This document shows, piece after piece, positions 1 to 64,000 of a stretch of 64,000 bases of DNA; within the stretch, counting starts at the first letter, position 1, and each line of letters opens with the position of its first letter. The position numbers were made by a program, and so were the translations under genes. Origin of the DNA: Cordylochernes scorpioides (lineage: Eukaryota; Arthropoda; Arachnida; Pseudoscorpiones; Chernetidae). The notes beneath the pieces are model-generated. The model was given only the letters and a program-made list of their open reading frames with translations, searched no databases and was not told where the DNA came from. The stretch covers positions 64,852,115-64,916,114 of the forward strand of contig CP092876.1 of the NCBI GenBank assembly GCA_030710605.1, given 5' to 3'.

Positions 1-3000
1 CTCCCTCTCTAGCTATACCTTCTTACTCGGCAGTCTGAGCTCCACCATTGAAGAACTGAAACACCCAAAACACAGCCTCCTCCCTCTCTAGCTATACCTT
101 CTCACTCGGGAGTCTGGGCTCCACCATTGAAGTACTGAAATACCCAACACACAGCCTCCTCCCTCTCTAGCTATACCTTCTTACTCGGCAGTCTGGGCTC
201 CACCATTGAAGAACTGAAACACCCAACATACAGCCTCCTCCTTCTCTAGCTATACCTTCTTACTCGGCAGTCTGGGCTCCACCATTGAAGAACTAAAACA
301 CCCAACACACAGCCTTCCCCCTCTCTAGCTATACCTTCTCACTCGGAAGTCTGGGCTCCACCATTGAAGAACTAAAACACCCAACACACAGCCTCCTCCC
401 TCTCTAGCTATACTTTCTCACTCGGCAGTCTGGGCTCCACCATTGAAGAACTGAAACACCCAACACACAGCCTCCTCCCTCTCTAGCTATACCTTCTCAT
501 TCGGCAGTCTGGGCTCCACCATTGAAGAACTGAAACACCCAACACATAGCCTCATTCCTCTCTAGCTATACCTTCTCACTCGGCAGTCTGGGCTCCACCA
601 ATGGAAAACTGAAACACCCAACACACAGCCTCCTCCCTCTCTAGCTATACCTTCAAACTCGGTAGTCTGGGCTCCACCATTGAAGAACTGAAACACCCAA
701 CACACAGCCTACTCCCTCTCTAGCTATAACTTCTCACTCGGTAGTCTGGGCTCCACCATTGAAGAACTGAAACACCCAACACACAGCATCCTCCCTCTCT
801 AGCTATACCTTCTCACTCGGCAGTCTGGGCTCCACCATTGAAGAACTGAAACACCCAAAACACAGCTCCTCCCTCTCTAGCTATACCTTCTTACTCGGCA
901 GTCTGGGCTCCACCATTGAAGAACTGAAACACCCAACACACAGCCTCCTCCCTCTCTAGCTATACCTTCTTACTCGGCAGTCTGGGCTCCACCATTGGAG
1001 AACTGAAACACCCAACACACAGCCTTCTCCCTCTCTAGCTATATCTTCTCACTCGGCAGTCTGGGCTCCACCATTGAAGAACTGAAACACCCAACACACA
1101 GCCTCCTCCCTCTCTAGCTATACCTTCTCACTCGGAAGTCTGGGCTCCATCATTGAAGAACTGAAACACCCAACATATAGCCTCCCCCCTCTCTAGCTAT
1201 ACCTTCTCACCTCGGCAGTCTGAGCTCCACCATTGAAGAACTGAAACACCCAACACACAGCCTCCTCCCTTTCTAGCTATACATTCTCACTCGGGAGTCT
1301 GGGCTCCACCATTGAAGAACTGAAACACCCAACAAACAGCCTCCTCTCTCTCTAGCTATACCTTCTTACTCGGCAGTCTGGGCTCCACCATTGAAGAACT
1401 GAAACACCCAACACACAGCCTCCTCCTTCTCTAGCTATACCTTCTTACACGGCAGTCTGGGCTCCACCATTTAAGAACTAAAACACCCAACACACAGCCT
1501 CCTCCCTCTCTAGCTATACCTTCTCACTCGGAAGTCTGGGCTCCACCATTAATGAACTGAAACACCCAACACACAGCCTCCTCCCTCTCTAGCTATACCT
1601 TCTCACTCGGTAGTCTGGGCTCCACCATTGAAGAACTGAAACACCCAACATACAGCCTCCTCCCTCTCTAGCTATACCTTCTCACTCGAAAATCTGGGCT
1701 CCACCATTGAAGAACTAAAACACCCAACACACAGCCTCCTCCCTCTCTAGCTATACTTTCTCACTCGGCAGTCTGGGCTCCACCATTGAAGAACTGAAAC
1801 ACCCAAAACACAGCTCCTCCCTCTCTAGCTATACCTTCTCACCTCGGCAGTCTGAGCTCCACCATTGAAGAACTGAAACACCCAACACACAGCCTCCTCC
1901 CTTTCTAGCTATACCTTCTCACTCGGCAGTCTGGGCTCCACCATTGAAAAACTAAAACACCCAACACACAGCCCCCTCCCTCTCTAGCTATACCTTCTTA
2001 CTCGGCAGTCTGGGTTCCACCATTGAAGAACTGAAACACCTAACACACAGCCTCCTTTCTCTCTAGCTATACCTTCTCACTCGGTAATCTGGGCTCCACC
2101 ATTGAAGAACTGAAACACCCAACACACAGCCTCCTCTCTCTCTCTAGCTATACCTTCTCCCTCGGCAGTCTGGACTCCACCATTTAAGAACTGAAACACC
2201 CAACACACAGCCTCCTCCCTCTCTAGCTATACCTTCTTACGCGGCAGTCTGGGCTCCACCATTTAAGAACTGAAACACCCAACACACAGCCTCCTCCCTC
2301 TCTAGCTATACCTTCTCACTCGGAAGTCTGGGCTCCACCATTAATGAACTGAAACACCCAACACACAGCCTCCTCCCTCTCTAGCTATACCTTCTCACTC
2401 GGCAGTCTGGACTCCACCATTTAAGAACTGAAACACCCAACACACAGCATCCTCCCTCTCTAGCTATACCTCCTCACTCGGCAGTCTGGGCTCCACCATT
2501 GAAGAACTGAAACACCCAACATACAGCCTCCTCCCTCTATAGCTATACTTTCTCACTCGGCAGTCTGGGCTCCACCATTGAAGAACTAAACACCCAACAC
2601 ACAGCCTCCTCCCTCTCTAGCTATACCTTCTCACTCGGCAGTCTGGGCTCCACCATTGAAGAACTAAAACACCCAACACACAGCCTTCTCCCTCTCTAGC
2701 TATACCTTCTTACTCGGCAGTCTGAGCTCCACCATTGAAGAACTGAAACACCCAAAACACAGCCTCCTCCCTCTCTAGCTATACCTTCTCACTCGGCAGT
2801 CTGGGCTCCACCATTGAAGAACTGAAACACCCAACACACAGCCTCCTCCCTTTCTAGCTATACATTCTCACTCGGCAGTCTGGGCTCCACCATTGGAGAA
2901 CTGAAACACCTAACACACAGCCTCCTCCCTCTCTAGCTATACCTTCTCACTCGGTAGTCTGGGCTCCACCATTGAAGAACTGAAACACCCAACACACAGC

Positions 3001-3934
3001 CTCCTCTCTCTCTCTAGCTATACCTTCTCACTCGGCAGTCTGGACTCCACCATTTAAGAACTGAAACACCCAACACACAGCATCCTCCCTCTCTAGCTAT
3101 ACCTCCTCACTCGGCAGTCTGGGCTCCACCATTGAAGAACTGAAACACCCAACATACAGCCTCCTCCCTCTATAGCTATACTTTCTCACTCGGCAGTCTG
3201 GGCTCCACCATTGAAGAACTAAAACACCCAACACACAGCCCCCTTCCTCTCTAGCTATACCTTCTTACTCGGCAGTCTGGGTTCCACCATTGAAGAACTG
3301 AAACACCCAACACACAGCCTCCTCCCTCTCTAGCTATGCCTTCTTACTCGGCAGTCTGGGCTCCACCATTGGAGAACTGAAACACCCAACACACAGCCTC
3401 CTCCCTCTCTAGCTATATCGTCTCACTCGGCAGTCTGGGCTCCACCATTGAAGAACTGAAACACCCAACACACAGCCTCCTCCCTCTCTAGCTATACCTT
3501 CTCACTCGGAAGTCTGGGCTCCACCATTGAAGAACTGAAACACCCAACACACAGCCTCCTCCCTCTCTAGCTATACCTTCTCACTCGGCAGTCTGGGCTC
3601 CACCATTGAAGAACTGAAACACCCAACACACAGCCTTCTCCCTCTCTAGCTATACCTTCTTACTCGGCAGTCTGAGCTCCACCATTGAAGAACTGAAACA
3701 CCCAAAACACAGCCTCCTCCCTCTCTAGCTATACCTTCTCACTCGGCACTCTGGGCTCCACCATTGAAGAACTGAAACACCCAACACACAGCCTCCTCCC
3801 TTCCTAGCTATACCTCCTCACTCGGCAGTCTGGGCTCCACCATTGAAGAACTGAAACACCCAACATACAGCCTCCTCCCTCTCTAGCTATACCTTCTCAC
3901 TCGGCAGTCTGGGGGGGGGCTCCCCATTGAAGAA

Positions 3935-4034
3935 NNNNNNNNNNNNNNNNNNNNNNNNNNNNNNNNNNNNNNNNNNNNNNNNNNNNNNNNNNNNNNNNNN
4001 NNNNNNNNNNNNNNNNNNNNNNNNNNNNNNNNNN
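3935..4034. other. Assembly gap of 100 N
   Basis: A run of exactly 100 N inside the satellite, a conventional gap of unknown size. The left edge is poor sequence: a run of nine or ten G and a truncated monomer precede it. True array length is therefore unknown. Confidence 0.99.
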
Positions 4035-7000
4035 TACCTTCTCACTCGAAAGTCTGGGCTCTACCATTGAAGAACTGAAACACCCAACACACAGCCTCCT
4101 CCCTCTCTAGCTATACCTTCTCACTCGGCAGTCTGGGCTCCACCATTGAAGAACTGAAACACCCAACACACAGCCTCCTCCCTCTCTAGCTATACCTTCT
4201 CACTCGGCATTCTGGGCTCCACCATTGAAGAACTGAAACACCCAACACACAGCCTCCTCCCTCTCTAGCTATACCTTCTTACGCGGCAGTCTGGGCTCCA
4301 CCATTTAAGAACTGAAACACCCAACACACAGCCTCCTCCCTCTCTAGCTATACCTTCTTACGCGGCAGTCTGGGCTCCACCATTAAGAACTGAAACACCC
4401 AACACACAGCCTCCTCCCTCTCTGTCTGGGCTCCACCATTGAAGAACTGAAACACCCAACACACAGCCTCCTCCCTCTCTAGCTATACCTTCTCACTCGG
4501 CAGTCTGGGCTCCACCATTGAAGAACTCAAACACCCAACACACAGCCTCCTCCCTCTCTAGCTATACCTCCTCACTCGGCAGTCTGGGCTCCACCATTGA
4601 AGAACTGAAACACCCAACATACAGCCTCCTCCCTCTCTAGCTATACCTTCTCACTCGGCAGTCTGGGTTCCACCATTGAAGAACTGAAACACCCAACACA
4701 CAGCCTCCTTCCTTTCTAGCTATACATTCTCACTCGGCAGTCTGGGCTCCACCATTGAAGAACTAAAACACCCAACACACAGCCCCCTCCCTCTCTAGCT
4801 ATACCTTCTTACTCGGCAGTCTGGGCTCCACCATTGAAGAACTGAAACACCTAACACACAGCCTCCTCCCTCTCTAGCTATACCTTCTCACTCGGTAGTC
4901 TGGGTTCCACCATTGAAGAACTGAAACACCCAACACACAGCCTCCTCTCTCTCTCTAGCTATACCTTCTCACTCGGCAGTCTGGACTCCACCATTTAAGA
5001 ACTGAAACACCCAACACACAGCCTCCTCCCTCTCTAGCTATACCTTCTTACGCGGCAGTCTGGGCTCCACCATTTAAGAACTGAAACACCCAACACACAG
5101 CCTCCTCCCTCTCTAGCTATACCTTTTTACTCGGCAGTCTGGGCTCCACCATTGAAGAACTGAAACACCCAATACACAGCCTCCTCCCTTTCTAGCTAGA
5201 CATTCTCACTCGGCAGTCTGGGCTCCACCATTGGAGAACTGAATCACCTAACACACAGCCTCCTCCCACTCTAGCTATACCTTCTCACTCGGTAGTCTGG
5301 GCTCCACCATTGAAGAACTGAAACACCCAACACACAGCCTCCTCTCTCTCTAGCTATACCTTCTCACTCGGCAGTCTGGACTCCACCATTTAAGAAATGA
5401 AACACCCAACACACAGCCTCCTCCCTCTCTAGCTATACCTTCTTACGCGGCAGTCTGGACTCCACCATTTAAGAACTGAAACACCCAACACACAGCCTCC
5501 TCCCTCTCTAGCTATACCTTCTTACGCGGCAGTCTGGGCTCCACCATTTAAGAACTGAAACACCCAACACACAGCCTCCTTCCTCTCTAGCTATACCTTT
5601 TTACTCGGCAGTCTGGGTTCCACCATTGAAGAACTGAAACACCCAACACACAGCCTCCTCCCTTTCTAGCTATACATTCTCACTCGGCAGTCTGGGCTCC
5701 ACCATTGGAGAACTGAAACACCTAACACACAGCCTCCTCCCTCTCTAGCTATACCTTCTCACTCGGTAGTCTGGGCTCCACCATTGAAGAACTGAAACAC
5801 CCAACACACAGCCTCCTCTCTCTCTCTAGCTATACCTTCTCACTCGGCAGTCTGGACTCCACCATTTAAGAACTGAAACACCCAACACACAGCCTCCTCC
5901 CTCTCTAGCTATACCTTCTTACGCGGCAGTCTGGGCTCCACCATTTAAGAACTGGAACACCCAACACACAGCCTCCTCCCTCTCTAGCTATACCTTTTTA
6001 CTCGGCAGTCTGGGCTCCACCATTGAAGAACTGAAACACCCAACACACAGCCTCCTCCCTTTCTAGCTATACGTTCTCACTCGGCAGTCTGGGCTCCACC
6101 ATTGAAGAACTAAAACACCCAACACACAGCCCCCTCCCTCTCTAGCTATACCTTCTTACTCGGCAGTTTGGTCTCCACCATTGAAGAACTGAAACACCCA
6201 ACACACAGCCTCCTCCCTCTCTAGCTATACCTTCTCACTCGGGAGTCTGGGCTCCACCATTGAAAAACTGAAACACCCAACACACAGCCTCCTCCCTCTC
6301 TAGCTATACCGTCTTACTCGGCAGTCTGGGCTCCACCATTGAAGAACTGAAACACCCAACATACAGCCTCCTCCTTCTCTAGCTATACCTTCTTACTCGG
6401 CAGTTTGGGCTCCACCATTGAAGAACTAAAACACCCAACACACAGCCTTCCCCCTCTCTAGCTATACCTTCTCACTCGGAAGTCTGGGCTCCACTATTGA
6501 AGAACTGAAACACCCAACACACAGCCTCCTCCCTCTCTAGCTATACCTTCTCACTCGGCAGTCTGGGTTCCACCATTGAATAACTGAAACACCCAACACA
6601 CAGCCTCCTCCCTCTCTAGCTATACCTTCTCACTCGGCATTCTGGGCTCCACCATTGAAGAACTGAAACACCCAACACACAGCCTCCTCCCTCTCTAGCT
6701 ATACCTTTTTACTCGGCAGTCTGGGCTCCACCATTGAAGAACTGAAACACCCAACACACAGCCTCCTCCCTCTCTAGCTATACATTCTCACTCGGAAGTC
6801 TGGGCTCCACCATTGAAGAACTGAAACACCCAACAAACAGCCTCCTCTCTCTCTAGCTATACCTTCTTACTCGGCAGTCTGGGCTCCACCATTGAAGAAC
6901 TGAAACACCCAACACACAGCCTCCTCCTTCTCTAGCTATACCTTCTTACACGGCAGTCTGGGCTCCACCATTGAAGAACTGAAACACCCAACACACAGCC

Positions 7001-7959
7001 TCCTCCCTCTCTAGCTATACCTTCTCACTAGGCAGTCTGGGCTCCACCATTGAAGAACTGAAACACCCAACACACAGCCTCCTCCCTCTCTAGCTATACC
7101 TTCTCACTCGGCAGTCTGGGCTCCACCATTGAAGAACTGAAACACCCAACACACAGCCTCCTCCCTCTCTAGCTATACCTTCTCATTCGGCAGTCTGGGC
7201 TCCACCATTGAAGAACTGAAACACCCAACACACAGCCTCCTTCCTCTCTAGCTATACCTTCTCACTCGGCAGTCTGGGCTCCACCATTGAAAAACTGAAA
7301 CACCCAACACACAGCCTCCTCCCTCTCTAGCTATACCTTCAAACTCGGTAGTCTGGGCTCCATCATTGAAGAACTGAAACACCCAACATACAGCCTCCCC
7401 CCTCTCTAGCTATACCTTCTCACTCGGTAGTCTGGGCTCCGCCATTGAAGAACTGAAACACCCAACACACAGCCCCCTCCCTCTCTAGCTATACCTTTTT
7501 ACTCGGCAGTCTGGGCTCCACCATTGAAGAACTGAAACACCCAACACACAGCCTCCTCCCTTTCTAGCTATACATTCTCACTCGGCAGTCTGGGCTCCAC
7601 CATTGAAGAACTAAAACACCCAACACACAGCCCCCTCCCTCTCTAGCTATACCTTCTTACTCGGCAGTCTAGGCTCCACCATTGAAGAACTGAAACACCC
7701 AACACACAGCCTCCTCCCTCTCTAGCTATACCTTCTCACTCGGGAGTCTGGGCTCCACCATTGAAGAACTGAAACACCCAACACACAGCCTCCTCCTTCT
7801 CTAGCTATACCTTCTTACACGGCAGTCTGGGCTCCACCATTAAAGAACTAAAACACCCAACACACAGCCTCCTCCCTCTCTAGCTATACCTTCTCACTCG
7901 GAAGTCTGGGCTCCACCATTGAAGAACTGAAACACCCAACACACAGCCTCCTCCCTCTC

Positions 7960-10900
7960 TAGCTATACCTTCTCACTAGGCAGTCTGGGCTCCACCATTG
8001 AAGAACTGAAACACCTAACACACAGCCTCCTCCCTCTCTAGCTATACCTTCTCACTCGATAATCTGGGCTCCACCATTGAAGAACTAAAACACCCAACAC
8101 ACAGCCTCCTCCCTCTCTAGCTATACTTTCTCACTCGGCAGTCTGGGCTCCACCATTGAAGAACTGAAACACCCAACACACAGCCTCCTCCCTCTCTAGC
8201 TATACCTTCTCATTCGGCAGTCTGGGCTCCACCATTGAAGAACTGAAACACCCAACACACAGCCTCCTTCCTCTCTAGCTATACCTTCTCACTCGGCAGT
8301 CTGGGCTCCACCATTGAAAAACTGAAACACCCAACACACAGCCTCCTCCCTCTCTAGCTATACCTTCAAACTCGTTAGTCTGGGCTCCACCATTGAAGAA
8401 CTGAAACACCCAACACACAGCCTACTCCCTCTCTAGCTATACCTTCTCACTCGGTAGTCTGGGCTCCACCATTGAAGAACTGAAACACCCAACACACAGC
8501 ATCCTCCCTCTCTAGCTATACCTTCTCACTCGGCAGTCTGGGCTCCACCATTGAAGAACTGAAACACCCAAAACACAGCTCCTCCCTCTCTAGCTATACC
8601 TTCTTACTCGGCAGTCTGGGCTCCACCATTGAAGAACTGAAACACCCAACACACAGCCTCCTCCCTCTCTAGCTATACCTTCTCACTCGGCAGTCTGGGC
8701 TCCACCATTGAATAACTGAAACAACAAACACACAGCCTCCTCCCTCTCTAGCTATACCTTCTCACTCGGCAATCTGGGCTCCACCATTGAAGAACTGAAA
8801 CACCCAACACACAGCCTCCTCCCTCTCTAGCTATACCTTCTCACTCGGGAGTCTGGGCTCCACCATTGAAGAACTGAAACACCCAACACACAGCCTCCTC
8901 CCTCTCTAGCTATACCTTCTTACTCGGCAGTCTGGGCTCCACCATTGAAGAACTGGAACACCCAATATACAGCCTCCTCCCTCTCTAGCTATACATACTC
9001 ACTCGGTAGTCTGGGCTCCACCATTGAAGAACTGAAACACCCAACACACAGCCTCCTCCCTCTCTAGCTATACATTCTTACACGGCAGTCTGGGCTCCAC
9101 CATTGAAGAACTGAAACACCCAACACACAGCCTCCTCCCTCTCTAGCTATACCTTCTTACGCGGCAGTCTGGGCTCCACCATTTAAGAACTGAAACACCC
9201 AACACACAGCCCCCTCCCTCTCTAGCTATACCTTTTTACTCGGCAGTCTGGGCTCCACCATTGAAGAACTGAAACACCCAACACACAGCCTCCTCCCTTT
9301 CTAGCTATACATTCTCACTCGGCAGTCTGGGCTCCACCATTGAAGAACTAAAACACCCAACACACAGCCCCCTCTCTCTCTAGCTATACCTTCTTACTCG
9401 GCAGTCTAGGCTCCACCATTGAAGAACTGAAACACCCAACACACAGCCTCCTCCCTCTCTAGCTATACCTTCTCACTCGGGAGTCTGGGCTCCACCATTG
9501 AAGAACTGAAACACCCAACACACAGCCTCCTCCCTCTCTAGCTATACCTTCTTACTCGGCAGTCTGGGCTCCACCATTGAAGAACTGAAACACCCAACAT
9601 ACAGCCTCCTCCTTCTCTAGCTATACCTTCTAACTCGGCAGTCTGGGCTCCACCATTGAAGAACTAAAACACCCAACACACAGCCTTCTCCCGTTCTAGC
9701 TATACCTTCTCACTCGAAAGTCTGGGCTCCACCATTGAAGAACTGAAACACCCAACACACAGCCTCCTCCCTCTCTAGCTATACCTTCTCACTCGGCAGT
9801 CTGGGCTCCACCATTGAATAACTGAAACACCCAACACACAGCCTCCTCCCTCTCTAGCTATACCTTCTCACTCGGCATTCTGGGCTCCACCATTGAAGAA
9901 CTGAAACACCCAACACACAGCCTCCTCCCTCTCTAGCTATACCTTCTCACTAGGCAGTCTGGGCTCCACCATTGAAGAACTGAAACACCTAACACACAGC
10001 CTCCTCCCTCTCTAGCTATACCTTCTCACTCGATAATCTGGGCTCCACCATTGAAGAACTAAAACACCCAACACACAGCCTCCTCCCTCTCTAGCTATAC
10101 TTTCTCACTCGGCAGTCTGGGCTCCACCATTGAAGAACTGAAACACCCAACACACAGCCTCCTCCCTCTCTAGCTATACCTTCTCATTCGGCAGTCTGGG
10201 CTCCACCATTGAAGAACTGAAACACCCAACACACAGCCTCCTTCCTCTCTAGCTATACCTTCTCACTCGGCAGTCTGGGCTCCACCATTGAAAAACTGAA
10301 ACGCCCAACACACAGCCTCCTCCCTCTCTAGCTATACCTTCAAACTCGTTAGTCTGGGCTCCACGATTGAAGAACTGAAACACCCAACACACAGCCTACT
10401 CCCTCTCTAGCTATACCTTCTCACTCGGTAGTCTGGGCTCCACCATTGAAGAACTGAAACACCCAACACACAGCATCCTCCCTCTCTAGCTATACCTTCT
10501 CACTCGGCAGTCTGGGCTCCACCATTGAAGAACTGAAACACCCAAAACACAGCTCCTCCCTCTCTAGCTATACCTTCTTACTCGGCAGTCTGGGCTCCAC
10601 CATTGAAGAACTGAAACACCCAACACACAGCCTCCTCCCTCTCTAGCTATACCTTCTCACTCGGCAGTCTGGGCTCCACCATTGAATAACTGAAACAACA
10701 AACACACAGCCTCCTCCCTCTCTAGCTATACCTTCTCACTCGGCAATCTGGGCTCCACCATTGAAGAACTGAAACACCCAACACACAGCCTCCTCCCTCT
10801 CTAGCTATACCTTCTCACTCGGGAGTCTGGGCTCCACCATTGAAGAACTGAAACACCCAACACACAGCCTCCTCCCTCTCTAGCTATACCTTCTTACTCG

Positions 10901-11905
10901 GCAGTCTGGGCTCCACCATTGAAGAACTGGAACACCCAATATACAGCCTCCTCCCTCTCTAGCTATACATACTCACTCGGTAGTCTGGGCTCCACCATTG
11001 AAGAACTGAAACACCCAACACACAGCCTCCTCCCTCTCTAGCTATACATTCTTACACGGCAGTCTGGGCTCCACCATTGAAGAACTGAAACACCCAACAC
11101 ACAGCCTCCTCCCTCTCTAGCTATACCTTCTTACGCGGCAGTCTGGGCTCCACCATTTAAGAACTGAAACACCCAACACACAGCCCCCTCCCTCTCTAGC
11201 TATACCTTTTTACTCGGCAGTCTGGGCTCCACCATTGAAGAACTGAAACACCCAACACACAGCCTCCTCCCTTTCTAGCTATACATTCTCACTCGGCAGT
11301 CTGGGCTCCACCATTGAAGAACTAAAACACCCAACACACAGCCCCCTCTCTCTCTAGCTATACCTTCTTACTCGGCAGTCTAGGCTCCACCATTGAAGAA
11401 CTGAAACACCCAACACACAGCCTCCTCCCTCTCTAGCTATACCTTCTCACTCGGGAGTCTGGGCTCCACCATTGAAGAACTACAACACCCAACACACAGC
11501 CTCCTCCCTCTCTAGCTATACCTTCTTACTCGGCAGTCTGGGCTCCACCATTGAAGAACTGAAACACCCAACATACAGCCTCCTCCTTCTCTAGCTATAC
11601 CTTCTAACTCGGCAGTCTGGGCTCCACCATTGAAGAACTAAAACACCCAACACACAGCCTCCTCCCTCTCTAGCTATACCTTCTCACTCGAAAGTCTGGG
11701 CTCTACCATTGAAGAACTGAAACACCCAACACACAGCCTCCTCCCTCTCTAGCTATACCTTCTCACTCGGCAGTCTGGGCTCCACCATTGAATAACTGAA
11801 ACACCCAACACACAGCCTCCTCCCTCTCTAGCTATACCTTCTCACTCGGCATTCTGGGCTCCACCATTGAAGAACTGAAACACCCAACACACAGCCTCCT
11901 CCCTC
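7960..11905. repeat. Higher-order duplication inside the satellite, two ~1,975-bp units
   Basis: Diagnostic monomer variants repeat in the same order at a displacement of about 1,974-1,976 bp, which is 25 monomers. They include tcactagg (ends 7980 and 9954), tcgataatc (8057 and 10031), caaactcgtt (about 8368 and 10342), aacaacaaacac (about 8715 and 10690) and aatatacagcc (about 8966 and 10940). Part of the same order returns once more from about 11925 to 12190. This is segmental amplification of a block, not independent drift of single monomers. Confidence 0.85.
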
Positions 11906-12933
11906 TCTAGCTATACCTTCTCACTCGGGAGTCTGGGCTCCACCATTGAAGAACTGAAACACCCAACACACAGCCTCCTCCCTCTCTAGCTATACCTTCT
12001 TACTCGGCAGTCTGGGCTCCACCATTGAAGAACTGGAACACCCAATATACAGCCTCCTCCCTCTCTAGCTATACATACTCACTCGGTAGTCTGGGCTCCA
12101 CCATTGAAGAACTGAAACACCCAACACACAGCCTCCTCCCTCTCTAGCTATACATTCTTACACGGCAGTCTGGGCTCCACCATTGAAGAACTGAAACACC
12201 CAACACACAGCCTCCTCTCTCTCTAGCTATACCTTCTTACTCGGTAGTCTGGACTCCACCATTGAAGAACTGGAACCCCCAACACATAGCCTCCTCCCTC
12301 TCTAGCTATACCTTCTTACGCGGCAGTCTGAGCTCCACCATTGAAGAACTAAAACACCCAAAGCACAGCCTCCTCCCTCTCTAGCTATACCTTCTCACTC
12401 GGCAGTCTGGGCTCCACCATTGAAGAACTGAAACACCCAACACACAGCCTCCTCCCTCTCTTACTATACCTTCTCACTCGGTAGTCTGGGCTCCACCATT
12501 GAATAACTGAAACACCCAACACACAGCCTCCACCCTCTCTAGCCATACCTTCTCACTCGGCAGTCTGGGGTCCACCATTGAAGAACTGAAACACCCAACA
12601 CACAGCCTCCTCCCTCTCTAGCTATACCTTCTCACTCGGCAGTCTGGGCTCCACCATTCAAGAACTGAAACACCCAACACACAGCCTCCTCCCTCTCTAG
12701 CTATACCTTCTCACTCGGCATTCTGGGCTCCACCATTGAAGAAATTAAACACCCAACACACAGCCTCCTCCCTCTCTAGCTATACCTTCTCACTCGGCAG
12801 TCTGGGCTTCACCATTGAATAACTGGAACACCCAACACACAGCCTCCTCCCTCTCTAGCTATACCTTCTCACTCGGCAGTCTGGGCTTCACCATTGAATA
12901 ACTGGAACACCCAACACACAGCCTCCTCCCTAA

Positions 12934-13012
12934 CCAACTATATATATATATATATATTTACTCGGTAGTCTGGGCTCCACCATGGAAGTCCTGGAACAGC
13001 CAATAGTCTCTA
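12934..13012. repeat. Divergent terminal satellite monomer
   Basis: The last monomer keeps actcggtagtctgggctcca but has a (TA)n tract in place of the tagctatacc segment, and catggaagtcctggaaca in place of the usual second half. A poly-T run follows at 13024-13040. This is the array edge, where a lone monomer escapes homogenisation. Confidence 0.8.
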
Positions 13013-15143
13013 TTTTAAAACCCGTTTTTTTTTTTTTTTTACCCTACACTGAAAATTCTGTTAAGAACTCCATTCATGAAGTCCGTGTAAGAAACCGTAA
13101 ACTATAGTTTTCAGGTAAATATATTCCTCCTTAATAAGTCTATAAATTCATAAATTATTTAAATATCTCCATAGGCCATCACTTTAAATACCTGCGACAA
13201 CTATATGAGCAGCTCAATCTAATTCAATAGAAACGGCCTGTATAGTAGACTATCTAAACCGCTGATTTCCTCACTGGTGAGCTGATTCTTCCCAAAATTT
13301 TTAATTTTCATAGTAATATATATATATGCTCGAAATATTCTTTTCATAGAGAAGAACACAAAACACCTTTAATTTTTATAAATACATGACGTGCAAAATC
13401 TAGCCTAATATAACACCAAATAGACCTATTTATTGTTGTTAAATAAAATGAGACATGCTCGATGTTGTAAAAAATCCTTAATGTTTATATTATCTAGAAG
13501 TTATAAAACTTTTTTAAAATAGCTAAATATAAGAATACTCAATATAAATACGATGTATGTGTGCAATGGACGGTTTTAATTAGGAAACGGTTTGAAGTTG
13601 AGGCTTGATTATTGAAGCAATTATTCATAACCTCAATGCAGAAATAAGAAAAAGATCATGTTTCTATCTAGAATCTCTTTGGAGTTACGAGTCAAAAACT
13701 GTCAAAATATCATTTATACAGATGCATCGGAGGCGCATCGAGCGCGTGCTTCATGCAGCTTCCTGACTTCAGACTTTACAAAACTAACTTATTCATAGTT
13801 GAATGTTTATATATTTCAAATTCTGTCTGTGTTTCAACTAGTAACAGGATGCCGAGAGGTTTTTCTAGTCAAGGTTTGTTGGTTACGATTTAATACTACT
13901 TGGAGTTTCATGCAACAAACTAAGTTCAATAAAGCACATCTACAGACCTATAAGCATATGTCCATTGGTTCCCTTAAAACCCCTAAAGGATTTTATTAGT
14001 AAATGTGTATAGAGAGGGAATATAAGAAAACAAATCCAATACAATATCAGAGTGTTCTGGTGATTAATTTGGGGAAACCGCTGAGAGGGTTCGCTACTGA
14101 TGAGCCAATCCCTCCCATTGAATAACTTTTATCATTACAGTAAGATATTTGAGATTATTTATGATATTATTAAAATGAAAAGAAAAATTTCTAAAAAATA
14201 TAATTGTTACTAATGTTATCGATAGATGGTAATTGAATTTATAAACTCAATCTATTCGTTATTATAATATAAATAATTTGTTTGTGTTTGTTTTTAAACC
14301 TAAATATTTGTGATGCGTATTATTTATTTGCTGTGCAAACATTTATATGAGTATAAAACATTTTTACTTCGCTTTAAAGTTCATAACTCTAATTGAACAT
14401 TTAAAAAATTCAATTCGTTAGTTTACAATGGAAAATATATTTTCCTTTCAATTATTGCACTTTTATTTGAAGAGAAGATGACGAATATGTGTTAAATAAT
14501 TTTTAAATGAAAGATAAAAAGATGAAAAACGGATATAACAAACAATTTTTATCTTATAGTTCGCATTTATCCGCCATTTATTTATTTATTTACCAGTTGC
14601 AAACAAGACACGCTATATCCGATCTGGATAATTGCGTGTGAAACAATTTACAATAATTCATATTGTAGTAGAGTAGGTGACAGAATTGTCAAAAATAAAC
14701 AATTAAGAAAAAGAGAATTGAATAAACATATCCATTAAACAAATTAGCAACAACATAAGCAGATAGAATAAATCGCAAAGTAGTTATTTAAAGTATGTTA
14801 AGCAATGGTGGAGGTTGATTTAATGAAGTTATCTGTAATAATTAGTATCGTGGAGAGAGAAAATTGATCAAGTTGAGCCATTTACAATGAGTTATCCGCC
14901 ACTATATGTATGAATGACTTTGGTTCAATTCAATATATATATAACAACAAAATAGAGAATCTTGCTCGACCTGGACGGGAGCCAGCCATTAACGAGGAAG
15001 ATCCTTCTAGTAGCGAACATTGTAGGCTAGTCCATCAATTGAACCTAATTCTCAATTTCATAAAGAGGTACTGGTGATGAAGTATATCGCACTAAGCTGT
15101 ATCCACAATTAACCCATTTCGATAAAATAATTCCTTGAATCAA
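13013..15143. other. AT-rich DNA without a supported gene
   Basis: Poly-T, short TA tracts and no convincing coding sequence. Two short stretches (13249-13290 and 14076-14112) read on the minus strand like the 5' half of a tRNA-derived SINE, related to 46254-46296: an A-box-like segment followed by agcggttt. 14576-14680 shares its tatttattta...gatatccg...ggat core with 29205-29290 and 58925-58990, a dispersed 3'-end repeat. Confidence 0.6.
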
Positions 15144-15346
15144 TATTAAAATAAGAACAGTAAGCCTCCAGGGAAAAGTTTCTTTTAAAAATATTTTTCA
15201 TTTAAAAATCTCTCAAGATTTCGGGCAAATAAGCCCTTCTACGGGAGAACTAGCCTGAGATCTTGAGAGCTTTTTGAATAAAAAAATATTTTAAAACGAA
15301 TCTTTTCCTTGAGGCTTACTGTTCATATTTTAATACAATTAACCCA
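15144..15346. repeat. Foldback (inverted-repeat) element
   Basis: The two ends are inverted copies. The left end reads ttaaaataagaacagtaagc and the right end is its reverse complement with one or two mismatches. Matching continues inward through gggaaaag and the aaaaatattttt stretches. The centre (about 15222-15262, minus) carries gaagggc, a short loop and gcccgaaa, a hairpin followed by GAAA that recurs in other foldbacks of this window. Confidence 0.8.
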
Positions 15347-15775
15347 TATTGATTTACTAGAAACCTTGTCCACCAACAACAACGACTGCTAGAAAGTGTC
15401 GTTACAATTTTAACAGAAGATAGTATCAATCATTCCTAAATTCGCACTTTTTCTTTAACATACCTTGGCATCCATTTGGTATGGTAATCGATAATTTTTA
15501 CTCCACTTTCGACGTTACATAATTTTGTCATGAAATTGGTTCACAATATTTGTTTAAAATTTCCTATGATTTTATGTTAATAACATTTTTCTCCAAAAAT
15601 CAGAACTTTAATGATATTTTAGCTAACTAGGAGATAACCTTTCATTTTATACTTTTTAAAAACATATATATAAACAGTGTTTTTTTCACATGAAAAGCGT
15701 TTTTACGCAAACTTCGCTTTAAATACCCATTTCTTAATATCCCAAGAAGCCTTTTTATCAAATATTTATTCGTAG
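15347..15775. other. AT-rich DNA without a supported gene
   Basis: No open frame, RNA gene or recognisable element was found in this interval. Confidence 0.6.
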
Positions 15776-15850
15776 AGGTACAGTCTTAACTACGCTGACG
15801 ATGCCCAACAGCTCGAAACGCGTACGTGGCTGACTTTTCTTTATTTATCA
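15776..15850 (+). ncRNA. Hammerhead-ribozyme-like core, copy A
   Basis: The order of parts is that of a type I hammerhead: CTGACGA (15795-15801), a short segment where stem II should be, GAAA (15815-15818), then ACGCGTACGT, which can form the short stem-loop III. Stem II is weak here (tgcccaacagctc) and the nucleotide after the GT is G rather than A, C or U, so this copy is probably inactive. Copy C near 41340 shares gaggtacag, the core and gcgtacgtg. Hammerheads of this kind are known in Penelope-like elements; assignment here is inference. Confidence 0.45.
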
Positions 15851-16593
15851 AGACCTCAGGTTAGTCAAATATATATATCTTTGGCACAAGCTAAATCAAC
15901 GATTAGTTTACTTTTGTTACACTAGATGGTGCTCTTCCGTCTAAAAATGCTCATGTGAGCAGTCAAGAAAGGCCAATTTTATTTTTAATATCAACACTTG
16001 ACCGTTTTTCTATTTTTTCGCACACATACACACACACACATATATATGTGTGTTATTATAAAATATTATTTTATTTAAAATTATATTTAATAGATTCAAA
16101 TGTGCTCTGCTAAATCAACCGCCAGAGGTCACGCCTCCCCTATAAAAACTCATTGTTGTTGTTTCTCGATGGCCGGCTCAAACCTTTTGTACATTATGTA
16201 AATAAGTTTTATTTATTTTTTATTCTTGCATCTTAAGCCAGGCAGTACTTTTATCAAATTATGTTTTTATATATTCTTTTAGCTCAGTTAAAGCAATTAC
16301 TGATCAAAACCATTTTTATTATTATAGTTTCAAGATTTTAACCACGACTGCATTACAATGGCAGAATCCTCAAGATAATCAAAATTCAAGCAGAAAATCT
16401 CTTTTTTATATATTACATATATATATATATATGGTAATTTAAACCAACAACCCCATATTGTATATAACTTATAATAAGATTTTAATGTTGTATAATAGAA
16501 ACACATCTGTTAATGATTATACGTATTATTGATGTGTCTTTACATCATCATATGTAATGCAATTTGTACAAACAGGATAAATAAATAAAAATC
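15851..16593. other. AT-rich DNA with TA and CA tracts
   Basis: Contains an (AC)n/(TA)n tract at 16020-16050 and a TA tract near 16420. No gene is supported. Confidence 0.6.
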
Positions 16594-17201
16594 TGTAATA
16601 GATTTAAGAGTTGAGCTAAGCAAGAGATAGAAGTCATAACGTCAAGGTTGAGAGAGATTTAGAATTCCCACAACAAGACCACCCACACTGTTCACAGCTG
16701 GTGGAATGCAGGGCCCCCTCTCACACCTGGTGATATGAAGGGCCCCCTTTCTCAGAAACGGCCCCTGTCACATAAGGCCCCCCCGTCTTAACCTATAAAT
16801 ACAATCACTTTACAGTGACTTGACAGTTTAGTTCACCCTCAGTGCAAACCCGCGTCGGTCGTACCTTATGTCGATCTCAACTAACATGTAGTTAGTAAGA
16901 ACTATTCTATCTCCATCTTTCGCTCCTAGCTCAACTTTTATCTGTTAACGGAACTTTCTTAGTGCAACTGTGGCTTCGTTTTTTGTGTGGACATTCCCAA
17001 GCTTTTCACTCTGCCTCGACCACGACTGCCTGTACTCTGTGAGAACTTTTAAAGGACTTACAAGGTGTAGAGAGGTACTGGAAAACTCTACATCCTGACT
17101 GTTCCTCTCGGTTAAAACAGTATAGCGAGAGTCAACACTTCATCATCACAAAGTTAATCGACAGGATTCTACGAGAGGCTACAGTAACTCAACTCATTAC
17201 A
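16594..17201 (+). repeat. LTR-like segment with promoter signals
   Basis: Begins TGTAA and ends TTACA, the short inverted ends usual for LTRs. It is richer in GC than its surroundings and contains cctataaata (about 16792), a good TATA box, with ttagttc and tcagtgc at initiator distance downstream. No target-site duplication is visible and no partner LTR lies in the window, so a solo LTR is only one reading; a promoter-bearing fragment of another element is possible. Confidence 0.3.
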
Positions 17202-17221
17202 TATATATATATGTGTGTGTT

Positions 17222-17530
17222 TGGCAATATGATAATAATGTGGGGAGAGAGGAATAAGGAAACCACAAGTTTGGAAGAGGAATCCCAGGCAACCAGCGAG
17301 AGAGAGGGAGCGCGAGGTTATATCACAGCTGAACGACCGTTTGTGTCGCACACCACCCCCCGACTGTCCAAAAATAGTCCTGTGGTTCTAAGAAAAGGCC
17401 CACCCGCCCCCCCTCCCGGAATGTGGCCAGTGGCCCAAAATGGCCGTACTTTAGCTACCTTCTATCTACGTCTCTCTCTGGTTGACTGTAGGTTTATTTT
17501 ATTATTCCTGGAAGAACATACATTATGACA
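17222..17530 (-). repeat. 3' LTR of the minus-strand element
   Basis: 309 bp, matching 19672-19972 with only a few substitutions plus a short indel in the C-rich part (17398-17415). The high identity indicates a fairly recent insertion. Confidence 0.75.
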
Positions 17531-19277
17531 TATGGCCCCCGTTGAAGAAGGCTGAACATGGTTTGAGTATATTTAAAGCTGGTGAAGCCAGGAATAGATA
17601 AAATAATTTTACAGTTGAAATTAATTAAGGTTATGGTGACATAGTTTTATGTAAATAAATATTGTATAGTACACAAGTAAATATTATTTATAAGCAATTT
17701 TACAACACCGGAGAGTTTGATATTTAAGGGAATTTTTTATAATATCAAAGTTATAAAAGGCTATATACAAAAACATCTAATGTATTATAAGGGAACTGTT
17801 ATGGAGGGGTGTGAACAACGAGAAGGGGAGTCACATACACATGATGAAATTCTGAAGGTCATTAAGACTGGGGAACTCTACACTTTAAGATATTTTTCAG
17901 GCGGACATGGCAAGGGGAAACTTGGCATGGGCTTTCTATGCTATAGGTGTAGAGTACGAGAAATGAGGTTGAGGTTGGCAATTGTGTGAGTTCAGGACTG
18001 AGGTAAATATAAAACTACATACAATGTTAGAACCTTGGCGAACAGAGCGAGGGGAAACTTGCCCTGGGCCATTCTACCTTATCTATGCAGTTACTTGTGT
18101 AGCGAGTCCGAGGGGAAAAGTCCCGTGTGTAGTTGAGGAAGTCGAATGGACTTATAGTTAATTGGAGAAAAGTATGCGCGCACAGTGCCAAAAATTGGGA
18201 CGAGGACTGCGTTGTCCGTTACAAGTGACAAGCTGCTCGGACACGAGGCGTTTGAACCGTCGTGGGAGCTTGTGCAAGGCGATGATTTCGCGGTGGGTTG
18301 AACGTAAAACCCATGTCTGCGCGAAATGATGACGGACCGGACAGAATCAGCGACGATGTTTAACGTACCTCCGTGGGAAATATCGGAGGTAGGCTATATC
18401 GTACTAGTTTGGACAAGGGACAAACATAGATTTGAAGACAGGGTCCGTGTGGCGAACGTGTGGCGCGAGAAGAAGGAGCGAACTGTGCCGCTCGATGCAG
18501 ATTGTTCAAGTGCGAATAAAAAGCAGTTGATAAACATCTAGCAGTTAGTCAATCTGCATCCTGTGACGAACACATCATTGGCTAGATGGTTGGGTCAGTG
18601 GATAGGCTAGAGATGAACTACGAAATATATTATCATAAATGAAGGGCGAAGATTAGGATTTTGAAATGACAATATAGAAGTTCGATAATTGATTAATCAA
18701 TAATTCTATAAAAGGTCTTGAGCTGGTATAAGGTTAACAAAGTTGTAAGAATGAGAGGGGCATTCAGGGGAAGATAGATAAGAGTCACCAAGGGTTGGTT
18801 GTAAGCAAAGCTCACGTGGTGGTTGGAATTCTTCGACGCCTGAATTACAGGGTGAATTTTGAGTCGTTTAGGGAAAGAAATTATTTTTCGTGAGCCGTGC
18901 TTACAAGTAGGAGAGGTCATATACAAATAGGTATGCAAAAGTTTAGGTGCTGGAGGCATATTTTTATAAATAAATTGATTATGAAAAATCTATTGTTAAT
19001 AGTAAAAATCGTAAAGCATTAATAGGTAGAATTCATTTTTTTTAAGTTACGTTAAAATGGAAATTATTTAATTAAAATGACGATTGTTAAATTCTACTCG
19101 TAAGGTAACTAATTAAATGAGTTACAAATATCTAGATAAATAATATGGAGAATAAAATCATTGTTAATAGGCGTGGAGAGAATAAATGGAGCTAATTATG
19201 TAAATATTGGGACAATTTACAAGGAATGACTTATTTAAAGAATGAATGGTAGGAGTTAAAACAATTACACTCACGAG

Positions 19278-19511
19278 TTATGTTAGTTTAGGGCGCTGGT
19301 AAGTTCTTTGAGCTTCCGGAGAGTTCTGTCTGTGACACTGTGCGTACCAGTGTTGTACATCACAGTAGCGGCAGAGATATGGCGGAGTCTTGTCCATGAT
19401 GGAGGAAGGTGTCCTGCCCTGGCACGGTGGTCGTTCTTGGGCAGATCTAGTGCTGGAAGATGTGCGTGGCAGCTCCATCTCCGTCGTTGGTGAATACTTC
19501 TTCGGGATCAC
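19278..19511 (-). pseudogene. Gag-like zinc-knuckle fragment
   Basis: An open stretch of 77 codons on the minus strand holds the motif CRYCDVQHWYAQC, that is C-x2-C-x3-H-x4-C, in a Pro/Ser/Arg-rich context. This resembles the nucleic-acid-binding knuckle of Ty3-like Gag, including the HW-x2-x-C ending common in animal copies. An in-frame TGA lies just upstream, there is no good ATG, and no capsid domain is recognisable. It sits close to the 5' LTR of the enclosing element, where gag belongs. Confidence 0.5.
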
Positions 19512-19671
19512 GGTTCAAAGGTTGGCGAAGAAGGGGTTGAGGGCTCGAAGAGGAGTGGTTACAGTTGAGTTGGGTTTGGCCGATCATCGTGGCTTGGCTT
19601 CTTGTTTCTTCATACTCCGGTAAATGAGGGATTTGCTTCCCGGCCAGGTCTTATCCTGTCGACTTTCAATG

Positions 19672-19972
19672 TGGCAATATGATAATAATGTGGGGAGAGA
19701 GAAATAAGGAAACCACAAGTTTGGAAGAGGAATCCCAGGCAAACAGCGAGAGAGAGGGAGCGCGAGGTTATATCACCGCTGAACGACCGTTTGTGTCGCA
19801 CACCACCCCCCGACTGTCCAAAAATAGTCCTGAGGTTCTAAGAAAAGCCCCCTCCCCTCGGAATATGGCCAGTGGCCCAAAATGGCCGTACTTTAGCTAC
19901 CTTCTATCTACGTCTCTCTCTGGTTGACTGTAGGTTTACTTTATTATTCCTGGAAGAACATACATTATGACA
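19672..19972 (-). repeat. 5' LTR of the minus-strand element
   Basis: 301 bp, partner of 17222-17530. The following sequence on the minus strand (cattgaaagtcgacagg) is not an obvious tRNA primer site. Confidence 0.75.
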
Positions 19973-20533
19973 TATTTATATATAAACGAAGATGGATTCT
20001 GGAACATGGAACACTGATGATTTGGCTCTAACAGAGGAATTTATAAAGAATAAACGGAAAATGACTTATAATAACCAGAAATTCAGATTTAAATCTTCAT
20101 TGTTTCAAAAGTTGAAACAATTATATATTAAAAGCCTATGTACGAGAGAGACATTTAGGCATTTTTATTACTCCACATACGCAACATACACACAATCAGC
20201 GATATATTCCAATTATTTAGAATTTAAACTATCAATGAACAAACTTCATTCTTATAAGTAAACCGCCCAGGAATAGATTACTGTGGCAGTATCATCAACA
20301 GACGTCATATAGACAAAATTCTAGAACAATGATAAACCATACAAAATATCAAAAGAAGTAAACTATAAGCTATTGTGTTGATAGAATTCTTGCCACCGTC
20401 TCCCGTCCAAAATAAGTTTAACAGAGGAAAACAACATAAGGCCGAAAACAACAAAAAATAAATTACAAGGTTGTTCCAAAAGTTCGTAAACACTTGTAAA
20501 AATTGAAATACCAATATTATAATGCGGCATATG
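19973..20533. other. AT-rich DNA without a supported gene
   Basis: An 89-codon open frame starting with ATG at 19992 has no recognisable domain and AT-driven composition. The sequence aaggttgttccaaaagttcg at 20465 resembles a mariner-type terminal repeat, but no partner was found. Confidence 0.5.
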
Positions 20534-20670
20534 ATTGTAAACGACATTTGAAATTACCCCGCATGTGTTTCTTTTGAACGAAAAATTGAAATAAATTTCA
20601 AGAAGAAATAAATTTCGATTTTTCGTTCAAAAGAAACACATTCGGGGTAATTTCAAATGTCGTTTACAAT
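20534..20670. repeat. Perfect-stem foldback
   Basis: The left arm (20534-20592) beginning attgtaaacgacatttgaaa is matched by its reverse complement ending at 20670, with about one mismatch (gcatgtg versus cattcgg) and a loop of about 20 bases. A small MITE-like hairpin without coding sequence. Confidence 0.85.
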
Positions 20671-20706
20671 GTCTTTGTATTATGTATGAAGTAATTGTAT
20701 TATATA

Positions 20707-21530
20707 CTAGCGGATGTGTACCCGGCTTCGCCCGGGTTTTATCCGAGTGAAAGTTTGCTTAACCAATATTATTGATAATAATATTCCGTAACACCCAGAA
20801 TATTATGATAATAATGATAATAATATTCGTTACACATTATATATTTATATAATACTAGCGGACGTACCCGGCTTCGCCCGGGTTTTACCCGAGTAAAGGT
20901 TTGTCTAACGAATCTCTCGATAAAGTAGCATTTTTTCCCGGTCCCTTCAAAAATACTCGATAAGTTGAATAAAATCAATATTAATTGGTTCCCTTGGTAA
21001 TTGGAAGTTAAAGGAATAGTATCTTGCCCTGGAATTGTATCATTATTCTTGTATGGACGTACCCGGCTTCTTCCGGGTTTTACCCGAGTAAAGGTTTGTC
21101 AAACGAATCTCTCAATAAAGTGAACATTTTTTCCCGGTCCCTTGAAAAATACTCGATAAGTTGAATAAAATCAATATTAATTGGTTCCCTCGGTAATTGG
21201 AAATTAAAGGAATAGTATCTTGCCTTGGAATTGTATCATTATTCTTGTCTCAAATAAATTGCCGTGTCATCCTGAATTTTGTCTTTCCTACTTTTCTACA
21301 TTACAAAATCATCGTATCATCGTGATAATATTTAGAGCAGATTGTTGAATTATAACAGATAAATTAGAATATTTATCTTGATTATTTTAAAGCGAAAAGT
21401 TATTTCAAAAATTGTATTTGCTAGAAACCTTCCCAGTACTATACTAAATAACTTCCCAAAGTTTCATGGCGTTCCAATGAGTGGTTTGGTCAGGCATAAA
21501 GGACAGACAGACACACACACACACACACAC
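20707..21530 (+). repeat. Three heads of an RTE-like dispersed repeat, last one split by the LINE
   Basis: Heads at 20707, 20854 and 21053 share actagcgga(c/t)gtacccgg...cccgggttttaccc. The body motif ctcgataagttgaataaaat and the tail ggcgttccaatgagtggttt follow in copy 3 and also in the copy at 37135-37890. ACCCGG-loop-CCGGGT can fold as a hairpin. The tail of copy 3 runs ggcataaaggacagacagacac into (AC)n and resumes after the LINE at 26761-26806 as (CA)n, atacattcatt and tatatatagat. No reverse transcriptase is present, so these are non-autonomous or truncated copies. Confidence 0.75.
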
Positions 21531-21589
21531 TCGGGCGTGCGGCCACGCTTTCACGAGCTCCGCCGTTTTCGCCTCTGGAGTGCGTGTCG

Positions 21590-23259
21590 ATGTCGGTCAA
21601 CATGCCGAATTCGGTACCGAAAGGTAGCCCAGGCTCTGCTGAACAAGTGCCTGAAAGGACCAGCATCCTGTCTCAACCAGGCGAGGAATTATCGCCGAAA
21701 AACAACATTGAGATGAAATCTAACGAAAATTCTTCTGAATTTAAAAGAAATGCAAATTCGCCGGCAGGCGGAAGGCATGCAAATCTGGCCGCCGAGCGTG
21801 GTGACGTCACGGCGCCGAAGACTGCTGCTACGACCAGCGCAACTCCAGCCGGCCCGGCCTCGCTCAACTGGGCCGACAGCGAGATGGCGGAGGTAGACGA
21901 CAACGAGGGCTTCATCGTCGTGAAGGGCAAGAAGAGGCGCCTCGGCTCAACTTCACCTGAGCACGCTGCAAGGCAGCCCAACAAGCCTGGAAACCAGCGC
22001 AGCTCCCAGCAGCGGAAGCGGCCAACAGGGCCGAGAGCAGTGCCGCCTCAGGAGATCAAGGCGACACGCGCCAACATCGCCGACGCCAGGGCGAGGCAGG
22101 CCACCACCAACCACGAGAACTACATCTTCGTGGAGCTGTGCCCTGACATCCCGGACTACTCCTACCTCAAGGCAATTGGCATGCTGGTCGGAGGGCCAGG
22201 GAGAATAAGCCAATTTAACAGAATGAACGGCCACTACGTCGTGGGCCTCGCGAGCAAGGACCATGCGAGCCGTCTGGTGGAGGTGGGCCTTGACATCGAG
22301 GGAACCCACCTGAAGGTCTTCCCCTACCGAAAAAGGGCAGAACGCATCGTCATCGCAAATCTGCCCGGCTTCGTCGAGGACAGCGCCATCGTGGAGGGCC
22401 TGCGCAACTTCGGCACCGTGACCTCCATCGCCCCCATCATGATCAAGATGGGGGAGTATACCTTCAACGACGGCCGCCGGGAGGCGTTCATCCTGCTCCG
22501 CGAGGGTGTACGGCTGGAGTCGCTGCCCACCAGAATGACCATCAAGTCCAAAGGAGACACCCTGTCTGCCTTCCTCTCCTTTGGCATCAAGTACTCGAAA
22601 TGCGGAACACAGGGCCACCGCAGAGCCAACTGCCCAGCGCTCGCCAGGCAAGAGAACGGCAGCCCCAGGCAAACAGCGACTCCCACCGACGCAAGGCCTC
22701 CCCCCCTCCTCCTCCTCTTCCTCCTCAGCAGCCAAGGAAGCCGGCACCTGCGCCCACAACACCGGCGTCCCCTGTCCAACCGGCGAAGACAACAACCGAG
22801 GCTCCGGCGATCCCCTCGACGCCCCATCCTGCCGAACCGATGGATCTCGCCCAGCCCGCCCATGCCGCCCTCCCTGCTCCCCTGGCTGCCTCGCGGCCCC
22901 TCGAGCCTCGCATCTCTCCGCTCGACCACGAGATGTCGGTGGAGAAGCTGACCTCACCTCCCTCCACGCCTGCCCGGGGAGAATCCGCACTCAAACAGCT
23001 GCTGAAGCACATCGAGGAGACCCCCACCCTTTCCATCGACTGGGACAAGCTGCCCGGCTTTAACTGCAAGGACGCACAGCAGCTCCTCACCTCTGAAACC
23101 ACCATGAAGAGGCTAGCGCCCACGTTCACAGAGGAATAGGTCGCCACCCTCGACAAGTTGCACGAAACCTTCAAGGCCTCGTGCCCAGACTCCAACTCCA
23201 CCATCCGCAAGACCCTCCAGAAGACCAGGAAGGTCCGGCGAGATCTACAGCGCCAATGA
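21590..23259 (+). pseudogene. LINE ORF1, nucleic-acid-binding protein (decayed)
   Basis: Starts at ATG 21590; a GTG six bases upstream is in frame. A low-complexity N-terminus precedes a region like that of ZCCHC3-type/Tx1 ORF1 proteins (YIFVELCPDIPDY..., RIVIANLPGF...), an RRM-like fold by family knowledge. A single zinc knuckle at 22592-22633 reads Y-S-K-C-G-T-Q-G-H-R-R-A-N-C: the first cysteine is Tyr (TAC 22592). The reading frame then shifts by one in the C-run at about 22695-22703 and continues Pro-rich in the other frame. A TAG at 23137 interrupts a clearly coding tail (starting VATLDKLHETF) that ends at TGA 23257-23259. It overlaps the ORF2 ATG as ATGA. There are thus three lesions: lost Cys, frameshift and nonsense codon. 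Confidence 0.8.
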
Positions 23260-26200
23260 ACCACCGCGTCGCCACCATCAACGCGCGAGGGCTCGCCACT
23301 CGGGGGAGGAGCCTTGCCCTTTGTCATCTCCTCAAACAACATCACGTGGACATCGCGTTTGTCCAGGAGACAAACGCATTTCATCTGGGCAGCGGCCAAG
23401 ACCTCTGCCTCGGCTACAGCGCTGTTATATTGGCCCATCCCGTAGCCATCTCGGGATCCGGACTCGCCTGCGTCTTCGGACCAGGCGTCGCCGTGCTACG
23501 ACAGCGTATCCTGTGGCCGGGCCACATCGCCTTGGCAACAATAGATGTCCACGGCGAGGAGATGACGGCCATCGCCGTTCATCTGGCACATGAACCCCGG
23601 GAACGAAACCGGCAACTGGAGCTCCTGGCGGCGACAGCGGCACAGGAGGAGGAGGGGGCCTGCTGGATCATCGGCGATTTTAATATCAGGGATCGGGGGC
23701 CCTCATCATCATAATCGTCGGATGCCCTCGCCACTCTTCTGGACCTGGCCGCGCTGGTCGACGTGGCCACCCAGTTCGACGCCGCCCACCTGCCCCCCAG
23801 AGTCGCCATGCATGGCGACCAAGTCGAATCCAACCGCCTGGACCGGATCCTCGTCCCTGCTGGAGTCCTGGATCGCGTGTCCATCTACGCGACCAGCCAC
23901 TACCACCTCTCGGACCACCGCCTCGTGCTGCTCCAGGTGGGCCCGCCCACCACCGCCGTCTCCTCCCCCACCCAGCCTCGCTTGGCCGCGATGCTCCGCT
24001 CGGGCCTCGTTCTCGATCATCTGGCTGGCTACATCCGGGAGCTCGAGGAAGAAATGGCGCACGATGACGACAACGGGAACCTATGGGACAGGTGGACCAC
24101 CATCAAGGCGGGACTGCTGGCGGAGGCCAGATCCCAGATCGCTGCCAGCGACAGCTACATCTACAGGGCAAGGCGCTATATCGCGGCGCAGCTCGAGGCC
24201 TCTTCCATCCGGGCCGACTACCCATCGCTGCCGGACCTAGCACGCGCCATCCGCCTCCGACGCCCGGTCAGCGTCATCAGGGACGAGCAGGATAACATCA
24301 TCGAGGGCCCCGAGCTTCGGCGGAGGGCGTTCGCGACCTTCCAGCCCCGCTTCGCCCGTCCCACCAGCGATCCAGCTGCGAGAGCTGCCTTCATCGCCAG
24401 CAGCCCGCCCACCACCACCCGCGAGCTGAGTGAGGAGGACCCGCTCCACCGGCCGGACATCAGCCCCAGCGAGATCGCCAACGCCATCGAGCACCTCCCT
24501 TGCGGAAAGGCCCCCGGCTGGGACGGCTTGCCGTGCGAGCTCCTCGTCGCCTTCAGCGAGGACTTCATCGCGGAAGCTCTGGCCCGGGTGTTCGCGGCAT
24601 CACGGCTCCGCGGTGCCCTGCCTCCGTCGACGCGGCGCAGCTCCATCTGCCTCGTGCCCAAGGCCCGCGGAGGTCGCGGCCTTGATGGCTACAGGCCCGT
24701 CACGCTGCCCTCGGCCGACTACAGGGTCCTGGCCGCCATCCTTCACCGGCGCCTCAAGCCCCATCTGCGGACCCTTGTGCCGGAATGCCAGACCTACGCC
24801 GTCCCCGGGAGGTCCCCGTCATGGAACATCGCCATGGTGACGGACGCCGTCGAGGAGGCCACCGCCTTGGGCTCGCCGCTGGCTGTCATGGGCGTAGACC
24901 TGAAGTCCGCCTTCGACTCATTGGACCGCGGCTTCCTGGAGTCCCTGTTGATATCCCTCCGCCTCCCGCCGGCCTTTTTGGCATGGATCAACATCTTATA
25001 CGCCGGGGCGGACGCTACGATCCGGGCCGGAAGTTTCTATACCACCGCCTTCCCCCTCCTTAACGGCCTAAGACAGGGTTGCGCCGTGAGCGCCGCCCTC
25101 TTCAGTATCGCCACGGGGCCGCTGCTACGTCGCCTGGAGTTGACCCTCGGCGTGGGCAACGTCACCGCCTACGCCGACGACATCGTCCTCCTGTTCCATC
25201 GCGACGAGGACTTCGAGCGGGTGGCGACCGTCTTCGAAGACTATAAGCAGGCCTCCGGAGTTGGCGTGAACCTCCGGAAGAGCGCTGGCCTCTGGTGCGG
25301 CGCTTGGCGCAACCGCGGCGACTCCCCTCTCGGCGCCTCCTGGTCGACCACCTCCATCAGGGTCCTCGGGCTCGACATCGCCCCCAGGAGCACCGTCGCC
25401 CACCGGGAGCAGCATCTCCTGGCCCTCCTGGAGACTGCGTGCAGCAGATGGACGCCCTTCACCCGCGGCCTCTCCCTCGTCGGACGAGCAAGAGCGGCGA
25501 ACACGCTGGTGGGGTCCACGATTCAGCACCACCTGCATGGATACCTCCCATCACCCCCGACCATCGCCAAGCTGCAGGCCCGACTGGCGAGGTTCGTTTG
25601 GGGGCCAGACCACACGGCGTGGCTTCCCGCCAACGTCATGGCGAGGTCAGTTGCCTTCGGAGGCCTCGGCCTTCTCGACCTCGCGACCCAGCCCCAGCTC
25701 GCTAGCCTCAAGGGGGTACAGGTCGCACTCCGCGGGGGCAGAAATGCCTTCAGCTGGCTGGTCGGCGGCAACAGCGGGGAAGCCTGGATCCACCCTCCAC
25801 CGGACGGCACCCGTCTCCAGCCCCGCCGTCTCCGGCTGCTGAAGCTATGGGAGGAGGCCTCCAACATCCTGGGCCTCAACCACCGGGCGGTCCCCACGGC
25901 TCAGCTGCTGGACCTCCCTATCATCGGCGGCTGCCGGTTCCTCCGCCCTCCCGACCTCCTGGCCCCCGCCCGCTGGCGCGGAGCCCGAGTCCGGGACCTC
26001 ACCGTGGAGGACCACCTCACCGCCCGACCTACGCGCTCGGCCCTGGCTGACGCCGCGGCCCTGGGCGCCTTCTGTCGGAGGCTGACCTCCGAGAACGCCG
26101 TGGGCTTCGGGGCGGAGTCTGCACCCTCATCTAGCTCTTTAGCTGCGGCCGTGGTGCTGCGAGGTTCACCTCGAGATGGTCGCCCACCATCGGTCCACCA

Positions 26201-26423
26201 CCATCTAGGATCGACTGGGCCTAGCTGCGGCGCTGCGCCCACTCGGGCCACGAAGCTGACGGGGCCCTCAAGTTGGCCCTCCACGCCCTGCCCCATCCGG
26301 CCCATCCTGCCTCGGTCGGCCCCTCCTGTCCTGCCTGCGGGTCAATCGACCGCTCCCTCGGCCACCGTTACTGGTGCTGCCGTTCCATCAGGCCTCTCAT
26401 CAGAGAGGCCTTCAACATCATAG
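23256..26423 (+). pseudogene. LINE ORF2, endonuclease and reverse transcriptase (decayed)
   Basis: Starts at ATG 23256, overlapping the ORF1 stop. The N-terminal AP-type endonuclease shows TINARG, FVQETN, GDFNIRD, NRLDRILV and the terminal LSDHR, so the usual catalytic Asn, Glu, Asp and His positions are present. A TAA at 23712-23714 splits it in the same frame. The reverse transcriptase follows with GKAPGWDGLP, DLKSAFDSLD, LRQGCAVSAALF and YADD (25170-25181), then the Tx1/L1 thumb and a GGLGLLD segment. Near the C-terminus the frame is lost. A Cys/His motif (CPACGS...GHRYWCC, from 26327) lies in a second frame, and coding-like sequence returns to the first frame after the stop at 26421, to about 26635. 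By function it would nick target DNA and copy the element RNA; this copy cannot make an intact protein. Confidence 0.88.
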
Positions 26424-26806
26424 GGCGGCCCCACTGACCTGCAGGCTTGGATCTTCGGCGGGTCCGGCCTTGAGGACGACGCCCTTTCCATCTTGGCGTC
26501 GGCAAAGTTGCGAATTTATCGCTACTTTGTACAGGTTGGGCTCGGAGAAGCAGTGGAAGACCCGCTCATCGCCTGGTCCAGGATCCTCCAGCGCCGAGGT
26601 TTTCTTCCTCCATCCCATCACCATCTTGTAAAATATGTTTCATATTTGTATATATTTTCTCTTCTCTTCTCTCTTCTTATTTTCTTTTTCTCTCCCTATG
26701 ATTGAAAATATGTAATATTGTCTAAGATGACAATAAATATTTTTTAATTGTCAAAATTGTCACACACACACACACACATACATTCATTTTTTTTTATATA
26801 TATAGA

Positions 26807-27432
26807 TAATACGAATGGCCCGGGCAACGCCCGGGTTTTACCCGAGTGCGTATATATTTTAAAAACGTTTTAATTCAAATACTATTCGTTACAATTATAA
26901 ATTGGCGCCATGGATGTCACTCTTGTGAAACGTCCCGTTCCAAACTGTGTGTTTTTAAAATGTTTTAATTAAAATACTATTCGTTACAATTATAAATTTG
27001 AACGATAGGCTCATTATTTCTTTATACCGTTATTATACCGTTATATTATATATATTATATTTATTATATATATATTACACGTTATTTGTTTTCTTGGCCG
27101 ACTGTTTTACATATGGTGTTATCTTAAAATTGCTTGTTTTGAATATTTTTTAGATTGAGATTATTAGCTAGTATCTAAAAAAATTAACTCTGTTGAAATT
27201 TAATTTTGTATTTATATATAAATAAAATTAACTCTGTTGATTTTTTTTTTGTATTTAATCGATAACAGCGAAGTTACGCATGTTAATGTTAGGGAAAAAT
27301 ATTTTGATGTTAAGCAAAACCTGCTCCATCTCGTTTTACATAAATGTTGAAAATTTGGTCGAAATTGATGCATTGTAACGAAAGTTTTTAGTGAACAACA
27401 CTTATGAAATTTGCATTTTATTAATATAGATT
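26807..27432 (+). repeat. Second RTE-like repeat copy
   Basis: Begins at the variant head gcccgggcaacgcccgggtttt (26818-26838) and ends tttgcattttattaatatag, the tail form usual for RTE-type elements. The interior is AT-rich with a duplicated ttttaattaaaatactattcg-like segment (26865-26895 and 26960-26990). No coding sequence. Confidence 0.6.
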
Positions 27433-27589
27433 ATTATGTATTCGCCGTAAAAATATTATTCGTCAAGTAATAAGAAAAACAACGTTTTAAGAAAAGCATA
27501 ATCTTTGTTACCATTATCAGATTAAATATATGTACAAGTTTTCATACCAAGTACACATGGTAGAGAGAGGCCGTATAAATTATTATAGT

Positions 27590-28505
27590 TGCTGCCTCAT
27601 ACTGTGAGTACTCCACATTTTACATATGATACAAGCCGTAGTAATCATGGGAGGATGGGATGGATCATAGTGTAATTCATATGATGCATTAACGCGCCAT
27701 CGTTATAAATACCCATATAGATGAACATTACCCTCCATGATTATCATGAACTGTACCGTATGTAGAAATATGAAGCACGTGCAGTTGAGCATTACTAACA
27801 ATGATTATCATGGTCTACTATGCATAGTCATGTGGAGTACTCAAATTTTAACAGTACCCACTAAGTTTACCTAAGGCTGAATCATGTGTAGACCTGTGAA
27901 GAAATTGCACTATAGGAAATGTGAACTATTTGTGATGTGTGCATGATTCTTTTTTAATTAAAACATTTTTCTACTGCCCTTATTGCATTGATAAAATAAT
28001 GGAAGGGTCTGGTTCATCAGTGGTGAACCATCCCATTGTTTTATCATTTCATTAAGGGCTATATATAATTGTTATAATTTAAAAATATTCATACGCGTCA
28101 AAATAGTTTACATTTCTTATAGTGTAATTTTTTCACAGGTCTACACATGTTTAAGGCCTAGGTATACATAGTGGGTACTGTTCAAATATGAGTACTCCAC
28201 ATGACTATGCATAGTAGACCATGATAATCATTGTAAGTAATGCTCAACTGTACGTGCTTCATATTTCTACATACGGTACAGTTCATGATAATCATGGAGG
28301 GTAATGTTCACACTGTAAGTACACCACATGTATAGAGATGGTACAGGTCATGTTAATCATGGTGGGTACTGCTCATACTACGAGTACTCCACAGGTCTTC
28401 ACTTAGTATAGGCCTTGATAATCATGGCGAATAATGCTCATATTGTAAGTACTCCAAATGCTACACATAGAACAGGTTATTATAATCATTGTGAATACTG
28501 TATGG
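27590..28505. repeat. Inverted minisatellite, ~66-bp units facing a palindromic centre
   Basis: 27722-28310 is a long inverted repeat: tgaacattaccctccatgat on the left returns as its reverse complement ending at 28310. The centre (about 28011-28030) is the palindrome ggttcatcagtggtgaacc. The right flank continues as three more direct units, each with gagtactccaca, tacaggtcatg and aatcatggtgg-like blocks (28313, 28380, 28446). The left flank has one such unit (27604). No coding sequence. Confidence 0.75.
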
Positions 28506-28802
28506 TAGAAGCGTTTCGACACTAGGACATTTTTTTAGGACAAAGAGATATATTTCATCCTAATAATATCAATTTTTCTTCCTTTAACCCCTTAAGCCAT
28601 AAGATTAACACAATGAAGACACTACCCAAACGGCCTATGCCCATTGTTCCTCCAATTATTTATAACAATGACGATTAAAATAAAAATAGACCAACTGATT
28701 CCATCTAGATACTTCGAATCAATCATACTTTCATGACATTTTCACGACCCTAATAACACTCGCTCCAATCCTGTATACAAATCAAACTGTACTTTGCCTT
28801 AC

Positions 28803-29193
28803 TCTCCTGAAAGTGTTGCCATAGCCCGTACACTAAGGAAATATGGTGTTATAATTTGGTTCAACATTTCCCCCAATATTGGCAGTGTAATACGAAATAC
28901 TTACACTAAAAGCTGCCATTACCGTTCATACAATTAATAAAACAAAAGCAGTTTATTCCATTTTATGCAGAGATTGTGGAGTTAACTATGTAGGAGAGAC
29001 TGGTAGAAATGTGGGGGTGAGTGATCACAATTGATACATCGTAAACAAAGACAATAGATTCCTTATATGTCAGTACATCGAGACACCGGTCAACTTACCA
29101 ACCATCCATTACTCCAATATCAACAGCAAACAACAACGTTTAATTCTGGAAGCCCTTATAACCAAAAGTGACCAATTTTATAGTATTTTATAG
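28803..29193 (+). pseudogene. Penelope-like element C-terminal remnant with GIY-YIG endonuclease
   Basis: The core from 28951 reads VYSILCRDCGVNYVGETGRN, which matches the GIY-YIG endonuclease of Penelope-like elements (the VY...C..C...YVGETGR arrangement). The upstream segment (28803-28900, another frame) resembles the linker that precedes it, ending in an RNTYTK stretch. The frame shifts once near 28905. A TGA at 29032 interrupts the domain, and the coding signal ends LEALITKSDQF at TAG 29191-29193. The reverse transcriptase is missing upstream. This is a 5'-truncated, inactive copy. Confidence 0.75.
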
Positions 29194-29199
29194 TAGTAT

Positions 29200-29295
29200 T
29201 TATTTATTTATTATCAAATCAGACGCGATATCCCCACAAGGGATGCTTATGTCAAGAAACAACAATAAATATAGATACTATATTACATAAACAAT
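29200..29295 (+). repeat. Dispersed repeat end with (TTTA)n and a gatatccc core
   Basis: tatttatttatttattatcaa followed by gacgcgatatccccacaagg and gatgcttatg. Related copies lie at 14576-14680 and 58925-58990. The gatatccc/gggat parts can pair. Probably the 3' end of a non-LTR element. Confidence 0.5.
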
Positions 29296-29449
29296 TGAAT
29301 AATTACATGGTCCATTTGGACGAGGAAAGCGAAGACTAGAACACGGCTGATTCCACACTAGTCTGTTCAGTGATTCGCTAACCATGACCTATGCACGAAG
29401 GAACGTGTGGCCACTGAACACGCGTCGGACCTGGAGTTGTTGTTGGGTG

Positions 29450-29555
29450 CTGCGCTGCCTGGAGTATAGGAGCTCCATCTATGAATCCTTTCTTCCTGTG
29501 GTGAATCTGTATAAGACCGGTGAACTTAATAAAGCTATGTGTGTGTGTGTTTAAA
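29450..29555 (+). repeat. Dispersed repeat end with AATAAA and TG tail
   Basis: ctggagtataggagctccat, ccttcttcctgtggtgaa, gtataagacc and taataaagctatgtgtgt also occur at 61672-61768 with a TATG tail. The AATAAA followed by a short simple tail suggests a retroposon 3' end. Confidence 0.6.
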
Positions 29556-31984
29556 TAAGAAAATAAAGGAAAGGACACTAAAATCATGCTTGAATTTACA
29601 TCCAACAAATGAAATAAACACAAATAAATATTTATAATATGATGCACTAGCACGCCATCTGTTATCAAAATTCGAATCTATTTTAAACGTGTAAGATTCT
29701 TTTTGAAATTAAACAATTTCTACTGCCCTTACTGCAATGGAAAAATTATACCTAGTTTGGCAATTACGGTTTTTTTAACCAAGAGAGAAAATCATAGATA
29801 TCATAATAATATAGTATACTATATAATAGTTGATACATTGAAATACCTAATATTTATGACAGCTTATTTCTTGTATATTTAAGTATAATTTGTAGCATAT
29901 AGATAGTAGTCTTTTCTCTGTCGATTTAAAACATATATTTATTTTATTTTGTTTTCTCTTGTGTGTGTATATGGTGGCAGATGAAGATAAGTCAATTGTA
30001 CAGTCAGATTTCAGCATACATATATAATCATTAATAATTCTACCTTTGTTTAAAATTTGTCTTTTGGATTCTATAACGTTTTTCTCTCTTTCTCACACAT
30101 ATGTGAATTTAATTATTAATATTTTTTTATCTAAAGTTAATATCAATTGTGCAAATATTACCACTATGGTAGCTTTATATTTAAACTCACTACTGTAGCA
30201 GGGCTCTAAGGGGCCCGAAAGCTCGAGTTAATTATTTTATATATTCTTTCAAAGCAATTTTCCCTCAAATAACTTTTCTCTCTCAAATAATATAATGAAA
30301 TATATTATTATTTATATATTTGTATTTAATAATAAAAATATAACAAACTGTATCCATGCTTAATCATAACACCTTGTAGATTACTTGTAAAGTTGAAGTT
30401 AAGTCCGCGCGCGCCGAAAATTTTAGCATGAATGGCTTCAAAAATATATGCTGCATATGTTAAATATAACCAGGCTGAATATTTAACCTCGTTAAATATT
30501 TAGCTTGGTAAATAGATGTACAGTTTCGTAAATTGTTTATGTTTAATTTTGCATCAAGAAGTACCTTTTTGAAATTTTGGCAATGGCGGGATATACTATG
30601 TTGACACAAAATTTTAAAAATGACTTATTGCAAGGTTTTTTGATGATTCACTTTATCTAAAGGTTGAGAATATGGCAAGATCCGAATCATATATATATAT
30701 ATAATGACGAGTAAAAGAGAAACATGATGAGTAAAATAAGTTCATATTATTATTTTTGAGGTGAGAAAATTCTGAATGTATCAATGAATATTGTAACAAA
30801 GTATTTTTTATTTTATTAGCAGAGTATTATTTTTATGTTTATATTTTGCTATACTCTGTACACTTCCCTCTTTTGCTTATATTTTGTTTATCACTCATAA
30901 TTTGTTCTTGCCTGAAATAAATTGTTGTCTCATCCCGAAGTTGGTCTTCCCTAATTTTACACGTGGCAATATTTAAAATGTTCAACAGCAAGATTTAACA
31001 AAGGAAACAAGTATATAAATCGGCTTTGACACGTCATGAGCTTGTCCAAAAATCAAAAACAACTAGGGTAACGAACCAGATAATCTACAATCTAAAAAAA
31101 TAAATTAATCTAAAAAAGTTAATTTTTTTCTTCCAAATTTTATTTATTAATTTTTTGAAGTTTAGTAAATTGAAAAATATTTTTTAATAATAAAGTTTAT
31201 ATGTATATATATAAACTTTTAATTAGTCATTCATTCAATTTGGTGTCAATAAAGTAGTTTGTAAGTTGTGTAGAATGAGTTTTGCGCCGTGGTGAATATT
31301 TAAAGCCAAATAAAGTATCTATTGAAAATAATAAAATTGAATTTCAAGAGTAATTCTATAAAGAACAATTTTTAAACACAATATATATTGAACAAGAATT
31401 CAAATTCTCTTTTTAAGAGCATAAGAACAATCGATATTGATGTTGCTAGGACTTACCCGACCTGCAAGATGTAGCGACGTAAAATGAGATGACTTGATGA
31501 AGACAAGATGTTTGAGAAGGTCCCTTGGCAGCTTGGGAGAAGACAGGAAGGCCAGGTAGAATAATCCTCCAACACAGAATCAATGTTTATCTGGAGCTGC
31601 GTGCTGCGGGTGCTGTTGTAGGTAACTACAGCTCGCGATGGCTGTACGGAGATCTTGTAGGGGAGATACATTCAGTTGTTGTCGTGTCTAATGAAGAGCC
31701 TCAGATGTCTCGGTGCATCTCTATCACAGTAGTTTGTTCTTCATTGGAAAATGGTTGCCGTTGCCATGTTAGTCACTTTGGAAGCGGACCAGAATTAAAT
31801 CGAATATTGATACATTCAATGATGTGAGGATATAAAAAACATTTTATATCAACCTATATTTTATAGAGTCTGCATTTATACAAAAAAAAAATTAAAGACA
31901 AACCTCGACGCTCAGGTGTGAAGATTGCAAAGTCTTATCATTCGGAATGAATATCCATTGTATAAATTTTGATTACATTCACAC
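29556..31984. other. AT-rich DNA without a supported gene
   Basis: 29639-29740 is a copy of a dispersed repeat (gatgcactagcacgccatct, ctactgcccttactgc) also at 46450-46540 and in part at 42000. 31440-31700 is a GC-richer patch whose minus strand has a good splice donor (gtcgg then gtaagt, near 31455) after an open stretch. No domain is recognisable and no acceptor is convincing, so no gene is called. Confidence 0.5.
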
Positions 31985-32195
31985 TCATGGACAAAACATA
32001 AGGAAGTTGTTCATTTGAGATTATATCGGGATTAAGATATTAACTCTGAAAAATATTTGATTCACAGTGTTCTTTATTGAATACATACGAGATAATCAAG
32101 TGTGAGCAACATTGTCTCTGTCACTCAAAAAAAAAAAAAGGGGGGGGGGGGGACATCGAATACTTTTTGCTTTCTTATGTTTTGTCCATGCGTTT
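31985..32195. repeat. Foldback with catggacaaaacataag ends
   Basis: catggacaaaacataaggaa (from 31987) is repeated inverted at 32170-32192. Between them lies an A13 G14 homopolymer run (32127-32153), which may be a sequencing weak point. Confidence 0.6.
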
Positions 32196-32212
32196 AATTC
32201 TTAGATATTTTG

Positions 32213-32255
32213 GCTAAGCACGTTTCGGGCTGCTGGCCCTCGTTAGCTTAGTACA
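32213..32255 (-). ncRNA. Hammerhead-ribozyme-like core, copy B
   Basis: On the minus strand: CTAAG, then CTAACGA, a perfect stem II GGGC-CAGCA-GCCC, GAAA (32226-32223), a shortened stem III, and CTTAG, which pairs with CTAAG as stem I. The architecture is that of a type I hammerhead. The core G of CUGANGA is A here, and stem III has lost its loop, so activity is unlikely. It lies 40 bp outside the DD41D element. Confidence 0.45.
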
Positions 32256-32292
32256 GGCTGGAGATTTTCCACATATCAAGAAGGGTCTTCTA

Positions 32293-33592
32293 CCGAGGGT
32301 GTTCACACTTATAGGAAACACGTTTTATTATAAAATATTAAAAATTAACACCATATTTGAAATTTTTCAAATGTTCTATTTGAAAGCCATTTTGTTTATT
32401 TACAGAACGGCACCTGATTTTCCACAATAGCAGACACTTTCTGATCATGGTCATACTCAAAAGATCCCATTCTTCCTTTACCACTTTCCAGAGCTAATCT
32501 TACCTATTTGGACATAATTAAAATATGCAAACAAGATGATATCAACATTTCTAAAAAAGGTATTTATAATATTATTCACGACAAAAATATCAAGTTTTTA
32601 TTCAAAGCACCTACGGAGAAATGGACAAAAGATTATCACCCCCTATATCTGTGAGAACTCCTGCAACTGTCAAAAAAGTAAAAAATATATTACAAAAGAA
32701 AATCTATGCCACAAAGAGATATAGCCAAATTAATAGGAACATCAGTGTCAACAATAAATAAAATAATAAATAAAGATTTAGGCCTGAAAGCTACAAAAAA
32801 AAAAACATGCGGTTCACAAATTGTTTCAGAGCCATATTCGTCAGCGACACACTATCAGCAGATATTTTTGTGAAAATTTCTTGGCTGCTGATAGATGGAA
32901 ATTTATTGTTACATATGTGACGAAGCATGGGCATATTTAACCGATTGCGACAGAAAAAGAGCTATATACTAATAAAAAAGGGTGGAAAAATCTAGGCCAA
33001 TTTGGTTGAAGGAATGTGCCGAAAGTTACCCCAAATGATTTATTGTGGCATGCGGTATATCATATGAAGGAAAATTAAAAAAAAGAAAAGTTGAAAGAAA
33101 TGCCCAAATAAACTCGGAGTACTATCAAAAGAACCTATATTTTTAAATGATATTCCCTCTATCTATGGAAAACAGAGCAACAAAGTCTAGTTTCACCATG
33201 ATAACGCCACAAGTCATACCTCATCTTCAACCCAAGCTTATTTGGAAGATCTAAGGCAAAGAACAGGAATCAACACTATTCCAAAGAACAGAACCCCTGT
33301 AAAATCTCCTGATTTAGCCCCGATGGATTTTTGCATTTTTGGATGCCTTAAAAGAGCACTTGGAAAGAGACACCCTAGAACAATTGAAGGTCTCTGGAAA
33401 GTGGTAAAGGAAGAATGGGATCTTTTGAGTATGACCATGATCAGAAAGTGTCTGCTATCGTGAAAAATCAAGTGCCGTTCTGTAAATAAACAAAAAGGCT
33501 TTCAAATAGAACATTTGAAAAATTTCAAATATGGTGTTAATTTTTAATATTTTATAATAAAACTTGCTTCCTATAAGTGTGAACACCCTCTG
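32293..33592 (+). mobile_element. DD41D Tc1/mariner element with 201-bp inverted repeats
   Basis: 1,300 bp flanked by TA (32291-32292 and 33593-33594). The ends are inverted copies: gagggtgttcacacttatag on the left, its complement on the right. The match runs 201 bp, 32293-32493 against 33392-33592, so the left repeat is an inverted duplicate of the end of the transposase gene and its 3' flank. The transposase lies between them on the plus strand. Lesions in it show the copy is inactive; a helper in trans could still have used the ends. Confidence 0.85.
32500..33463 (+). pseudogene. Mariner-type transposase, DD41D, decayed
   Basis: A helix-turn-helix-like segment (PQRDIAKLIGTSVSTINKII, near 32710) is followed by the first catalytic Asp in DEAWAYLTD (about 32920). 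The second is in HDNATSH (Asp codon 33200-33202) and the third in SPDLAPMDF (33326-33328). Exactly 41 residues separate the last two, the spacing of the rosa/Visitor group, rather than DD34D/E. Several in-frame stops (for example after RKRAIY) and a frameshift near 33190 disable it. The last 73 codons from 33242 are open and end at 33463 inside the right inverted repeat. Confidence 0.8.
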
Positions 33593-33594
33593 TA

Positions 33595-33994
33595 TATAGA
33601 ACATGAGAAAAGTATTTAGGAGGTTGGTGGCTGTCATTATTAATAGAATATTCCAATTCCGATTTTAACATACAGGGTATGCTTTTTTCATCATTATAAA
33701 GGCTCGATTTTATTTTCTATTTTCACATCTTTTGCATATTATAAAGCGTACTCACGCACTTTCAATCTCAAATGCTTTGATTATTTTTATAAATTTTAAG
33801 CTATCCTTAGTTGCTTGAAATAATTAGATTTTCGGTCGTTAAATGTCACTTTTCTAAATTTGATTTTCATTTTAGAGACCAGAGTTTCTCTTTTTCGTGT
33901 TTTTGAATATCTGATCTTCTCTATTTTGATTTCTTTTGCTTATACATTAGATACAAGACGTTTAATAAATAGCAAGTTCGGATTGAAAACGCCT
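33595..33994. other. AT-rich DNA without a supported gene
   Basis: No open frame or repeat recognised. Confidence 0.5.
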
Positions 33995-34890
33995 TTTTTT
34001 TTGCGAAATCATATTCATTTTTCAACATAGTCCACATTTTTGGATTTCACTTCTCTCAACGTCAGAGCCATATTTTCCATTCATCTAAAATATATTGTCG
34101 AGATCTTCAAAATACGCCTTAATCTAAGCAAGGATTTCCTTATTTGAACCTAATTTCTTTATGGATAACAATTTTTTCATGTTTGGGAAGAAGTAGAATG
34201 CACAAGGTACAGCAGCAGTTCAAGTCGCAAATCATGAAGTTTGGTTGAGATCAATCCAGATGGATGAGCTGGTGTGTTGTCATGGTGCAAAAAAAAAAAC
34301 ACGATTTTTTCGCTCAATATCTTGTCGAAGTGGCTTAATAACTTATTGTAGATTTCTAAAGAGATTTAGACATTTCTTTTCTAAGAATTCTGCGAGATTG
34401 ATCTTTTTCGTTTTGCAAATATTCGTCCCCATAACCTTTACGAGAGATTAAAACCTATTTTTGTCTTCTTTTGGGAAATATTCTCTAGTAGTAAACCATT
34501 GTTGTGATTGTTTATTGGTTATCGCGGAATATAACAAAATATTCCAGTTATCGTCAACGGCCATAATTCGACGCAAAATATCTTTTATAACTCTCTTAAA
34601 TTGCTCTAAACTCTGCTTCGAAGTTGTAAGTTATATCCGCTTGTTGTCCAATGTCAGTAATCGAACCACCCACATATCGGGCCAAAATTTTAAACCTCAA
34701 TATTTTCCTTTCAAATATTAAATACTATTCTATCTCACTCAAGTTTACACGCCTATGGCCACTTCTATCTCAAGCACCTTTTTCTTCGATCTCAAAAAAT
34801 CATATATCGTGGGTTCTTTGTAAAATTTCCTTGTTAATCACATCTATTGGGCGAACCTCATCAATTACAATGTAAGTTTAACCATGAATG
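33995..34890 (-). pseudogene. Mariner transposase, degenerate second copy
   Basis: The minus-strand translation in pieces gives MAVDDNW (cognate of the first-Asp motif), NRFxxLVKVMGTN, an A-rich slippage run at 34289-34298, HDNTPAHPSGLISTKLHDL with the second Asp, and FYFFPNMKKLLSIKKLGSNK followed by KAYFEDLDNIF. This is the layout of the mauritiana-type mariner transposase. The SPDLAPCDF motif is damaged (it reads AVPCAF), removing the third Asp. At least four stops and two frameshifts are present. Inverted ends are not recognisable. It is much older than the DD41D copy. Confidence 0.7.
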
Positions 34891-35918
34891 GAGAAAGATT
34901 CCTCTTATCTTAATTTTCGAAAAGGACCCTCTGCCTAAGTCCTGAATGCATCCCTTTTTATTCTGCGCGACGGATGGTGCAGCATTAGAGAGAGAATCAG
35001 AATTCATTGGAGTATTTATATGTCTGTTGATGGGACATCTGATGTAGGTAGGAATACGACTGTTAACATTTAGCTGGACATAGTGGGACAGCCTTCATGC
35101 ATTGGGTACCAGGAGTTCAGAATTCCAGCCAAACTTCATCTGTCCCGTCCAGGGTCACCCCCCTCCCCCAGTTAACAGGTCTTGGGGAGGAGAAGGATTC
35201 CTATGAGTGACATTCAACTTTGTTTTATTTATTCACACGTTTTTCTAACCATAATAAAAATAGTATCAGTGAATGATACTTCACTTTAATTTTGTCTAAA
35301 TAATTTGGGATTACTAAATTAAATGTTTTCTAAACACCAAAACACTCATTGTAAATATTTAGAAATTTGACGGGTGCTCGTTTATATAAAGCATGCATTG
35401 GAGGTAACAACATCTTGCTTTAGTAAGGCATATGTCTCTTCACAAACAGTTACTTATTGAACTACCCTCGTAATAACTTGAGAGTAAGAATTCATCCTGG
35501 AAGTTGTTAGAAAATCTAAAAGTATAAAAATTTGAAGTTTAGACGATCAAGGAAAAATAGATAACTGATAGAGATAGACTACTGCTAAGCCATGTTTGGT
35601 TTTGTAGCAGTCCGTCTCTAATAGTTTAACTCTGAGATATTTGAATTAAAAGTGAAATTGGGATTGGTGGTCAGCTGCAGGTCTCTAATAAAGAGTTCAC
35701 GAACAACATATTCAACATATTAAATTTGTTATCACCTCAAGAATTCTATTTAAACCATTCTAGTAGCTATATCCAGGCTCCTCTTATAAAACCAATAGCC
35801 AAACATCCGATTATACTGGTGAATATCGCCTATACTAAAGATTTAAAAACTTTATCCAAAACTAATCCCAATTAATAGAAACAAAATATCTTAAAAAGGA
35901 CCTCCGTTAAAGACTTGC
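34891..35918. other. AT-rich DNA without a supported gene
   Basis: A GC-richer patch at 35060-35200 (catgcattgggtaccagg and ggtcacccccctccccc) looks like part of an unidentified element. No coding sequence supported. Confidence 0.45.
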
Positions 35919-35975
35919 CGACCAATTCCAAGACCGCCAAGAAGACAACGCAAAAGGTCTCAGGAAGGCAGCCAT
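35919..35975 (-). pseudogene. Relic signal-peptide exon of a Kunitz-gene paralogue
   Basis: On the minus strand it aligns over its length with exon 1 of the gene at 38752-43907. ATG is at 35975, a hydrophobic leader (FCV-VFLAVLE in the shifted frame) follows, and the donor position reads G|GCAAGT. It is 57 nt long where the intact exon has 58, so one base is missing after the sixth codon and the frame is lost. No Kunitz exon follows downstream on this strand before 33600. Interpreted as the remains of a duplicated gene copy. Confidence 0.55.
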
Positions 35976-36068
35976 TTTAGCTGCTGATATGCCATCAGAA
36001 CGGTGGTCTAGTTCACTAAAACCAAGATAATCTTAACTACCCAGATTGTCACATAGAAATCCGCTTGT

Positions 36069-36280
36069 TTCTCAACCAACGTCCAGTTAACGTTGTCTAA
36101 GACCTGGTTACTCTTGGTCACAGAGGTCGTAGGTATACTTATTCCTTAATGTACCTCCAGTTGAGGTTGCCTGATACCTAGCTATTTCTGTCCACAGCTA
36201 TAGAGGTCGCCACGCTGTAGGTATGTTCATTCCTCAACGTGCGTCTAGTTGAATCTGTCTGAAATCTCATAGCTGACTGG
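36069..36280. repeat. Tandem ~85-bp units upstream of the relic exon
   Basis: Units starting near 36079, 36152 and 36232 share tccagttga(g)gttg, tacctagctatttctgtcca and gtaggtatgttcattcct. One related unit lies upstream of exon 1 of the intact gene (43938-44015: cacctagctattcttgtcca). This supports common descent of the two 5' regions. Confidence 0.5.
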
Positions 36281-37134
36281 ATGTACATTTACTCACCTCT
36301 TGACATTCACATACACGAATATACAAATGTAAATAAGTGATAGCAACATGAGTGTGTGATTTCATCAAGTTATTAGCTGATGGAAAGTTATATATATATA
36401 TAAAGTTTCATGCACATATATACACCAGAGTTTACTTCTAAATAATTATAAACATTTCAATAGAGGATTTACTTATTTTTCAAAATTTTTATTCATTTTG
36501 GCGGCATACAACAGCTCAACAAAATTTTATATGTATGCATGTTCAGACATTAGATTCACCACTAACAATATTTTTGGATTTTATTGAATTGGAAACCTTT
36601 GGTATTTTAAAATTTGAGAATTATGGCAGGAACTGTCTTCATCTTCCTAATACTTGATCACTTGGAGCTGTAAAACAAACCAAAATATTTATATGAAGTC
36701 ATTTTTTTATTTCAGAGTCAGAGGTAAGTGCAAAACTAATCTTTTCATATTGTAGATATTCAATAAGATATTTTCAAGGACTGTGCAAAAAAGGTTCGCT
36801 ATGCAAGTGTGTATTAGGTTATAAGAGGTACTCGAAAATATAGCGAGTATGAACATCACATTGTTATTTAGGATCATGAGCTTTGTGAAATTTAACAATG
36901 ATAAAAAGGAGGTAGTTGTCTCATCACAACTTTGTATTTTTGTTGTAAAAGGAATTTCAGTAGTTTTTAGGGAAGACTGTAATCAGCTGAAAAGATAAAG
37001 TATGGTCATGGCAGAAGATTGAATCATTTTCAGATATGTGCGTTAAGGGGAGAGTTTGCCCAAATGAAACTGCAATTCATTCTTAATATAATAGTTGTAG
37101 TGTCATCTCAACTCATTTTTATATTTCATAATGT
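36281..37134. other. AT-rich DNA without a supported gene
   Basis: No recognisable coding sequence or repeat. Confidence 0.5.
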
Positions 37135-37890
37135 ACTAGCGGATGTACCCGGCTTCGCCCGGGTTTTACCAGAGTAAAGGATTGTCTAACGAACATTTGT
37201 TAAAACAATTCTCTAAAAACTTATAAAAAAAAATAATAGATAATATTTTGATAATTTGAAACTCGTAAATTTGAATCTCTCGATAAAGTGAACATTTTTT
37301 CCCGGTCCCTGTGTGCCGTGTCATCCTGAATTTTGTCTTTCCTAATTTTCTGCATTACAAAATCATCGTTTTATCTAGTGAACATTTTTTACCGGTCCCT
37401 TGAAAAATACTCGATAAGTTGAATAAAATAAATATCAATTGGTTCCCTCGGTAATTGGAAGTTAAAGGAATAGTATCTTGCCTTGGAATTGTATCATTAT
37501 TCTTGTCTCAAATAAATTGCCGTGTCATCCTGAATTTTGTCTTTCCTAATTTTCTACATTACAAAATCATCGTTTTATCTAGTGAAAATTTTTTCCCGGT
37601 CATCCTGAGATAATCTTACTTTTGATAAATAATCTTTAAGATAATAAACTTAGTGATAATAAAACTTATAGATAAAAAAACTTGTTAACATCATCGCAAT
37701 GGTGGCGCTGCTTGCGAGTTAAATCTACAAATCTGCAAATAACTCTAAGGATATTAAAGATATTCAAGAATTTTTTTTCATGAACCTTCCCAGTACTATA
37801 CTAAATAACTTCCCAAAGTTCCATGGCGTTCCAATGAGTGGTTTGGTCAGGCATAAAGGACACACATACATTCATTTATATATATAGATT
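37135..37890 (+). repeat. RTE-like repeat, uninterrupted copy
   Basis: Head actagcggatgtacccggct at 37135; body with ctcgataagttgaataaaat (37409) and ttggttccctcggtaattgg (37438); tail ggcgttccaatgagtggttt to cacacatacattcatttata (37824-37880), ending tatatatagatt. It shows the pre-insertion form of the site used by the LINE at 21531. No protein coding. Confidence 0.75.
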
Positions 37891-37925
37891 TGTAAATTGA
37901 TAATATTATCCACAAAAAATATATA

Positions 37926-38449
37926 TGTCGTATTGTATTTATTGTTCATATACAATGTTGTACATAGGAGTATTATACATAGAAACACCAAGCCTAATGT
38001 AACTTCAAAATGGCATTCTTTAAAATCTACCTGCTAGAAAAAGGGAAGGCACCCAGTAATGTTGAATAACACGTCATTGGCCTTGTCCAATAAGCTAAGA
38101 GAACATAAATATCGAGCAGACCAGTCTTTGATTGGACACGGACACCCAAAAAGATCCACACTCTCTGACGACAACATTAGCATATAAGCTGGGTTCCTTC
38201 TGAGCCCACAGAGAGGAGCACAGTATAGATAGCAGCCAGGTCGCCATGCTGCCAGATCAACCAGCGATCCCAGGACTCTCATAGTCCATCTCACCTCCCT
38301 GGGTGCTGCCCCCTCTAAACCGAGGCAACCATGTTCCTATGCGTGTGGTCTCCATTTATCTTCAGGCTGGTGCACTCTTACTCTGGGCGGTGACTGCATG
38401 TTGGATGAGAAGCCTGCTGCGACGAATGTCGCCTCCACACGTTACAACA
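37926..38449 (+). repeat. LTR-like sequence, copy 1
   Basis: Starts TGTCGTATT, ends ACAACA, with a TATA-like agcatataagctggg near 38189. Its last 150 bp match 52092-52247 closely: ctaaaccgagg, ccatgttcctatgcgtgtgg and catcttcaggct-like blocks in the same order. Both copies begin at the same TGTCGTATT next to a TA tract. No target duplication was found. Probably solo LTRs of one family. Confidence 0.5.
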
Positions 38450-38506
38450 ATGTATAACATTCCTATATACCACATTGTATATGCACAACAAATAAAATAC
38501 TACATA

Positions 38507-38640
38507 TATATTCTGGAATAATTAAAAATCAACGAGAATAGTTGACATTTATTCCGATATATGGCGAAAGCCATCAGCAACTTTCAGTTGCACGATAAGG
38601 AGATGCCTTTTTCTTTTTCATAATTTTTGGACCTTATCCA
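38507..38640 (+). repeat. Solo arm of a foldback family
   Basis: tattctggaataattaaaaa through gcaactttcagttgcacgat to gatgcctttttc corresponds to the right arm (41400-41520) of the foldback at 41150-41538. A second, fragmentary member of that family. Confidence 0.65.
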
Positions 38641-38728
38641 AGTACAATATCACATTTGTAATATTTTTTCATATATAAAGGTTGATTAAAACTGAATATT
38701 TCACTGTTAGGTTTGTTTTTAAATATGA

Positions 38729-38734
38729 TTTATT
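38729..38734 (-). terminator. Polyadenylation signal of the two-Kunitz gene
   Basis: AATAAA on the minus strand 18 bases after the stop codon at 38752. Confidence 0.6.
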
Positions 38735-38751
38735 AGGAGTATCAGGAACAA

Positions 38752-41700
38752 CTAACCGTATGCTGGAGGAGGAACATAGTTGAAACAGTTCTGCTCACAT
38801 TCCTGTAAAGTATTGAAGGCGTTCCTCTCCCCAACGCAGAAGTCCTTCATCTCGGTGCATTCCCAGATGTGTGCATTGAAATACCACTTCTTGGTCTTTC
38901 TGGGTCCACACCGCACGACATAGATGCTGGCGTTGATGCACGGCTTACCCTTAGGTTCTGTGCATACAACAAAAAGGACACGTATTCCACATATATACAT
39001 TAGAGAAAGTAAAATGTTTCACATGTGGTAAATTAACACTATTTACAAAGCGTTTATTCTATTAGGTACAAGGACATGTTTTATATATTCCATCAGACCG
39101 GTATTCACCATAAAGTTATTAGTTTTATTTATGGTATTAATGTGGAATCTGATAATCAAATGGTCACCATCTATTCTAGCCTGTTAAGGTTTTTTCACTA
39201 ATTATTCATCTTACTCTAGTCTAAAGTTATTCAGCACCGGGTCTTTTATGAGTAGCGAAGATAAAATTCTTCTCTTGATATTGAGAACAGAAATTTGGGT
39301 ATCACGCTGAGCTGGAAGTACGGCTACGTTCTGAACATGAGAAGTTTTTATGAACAAAAAATTACGAGGCTTGTCCATCAATGGATGAAATGTGTCTATC
39401 ATCATGGTGATTTTTCTGAAATAAATAGTACTTCCATTGCATATATGATGTAATATCAATGTTATAACATTACTGGCTCTTGTTTTTGTTTGGACAACGC
39501 GAGCTCGCGAATGTAATAATCTGTACATGTTTGCTAAATATGTTGGCCAAAATATTTTTATATGTGTATCAATATTTGTATTAGACTTCCTCATTTTCAT
39601 GATTAAATACAAATTTTAATTCTATATATACGATCCTGAAATTACTCTCAAATGAACATTCAATTCACCTACTTCTTCTAGCAGCATTAGACCGGTATGC
39701 AAAGTCGTTTGCTGGATCTTCAGCTGGTACCACTACACAAACAATGGCGTCATTAGATATAGCCAATTAAAATTTTCAAGTCTTTTTGAAGATCGTCGAA
39801 TATCTACATAATAAAAGTACTGTCCTCTGTGTACTTTGTGTTGGGGTAGAAAAGAAAATTTAACGCCAGATTCCACTTAGTATTCAGCACGACGTAATGT
39901 GGGGAACCACAGATCAAAAGATTTTAGATTCGAATCCTAACAGATATTTTGATTTTTTAAATATTTCCGGGGATATCTCTTCCCCATATGCACATCGTAG
40001 CAGAATGACATAAGGTTTTTATCTGTAAATCATTATAAAAGCATGTTGAAACATGTTGAAACAAGTGAAAAATAGAAAAAATAAATTGTGAGATTGCACA
40101 GTGATCAATGTGAATAAATTGATATATTATATCTCTTCGATAGTTTAAATTAGAGTTCCTGATTATTCATATGCCAGAATATGCCATTATATATGCCATA
40201 TCAACTAATCGTTAAATTCTCCAGAATGTTGGTAAATTACTGTACGTGTTCAGGGTAGATGAAGAAGTACGTCAAAACAAACATTCCCTCGGTTACTTAC
40301 GTGGCGATAACTGATTGCAGCTCGCGTCGCATTCTCTAAACGACGGATATGCATTGTGACCTGAGACGCACATGATGCCTTCCATCTGCTTACATCTTTC
40401 TTCGACATCATTGTAGAACCACTTGTACTTGGTTGGGGAGTATACACAGGGTCGGGAGAGTACGCCGTAGCATTCCATCCTTGTGGCTCCTATAACATAC
40501 ACTCATTTATCATATTTCGACTAAATTAAACTTTCCGAATAGAAATAGCAAAATATAACGACGATTGAGGAAGAGGAAGATTATTCGCAAGCTTTCGGAC
40601 CTATTTCTACAGACTTTTTATCATTGTAAAGCCTGTATACAATTGACAATTAAAATAATTTTATTGACATCTTGTCAATACATGCAAAATGCACAGTCTG
40701 CACTATTTAAAAAAAATATATATATGGGGATTATATACACTATGTACAATGAATATGGCGCCACTGCCAGCGCTGCAGAGTTTGGTGGAGAATCGCCCGT
40801 GGGTTTCCAGCGACACCACGCATTTCGCGATCTACGAAGAATACATAGAACGCGTAATTCGCCGCTGAGGAGATGGTGATGGCGTGGTCCTCGAGACCAA
40901 CTGGAAAGATCCAGGACTGCAGTTCCGGCGGCCGGCCGATGTGTAAAGCCTGTAGAAGGACGTCCGAAAGCTTGCGAATAAAGTTCGTATAAGACACTCC
41001 TCTTCGATCGTAGTTATGTTTTGCTATATTCATCTTTCATATATAATTTGTCCGTTAAGGTAATAACACACAATGACCTTCATTAAACATATAGTTTTAT
41101 GAAAAAATAGTACAAATGTGGTATTGTACTAGGATTAGGTACATAAATTATGAAAAAAAAGAAAGAAAAAGGGCATCTCCTTATCGTGTAACTGAAGGTT
41201 GCTGATGGCTTGCGCGAACTATCTAAATAAATATAAACTCTTCTCGTTGATTTTATTTATTCCAGAATTGGCCATATACCTATTCTTGATAAATCAAGAA
41301 TTACCAGTTTTTTTTTGTTGAGGTACAGCTTTCATCACGCTGATGAGGCCCAACAGCCCTAAAAGCGTACGTGTTTAGCTTTTCTTGATTAATTAAGAAT
41401 GGGTATTTGGCTAGTTCTGGAATAGTTGAAAATCAACTAGAATAGTTTAAATTTATTCCGATAAATGGCGCAAGCCATTAGCAACTTTCAGTTGCACGAT
41501 AAGAAGATGCCTTTTTCTTTCTTTTTTTTTTCATAATATAGCTTTATGTAATAAAAATGCATATATTGGATTAAATAAATATATTCATCTTCCAATATAT
41601 ATATTTCGTTTGGCAAAGCGCCCAACCTTTGTCAAGGTATTACATTTTGTATAAACAAAATCAGTATTACATAGTTTTATTAAATTAAAGTTGAAGTACT

Positions 41701-43907
41701 TCTGTAAAAATACAAAAAAAAACGGGGGGTATTGATACATGTTAAAAAAAAAAGGAAAAATTATTAATAAAATAAATATTTTATTTAAAACGATATTTAT
41801 TATTAAATTAAGATAAAATAACGCCAATTCTATATTTTAAAATAATTTACATTTTAAAATTATGAAAGAATTATAAAAATTATTCTAGATTATGGATTTG
41901 TCACGGAGTCTGCAAAGTAAACTATTTGAAAAATTTGAAAGATATTCACATACATTTAAATAAATAATGCAGATTATATATACAGTAGGTTATAATATGA
42001 TGCTTTAGCGCGCCATTTCTTATAACAACTTCAAAATAAGTACAGTCAATTTGACGAAGCATAAAATAAATATAAAGGATAATAACCGAATCAAAAACAT
42101 GTCTTACAGGGTTGGTTCAGCAGAGAGAGCTATAATTGATGAACAAATACAAGGCATGCTTCACGAAGGAGTAATTCGCCCATCATCAAGCAGAAGGGAA
42201 TTCCCAGTTATATTAGTTAAGAAAAAGGATGGAAGTTGGAGGTTTTGCATCGACTACAGGAAGCTCAACGATATAACTGTGAAGGACGTTTATCCGATCC
42301 CCAGAGTCGATGATGTCATGGGCACCCTTCAAGGATCGAAATACTTCTCAGCGATTGATCTCAAATCGGAGAACTGGCAAGTGGAAATTGAAGAAGAGTA
42401 CAAAAAGTCTTTGATACCATTTGATACCATCGTTATAATGTACAGGATGAAGAATAAATAGAGATTGAAATTGAAACTACTTTTATTTCATCGATCATAA
42501 TCGTTTAGGCATTTGCATCTGCCAAGAGGGCCATCTCCACGTATTCCGCTTTATACTCTTATTTAGAGGCAGCCATTTTGAACAGAGATTACGAATAGTA
42601 TTATACCCTGAAATTTACATATGGCCACTCACATCACGAACCGTAGTACAGCACATTCAGTCTGTAACGCATCATCTAGTGTCTGCGCGTACCATTCGAC
42701 GCCGTTTACATCAGATGGTCTGTCCGCAAGACGTCCATTGCTTGCTTTATCTAACCTTGACGCAGAACCACAGACGTCTCCGACACCAAAGGAGCGATGA
42801 AAGAAGTATGTGGACGGCAGAATGGAATGAAATTGTCGTTAGTGACGAGTCACGCTTCTTTCTGCAACACCACGATGGTCGGATTCGAGTCTGGAGACAC
42901 CGTGGAGAGAGGATGCTGAACAGCTGCGTTATGCACCGCCACACTGGTCCTGCACCGGGTATTATGGTATGGAGCGGTATTGGATATCACTCTCGCACTC
43001 CTCTAGTACCCATTGCCGGTACTCTGAACAGCCAAAGCTACATCTCCGAGGTGTTGGAGCCAGTTGTCCTTCTTTACATTCAGGGCTTGCCCACAGCCAT
43101 ATTTCAACAGGGTAAAGCGCGCCCACACGTGGCACGCATTGTCCAAAGGTTCTTCGTCAATCTCCAGATTGAATTGCTTCTCTGGCCTATAGAAAACATG
43201 TGGTTCATGATTTCTCAACGATCGACCCAGATTACATCCCTAGCTGCCACACCAGATCAACTTTGGCAACGTGTGAAAGATGCTTGGTCTGCTGTGCCCC
43301 AAGAACACATCCAAAGTCTCTTTGAATCAATGCCGAGGCATGTGGCAGCGGGGATCTCCAACAACGGCGGCTACTCTGGCTACTGATTCTGGCAGGAACC
43401 AAACTTCGCAGAAGACTATAAATTTTGATACTTGGTCAACATGTTATCTACAAAATAGATTTTTTTGTGATATCTCTTGTCTTTCTTGGTGTTGCAATTT
43501 GGGTGGCCAGCAGTATATATACGATCAATTAATGTAAGGTAATATAGGATCAATTAAGGGAATCAAGCTTCCAGGGATAAGTTTTTTTATTATTTTCAAA
43601 TCGAATCTCTAGCCTTTGGGCATGAAAGCCTTTTTCTACAGGAGAAACACAATAAAATATTATCATTATTATATTGTTTCTCCTTTAGAAGGGCTATCAT
43701 GCCCGGGAAGTTAGATATTTGAATTAACATTTTAAAAAAGAAATTTCACCTAGAAAGCCTGATGAATTTTACCTTTATATTGCAACAAGGGGTTATTTTA
43801 TCGAATATACGACCAATATTACATCTAAAGACTTCCATTGAGGACTTACCAGCCGATTCTAAGACCGCTAGAAGAACCAAGCAGAAAGCCTTCAAGAAGG
43901 TATCCAT
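38752..43907 (-). CDS. Secreted protein with two Kunitz domains, four exons
   Basis: Exons on the minus strand: 43907-43850 (ATG, hydrophobic signal peptide, donor GTAAGT); 40489-40301 (Kunitz 1, donor GTAAGT at 40300-40295); 39732-39673 (19-residue linker, donor GTAGGT); 38957-38752 (Kunitz 2, tail, TAG). Every border is phase 1 and the lengths sum to 513 nt, giving 170 residues. Domain 1 has cysteine spacing x7-x17-x7-x12-x3 and domain 2 has x9-x16-x6-x12-x3, with KWF/WYF and N-x-F before the last pair, as in Kunitz/BPTI domains. Neither has the usual Lys/Arg-Ala reactive site, so protease inhibition is not assured; channel-blocking or structural roles are possible. Introns are 3.36 kb (full of transposon pieces), 568 bp and 715 bp. 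Exon 1 is joined to exon 2 by strand, phase and signal-peptide logic, not by transcript evidence. The linker exon is the least certain. Confidence 0.7.
40545..41027. repeat. Foldback element in intron 1
   Basis: The left arm (atagcaaaatataacgacga through attcgcaagctttcgga) returns inverted at 40950-41027. Each arm carries ctgtagaa...gtccgaaagcttgcg (plus at 40950-40980, minus at 40585-40612), the hairpin-plus-GAAA motif seen elsewhere. The middle has no recognisable gene. Confidence 0.75.
41150..41538. repeat. Foldback element with a hammerhead-like centre
   Basis: Arms 41150-41303 and 41383-41538 are inverted copies (gaaaaagggcatctccttat on the left; gcaactttcagttgcacgat and gatgcctttttc on the right). 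The 79-bp spacer holds copy C of the hammerhead-like core. Single-arm relatives occur at 38507-38640. Confidence 0.8.
41318..41382 (+). ncRNA. Hammerhead-ribozyme-like core, copy C
   Basis: Perfect CTGATGA at 41340-41346, then ggcccaacagccc as a partly paired stem II, TAAA where GAAA is required (41360-41363), and agcgtacgtgt as stem III. The G-to-T change at the invariant GAAA should abolish cleavage. gaggtacagc upstream is shared with copy A at 15776. It lies exactly between the arms of an inverted repeat. Confidence 0.5.
41539..41660 (-). repeat. Member of the aaggcatatattgg repeat family
   Basis: cttccaatatatatatttcg and gtttggcaaagcgcccaacc with tttgtcaaggtattac recur at 63027-63100 and, partly, at 47995-48055, 57617-57700 and 58860-58925. 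On the minus strand the order is a ggttggcg hairpin followed by cgaaatat. Confidence 0.5.
42051..42461 (+). pseudogene. Ty3/Gypsy reverse transcriptase fragment
   Basis: Covers the start of the domain only: ERAIIDEQIQGML, FPVILVKKKDGSWRFCIDYR, KDVYPIPRVDD, then FSAIDLKS with the first catalytic Asp. It breaks off after KKSLIPFDT, before the YxDD motif, so about one third of the domain is present. A decayed segment of pol, sense opposite to the host gene whose intron 1 it occupies. Confidence 0.85.
42540..43514 (+). pseudogene. Tc1-type transposase, 5'-truncated and mutated
   Basis: The frame from about 42640 to 43386 contains SARTIRRRLHQ (second DNA-binding motif), VVSDESRF with the first Asp, WRHRGERM, GIMVWSGIGYHSRTPLV and IFQQGKARPHVA. 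The last normally reads FQQDNARPH, so the second Asp is Gly. About six residues are missing before PIENMW, which keeps the final Glu of DD34E. The right terminal repeat survives (ttgcaatttgggtggccagc, ending at 43514); the left end is gone. Inserted in intron 1 next to the Gypsy fragment. Confidence 0.85.
43564..43760. repeat. Foldback element beside exon 1
   Basis: ggagaaacacaat and attgtttctcc pair at the centre (43640-43682). Outer arms match through ccagggataag, aatctctagcc and gggcatgaaagcc. Both arms carry the gaaggGC-loop-GCCc hairpin in opposite orientation. Lies about 90 bp from the donor of exon 1. Confidence 0.7.
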
Positions 43908-44099
43908 CTCAGCTCCCTCTATAATAGGTGAATTTAACACCTAGCTATTCTTGTCCACAACAACTACAAAGCTCGTCTTGCTGGTTACTACTGGTAAATA
44001 TATTCATTGTTCCTCATTTATATTTGTGTGTGGATCGCTATAATAAGTTGTTTTTCCAAAATAACGTTGCTATATATATATTTACAACAATAGATAATT

Positions 44100-44172
44100 T
44101 AAGTGTCCAATGCGGGATTCGATCCCGGTTCATTACTATCGGGAATCGAGGGTTGTAACCACTCGTATAAGG
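44100..44172 (-). repeat. tRNA-like sequence, SINE head or tRNA pseudogene
   Basis: The minus strand has agtggttacaacc as an A-box-like segment and gggatcgaatccc, a good B box and T-arm, 35 bases later. The acceptor strands do not pair, so it is not a functional tRNA. Confidence 0.35.
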
Positions 44173-46253
44173 AATTCTATGTATAATAACTTATTTATTA
44201 ATGCAACCATCTTTTTCTTTTGGAAAGAATAAATGACTATTTTAAAATTCACCTTGATACCTTGCTGTTATTTTGAATTGATGATGAAATTTGTAAATTT
44301 ATGAGTTGAGTTAATTATGTTAAACATAATCGTATAATTCATTCTATATTAAAATGTAATTGGGATTGATTCAATTATAGGCTGTCAGTAAGAAATTGGA
44401 ACTAATTATGGTGGTGGTGTCTTGTCCATGAAGCAGATCAGATCGGTCCATGCTCCCTGATCACAATACCGGCCAACTGAAGTACTGATTCTAAATGTAT
44501 AGATATGGGGTGAATTTACAGCAACATAACTTGCAAAACTTCTCTCCATACAATTATAGTTTCACTGTGTAGTCTTGGAATAAGTAAAAACATACAAATC
44601 TCTCTATCTCTTATAATTTACACTGATATATTAACTTTTAAATCTACTTGTATTGAACAAATTATTGTTATTTTATCCTTTTCTCATTATCTATATACAT
44701 ATATAGAAATATATTACAAGTATAAACTTGTAAATTTACGTTATCCTTTTTCCCGTGGTATTTTTTCCGAGTTTTCTATTTCATCTTAAACCAAATTATA
44801 ATGCCTTTTTCTTCAGTGCTTCAGGTAATTTTAGGAATATTCCTTTTTTAGTGTTATTTAAGATGTGTTCACAGAATTAGGCAAATGATTTAGCTTCATC
44901 AGGGTTCTGAGTTAGTCAATATTTTTCCCAACAAATGTTGTTAAAACACACAATAATAATTGCATTATTATGGCCCTTATTAATAGTAGCCGTGACGAGT
45001 GTATTTTGATATCATGACCATTTATTTAAAGACCATAAGATGCGTAAATTAATTCTTTAATGGCCCAATTTTTCTAATCTTTATATAAGATATAGAATAC
45101 AAGTGAACTTGTAAACTGTATCATCGCCCTTGTTACATGTGAATTTTCTAAATCATTGGTTGAATAATTTCAATGGGTGAAGAATAACAAACATTCTATT
45201 GTGTACTGCCTTTCCTCAAGTATCACGAGCATGACGATAATAAATCCTTTATTACCAGCAAAGCCACGATGACAAGAATTACTTATTGTAACTTGCTACT
45301 AAACTATGAACTGCACTTACTAACTACTCTAACCAATTTAAAAGTCTTATTTATAGCACTAAAGAGCATCTTCTTCTTTCTTATCTCCACTCAATCATTT
45401 TAGGTGTCAAGCCTGTAAAGTCATGATTGGGTGAAGTAGAATGCGTCTGCCTTTGTCATTAAGACTGGGAGCACTACTCAGTGGCAGGCCGACTTTGCTC
45501 CAAAACATGGAGTACTGCAAAACTGCTTATCCTATATCCCTGGATTAGGAGCCCTTACAGGGTACTATCAGCCGGGCCATTTGAGCCCAGGTTTTTTAGT
45601 GAGCCTGTTATTGCTCCCCCTCCTCCTTTTTCATCCGGGCTTGGGACCGGCAAAGAGCATAATCAACAACTATGCAAAAAAGGTGCCACAACAAGATAAA
45701 ACGTGAAGATACACAACACATATTCATTTAATATATTACATTTATATATAAGTATTAATATGCGCTATTTTTGTTTAGCGCCTTTATATGCAACATTTTT
45801 TATACCTCGCGTATATTCATTATATCGTATATATATTCAGATATTATTTTAATATGCAAAGTTGGACCTATTTTGGAGTCGATGGCTTCATGAAAAATTT
45901 CGAATTATGGGCTCCCCCATTTTATAAATTTTTGTTGTCACGCCTATAAGGGATCAAAGAGAATTGTATCAGAGGTTTATTTTAGAGAAAATATGTATTT
46001 TTTAACCCCCTTTATAATATCAACATATACATAATATAAAATAATATACATTGAGAAAATATCTTAATTTTTGTTCCATAAGAAATTTTATTTGAACACA
46101 AAATAGCGCCATCTATTTGTTAAAAATTCACTATTTATTATAATTATCAGTTTCTCATTCTTTTTATTCAGTGTTTCAAAATACAAATTTATACATAATG
46201 GAAATTTCGAATTAATGGTAAAAGGATAAAGATATGAGTCAAATATAATATTA
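44173..46253. other. AT-rich DNA without a supported gene
   Basis: 45410-45710 is GC-richer (cagtggcaggccgactttgc, gggcttgggaccggcaaag) and looks like the 3' part of an unidentified retroelement, but no domain is readable. Confidence 0.45.
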
Positions 46254-46296
46254 TTGAAACCGCTGGGAGAGTTTACCACTGAACTAAGCTAATACA
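46254..46296 (-). repeat. tRNA-derived SINE-like 5' half
   Basis: Minus strand: ttagcttagttcagtggtaa followed by actctcccagcggtttc. This is a good A box (TAGCNNAGTTCAGTGG type). The B-box region is degenerate (aattcgaaattt). Related scraps lie at 13249, 14076 and 28011. Confidence 0.4.
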
Positions 46297-46449
46297 ATTA
46301 ATGATTTTGGAACACCTAAAATTTGTGGGCAAAAGGTTTTATAAGTCTCGTAAAGAAATTACTGATATGTTTCTATTATAGGGTGAAGATTAATAATGAA
46401 AGTTATTTTAAATTTTATAAGAAATCGCACTTTATATATTCAGATATTA

Positions 46450-46572
46450 CGATGCACTAGCGCGCCATCTGTTATCAAATTACGAAACTATTTTAGACGC
46501 GTAATATTCTTTTTAAAATAAAACAATTTACACTGCCCTTACGCGTCTAAAATAGTTTCGTAATTTGATATT
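46450..46572. repeat. Dispersed repeat with a 30-bp perfect hairpin
   Basis: 46475-46504 (tcaaattacgaaactatttt and on) is perfectly complementary to 46539-46568. The head gatgcactagcgcgccatct and the cactgcccttac segment also occur at 29639-29735. Confidence 0.8.
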
Positions 46573-48058
46573 CAGATATATTTAAAAGAAAAATAAAAGA
46601 TTCGAAATTTAATGCTACTATAATTATTTTATTATTTTACAATTCTTGCACACATACATATTATAAACAAAGTCTTTAATAATGATGATATACCTTCGAT
46701 TCATACAAATAAAACAGAGTAAAGTAATAATATAATATATCACTGATATATATTATCTTTAGAAAAAAAGATCAGATCAATTACCAGTAACGAACACACG
46801 ATATTTTATCTATATTAGAACAGAATACACCTATACATCGCCGTCCACTCAATATGTTGTGGAACCATCGCGGGTGTCAAAGCAAGCAACAACGCGTCTT
46901 GGTACTGACTCAATGGTAATGCGGATTGGACCTGTCTCGAAGAATACGCCAAACTCTTACTTGATGACTAATCGATAAAACAGAAGGGAAATTCATCTCA
47001 GAACACTACCCTGTGACTGTTCAGATTGATTGTTAATTCTACCTTTTTTAATTTTATTTTTGTAAAATCTCATTGTTATTCTGTTTTTATTTTTAATTCA
47101 TTTGACCACGTGCCAAAGTATGTATAAATAAATTGTTTTTTTTAATAAAGTCAGTGCGTTTGTGAAATACGCCCGTGTGTGAGATTCCATCCTTTATAGA
47201 GTAGATCTCTCTTTGGGAGTCAACGAGTGATCGCCAGCAATCGGACCTTCCCTCAACACAAATCAACTACAATCCTCAGAAGGTAGCGGAGGCATAAGGG
47301 TTGGTACTTGGAAGTAGAACACCTCCTCCAGCCATGGTTAAACACTGACATTACGCTGTCCATGGGGCTCTATCCGGAAAATAATACAAATAAGGTGTCT
47401 GTGCCATTGGGTCAATTGTAGTCATCTTAATGGGTGCCATGAGTGTAGGTCACCATTCTATATATAAGGATTCTGGTCAATATAGGAGAATCAAGAGTGT
47501 TTTGCACATCCTGCAGTGAACATTTCTGGACTGTGGGTCGCAAACACCATCCGGCTGATGCTTCGGTTCACCTGTGTGACGTCAATCTGGCTGCAAAAGC
47601 ACCCCTCAATCGTGTAATATATACTTATTCCAACCATTTTTGCTATAGCCAGCGCACTGTGAACGAGTCGAGGTGAGAGTCCGTAGAGATTTGATGTATG
47701 GACTACTCTAAGAACAATCACCATTCCTCTCGTAAAATGTATGCTGAACTGCCTCGGCTGGCGGTGACCTCTTCTCAGTTCTACTAAAGGTTTGTTCCGA
47801 GTCAAAAAAAAAAAAAACTCGGTGAGCTAACTTAACCTGGAAATTTATATATTTTATGCCAAGTAATTATTGGTGTTGCAAATTCAGAGTCTGATATTGT
47901 ATTTTCAAATATTTCGTTTATTCTAATTATATAGGTAAGTTATGTGAGTGCATATAAATTTGTATCTTGAAATATGATTTTTTTCTAATTAAAAAGGCAT
48001 ATATTGGATCAAAATATGCCTTTTTAATTAAATATTTATTTATGGATTGCTCTATTTA

Positions 48059-48061
<3 letters not shown>
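46573..48061. other. DNA without a supported gene
   Basis: 46830-47800 is GC-richer and its minus strand has a 104-codon open stretch, but no domain is recognised; a decayed transposon is possible. 47995-48055 is a member of the aaggcatatattgg family, here a short palindrome. Confidence 0.45.
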
Positions 48062-48097
<36 letters not shown>

Positions 48098-48224
48098 TAG
48101 AAACTATATAACAAAATTATAACAGTGATTCTACTTTTAAAACTTAAGGAGCAAACTGATAATAGTGATAACTTATATCAATTAGATTTGATTAGATTAG
48201 CAAGCTAAATCTAAATTAATTATA

Positions 48225-51200
48225 ATAATAAATAGTTATTTAATTTTTATAGTCCAGTTTTGTATTAAGATTATCTTCACTATTATGATCATTTAAATTC
48301 AAATTATAAAATTTGTAAAATGTTATTAATTTGTAGATAGAGAGAGAAAAAAAAATCTTTTACTTCTAATACATCATCAAGTTAATTATATATTTATAAT
48401 TAATAACAATAAAAATTAACAACGTAACGTCTTTTACATCGGCTTTTACACGTCATTTAGACATACTCTAATCCTATATATAGAATAATCGAAGTGAGAA
48501 TATATATAATAGTTAGAAAAAAGAGAGAAAGAAGGAACCATGCACTTTTAATCAAACTAATAATAAGGAAAAAAAAAATTTGTAAAGAAGGTAGATAAGA
48601 TTGTTAGTATATATATATATATTTTTATAATTTTATATTTTATCCTTTTTTTTTTTTTAAGATTTTTTAAGGTTTTTTTTTTATTTTATAATATGATTAT
48701 AAATAGTTGTATTTAGTAATATATCTATAGTATGAATTAACATTTGTTATAAGTTTGGATATTATGTTTTGAAACCCTAATGGTAGACCAGACATACACA
48801 AAAAACTTTAAATTGAAATAAATTGGAAAAAGAGATCTGCTGGACCGGGGATCTTCAGATAAAAGCCCAGCGACATTTCACCCCTTCTTTATTATGTCAT
48901 AGATCTCTTTTAAACCGGATTTTATGTGTTAATATTAAGTTGTTTCAGTGAAATATTTAAATGAACATATATAACAGATACAAGTGTTAACAAATTCAAA
49001 CTGTAAACCTACCTCGACCGCGGCGTCCTCCATTGTGAATATCTATTTCTGGCTGACACATGTTGCGGGGGGGGACATTTCAAATTTAGACCATTTATTC
49101 AGAATTTTTTGAACAACAAGAAAATTAAAGAAGAAAGGAAAAATAGTTAAGGGAAGAAAGCTGAATTTCATAATCTTTACAGCTAGTTATATCAAAATAA
49201 CTGATTCAACACTTATTCATCTTTTAATATTCCTTTAAAAAGGCAAATTATAAGAGTTTAATAGAGCTATTAATTGTGCAAATTCACCTTTATTTAACTT
49301 CCATTTTCCTCCCCAGAAATTGGAGATTAAACAAAATGAACTATATACTATAACACTTTAAAAATCTTGTGAAAAAATCTTTTAATCAGTTATTTAATCA
49401 AAGTTTAATTAACTGTTAAATATTATAAATTTGTATTAGTTATTATTAAGAGAAATTATAGAAAGTTGATTTCATAAATGGATATTTCCATTTATTTTTT
49501 TTTTAATATTTTATAATTGATATACTGTTGAAATATTTTACTTGTCTGATACTAAATTTGTTTTTAATAAATTCCATGTTTAAATTTTTAACATCTTCTA
49601 TGAAATTATCTAATATATTATTTATTCTATAAAATCTTAGAAACTGACCATAATATATACCCTTACAGCAAAAACTATACTAAAACATTTTTAAATTTTA
49701 ACTATATAGAATTTAAAAATAAAATATATATTCAATCAGAAGGCGTTCCCATGGGAACTTCTTCTAGTCCTTTATTAGCCAATCTAGTGTTGTTCTGGTA
49801 CGAAAGAGAATACTTTCTACAAAATAATATTAATTGGCAAATATTCCGATATGTAGATGACATAATAATATTTAATAATCCACAGTTTAAAAAATTAATA
49901 CCTGAAATATATCCTAAATACTTGAAACTTAAGAACAATGAAAAAATTTATAGAAACAAAAAAGTTAACTTTTTAGACTTGAATATAGACCTTACAAATA
50001 GTGCTGTTAGAGTTTATAATAAAAAGAGTAATTATAATTTCAATATTATAAAATACTGTAATATGAATTCTAATATATCATTAAATTGCTGTAAGGGTAT
50101 ATATTATGGTCAGTTTCTAAGATTTTATAGAATAAATATTAGATAATTTCATAGAAGATGTTAAAAATTTAAACATGGAATTTATTAAAAACAAATTTAG
50201 TATCAGACAAGTAAAATATTTCAACAGTATATCAATTATAAAATATTAAAAAAAAAATAAATGGAAATATCCATTTATGAAATCAACTTTCTATAATTTC
50301 TCTTAATAATAACTAATACAAATTTATAATCTTTAACAGTTAATTAAACTTTGATTAAATAACTGATTAAAAGATTTTTTCACAAGATTTTTAAAGTGTT
50401 ATAGTATATAGTTCATTTTGTTTAATCTCCAATTTCTGGGGAGGAAAATGGAAGTTAAATAAAGGTGAATTTGCACAATTAATAGCTTTATTAAACTCTT
50501 ATAATTTGCCTTTTTAAAGGAATATTAAAAGATGAATAAGTGTTGAATCAGTTATTTTGATATAACTAGCTGTAAAGATTATGAAATTCAGCTTTCTTCC
50601 CTTAACTATTTTTCCTTTCTTCTTTAATTTTCTTGTTGTTCAAAAAATTCTGAATAAATGGTCTAAATTTGAAATGTCCCCCCCCCGCAACATGTGTCAG
50701 CCAGAAATAGATATTCACAATGGAGGACGCCGCGGTCGAGGTAGGTTTACAGTTTGAATTTGTTAACACTTGTATCTGTTATATATGTTCATTTAAATAT
50801 TTCACTGAAACAACTTAATATTAACACATAAAATCCGGTTTAAAAGAGATCTATGACATAATAAAGAAGGGGTGAAATGTCGCTGGGCTTTTATCTGAAG
50901 ATCCCCGGTCCAGCAGATCTCTTTTTCCAATTTATTTCAATTTAAAGTTTTTTGTGTATGTCTGGTCTACCATTAGGGTTTCAAAACATAATATCCAAAC
51001 TTATAACAAATGTTAATTCATACTATAGATATATTACTAAATACAACTATTTATAATCATATTATAAAATAAAAAAAACCTTAAAAAATCTTAAAAAAAA
51101 AAAAAAAGGATAAAATATAAAATTATAAAAATATATATATATATACTAACAATCATATCTACCTTCTTTACAAAATTTTTTTTTCCTTATTATTAGTTTG

Positions 51201-51522
51201 ATTAAAAGTGCATGGTTCTGTCTTTCTCTCTTTTTTCTAACTATTATATATATTCTCACTTCGATTATTCTATATATAGGATTAGAGTATGTCTAAATGA
51301 CGTGTAAAAGCCGATGTAAAAGACGTTACGTTGTTAATTTTTATTGTTATTAATTATAAATATATAATTAACTTGATGATATATTAGAAGTAAAAGATTT
51401 TTTTTTCTCTCTCTATCTACAAATTAATAACATTTTACAAATTTTATAATTTGAATTTAAATGATCATAATAGTGAAGATAATCTTAATACAAAACTGGA
51501 CTATAAAAATTAAATAACTATT

Positions 51523-51528
<6 letters not shown>
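48225..51528. repeat. 3.3-kb near-perfect inverted duplication around a Penelope-like fragment
   Basis: Left arm 48225-49670 and right arm 50087-51528 (about 1,445 bp each) are reverse complements with a spacer of 416 bp. I saw at least five substitutions plus small indels, for example tacatcatc/tatatcatc, gaaggaacc/gacagaacc, aatagagc/aataaagc and gttaaatatt/gttaaagatt. The arms are therefore not one molecule read twice. Both ends run into TA tracts (48062-48094 and 51525-51560). The spacer and the start of the right arm carry a reverse transcriptase; the left arm repeats everything downstream of that point, inverted. Confidence 0.9.
49671..50146 (+). pseudogene. Penelope-like reverse transcriptase, core only
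   Basis: Open from the spacer start: YIQSEGVPMGTSSSPLLANL (the IQxxGxPMG...SPLLAN motif), then RYVDDIIIFNN with the catalytic YVDD, VNFLDLNI, VYNKKSNYNF and GIYYGQFLRFYRI. The FLD...Y-K...GQ-x2-R-x2-RI order is that of Penelope-like elements rather than LINE or LTR types. The fingers are cut off at 49670 and the frame stops at 50146, though coding-like sequence continues in another frame (DNFIEDVKNLNMEFI). A 5'-truncated, inactive copy. Confidence 0.8.
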
Positions 51529-51561
<33 letters not shown>

Positions 51562-51820
51562 AAGTATAAATAGTAAATTAATTTTTCACGATACATTTTT
51601 TTAATGATATCTCACCATTAACTTGTTCAGTAGAACAGACCGTAGTCTGTCATGTGGAACTTGAGCTAATAACTGAATAATGTTTATCTTCACATAAAAT
51701 ATTATATTATCGGCGCTACGCCTATTGGCAACCAAGGCTGGTACCTCAACCCTTGATATCCTTTCCCTTATATTTACACTGAAACCTATTTCACAAAAAC
51801 AATATATATATATATATATA

Positions 51821-52247
51821 TGTCGTATTTTATAGGTTGTATATAAAAACAGAAAACCCATGTGTAATTACAAAATGGCGTCAATAAAACTGATACCCGA
51901 TCGAGAAAGGGTCTGTGTGAGCCAGCGGAAGGATAATATAAACATATTGGTCAAGCAGCCCCTGATTGGACGTCCTCCCCCTCTGACGTCATAATTAGGA
52001 TATATCAGCCCAGGAACAAGTCGGGTTGTCAGGTAGTTGGACGCCATGTGGCCGATTGACCAGAGAGTGCCCAGGACTCCCCCTTAGTCTGACCCTTCCC
52101 GGGAACCCCCCCTAAACCGAGGTATCCATGTTCCTATGCGTGTGGTCTTCATTTGTCTTCAGGCTAGTGCGCTTCCACTTTCGGCCCATGACTGCATATT
52201 GGATGAGGAGCCCACTGTGTTATTGTCGGCTCCACTCATTTACAACA
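51821..52247 (+). repeat. LTR-like sequence, copy 2
   Basis: Starts TGTCGTATT and ends ACAACA, as does 37926-38449. The shared 3' part includes ccatgttcctatgcgtgtgg, and aggatatatcagccc (about 52000) is TATA-like. About 100 bp shorter than copy 1. Confidence 0.5.
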
Positions 52248-52309
52248 ACCACCTTTTCTTTCATATAGCGGAAATTATAATGGGAGATCAATAAAGCCTT
52301 ATTATGGAC

Positions 52310-53698
52310 TGATAGATTAAGCAATAAAGTCAACTATCACTGCTTTGAATACTATAATCGATGTATTAATTGAGCATAAGCAAAAATAACTGTCTGCACT
52401 AGTTACAATAGATATCTCGGGGGCTTTTGATAATGCCTGGTGGCCAGCGATCATAAAAAGAATAGACTCAGATAATTTACCGGGAAAACTGATCAAAATT
52501 CTACAATCATATTTAAATTCCAGGATCATTTCTTTCAGTTAAGACAATTTAACAACTTCAAAGCCAATTACTAAGGGGTGTCCTCAGGGTGATCCGCTTT
52601 CTCCACTTCTATGGACAATTTTGTTGAATGATTTGCTGATGAATTTTCGGGTGCCCAATTGTGAGTTGATTTGTTATGCGGATGATATTTCGATCATATG
52701 CTGGAATAAAGATCTAGCATCACTAAAAATAGTTATAGAGGAAGCATTAAATACTATCGAATTGTGGTGTATTAAGAACAAGTTAGAAATCAGTTCCGTA
52801 AAAACAAACATTTTATATTTGCATAATAAAGAGAAGATCCCAGTTAAATTTAAGAGTGGATTAATTTCACCAGTACAAAAATAAAAATTTTAGGAATAAC
52901 AATTGCAAATCATAGAAGAAAAAACAAATTGAATTTTGCTTTTCATATAGAGGAAATAGTGAGCAGAACTCTAAGAATAAAAATTTTTCTATTCTCTCTG
53001 TGCAGCAAATCATGGGGTTTGAGCTCCCATAAAATAATTACATTGTATAAATCTTTATTCAGATCAACTTTGACATATGGATCAGAAATATGGTTCAAAT
53101 TTTTTAAATAAAAAATCGATACAAAAATTAAACTCAATGCAATATCAGATATTAATATGGAGCATTCAAGCTTACAAGACAACTTCGTACAACTGTGTTC
53201 ACAGTTTGGCTAAAACTCCATTGATTGCAGATTACATTGAAGCAAAAAATATGAAATATGACTTAAATAACTTATCGTTTGAGGACAAGCAAAAATACAA
53301 CATCGATATTCCCTTTATAATTAAATCCTATATAGACGAAAGAATGTTGCTCTTACTGAATAATACAAACGAGACATTTACAAGTTTTTTCAACCGGGGT
53401 ATTCCAAATTATTTTCGCCCTAATTTCCACAACACACAATTTGTAACCAACCATGGTAATTTCGGGAGTTTTCTGGAAAGAATCCGCGCATCGGAGGATC
53501 CGGGCTGTTTTTGTGGATGCCGCATTCAAGATTCTACTCACCTTTTACTTAAGTGCCCAGCATTTCAAGACTACAGACTCAATAACGGTATTCTCTGTAC
53601 CGATCCAAGAGAACTGATATCCAGCAGGGATTCATACATTGTATTCAATATATTTTGTAAATTTATATCAAAGTTTTTAAATAATCTCAAGTGTTAGG
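52310..53698 (+). pseudogene. R1-type LINE reverse transcriptase and C-terminus
   Basis: Pieces in order: VTIDISGAFDNAWWPAII (the R1-clade AFDNxWWP motif, about 52420), KGCPQGDPLSPLLWTILLND (about 52572), CYADDISII with YADD (about 52676), then the thumb in a second frame (52886-53110), then the first frame again from 53077 to the stop at 53697. The end has HLLLKCPAF after CFCGCRIQDSTH, the Cys/His motif usual near the C-terminus. Two frameshifts and two early stops disable it, and the endonuclease and ORF1 are absent. A 5'-truncated dead copy. Confidence 0.85.
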
Positions 53699-55372
53699 TT
53701 TAATTAACTATGTGCTGTATATATGATTTTTTTCCTTTTTTCTTTATTTTGAGGTGTGTTTAAATTAAATTACCTATGTATATAGTATGCTTGTTTGAAA
53801 TCAATTTCAAGAATATGGTAAATGCCTTGAGCATATGTTTTTGGATATATAAATAGATTCTCCCTCTCTCTCTCTCTCTTGTATTGCTTTCCTTTGGGCG
53901 CCAGTGTCCTTGGCGGGACATCGCGATTTGTATTTACAGTTGAATAAAGTTGAATAAAGCAATGAAGATTTCTGAAAATGAGCGATGAGAGAAATTGTCT
54001 ACTGGAGACTATTGAAAGGAGAACTAGCTTGTTTAGACTTTTGTCCCACACTCGGAGTGGATGAAGGCATTGCTGGAGGGAAGGAAGAGATGAATGGAAG
54101 AGAATAAGAGAAGGAAGAGAAAAGCTAAGAATTTAAATAATCGGCAATTTCGGGAAAAGACACCTATGCCATCATGTGATCAACCATAGAAAGGAAGGTC
54201 CGAGAGAACAGAAATATGATAGCCAACAAAAAACAACCTATGACTGGTTGAAGAGAAATAGATAGATAATATAAATGTATTTTTCTATAATACCTGAACA
54301 TTTTTTTGTGATCAAAAATTTAGTTTTCTATAAAATTCCAAATTGTTAGAAATATATTTGTAAATGTATCTTAAGAACTTCATAAACTTGATATAAGACG
54401 ATATATGGAGTTCTTTTGAGTGTATTTAATAAATTACTATTATATACTCTAGTGTATCAATTCTTGTAACCATTTATTCATTAAATTCTTAGTGGAATAC
54501 CTTATGGTTGATTTAGGTTCTAATTTCTATGAATAAATATATATAAAATACCGATAAAACACAACAATTAACAATCATATAAAGAGCTAAACTATTATTT
54601 TCTCTGATTTAACGATTATTACTTCTATATATCTAAAATGACCAGGGTATTTAGGCTGTAAATAAAATATATGTTTCCTTGATGGGTAATCATTCATTTT
54701 AAACCTGTGTTGAAATAAAAACAATAGGTTGGTGATCGGAGCGTATTATTCTTCGTACAAAATGGGTCTTGACTCCTAATTTTGTGTTTTTAAAATATTA
54801 GTTTGTGTTAAAATATTGCTGAACGAAGCTTTTTTGTGTGTTGAGAGCTATAATATTTATTATAAGCAATATGTTTCAAATTTTTATGGAAATGATAAGT
54901 ATTTCTTAATATCTCTGTGCAGTTCGTTCAGATTAAGATAAATTATTATGCCGCAAAGCCTTATTGGTCTCGAATTTGGTAAGGTACAATCTGTAAACCA
55001 TGGTTATTCTTTCTGGCACTCCTCAGTACAAGCAGCTACACTTACGTGACTTCCTATTGAAGAAGTCATATAAACGGTCTAAATTGTGGTAGTGGTGTCT
55101 TGTCCATTTCTCCATGGAAAGGGGGGTGCCATTCCCCCTTAGTCAGCCACATATCAGAGTTCCCTGTAGGCCTTCACGGTTACCGTAGCGGCTCAGGACT
55201 CACGACACCGTACTTCGCTCTACAGGGCAGTCCCCTACTTGTGGGTCTAATGTGTGCAAATATTTGATATCTCTGGTTAACTAATTCCATGAAAATATTT
55301 TCATAATTAGGAACGAACATTATTAGACATTAAAAACCACAACAAGAGATGCGATGCTCTATTACGAAATAA
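53699..55372. other. DNA without a supported gene
   Basis: A (CT)n tract at 53860-53880. 55080-55250 is a GC-richer patch whose start (tggtgtcttgtccat) also occurs at 44410. No coding sequence recognised. Confidence 0.5.
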
Positions 55373-55378
55373 TTTATT
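55373..55378 (-). terminator. Polyadenylation signal of the glycine-rich Kunitz gene
   Basis: AATAAA on the minus strand about 110 bases after the stop codon at 55491-55489. Confidence 0.5.
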
Positions 55379-55488
55379 AAATATCATAAATGTGAAGAAA
55401 TGGAATTAATAGATGTTGAGGATAGCCGCGGCTCATTCTGCACACAACCACCGAGTTAGATCTACACGCCATGTTAGAGGTTGGACTG

Positions 55489-56974
55489 CTACTGACCGTT
55501 GCAGGTCGACGAGCAATCTTCCATGGAGTCGAAGGAGTTCATTCCACGGTAGCAGAGCTGGACTTCCTTTACGTGTCTGCATCGGCGGACTTCACGGTCG
55601 TAGCAATACTGGTGGCTGCCCACAAGACCTCCGCCATCAATCATTTCGCCGCCGATTATTCCGCCACCTCCGATGATACCACCACCGCCGATTATTCCGC
55701 CACCTCCGATGATACCACCGCCGAGGCTGCCACCGCTGATGCTGCCGCCGCCGAGGCTGCCTCCGGTGATGATACCCCCACTGCCGAGGCTGCCTCCGGT
55801 GATGATACCCCCACTGCCGAGGCTGCCTCCGGTGATGATACCGCCACTGCCGAGGCTGCCTCCGGTGAGAATACCGCCGCTATGACCATCGCTGATGATA
55901 CCACCGCTATGACCACCGCTGATGACACCACCGGTGTGTTCGCCAGTCAGAATGCCTCCGGTATGTCCTCCGGTCAGGATGCCTCCACTGTGACCTCCGG
56001 TCAGGACGCCTCCAGTGTGACCTCCAGTCAAGATGCCTCCGGTGTGACCTCCAGTCAAGATGCCTCCGGTGTGACCTCCAGTCAAGATGCCTCCGGTGTG
56101 ACCTCCAGTCAAGATGCCTCCGGTGTGACCTCCAGTCAGGACACCTCCACTGTGGCCTCCGGTCAGAACGCCTCCAGTGTGACCTCCAGTGAGAATGCCT
56201 CCACTGTGACCTCCAGTGAGGATGTTTCCACTGTGGCCTCCAGACAGAACGCCTCCACTGTGGCCTCCAGACAAAATGCTTCCACTGTGACCTCCAGTAA
56301 GAATGCCTCCAGTGTGTCCTCCAGTGAGGATGTTTCCACTGTGGCCCCCAGAGATGATGCTACCACCATCGGTCAATATACCGCCACGGTGGTCTCCAGT
56401 GATGATGGTACCGCCGAGATCGCTACCACCAGAGATCAAGCCTCCTTCAATGCTATTGCTGCCTCCGACTTCTCTGACGATACCCCCGCCGATGATGTGG
56501 CCACCGGAGAGAATGCCGCCCAGTCCTCCGAGTTGACCTCCGCCGACCGACAGACCTCCGCCTATGCCGCCGCCAATGCCGCCGCCCAGGCCGTTGCCGG
56601 TGATGATGACAGTGCCGTGATCATCCACCAGGCCACCACCGAGGATGACACCATCCGAACAGGACACGAATTCTGGTTCTTCCCAGCAGCGGTCGTCCGT
56701 CTCTGGAAATCAACCGTTGAACAATCCCAGTCGAGAAGATAGCAGACCTTTTACCTACCGTCAAGACAGAAGTTGTTGCATTCGTCCAGAGATTTGAAAG
56801 AGTTGAGACCGCGGAAGCAGACTGCTCCAACGTCCACTTTCTGGCAGGACTTAGAACCTTGGTCGTAACAAACTCGGCGGCGCAGCGCGGCGGACAATCC
56901 TCCTGGAATGATGCCTCCATGGCTGTCGGCACAGAAGCCGATGTTGGGCTTGGAGGAACATCTCTTGTGGAGCA
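55489..56974 (-). CDS. Kunitz protein with a glycine-rich repeat inside its last domain (last two exons)
   Basis: Exons 56974-56759 and 56702-55489, minus strand, both entered in phase 1 and joined across a 56-bp GT-AG intron. Exon a codes one Kunitz domain: C-x8-C, a 28-residue stretch with an extra Cys, C-x8-C-x12-C-x3-C. Exon b starts a second domain with C-x8-C (WEEPEFVS between). It then carries 359 residues before the third canonical Cys, where the family has about 15, and closes with x8-x12-x3. The insert is about 18 copies of a 9-residue unit of GGHTGGILT type, then GGSLGSGGIIT and GGGGII units, with no stop. It begins right after the second Cys, at the reactive-site position. In exon a the same place has a small HGGIIPGGL insert. 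Both domains share the extra Cys before YD. The upstream exons, including a signal peptide, were not found. A secreted structural or adhesive role is conceivable; function is unknown. Confidence 0.8.
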
Positions 56975-57023
56975 CTGCACCAAAGTTAACATTGAGCTGA
57001 GTAGAATCATAGTATCGTATCAA

Positions 57024-58208
57024 AATTAAGTATAGGTACTTCCTAACAATCTCTTACACATTCAGGTTTAGAATTTAAGAAATAAATATAATTTAATTTA
57101 CAACTTAGAAACAATTGTTGAGCAATAAAATAAATGATTATGTGAAAACATATTTTATATGAATTATAATCAATAATACCCATACTTTTATTAATAAAAA
57201 ATATATAAATAAGAGGCTTTCTCCCACACATCGACAAAGAATTCTCCTCCAAATCATTTCAAGATGCAGGCTTTGGATGGGATAAGAACGGCGTCATTAT
57301 CGAGGCCTCGCCCAAATACTCAGCTCTGCAGGTCAGGGGTCGTATTAGATTATGCCTTTTTTTATATTTTACTAGAATCATATATTGAAGAAAGAGCAGG
57401 AGATGACCTAGAATGGTATTCGTGGATATTTCGAGTAAAAACCCAACGATATCATAAAAAAACTATATTTATAGAAAAAAAGGCTTTGAGCGGGTAGGAA
57501 TGCTGCCAGAGCCACCGATATGTGAGTTGAGAAGAAAAAGATGAAACACTCTTTTTCACTAGATTTTCAAACAAACTAATAAATTAAAATTATAATTTTC
57601 ATAATTATTTTTATTCAAAAATGCCTATTTTGGATCAAAAAGTTTTATTTCCGATATTTCGTGTGGCAACTCGCTAAACTTCTTCGGGGAACAAGATTGT
57701 TTTGATAAGCTCGCGTATCAATTCACGAGTATGTACAACTGCTATAAAATTTTAAAATATCTAAAATCTACAATATGCATGTTTATGAATATAATTAATA
57801 ATAATAAAATGATTTATAAAATATTAATATATAGAGAATAAATAAATATATACATTTAAAATAAAAGAATTGAAAATCAGTAATTTGTTATATATATATG
57901 TATAGTAGAGGGCTATATGGTTTTAAATTGTAAGTATAATTGAGGAATGTCTATTTTTCAAACAAGAATCTCGTATATCTCTCTACAGATTGATATCAAA
58001 GATATTCCGATTCTATCTTAGCTAGGATTGTCAGAATGTGTACGCTCGTAGAGAGAATGCGCGTATTTATACCTTGAACTAAAAAAAAAAACTAAGTGCA
58101 AAAATATTTTATAAATTCCTTCCTCTTGTAGAGATATCTCAGCAGGAAATATGTTGAAAAGAAACCCACTGTTTATCTCAACTTCGAAGTTGGTAGAGTG
58201 ATAAAAAT
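57024..58208. other. AT-rich DNA; expected 5' side of the glycine-rich Kunitz gene
   Basis: No signal-peptide exon was recognised on the minus strand. 57617-57700 is a member of the aaggcatatattgg family (tattttggatcaaaaa, then tttcgtgtggcaactcgc). Confidence 0.45.
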
Positions 58209-58353
58209 GTTTGAACAAAAATATTTTATCTTCGTCAGGAGAAATAAATAAAAATAAGGCATTTGCAGGGCGTTACAATTTTGTAATGGCTTAACAAATG
58301 CTTTATTTTCATTTATTTCACCTGACGAAGACAGAATATTTTCGTTGAAACGT
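58209..58353. repeat. Foldback with ctgacga...gaaacg in its right arm
   Basis: The left arm (aaatattttatcttcgtcag, aataaataaaaataaggcat) returns inverted at 58293-58353. The right arm reads CTGACGA (58322-58328), 18 nt, then GAAAC (58347), the spacing of a hammerhead core, though stem II is poorly paired. The left arm has CAAA in place of GAAA. Confidence 0.65.
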
Positions 58354-59175
58354 TAAGGAAATAAAACTTTAACTGGCCGAAGTGTGTATTTTAAAAATAT
58401 ATATAAATACCAGACAGACAACCTCTATCTTTTTAAAATAAAAATGTATCACCATAATTCGATATTGTTTACTGCATAAATTTTAATCGATTCCTATAAT
58501 GGGAGTTAGCGTTCTGAGCTCCAGTAAACCTAGGTTATATCTCTTTGATTGAATATTCTATTATGAATCATCTCAATACTATATAACCAATATTGTTTTA
58601 TATTACACAAATAAATTTGGACAATGTCTATCTAGTCAATGGTTCCCGTTATTTAAGCACACATCCCTATTGCACGGATTCGATAACAATTACGTCACAG
58701 GTGAGTGTCGTCTAACACCCAGGATAATGTAGCACTCTGAACGTGGTGATATCAGACACCAGGATGGTTAGTTCGCTCTTCTAAATACTCTAGAGTCACG
58801 TAATAATATACACACACATATATATTAGATAAAAGACATATATTGAATTTAATAAAAGATTTATTTGCCAAAATATGCCTTTTTATTATCTAATGATTTT
58901 AATATGGATTGCTCTATTTTCCAATTTCCAATTATTTTATTTCTAAGGCACTATATCCCGCGAGGGATACTTGCGCCAGAAAAGGAGAAAAGTTTATTTA
59001 CATAAGTTATTTACATTATTCAACGCATGAAAATATTAGAGATCCAGATTTTGTAGAAAGTTTAGAATGTATTTACAAAATGAATTGAACTTTAAATATG
59101 ATTTTTTTCATCGGAAATCAAATCGTTAAGTTCACAAACAACTAGTTCATTCTTCATTCAAAATACACTATCATA
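58354..59175. other. AT-rich DNA with repeat ends
   Basis: 58855-58925 is a member of the aaggcatatattgg family (aaatatgcctttttattatc, tatggattgctctatt, the latter also at 48040). 58925-58990 is the gatatccc-type repeat end. No gene. Confidence 0.5.
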
Positions 59176-59630
59176 TTTCCTTTTGACATATGAATAAGGA
59201 ATCTAGGGTTAGGTTTCTTTTTTTAATTTTTTATTTATCGAACTTTCGGGCTAACAGACTAGAAGTATTACTTCATGGTCTTCATATTCAAGGGCATGTT
59301 AGCTCGAGAAATAAAGAAAATTGTAAAAATAATCCTAGCCCTTGATTCCTTATTGGTTTTGTCAAAGTGTAAAGACAGGGAAAAATCTTTATTATAAATC
59401 AAAAGTTATATGATGTGAACCTTTTGCCGGTAAATATTAATTATTATCAGAAGTTTTTAATTAAGCATGTTATAATTGGCTAGAAGTAATACATCTAGGT
59501 CTAAGTGTTGAAGGGCATGTTGGCCTGAAAGCTTGAAAAAATACCAAATTGTAAAAAGAAACCAAACCCTAGATTCCTTATTGATTTTGTAAAAGTGTAA
59601 AATCAGGAAGAAATCCTTATTGTATATTTA
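59176..59630. repeat. Foldback plus direct copy with ccctagattccttatt
   Basis: aataaggaatctagggttag (59190) is inverted relative to ctagcccttgattccttatt (59330), and that segment is repeated directly at 59560 with aaaccctagattccttattg. tgaagggcatgttggcctgaaag at 59510-59532 has the gaaggGC...GCCtGAAA motif seen in other foldbacks. Confidence 0.6.
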
Positions 59631-61671
59631 TATCCGTGTCAATTATTTCCAAAATATTTGCGCTATACAATTTGAACAATAAATATATTTGAAATAAATT
59701 TAAAAAACATTGTCGTGTAATTTATTGCATTCACAGCTCGAATAGTTACAAACCAATGACTTAAAATTGCATGTGTCTGTGTGTGTTGCATGACACATGA
59801 GATAAATAATGAGATCATATTCGTTACCTAAATTATTTTAGAAGACATTCTGCGATTCAAATGCTTGCGTCTTCATATAATGAACATAATTTTAAAATTC
59901 AATATATTAATGCAAATATGCTTTCTCTATCATTCCTTAAACATCCAAACCAAAACGAATAGAGGGACATAACCCTGTAGTGTCGAATATCAGAAGTTAA
60001 ATGTAAAGTTCTAATCAAAGTCTGGGCAAGTTGAAGAGTTGACTAAGGAGTCAATGCTGGCTGAGAGGCAGGCCAACGATGCAGTATTGATCTAAGTCAG
60101 TCAAAGTAGAAAGACTGTGTCTGTATTCTATGTTCAGAAAATATGGACAACAGAATAGGTATATCTGCCATCCGCGGTTCAGAAAATCGGGGCAATTGAA
60201 TAGAAGATTAACCACTTTCTGATGTTTTGCAAACAAGATCAAATTTGATCCGCTTTAGGATGTCTGAGAGCAAGGTCTGCCTTGACAGGTACGTGGCCCG
60301 TGAGAATAATGGTGGTGACAACTCCGTGATAAATCTTGGGAAGTGATTAGAGAATACAAAAAAAAAATAAACAAGTAATTTATGGATATGCACAAATCTT
60401 TCACTTTTATCACTATATTAAGATATTATTTCATAATTTATTCCCATAAAATCAAGGTCAAACTTTTTATTTTGTGTGATTCACTGTAACATCGAAATAT
60501 ACACACAATAAGAAAGGTTAAATTTATACTCATTGATATCTCATTTATGAATCCTACAAAAATATTTTTTGTTTGCTAATATTTTTTTTTTGAATTTTCT
60601 ATGAATATTAATGTGCATCTCAATTTACTGAAATTCGCTAATTTGAAAATATGTTATCTTTATAAAAATAGTTGTGCATATACAGAGCCAGAATTGACTC
60701 GGACTCCGTACAAAATATTGAATATATTAATGGATTGTGAAACTTGAACCTTTTCAGTTTTATAATTATACATAGAATATATTATAAGGGATTGTGGACG
60801 TCAGTGCGATATTATATTTCACGAAACGAATTTAAAATTCTAAAAAAAGGTTATGAACACAGCCTTAATACACATTTCATATTTAGAATTTCAAATCGAA
60901 TATTCTATACAACTTGTGCACCAAGCCCGATAGATATAACATTCTTTACATAACTCCTTTAAGGAATTGTTACAAAAGCCTGGCATTTTCAGATTAGGTA
61001 CCATGAATCGAATTATAACATTTATGTAATTATAGAGTAAACCTGAAATTTGGATCACGCATTTTGAATTGAATATACTATACGAGCTTTTGTTCAAGCA
61101 AATCCTAGCGAGATTCTCTAATTATTGTTATAAATTAAGCATTCTGTAGTGGACATACTCTATATCTACTCTCAAGCAAAATCTATGATTAATTCGCAAA
61201 AAAAAAAAGTGCTGTCTCACTCTTTCTTTCAAATTGTTAAAATTTTAAGTCAGAGAATTATTGTATATCAATTAAAATTCAATATGAGAATTTGAGAATG
61301 GCTAACAGAATTTTATATCAGCGTGCATTCACCTATTTTACTGAATAACCTTTTACTGTCGAACAGAGAACATTTTATATAAATAATATCAATGTTTTAT
61401 GTCATTTTTTATTTTTAAAATATGCTTCTTTATTTACAAATCGGTACATGTAGGAAGAGTTACATAAAACCTGAAAATTGAATTAAACAACTTTTCCACC
61501 ATTCCGGTCATGACTTACTATTGGTCAATAGATCTTGGCTATAAATTGCTCTAAACTTTGCTCTACCACTTTTATTTATATGTATAAATATTTGAGATAA
61601 ATAAAAGATCCACCCATTGACTATTGAAAATTGTTTTCATTTGGAAGGAAGTTATTATTAAATAGATGAGC
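59631..61671. other. AT-rich DNA without a supported gene
   Basis: Only short AT-driven open frames; no repeats recognised with confidence. Confidence 0.5.
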
Positions 61672-61775
61672 TCTACGCTACCTGGAGTATAGGAGCTTCA
61701 TCTATGCTTCCTTCCTGTGGTGAATATGTATAAGACCCCGGTGGTCATAATAAAGCTATATGTATATGTATTAGA
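61672..61775 (+). repeat. Dispersed repeat end with AATAAA and TATG tail
   Basis: Second copy of the family at 29450-29555 (ctggagtataggagcttcat, cttcctgtggtgaatatg, taataaagctatatgta). Confidence 0.6.
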
Positions 61776-61979
61776 TCAATCAAATATAAATATCTGAGTT
61801 TTTTTTAAAGTTTCTTTATTACACTTTTACCACTAATAGTGTGATAAAGGAACTTATCCTAGGAGATTTATATTTGATTGATCTAATTGATACAGAGTTG
61901 ATTATTGAATAATTTATTATGCTTTGCGTATATTGATTAATATTATTTGCCCATTATATTAACATTGTAGAAAATAGAA

Positions 61980-62330
61980 GTGGAATAGGTGTTACAGGAA
62001 TCGAGCGACTTACAGCTGAAGACTGCCGAGGGTACGACGGCCAGGAAGAGAAGGAAAGCTGGGCTGGTCACCATCCTGGAGCTGAGAGGTGGAGGAGGAT
62101 GGATGACTTGGACCATGGACCACCGGCCTATATACCACGCCAGGTCCGGCAGTCCGTAATTAGCCCGGAGATTTCAGGATCTGGCGACCTGATCCCGGAT
62201 CTATTAGGTAACTCGCTGACAGAATTAGCTGGTGGAAGACATCTCGATTGAAAATCTCTCAGCTCTTCCGCTCTCACCTTCATCACTTCATGTGAATACC
62301 ACTCATACCTGGAGATTTGCTTCTCCATAA
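61980..62330 (-). other. GC-rich patch with a minus-strand TATA-like site
   Basis: A 66-codon minus-strand frame (62328-62128, with ATG) and ggtatataggccggtgg at about 62142-62126 stand out from AT-rich surroundings. This could be a promoter-proximal or LTR fragment or an exon. No domain or partner was recognised. Confidence 0.3.
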
Positions 62331-64000
62331 TTATATAACCACTTGTTCCTCAACAAAATTCTTAAAGAATCTTAAATTGTCATTTACAACAGGTATGTAC
62401 AGGTAATGTTATGTTCCCTTTTTTTTAGGTGTAATGAACATATATAATAGGAATTTGATTTTTCGTCATGCATCTATTTACAGTTTGAATTATTTAGAGA
62501 TCCCCATTAAATAAAGGAATAGTAAAGAATCAACAAAATGTGAAGGAATAATCTATTCCTCAAAAATATTGTTTGCACCAAGATTCAGGTACAGTTTATT
62601 TACAAATCCTAAATATGATTAACAGGTTCTTCTTGAGCCATGAGGTGAGAGCAGTTCAACAAGAATTCCTGATTATCTGAAGAAAGACTCTTCATCGCTA
62701 GAGGAGCCTCCTCAAATTTTTAAATAATTATAAACAGTTTCTTTTATACTGTATATATTCGCCTTCTGTTTTGTTTGAAAGTTTCAGTTTACATTTTAAC
62801 TAAGTATTTATTCACTTCATTTATCATACACATTGACGTTGGTAATAATATCATTTGAAACTTTAAAAGTTTCAATCTCTCTCTCTCTCTCTGTATATTT
62901 ATAAATGTGAAAATTTCACTTCTCTCATTTCTTATTTAGTGAGGAATATATTGGTTCATCCAAATTAAAACTTGCATATAATATATATAAAATAAAATTT
63001 ACAATACAAATATTTATCTTTAAATAAAAAAGGCATATATTGGATCAAAATATCATGTTGTCTGAACGCCAACCTTTATCAAGGTATTATAACATTTTAA
63101 AGTAAATTTCAAATTTCAAATATTTATCTATATATTTTAATGCATTTTATTTTGTGTATATATAAATTTATTTATTAAAATTATTTTTATATATGTATAT
63201 TTTGATGTGTCTTCATACTAAAGCCTGAACTATGTGTTCTGAATAGTAATTACATATACAAAGTATATTTCATTAGTCTGTTTAGAAATTTTGAATCTAT
63301 ATATTTAATATTCATGTTTAATTTTGATAGAATGAAAAATATAATTTTTCTTAAATTGGGGAAGCATTTTTATTCATCCTAGGCTTTGTAAATTGTAAGT
63401 ACAATTGGAACAAAGGTACATTTTTAAACCTATATACCACATGTCTTTGATATAGGTGTGCCTGGGCGATGCTGGTTGATTCAAAGGTTGTTACATTATT
63501 TCTTCTTACTTTAAAATGCACTTTGAAGATGTGTGTCTTAAACGATAATTTAACAACAAAAAAAAAAAAACTCAAACTATGAGGTTTATTTTGATTTTTT
63601 TTGTGGAAAAAAAAAACTTCCTCTAACATGAGCAAAAATATTCAGCTGGTTTGTAGAATTTAAAAAAGAAAAGTTCTCTTTGAATAATGTCTCAAGTTGG
63701 AACCGGCACAATCAATAGCCTTTTCAATAAAGACTGTATATGGTTTGGAATTTCATGAAGATGAATCCTTGAAATAGCCATTAACAGTTAGCCACAGGTA
63801 TTAGAATTACTTAAATTCAACTATTGTAAATTTAGGAATATAAGTGTAAAGGGGTATATATTCTGCATAAATAATTAAAGTTCTATAAAACATGTCCCCA
63901 TTCTTTAACAGAGGAGCAGGTAGAGACCCGAGTTGAGTGGTGAAAATTGATAATAGAGAAAAACGGAATCAAGACCTTCACAAACCATATATCCTAACTT
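62331..64000. other. AT-rich DNA without a supported gene
   Basis: 63027-63100 is a clear member of the aaggcatatattgg family (aaaggcatatattggatcaa, gccaacctttatcaaggtat). (CT)n at 62872-62892. Nothing else supported. Confidence 0.5.

Follow-up and report, generated by a model that had tools for sequence, protein, structure and literature searches.

The Kunitz fold is classically built on six cysteines in the frame C-x8-C-x15-C-x7-C-x12-C-x3-C, and canonical Kunitz inhibitors carry Gly36-Gly37 before Cys 38 together with an intact binding loop. In BPTI, whose numbering, spacing and residue roles are used here, seven residues separate C14 from position 22; small disulphide-rich domains usually tolerate short loop changes only. 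According to passages of one paper, savignygrin of soft ticks presents an RGD motif in the Kunitz reactive-site loop (PMC9779611), so that the loop carries something other than a P1 residue. The silkmoth wing scale, as described in passages of another, contains a His-rich cuticular protein that laccase, together with NADA or NBAD, could cross-link in vitro, with His as a candidate site (PMC8062583). The barnacle adhesive contains Kunitz proteins, with no fused form in the passages of the source concerned (PMC8371367). In the open-licence papers searched we found no described Kunitz domain with an insert such as the one reported below, which agrees with the remark in the initial annotation of this DNA that the form was not a known one for the family.

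The window analysed here, a 64,000-nucleotide stretch of the genome of the pseudoscorpion Cordylochernes scorpioides, carries on its minus strand a predicted gene (62074-55489) which, judged from its sequence, is most likely genuine, with three exons that encode a secreted Kunitz-like protein of two domains, and we infer that it is expressed. The predicted product has 496 aa and 14 Cys and consists of a signal peptide and two Kunitz-like domains, and the two introns of the gene model measure approximately 5 kb and 56 bp. Exon 1 (62014..62074) encodes the signal peptide MVTSPAFLLFLAVVPSAVFS plus the first base of the next codon and ends at the donor GCT/GTAAGT. When the window end and the adjoining 30 kb were scanned for ATG-initiated hydrophobic frames that run up to a phase-1 GT, this exon came first among eight candidates, and its peptide resembles the LLLLAVVPS of a paralogue on C4 (C4:5842766-5843266, minus strand; L010 1297-1842). 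Joined at phase 1, it yields ...LLHKRC, the counterpart of which in the C4 paralogue is ...LLHKKRC. A TATA-box-like TATATA is located at 62129..62134 (minus strand), approximately 55 bp 5' of the ATG, and GGTATATAG is present upstream of both genes. The local alignment of the two upstream regions scores 36 over 200 bp, but since 6 of 300 shuffles reached this score, we regard the promoter likeness as weak.

Exon a (56759..56974, minus strand), in phase 1 at both ends, encodes domain 1 with the frame C-x8-C-x20-C-x7-C-x8-C-x12-C-x3-C, and is followed by the 56-bp intron (56703..56758; GTAGGT...TTTCCAG; donor score 3.83), which is absent from the C4 paralogue. Exon b (55489..56702, minus strand) begins with the two bases that complete the split codon and encodes domain 2, split by the insert; it ends in CNGQ-stop, the same place at which the C4 paralogue terminates (CSG-stop). 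Indeed, it is a single open exon within these boundaries, as first annotated, with 406 codons from stop to stop and 403 codons plus the stop as spliced. An AATAAA polyadenylation signal is found at 55373..55378 on the same strand, approximately 110 bp 3' of the stop. Just 5' of the stop, at 55496, there is also a donor-like ACG/GTCAGT (score 1.6, phase 1), and some transcripts may splice onward from this site, in which case exon b would not be the last exon.

In the numbering of the 496-aa product, the cysteines of domain 2 read C98-x8-C107-x351-C459-x7-C467-x8-C476-x12-C489-x3-C493. The N-terminal piece, C-x8-C (CWEEPEFVSC; 56659..56688, minus strand), has retained both Cys and Pro9, which are also kept in the C4 paralogue (CHLDPDFIHC), while the C-terminal piece, C-x7-C-x8-C-x12-C-x3-C, occupies 55501..55605 on the same strand. 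The initial annotation placed 359 residues between the second Cys and the one that opens the later C-x8-C, and the count is correct; its six-Cys frame did not hold, as a seventh Cys (C459) lies within this stretch and makes the insert proper, from Cys 2 to Cys 3 of domain 2 (55606..56658, minus strand), 351 residues long. The same extra Cys occurs in domain 1 and in both domains of the C4 paralogue. With the six classical positions occupied, seven Cys in total and the x8, x12 and x3 spacings kept, the distance from Cys 2 to the classical Cys 3 is 28 residues in domain 1 and 359 in domain 2.

Reading of exon b bears out that an in-frame repeat starts directly after the second Cys. The first 344 residues of the insert include 150 Gly (44%), 47 Ile, 33 Ser, 31 Leu, 31 Thr and 21 His, and no RGD was seen when the sequence was read. 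Its most regular part is a set of 18 in-register units of nine codons (55864..56349, minus strand) with the consensus GGH[TS]GG[IV]LT and 15 distinct DNA units, for which TRF reports 15.1 copies of 27 bp over 55943-56351. Four successive 27-bp units are identical, pointing to recent growth of the array. The insert had been called mainly a 27-bp repeat, and this proved to be an overstatement: the nine-residue units in register cover 162 of its 351 residues (18 x 9), and the remainder is made up of 33-, 36/18-, 15- and 12-bp units and irregular Gly-rich sequence. At the same place domain 1 has, as annotated, a smaller Gly-containing loop, of 20 residues between Cys 2 and Cys 3.

How far the two domains deserve the name Kunitz was assessed by profile, sequence and structure comparison. 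PF00014 scores 15.8 bits on exon a and 14.8 bits on exon b, where the cut-off is 21, and the Pfam alignment to exon b covers the C-terminal part only. Against solved structures (PDB, phmmer), domain 1 matches the TFPI chain 35uh_C at E 2.3e-4 and TFPI domain 2 (1tfx_C) at E 2.6e-4, the C-terminal piece of domain 2 matches 35uh_C at E 0.0035, and the C4 paralogue matches TFPI 7v1n_K at E 6.4e-6; the TFPI matches span the part after the loop. The extra Cys is aligned to the Phe of Arg-Tyr-Phe-Tyr in TFPI, a position that we take to be F22 of BPTI. Features in common with the canonical Kunitz/BPTI domain (TFPI domain 2, PF00014) are the hairpin and helix region, the C-x12-C-x3-C tail, the Asn/Phe core and the N-terminal C-x8-C with Pro9, whereas the window gene differs in having 351 residues in domain 2 in place of the seven between C14 and position 22, an extra Cys at position 22, eight residues instead of seven before Cys 38, and no Gly-Gly. 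The sequences before Cys 38 are GAVC and VQLC, so that the residue preceding this Cys (the one before x12) is Val or Leu, and in the C4 paralogue it is Ile or Val, as opposed to Gly. Directly following Cys 2, the window gene has Ala or Ser and the C4 paralogue Ser or Thr, and in domain 2 the binding loop that a canonical inhibitor keeps intact is interrupted by the insert.

Because of the sub-cut-off scores, the lost Gly-Gly, the x8 spacing and the changed loop residues, we regard the domains as Kunitz-like by descent and not as canonical inhibitors; most likely they form a Kunitz-like, non-inhibitory scaffold. The earlier label of a Kunitz domain needs qualifying for a sequence that falls below the Pfam cut-off, has lost Gly-Gly before Cys 38 and carries an extra Cys. 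The AF2 models have a hairpin and a C-terminal helix, but their confidence is low (means of 47.5 and 53.0), and they do not show the halves of domain 2 packed together. In Foldseek the top five matches of domain 1 were all Kunitz-type chains, yet at E 1.2 to 3.2, and no Kunitz chain was among the 50 matches listed for the exon-b model (Foldseek, VIA-align), which lie on the repeat.

We found one paralogue, the gene on C4, in this genome of 2.6 Gb, which has at least 131 PF00014 matches at E 0.001. A search of the genome with domain 1 at E 0.001 returned itself and the C4 gene only, and the C4 protein returned itself, the two domain exons of the window gene and two Kunitz frames on C11 (E 0.115 and 0.172). 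The C4 paralogue resembles the window gene in its signal peptide, its two domains, the Cys at position 22, the x8/x7/x8/x12/x3 spacings and the Gly-rich domain-1 loop. It differs in being intronless, in its loops of 26 residues (Gly-rich, domain 1) and 15 residues (Ser/Arg-rich, domain 2), in an eighth Cys in domain 2, one more than in the window gene, and in having no minisatellite. Since the C4 paralogue also has a Gly-rich domain-1 loop, the long Gly-bearing loop of domain 1 is a shared feature and the giant arm is specific to the window gene; from the short C4 domain-2 loop it follows that the arm either grew once the two genes had separated or disappeared from the C4 gene. These loops fit the earlier suggestion that the repeat had grown from a pre-existing one. 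The C4 paralogue, although intronless, has a TATA-bearing upstream stretch like that of the window gene, and it may have arisen by intron loss or as a retrocopy with a captured promoter.

Outside this genome, no homologue was obtained from a set of 5.8 billion proteins, which may hold few animals: one search gave 25 candidates with none at E 0.01, another gave 271 candidates with none at E 1. A genome search with exon b, in which 102 of 2117 candidates were scored, gave at least 122 matches, with the window itself among them. Frames at 11 of these loci, read by eye as possible further copies of the insert, showed nothing Kunitz-like and proved to be low-complexity or to belong to unrelated 27-bp minisatellites; two arrays account for six of the 11. 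To see whether other Kunitz genes carry an intron in this loop, two partial Pfam matches were read, one papilin-like and the other with a masked stretch. The papilin-like locus (L059, C11:41137700-41138600; thrombospondin type 1 and Kunitz by eye) has its Kunitz halves in different frames, owing to an intron, a frame error or a pseudogene.

That exon b is open says little by itself about translation, because the same DNA also has an open plus-strand frame of 438 codons. We therefore place more weight on the pattern of change between the units. Pairwise dN/dS (17/18 units) is 0.25 in the Kunitz frame, as compared with 1.15, 2.8, 1.6, 0.51 and 3.2 in the five others, and third codon positions account for 49 of 81 minor states over 18 units, an excess reached in a fraction of 0.00135 of 100,000 column permutations (0.00013 for the 15 distinct units). 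Repeated 12-mers within the insert all lie at spacings that are multiples of 3 bp (254/254), and this covers several different periods. As a control for codon phase we used 29 slices of other 27-bp arrays in the same genome, a poor control, as most slices are nearly uniform and many overlap. A ratio of 0 was found in 6 of the 29, all from one nearly uniform C15 array with two or three distinct units each; in the other slices the lowest ratio was 0.28 and the next 0.40, against 0.25 for the window array. Three slices have at least 10 distinct units: two of them contain stops where they match and give ratios of 3.57 and 0.48, and the third, which is open and may itself be a coding array, gives 0.28. 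Because a low ratio is also seen in some control arrays, the test supports translation of the repeat in the Kunitz frame without proving it.

Two alternatives would deny the arm to the protein. The repeat might be removed as an intron, so that domain 2 would be a Kunitz-like domain of ordinary short length; exon b is rich in GT and AG dinucleotides (80 and 81 counted), and the C4 paralogue has merely 15 residues at the position of the insert. The in-frame signature (dN/dS, third-position excess and 12-mer spacing) nevertheless speaks against removal, as does the best donor-like score within the insert, 0.17 as opposed to 2.26 and 3.83 for the two modelled donors (scored with consensus weights), and the G+C content of the 344 insert codons is 61%, compared with 29% in intron 1 and 55% in exon a. 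We consider such splicing very unlikely. Least probable of all, in our judgement, is that the locus is a pseudogene, or an open frame that was never put to use, in a genome rich in minisatellites. Open frames do occur in other 27-bp arrays of this genome, some control arrays have an equally low codon-phase ratio, and the plus-strand frame is open as well, but the window gene has an intact signal peptide, plausible splice sites and 14 cysteines, and of the 159 residues aligned with the C4 paralogue 76 are identical, 36 of these 76 being encoded by a different codon.

We consider it moderately probable that the locus is a three-exon Kunitz-like gene in which the domain-2 loop has grown to a 351-residue arm and the core serves as a clamp, the product being a structural or matrix protein and not a canonical inhibitor. 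The loop after the second Cys, which holds the reactive site in inhibitors, would have expanded as an in-frame minisatellite to give a Gly/His/Ile/Thr arm of 351 residues. The Kunitz core would then act as a disulphide clamp (C5-C55, C30-C51 and C14-C38 by homology) and fix the two ends of the arm at a single point, with the arm projecting as a closed loop. According to passages of PMC9779611, in a folded Kunitz core the Cys at the start of the reactive-site loop is bonded to the fourth classical Cys, located where the chain turns after the sheet, and both ends of the insert would therefore sit close together. The arm could make material contacts, its Gly/Ile/Thr stretches serving assembly and its regularly spaced His residues serving cross-links through metal or quinone, and the extra Cys may bond domain 1 to domain 2 or one molecule to another. 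With its Gly/His composition the arm is probably structural, and since it lies in the protease-contact loop, domain 2 is probably now an anchor for the arm and not an inhibitor. A stronger version we put forward only tentatively, as possible but short of likely: that the domain is a clamp for a giant closed-loop arm, that minisatellite growth under protein-level selection made the loop the functional portion of a matrix protein which cross-links or assembles, and that the core was kept solely to hold the ends.

The structural-protein reading leans on the finding, in the passages concerned, that a His-rich moth wing-scale protein can be cross-linked in vitro (PMC8062583). Like the window gene product, the wing-scale proteins described there are secreted arthropod proteins with His-rich repeats, but most belong to the RR-2 cuticle group and are without a Kunitz scaffold. 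Pfam matches to exon a and exon b included no Chitin_bind_4 (PF00379), of which the genome holds at least 150 matches, a number suggestive of an arthropod. Spidroin_N had no match in a search of the genome, which is no proof of its absence. Savignygrin, with RGD at the same loop, provides a precedent for a change of use there (PMC9779611, passages), at far smaller scale: the motif is short, whereas the arm here is approximately six times the size of the domain.

Rather unlikely, in our view, is that the protein is made but domain 2 consists of separate C-x8-C and C-terminal remnants on a Gly-rich spacer, with only domain 1 folded. An insert of 351 residues in a module of approximately 60 is extreme, AF2 gives a pLDDT of 30-34 to the first 20 residues of exon b, and Pfam aligns the C-terminal part of domain 2 only. 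Against this, the window gene and the C4 paralogue each retain the two N-terminal cysteines at exactly x8 spacing, together with Pro9, and the stretch from Cys 2 to Cys 3 is a loop of variable length in domain 1 and in the paralogue too. The arm itself could also be a folded beta-solenoid, RTX-roll-like or antifreeze-like, nested in the Kunitz domain. AF2 does draw a solenoid with a nine-residue period, and VIA-align places the arm model beside beta-helices. The RTX beta-roll nonapeptide is GGxGxDxLx (PF00353); the unit GGHTGGILT lacks its Asp, and Pfam, at E up to 1, gave exon b no match to an RTX family. Foldseek gave no match to the exon-b model at E 0.001 or less, the best being a synthetic solenoid at E 0.0012. 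AF2 is reported to produce beta-solenoids from random sequence when it is perfectly repeated (PMC11795689); the modelled solenoid is probably such an artefact, and we give it little weight and hold a folded arm of this type to be improbable.

The unusual form described here comes from the sequence of one genome. If the clamped-arm reading is right, a Kunitz-like module with a 351-residue loop would illustrate how far the fold can be pushed, would mark a route from inhibitor to structural protein, and would provide a naturally occurring model of how long repetitive arms can be displayed with both ends clamped, for which the short-loop C4 paralogue provides the comparison in testing the arm.

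Several minor observations were made along the way. Among the repeats elsewhere in the genome, a 332-codon open frame (L040 1468-2463, in the region of C14:89624727) contains nine-residue repeats of the GGSWTQGQS type with a ratio of 0.28 and may encode a true repeat protein; close to it lies a frame of 908 codons that gave a similar match. Within the window, positions 1-12931 form a long 79-bp satellite array, with 158- and 237-bp periods as well, interrupted near 3935-4034 by a gap of 100 N. Four reverse-transcriptase frames (RVT_1, 32 to 100 bits) are found on the plus strand at 23715-26420, 42009-42458, 49604-50143 and 52543-52881, a further long open frame (21500-22948) lies upstream of the first of these, and a plus-strand frame of 303 codons at 42475-43383, with no Pfam match at E 0.01, looks to us by eye like a Tc1/mariner-type transposase. 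Lastly, the window gene is surrounded on C14 by a loose cluster of other Kunitz-type exons, the loops of which are of ordinary length by eye. Two are in the window on the minus strand, at 38785-38964 (PF00014 26.9 bits, above the Pfam cut-off) and 40317-40481 (20.7 bits, just below it), and the further cluster exons are at L041:8725-8802, L043:4464-4541, L047:4667-4744, L048:4861-4938, L050:4024-4101, L052:9323-9400 and L054-L058.
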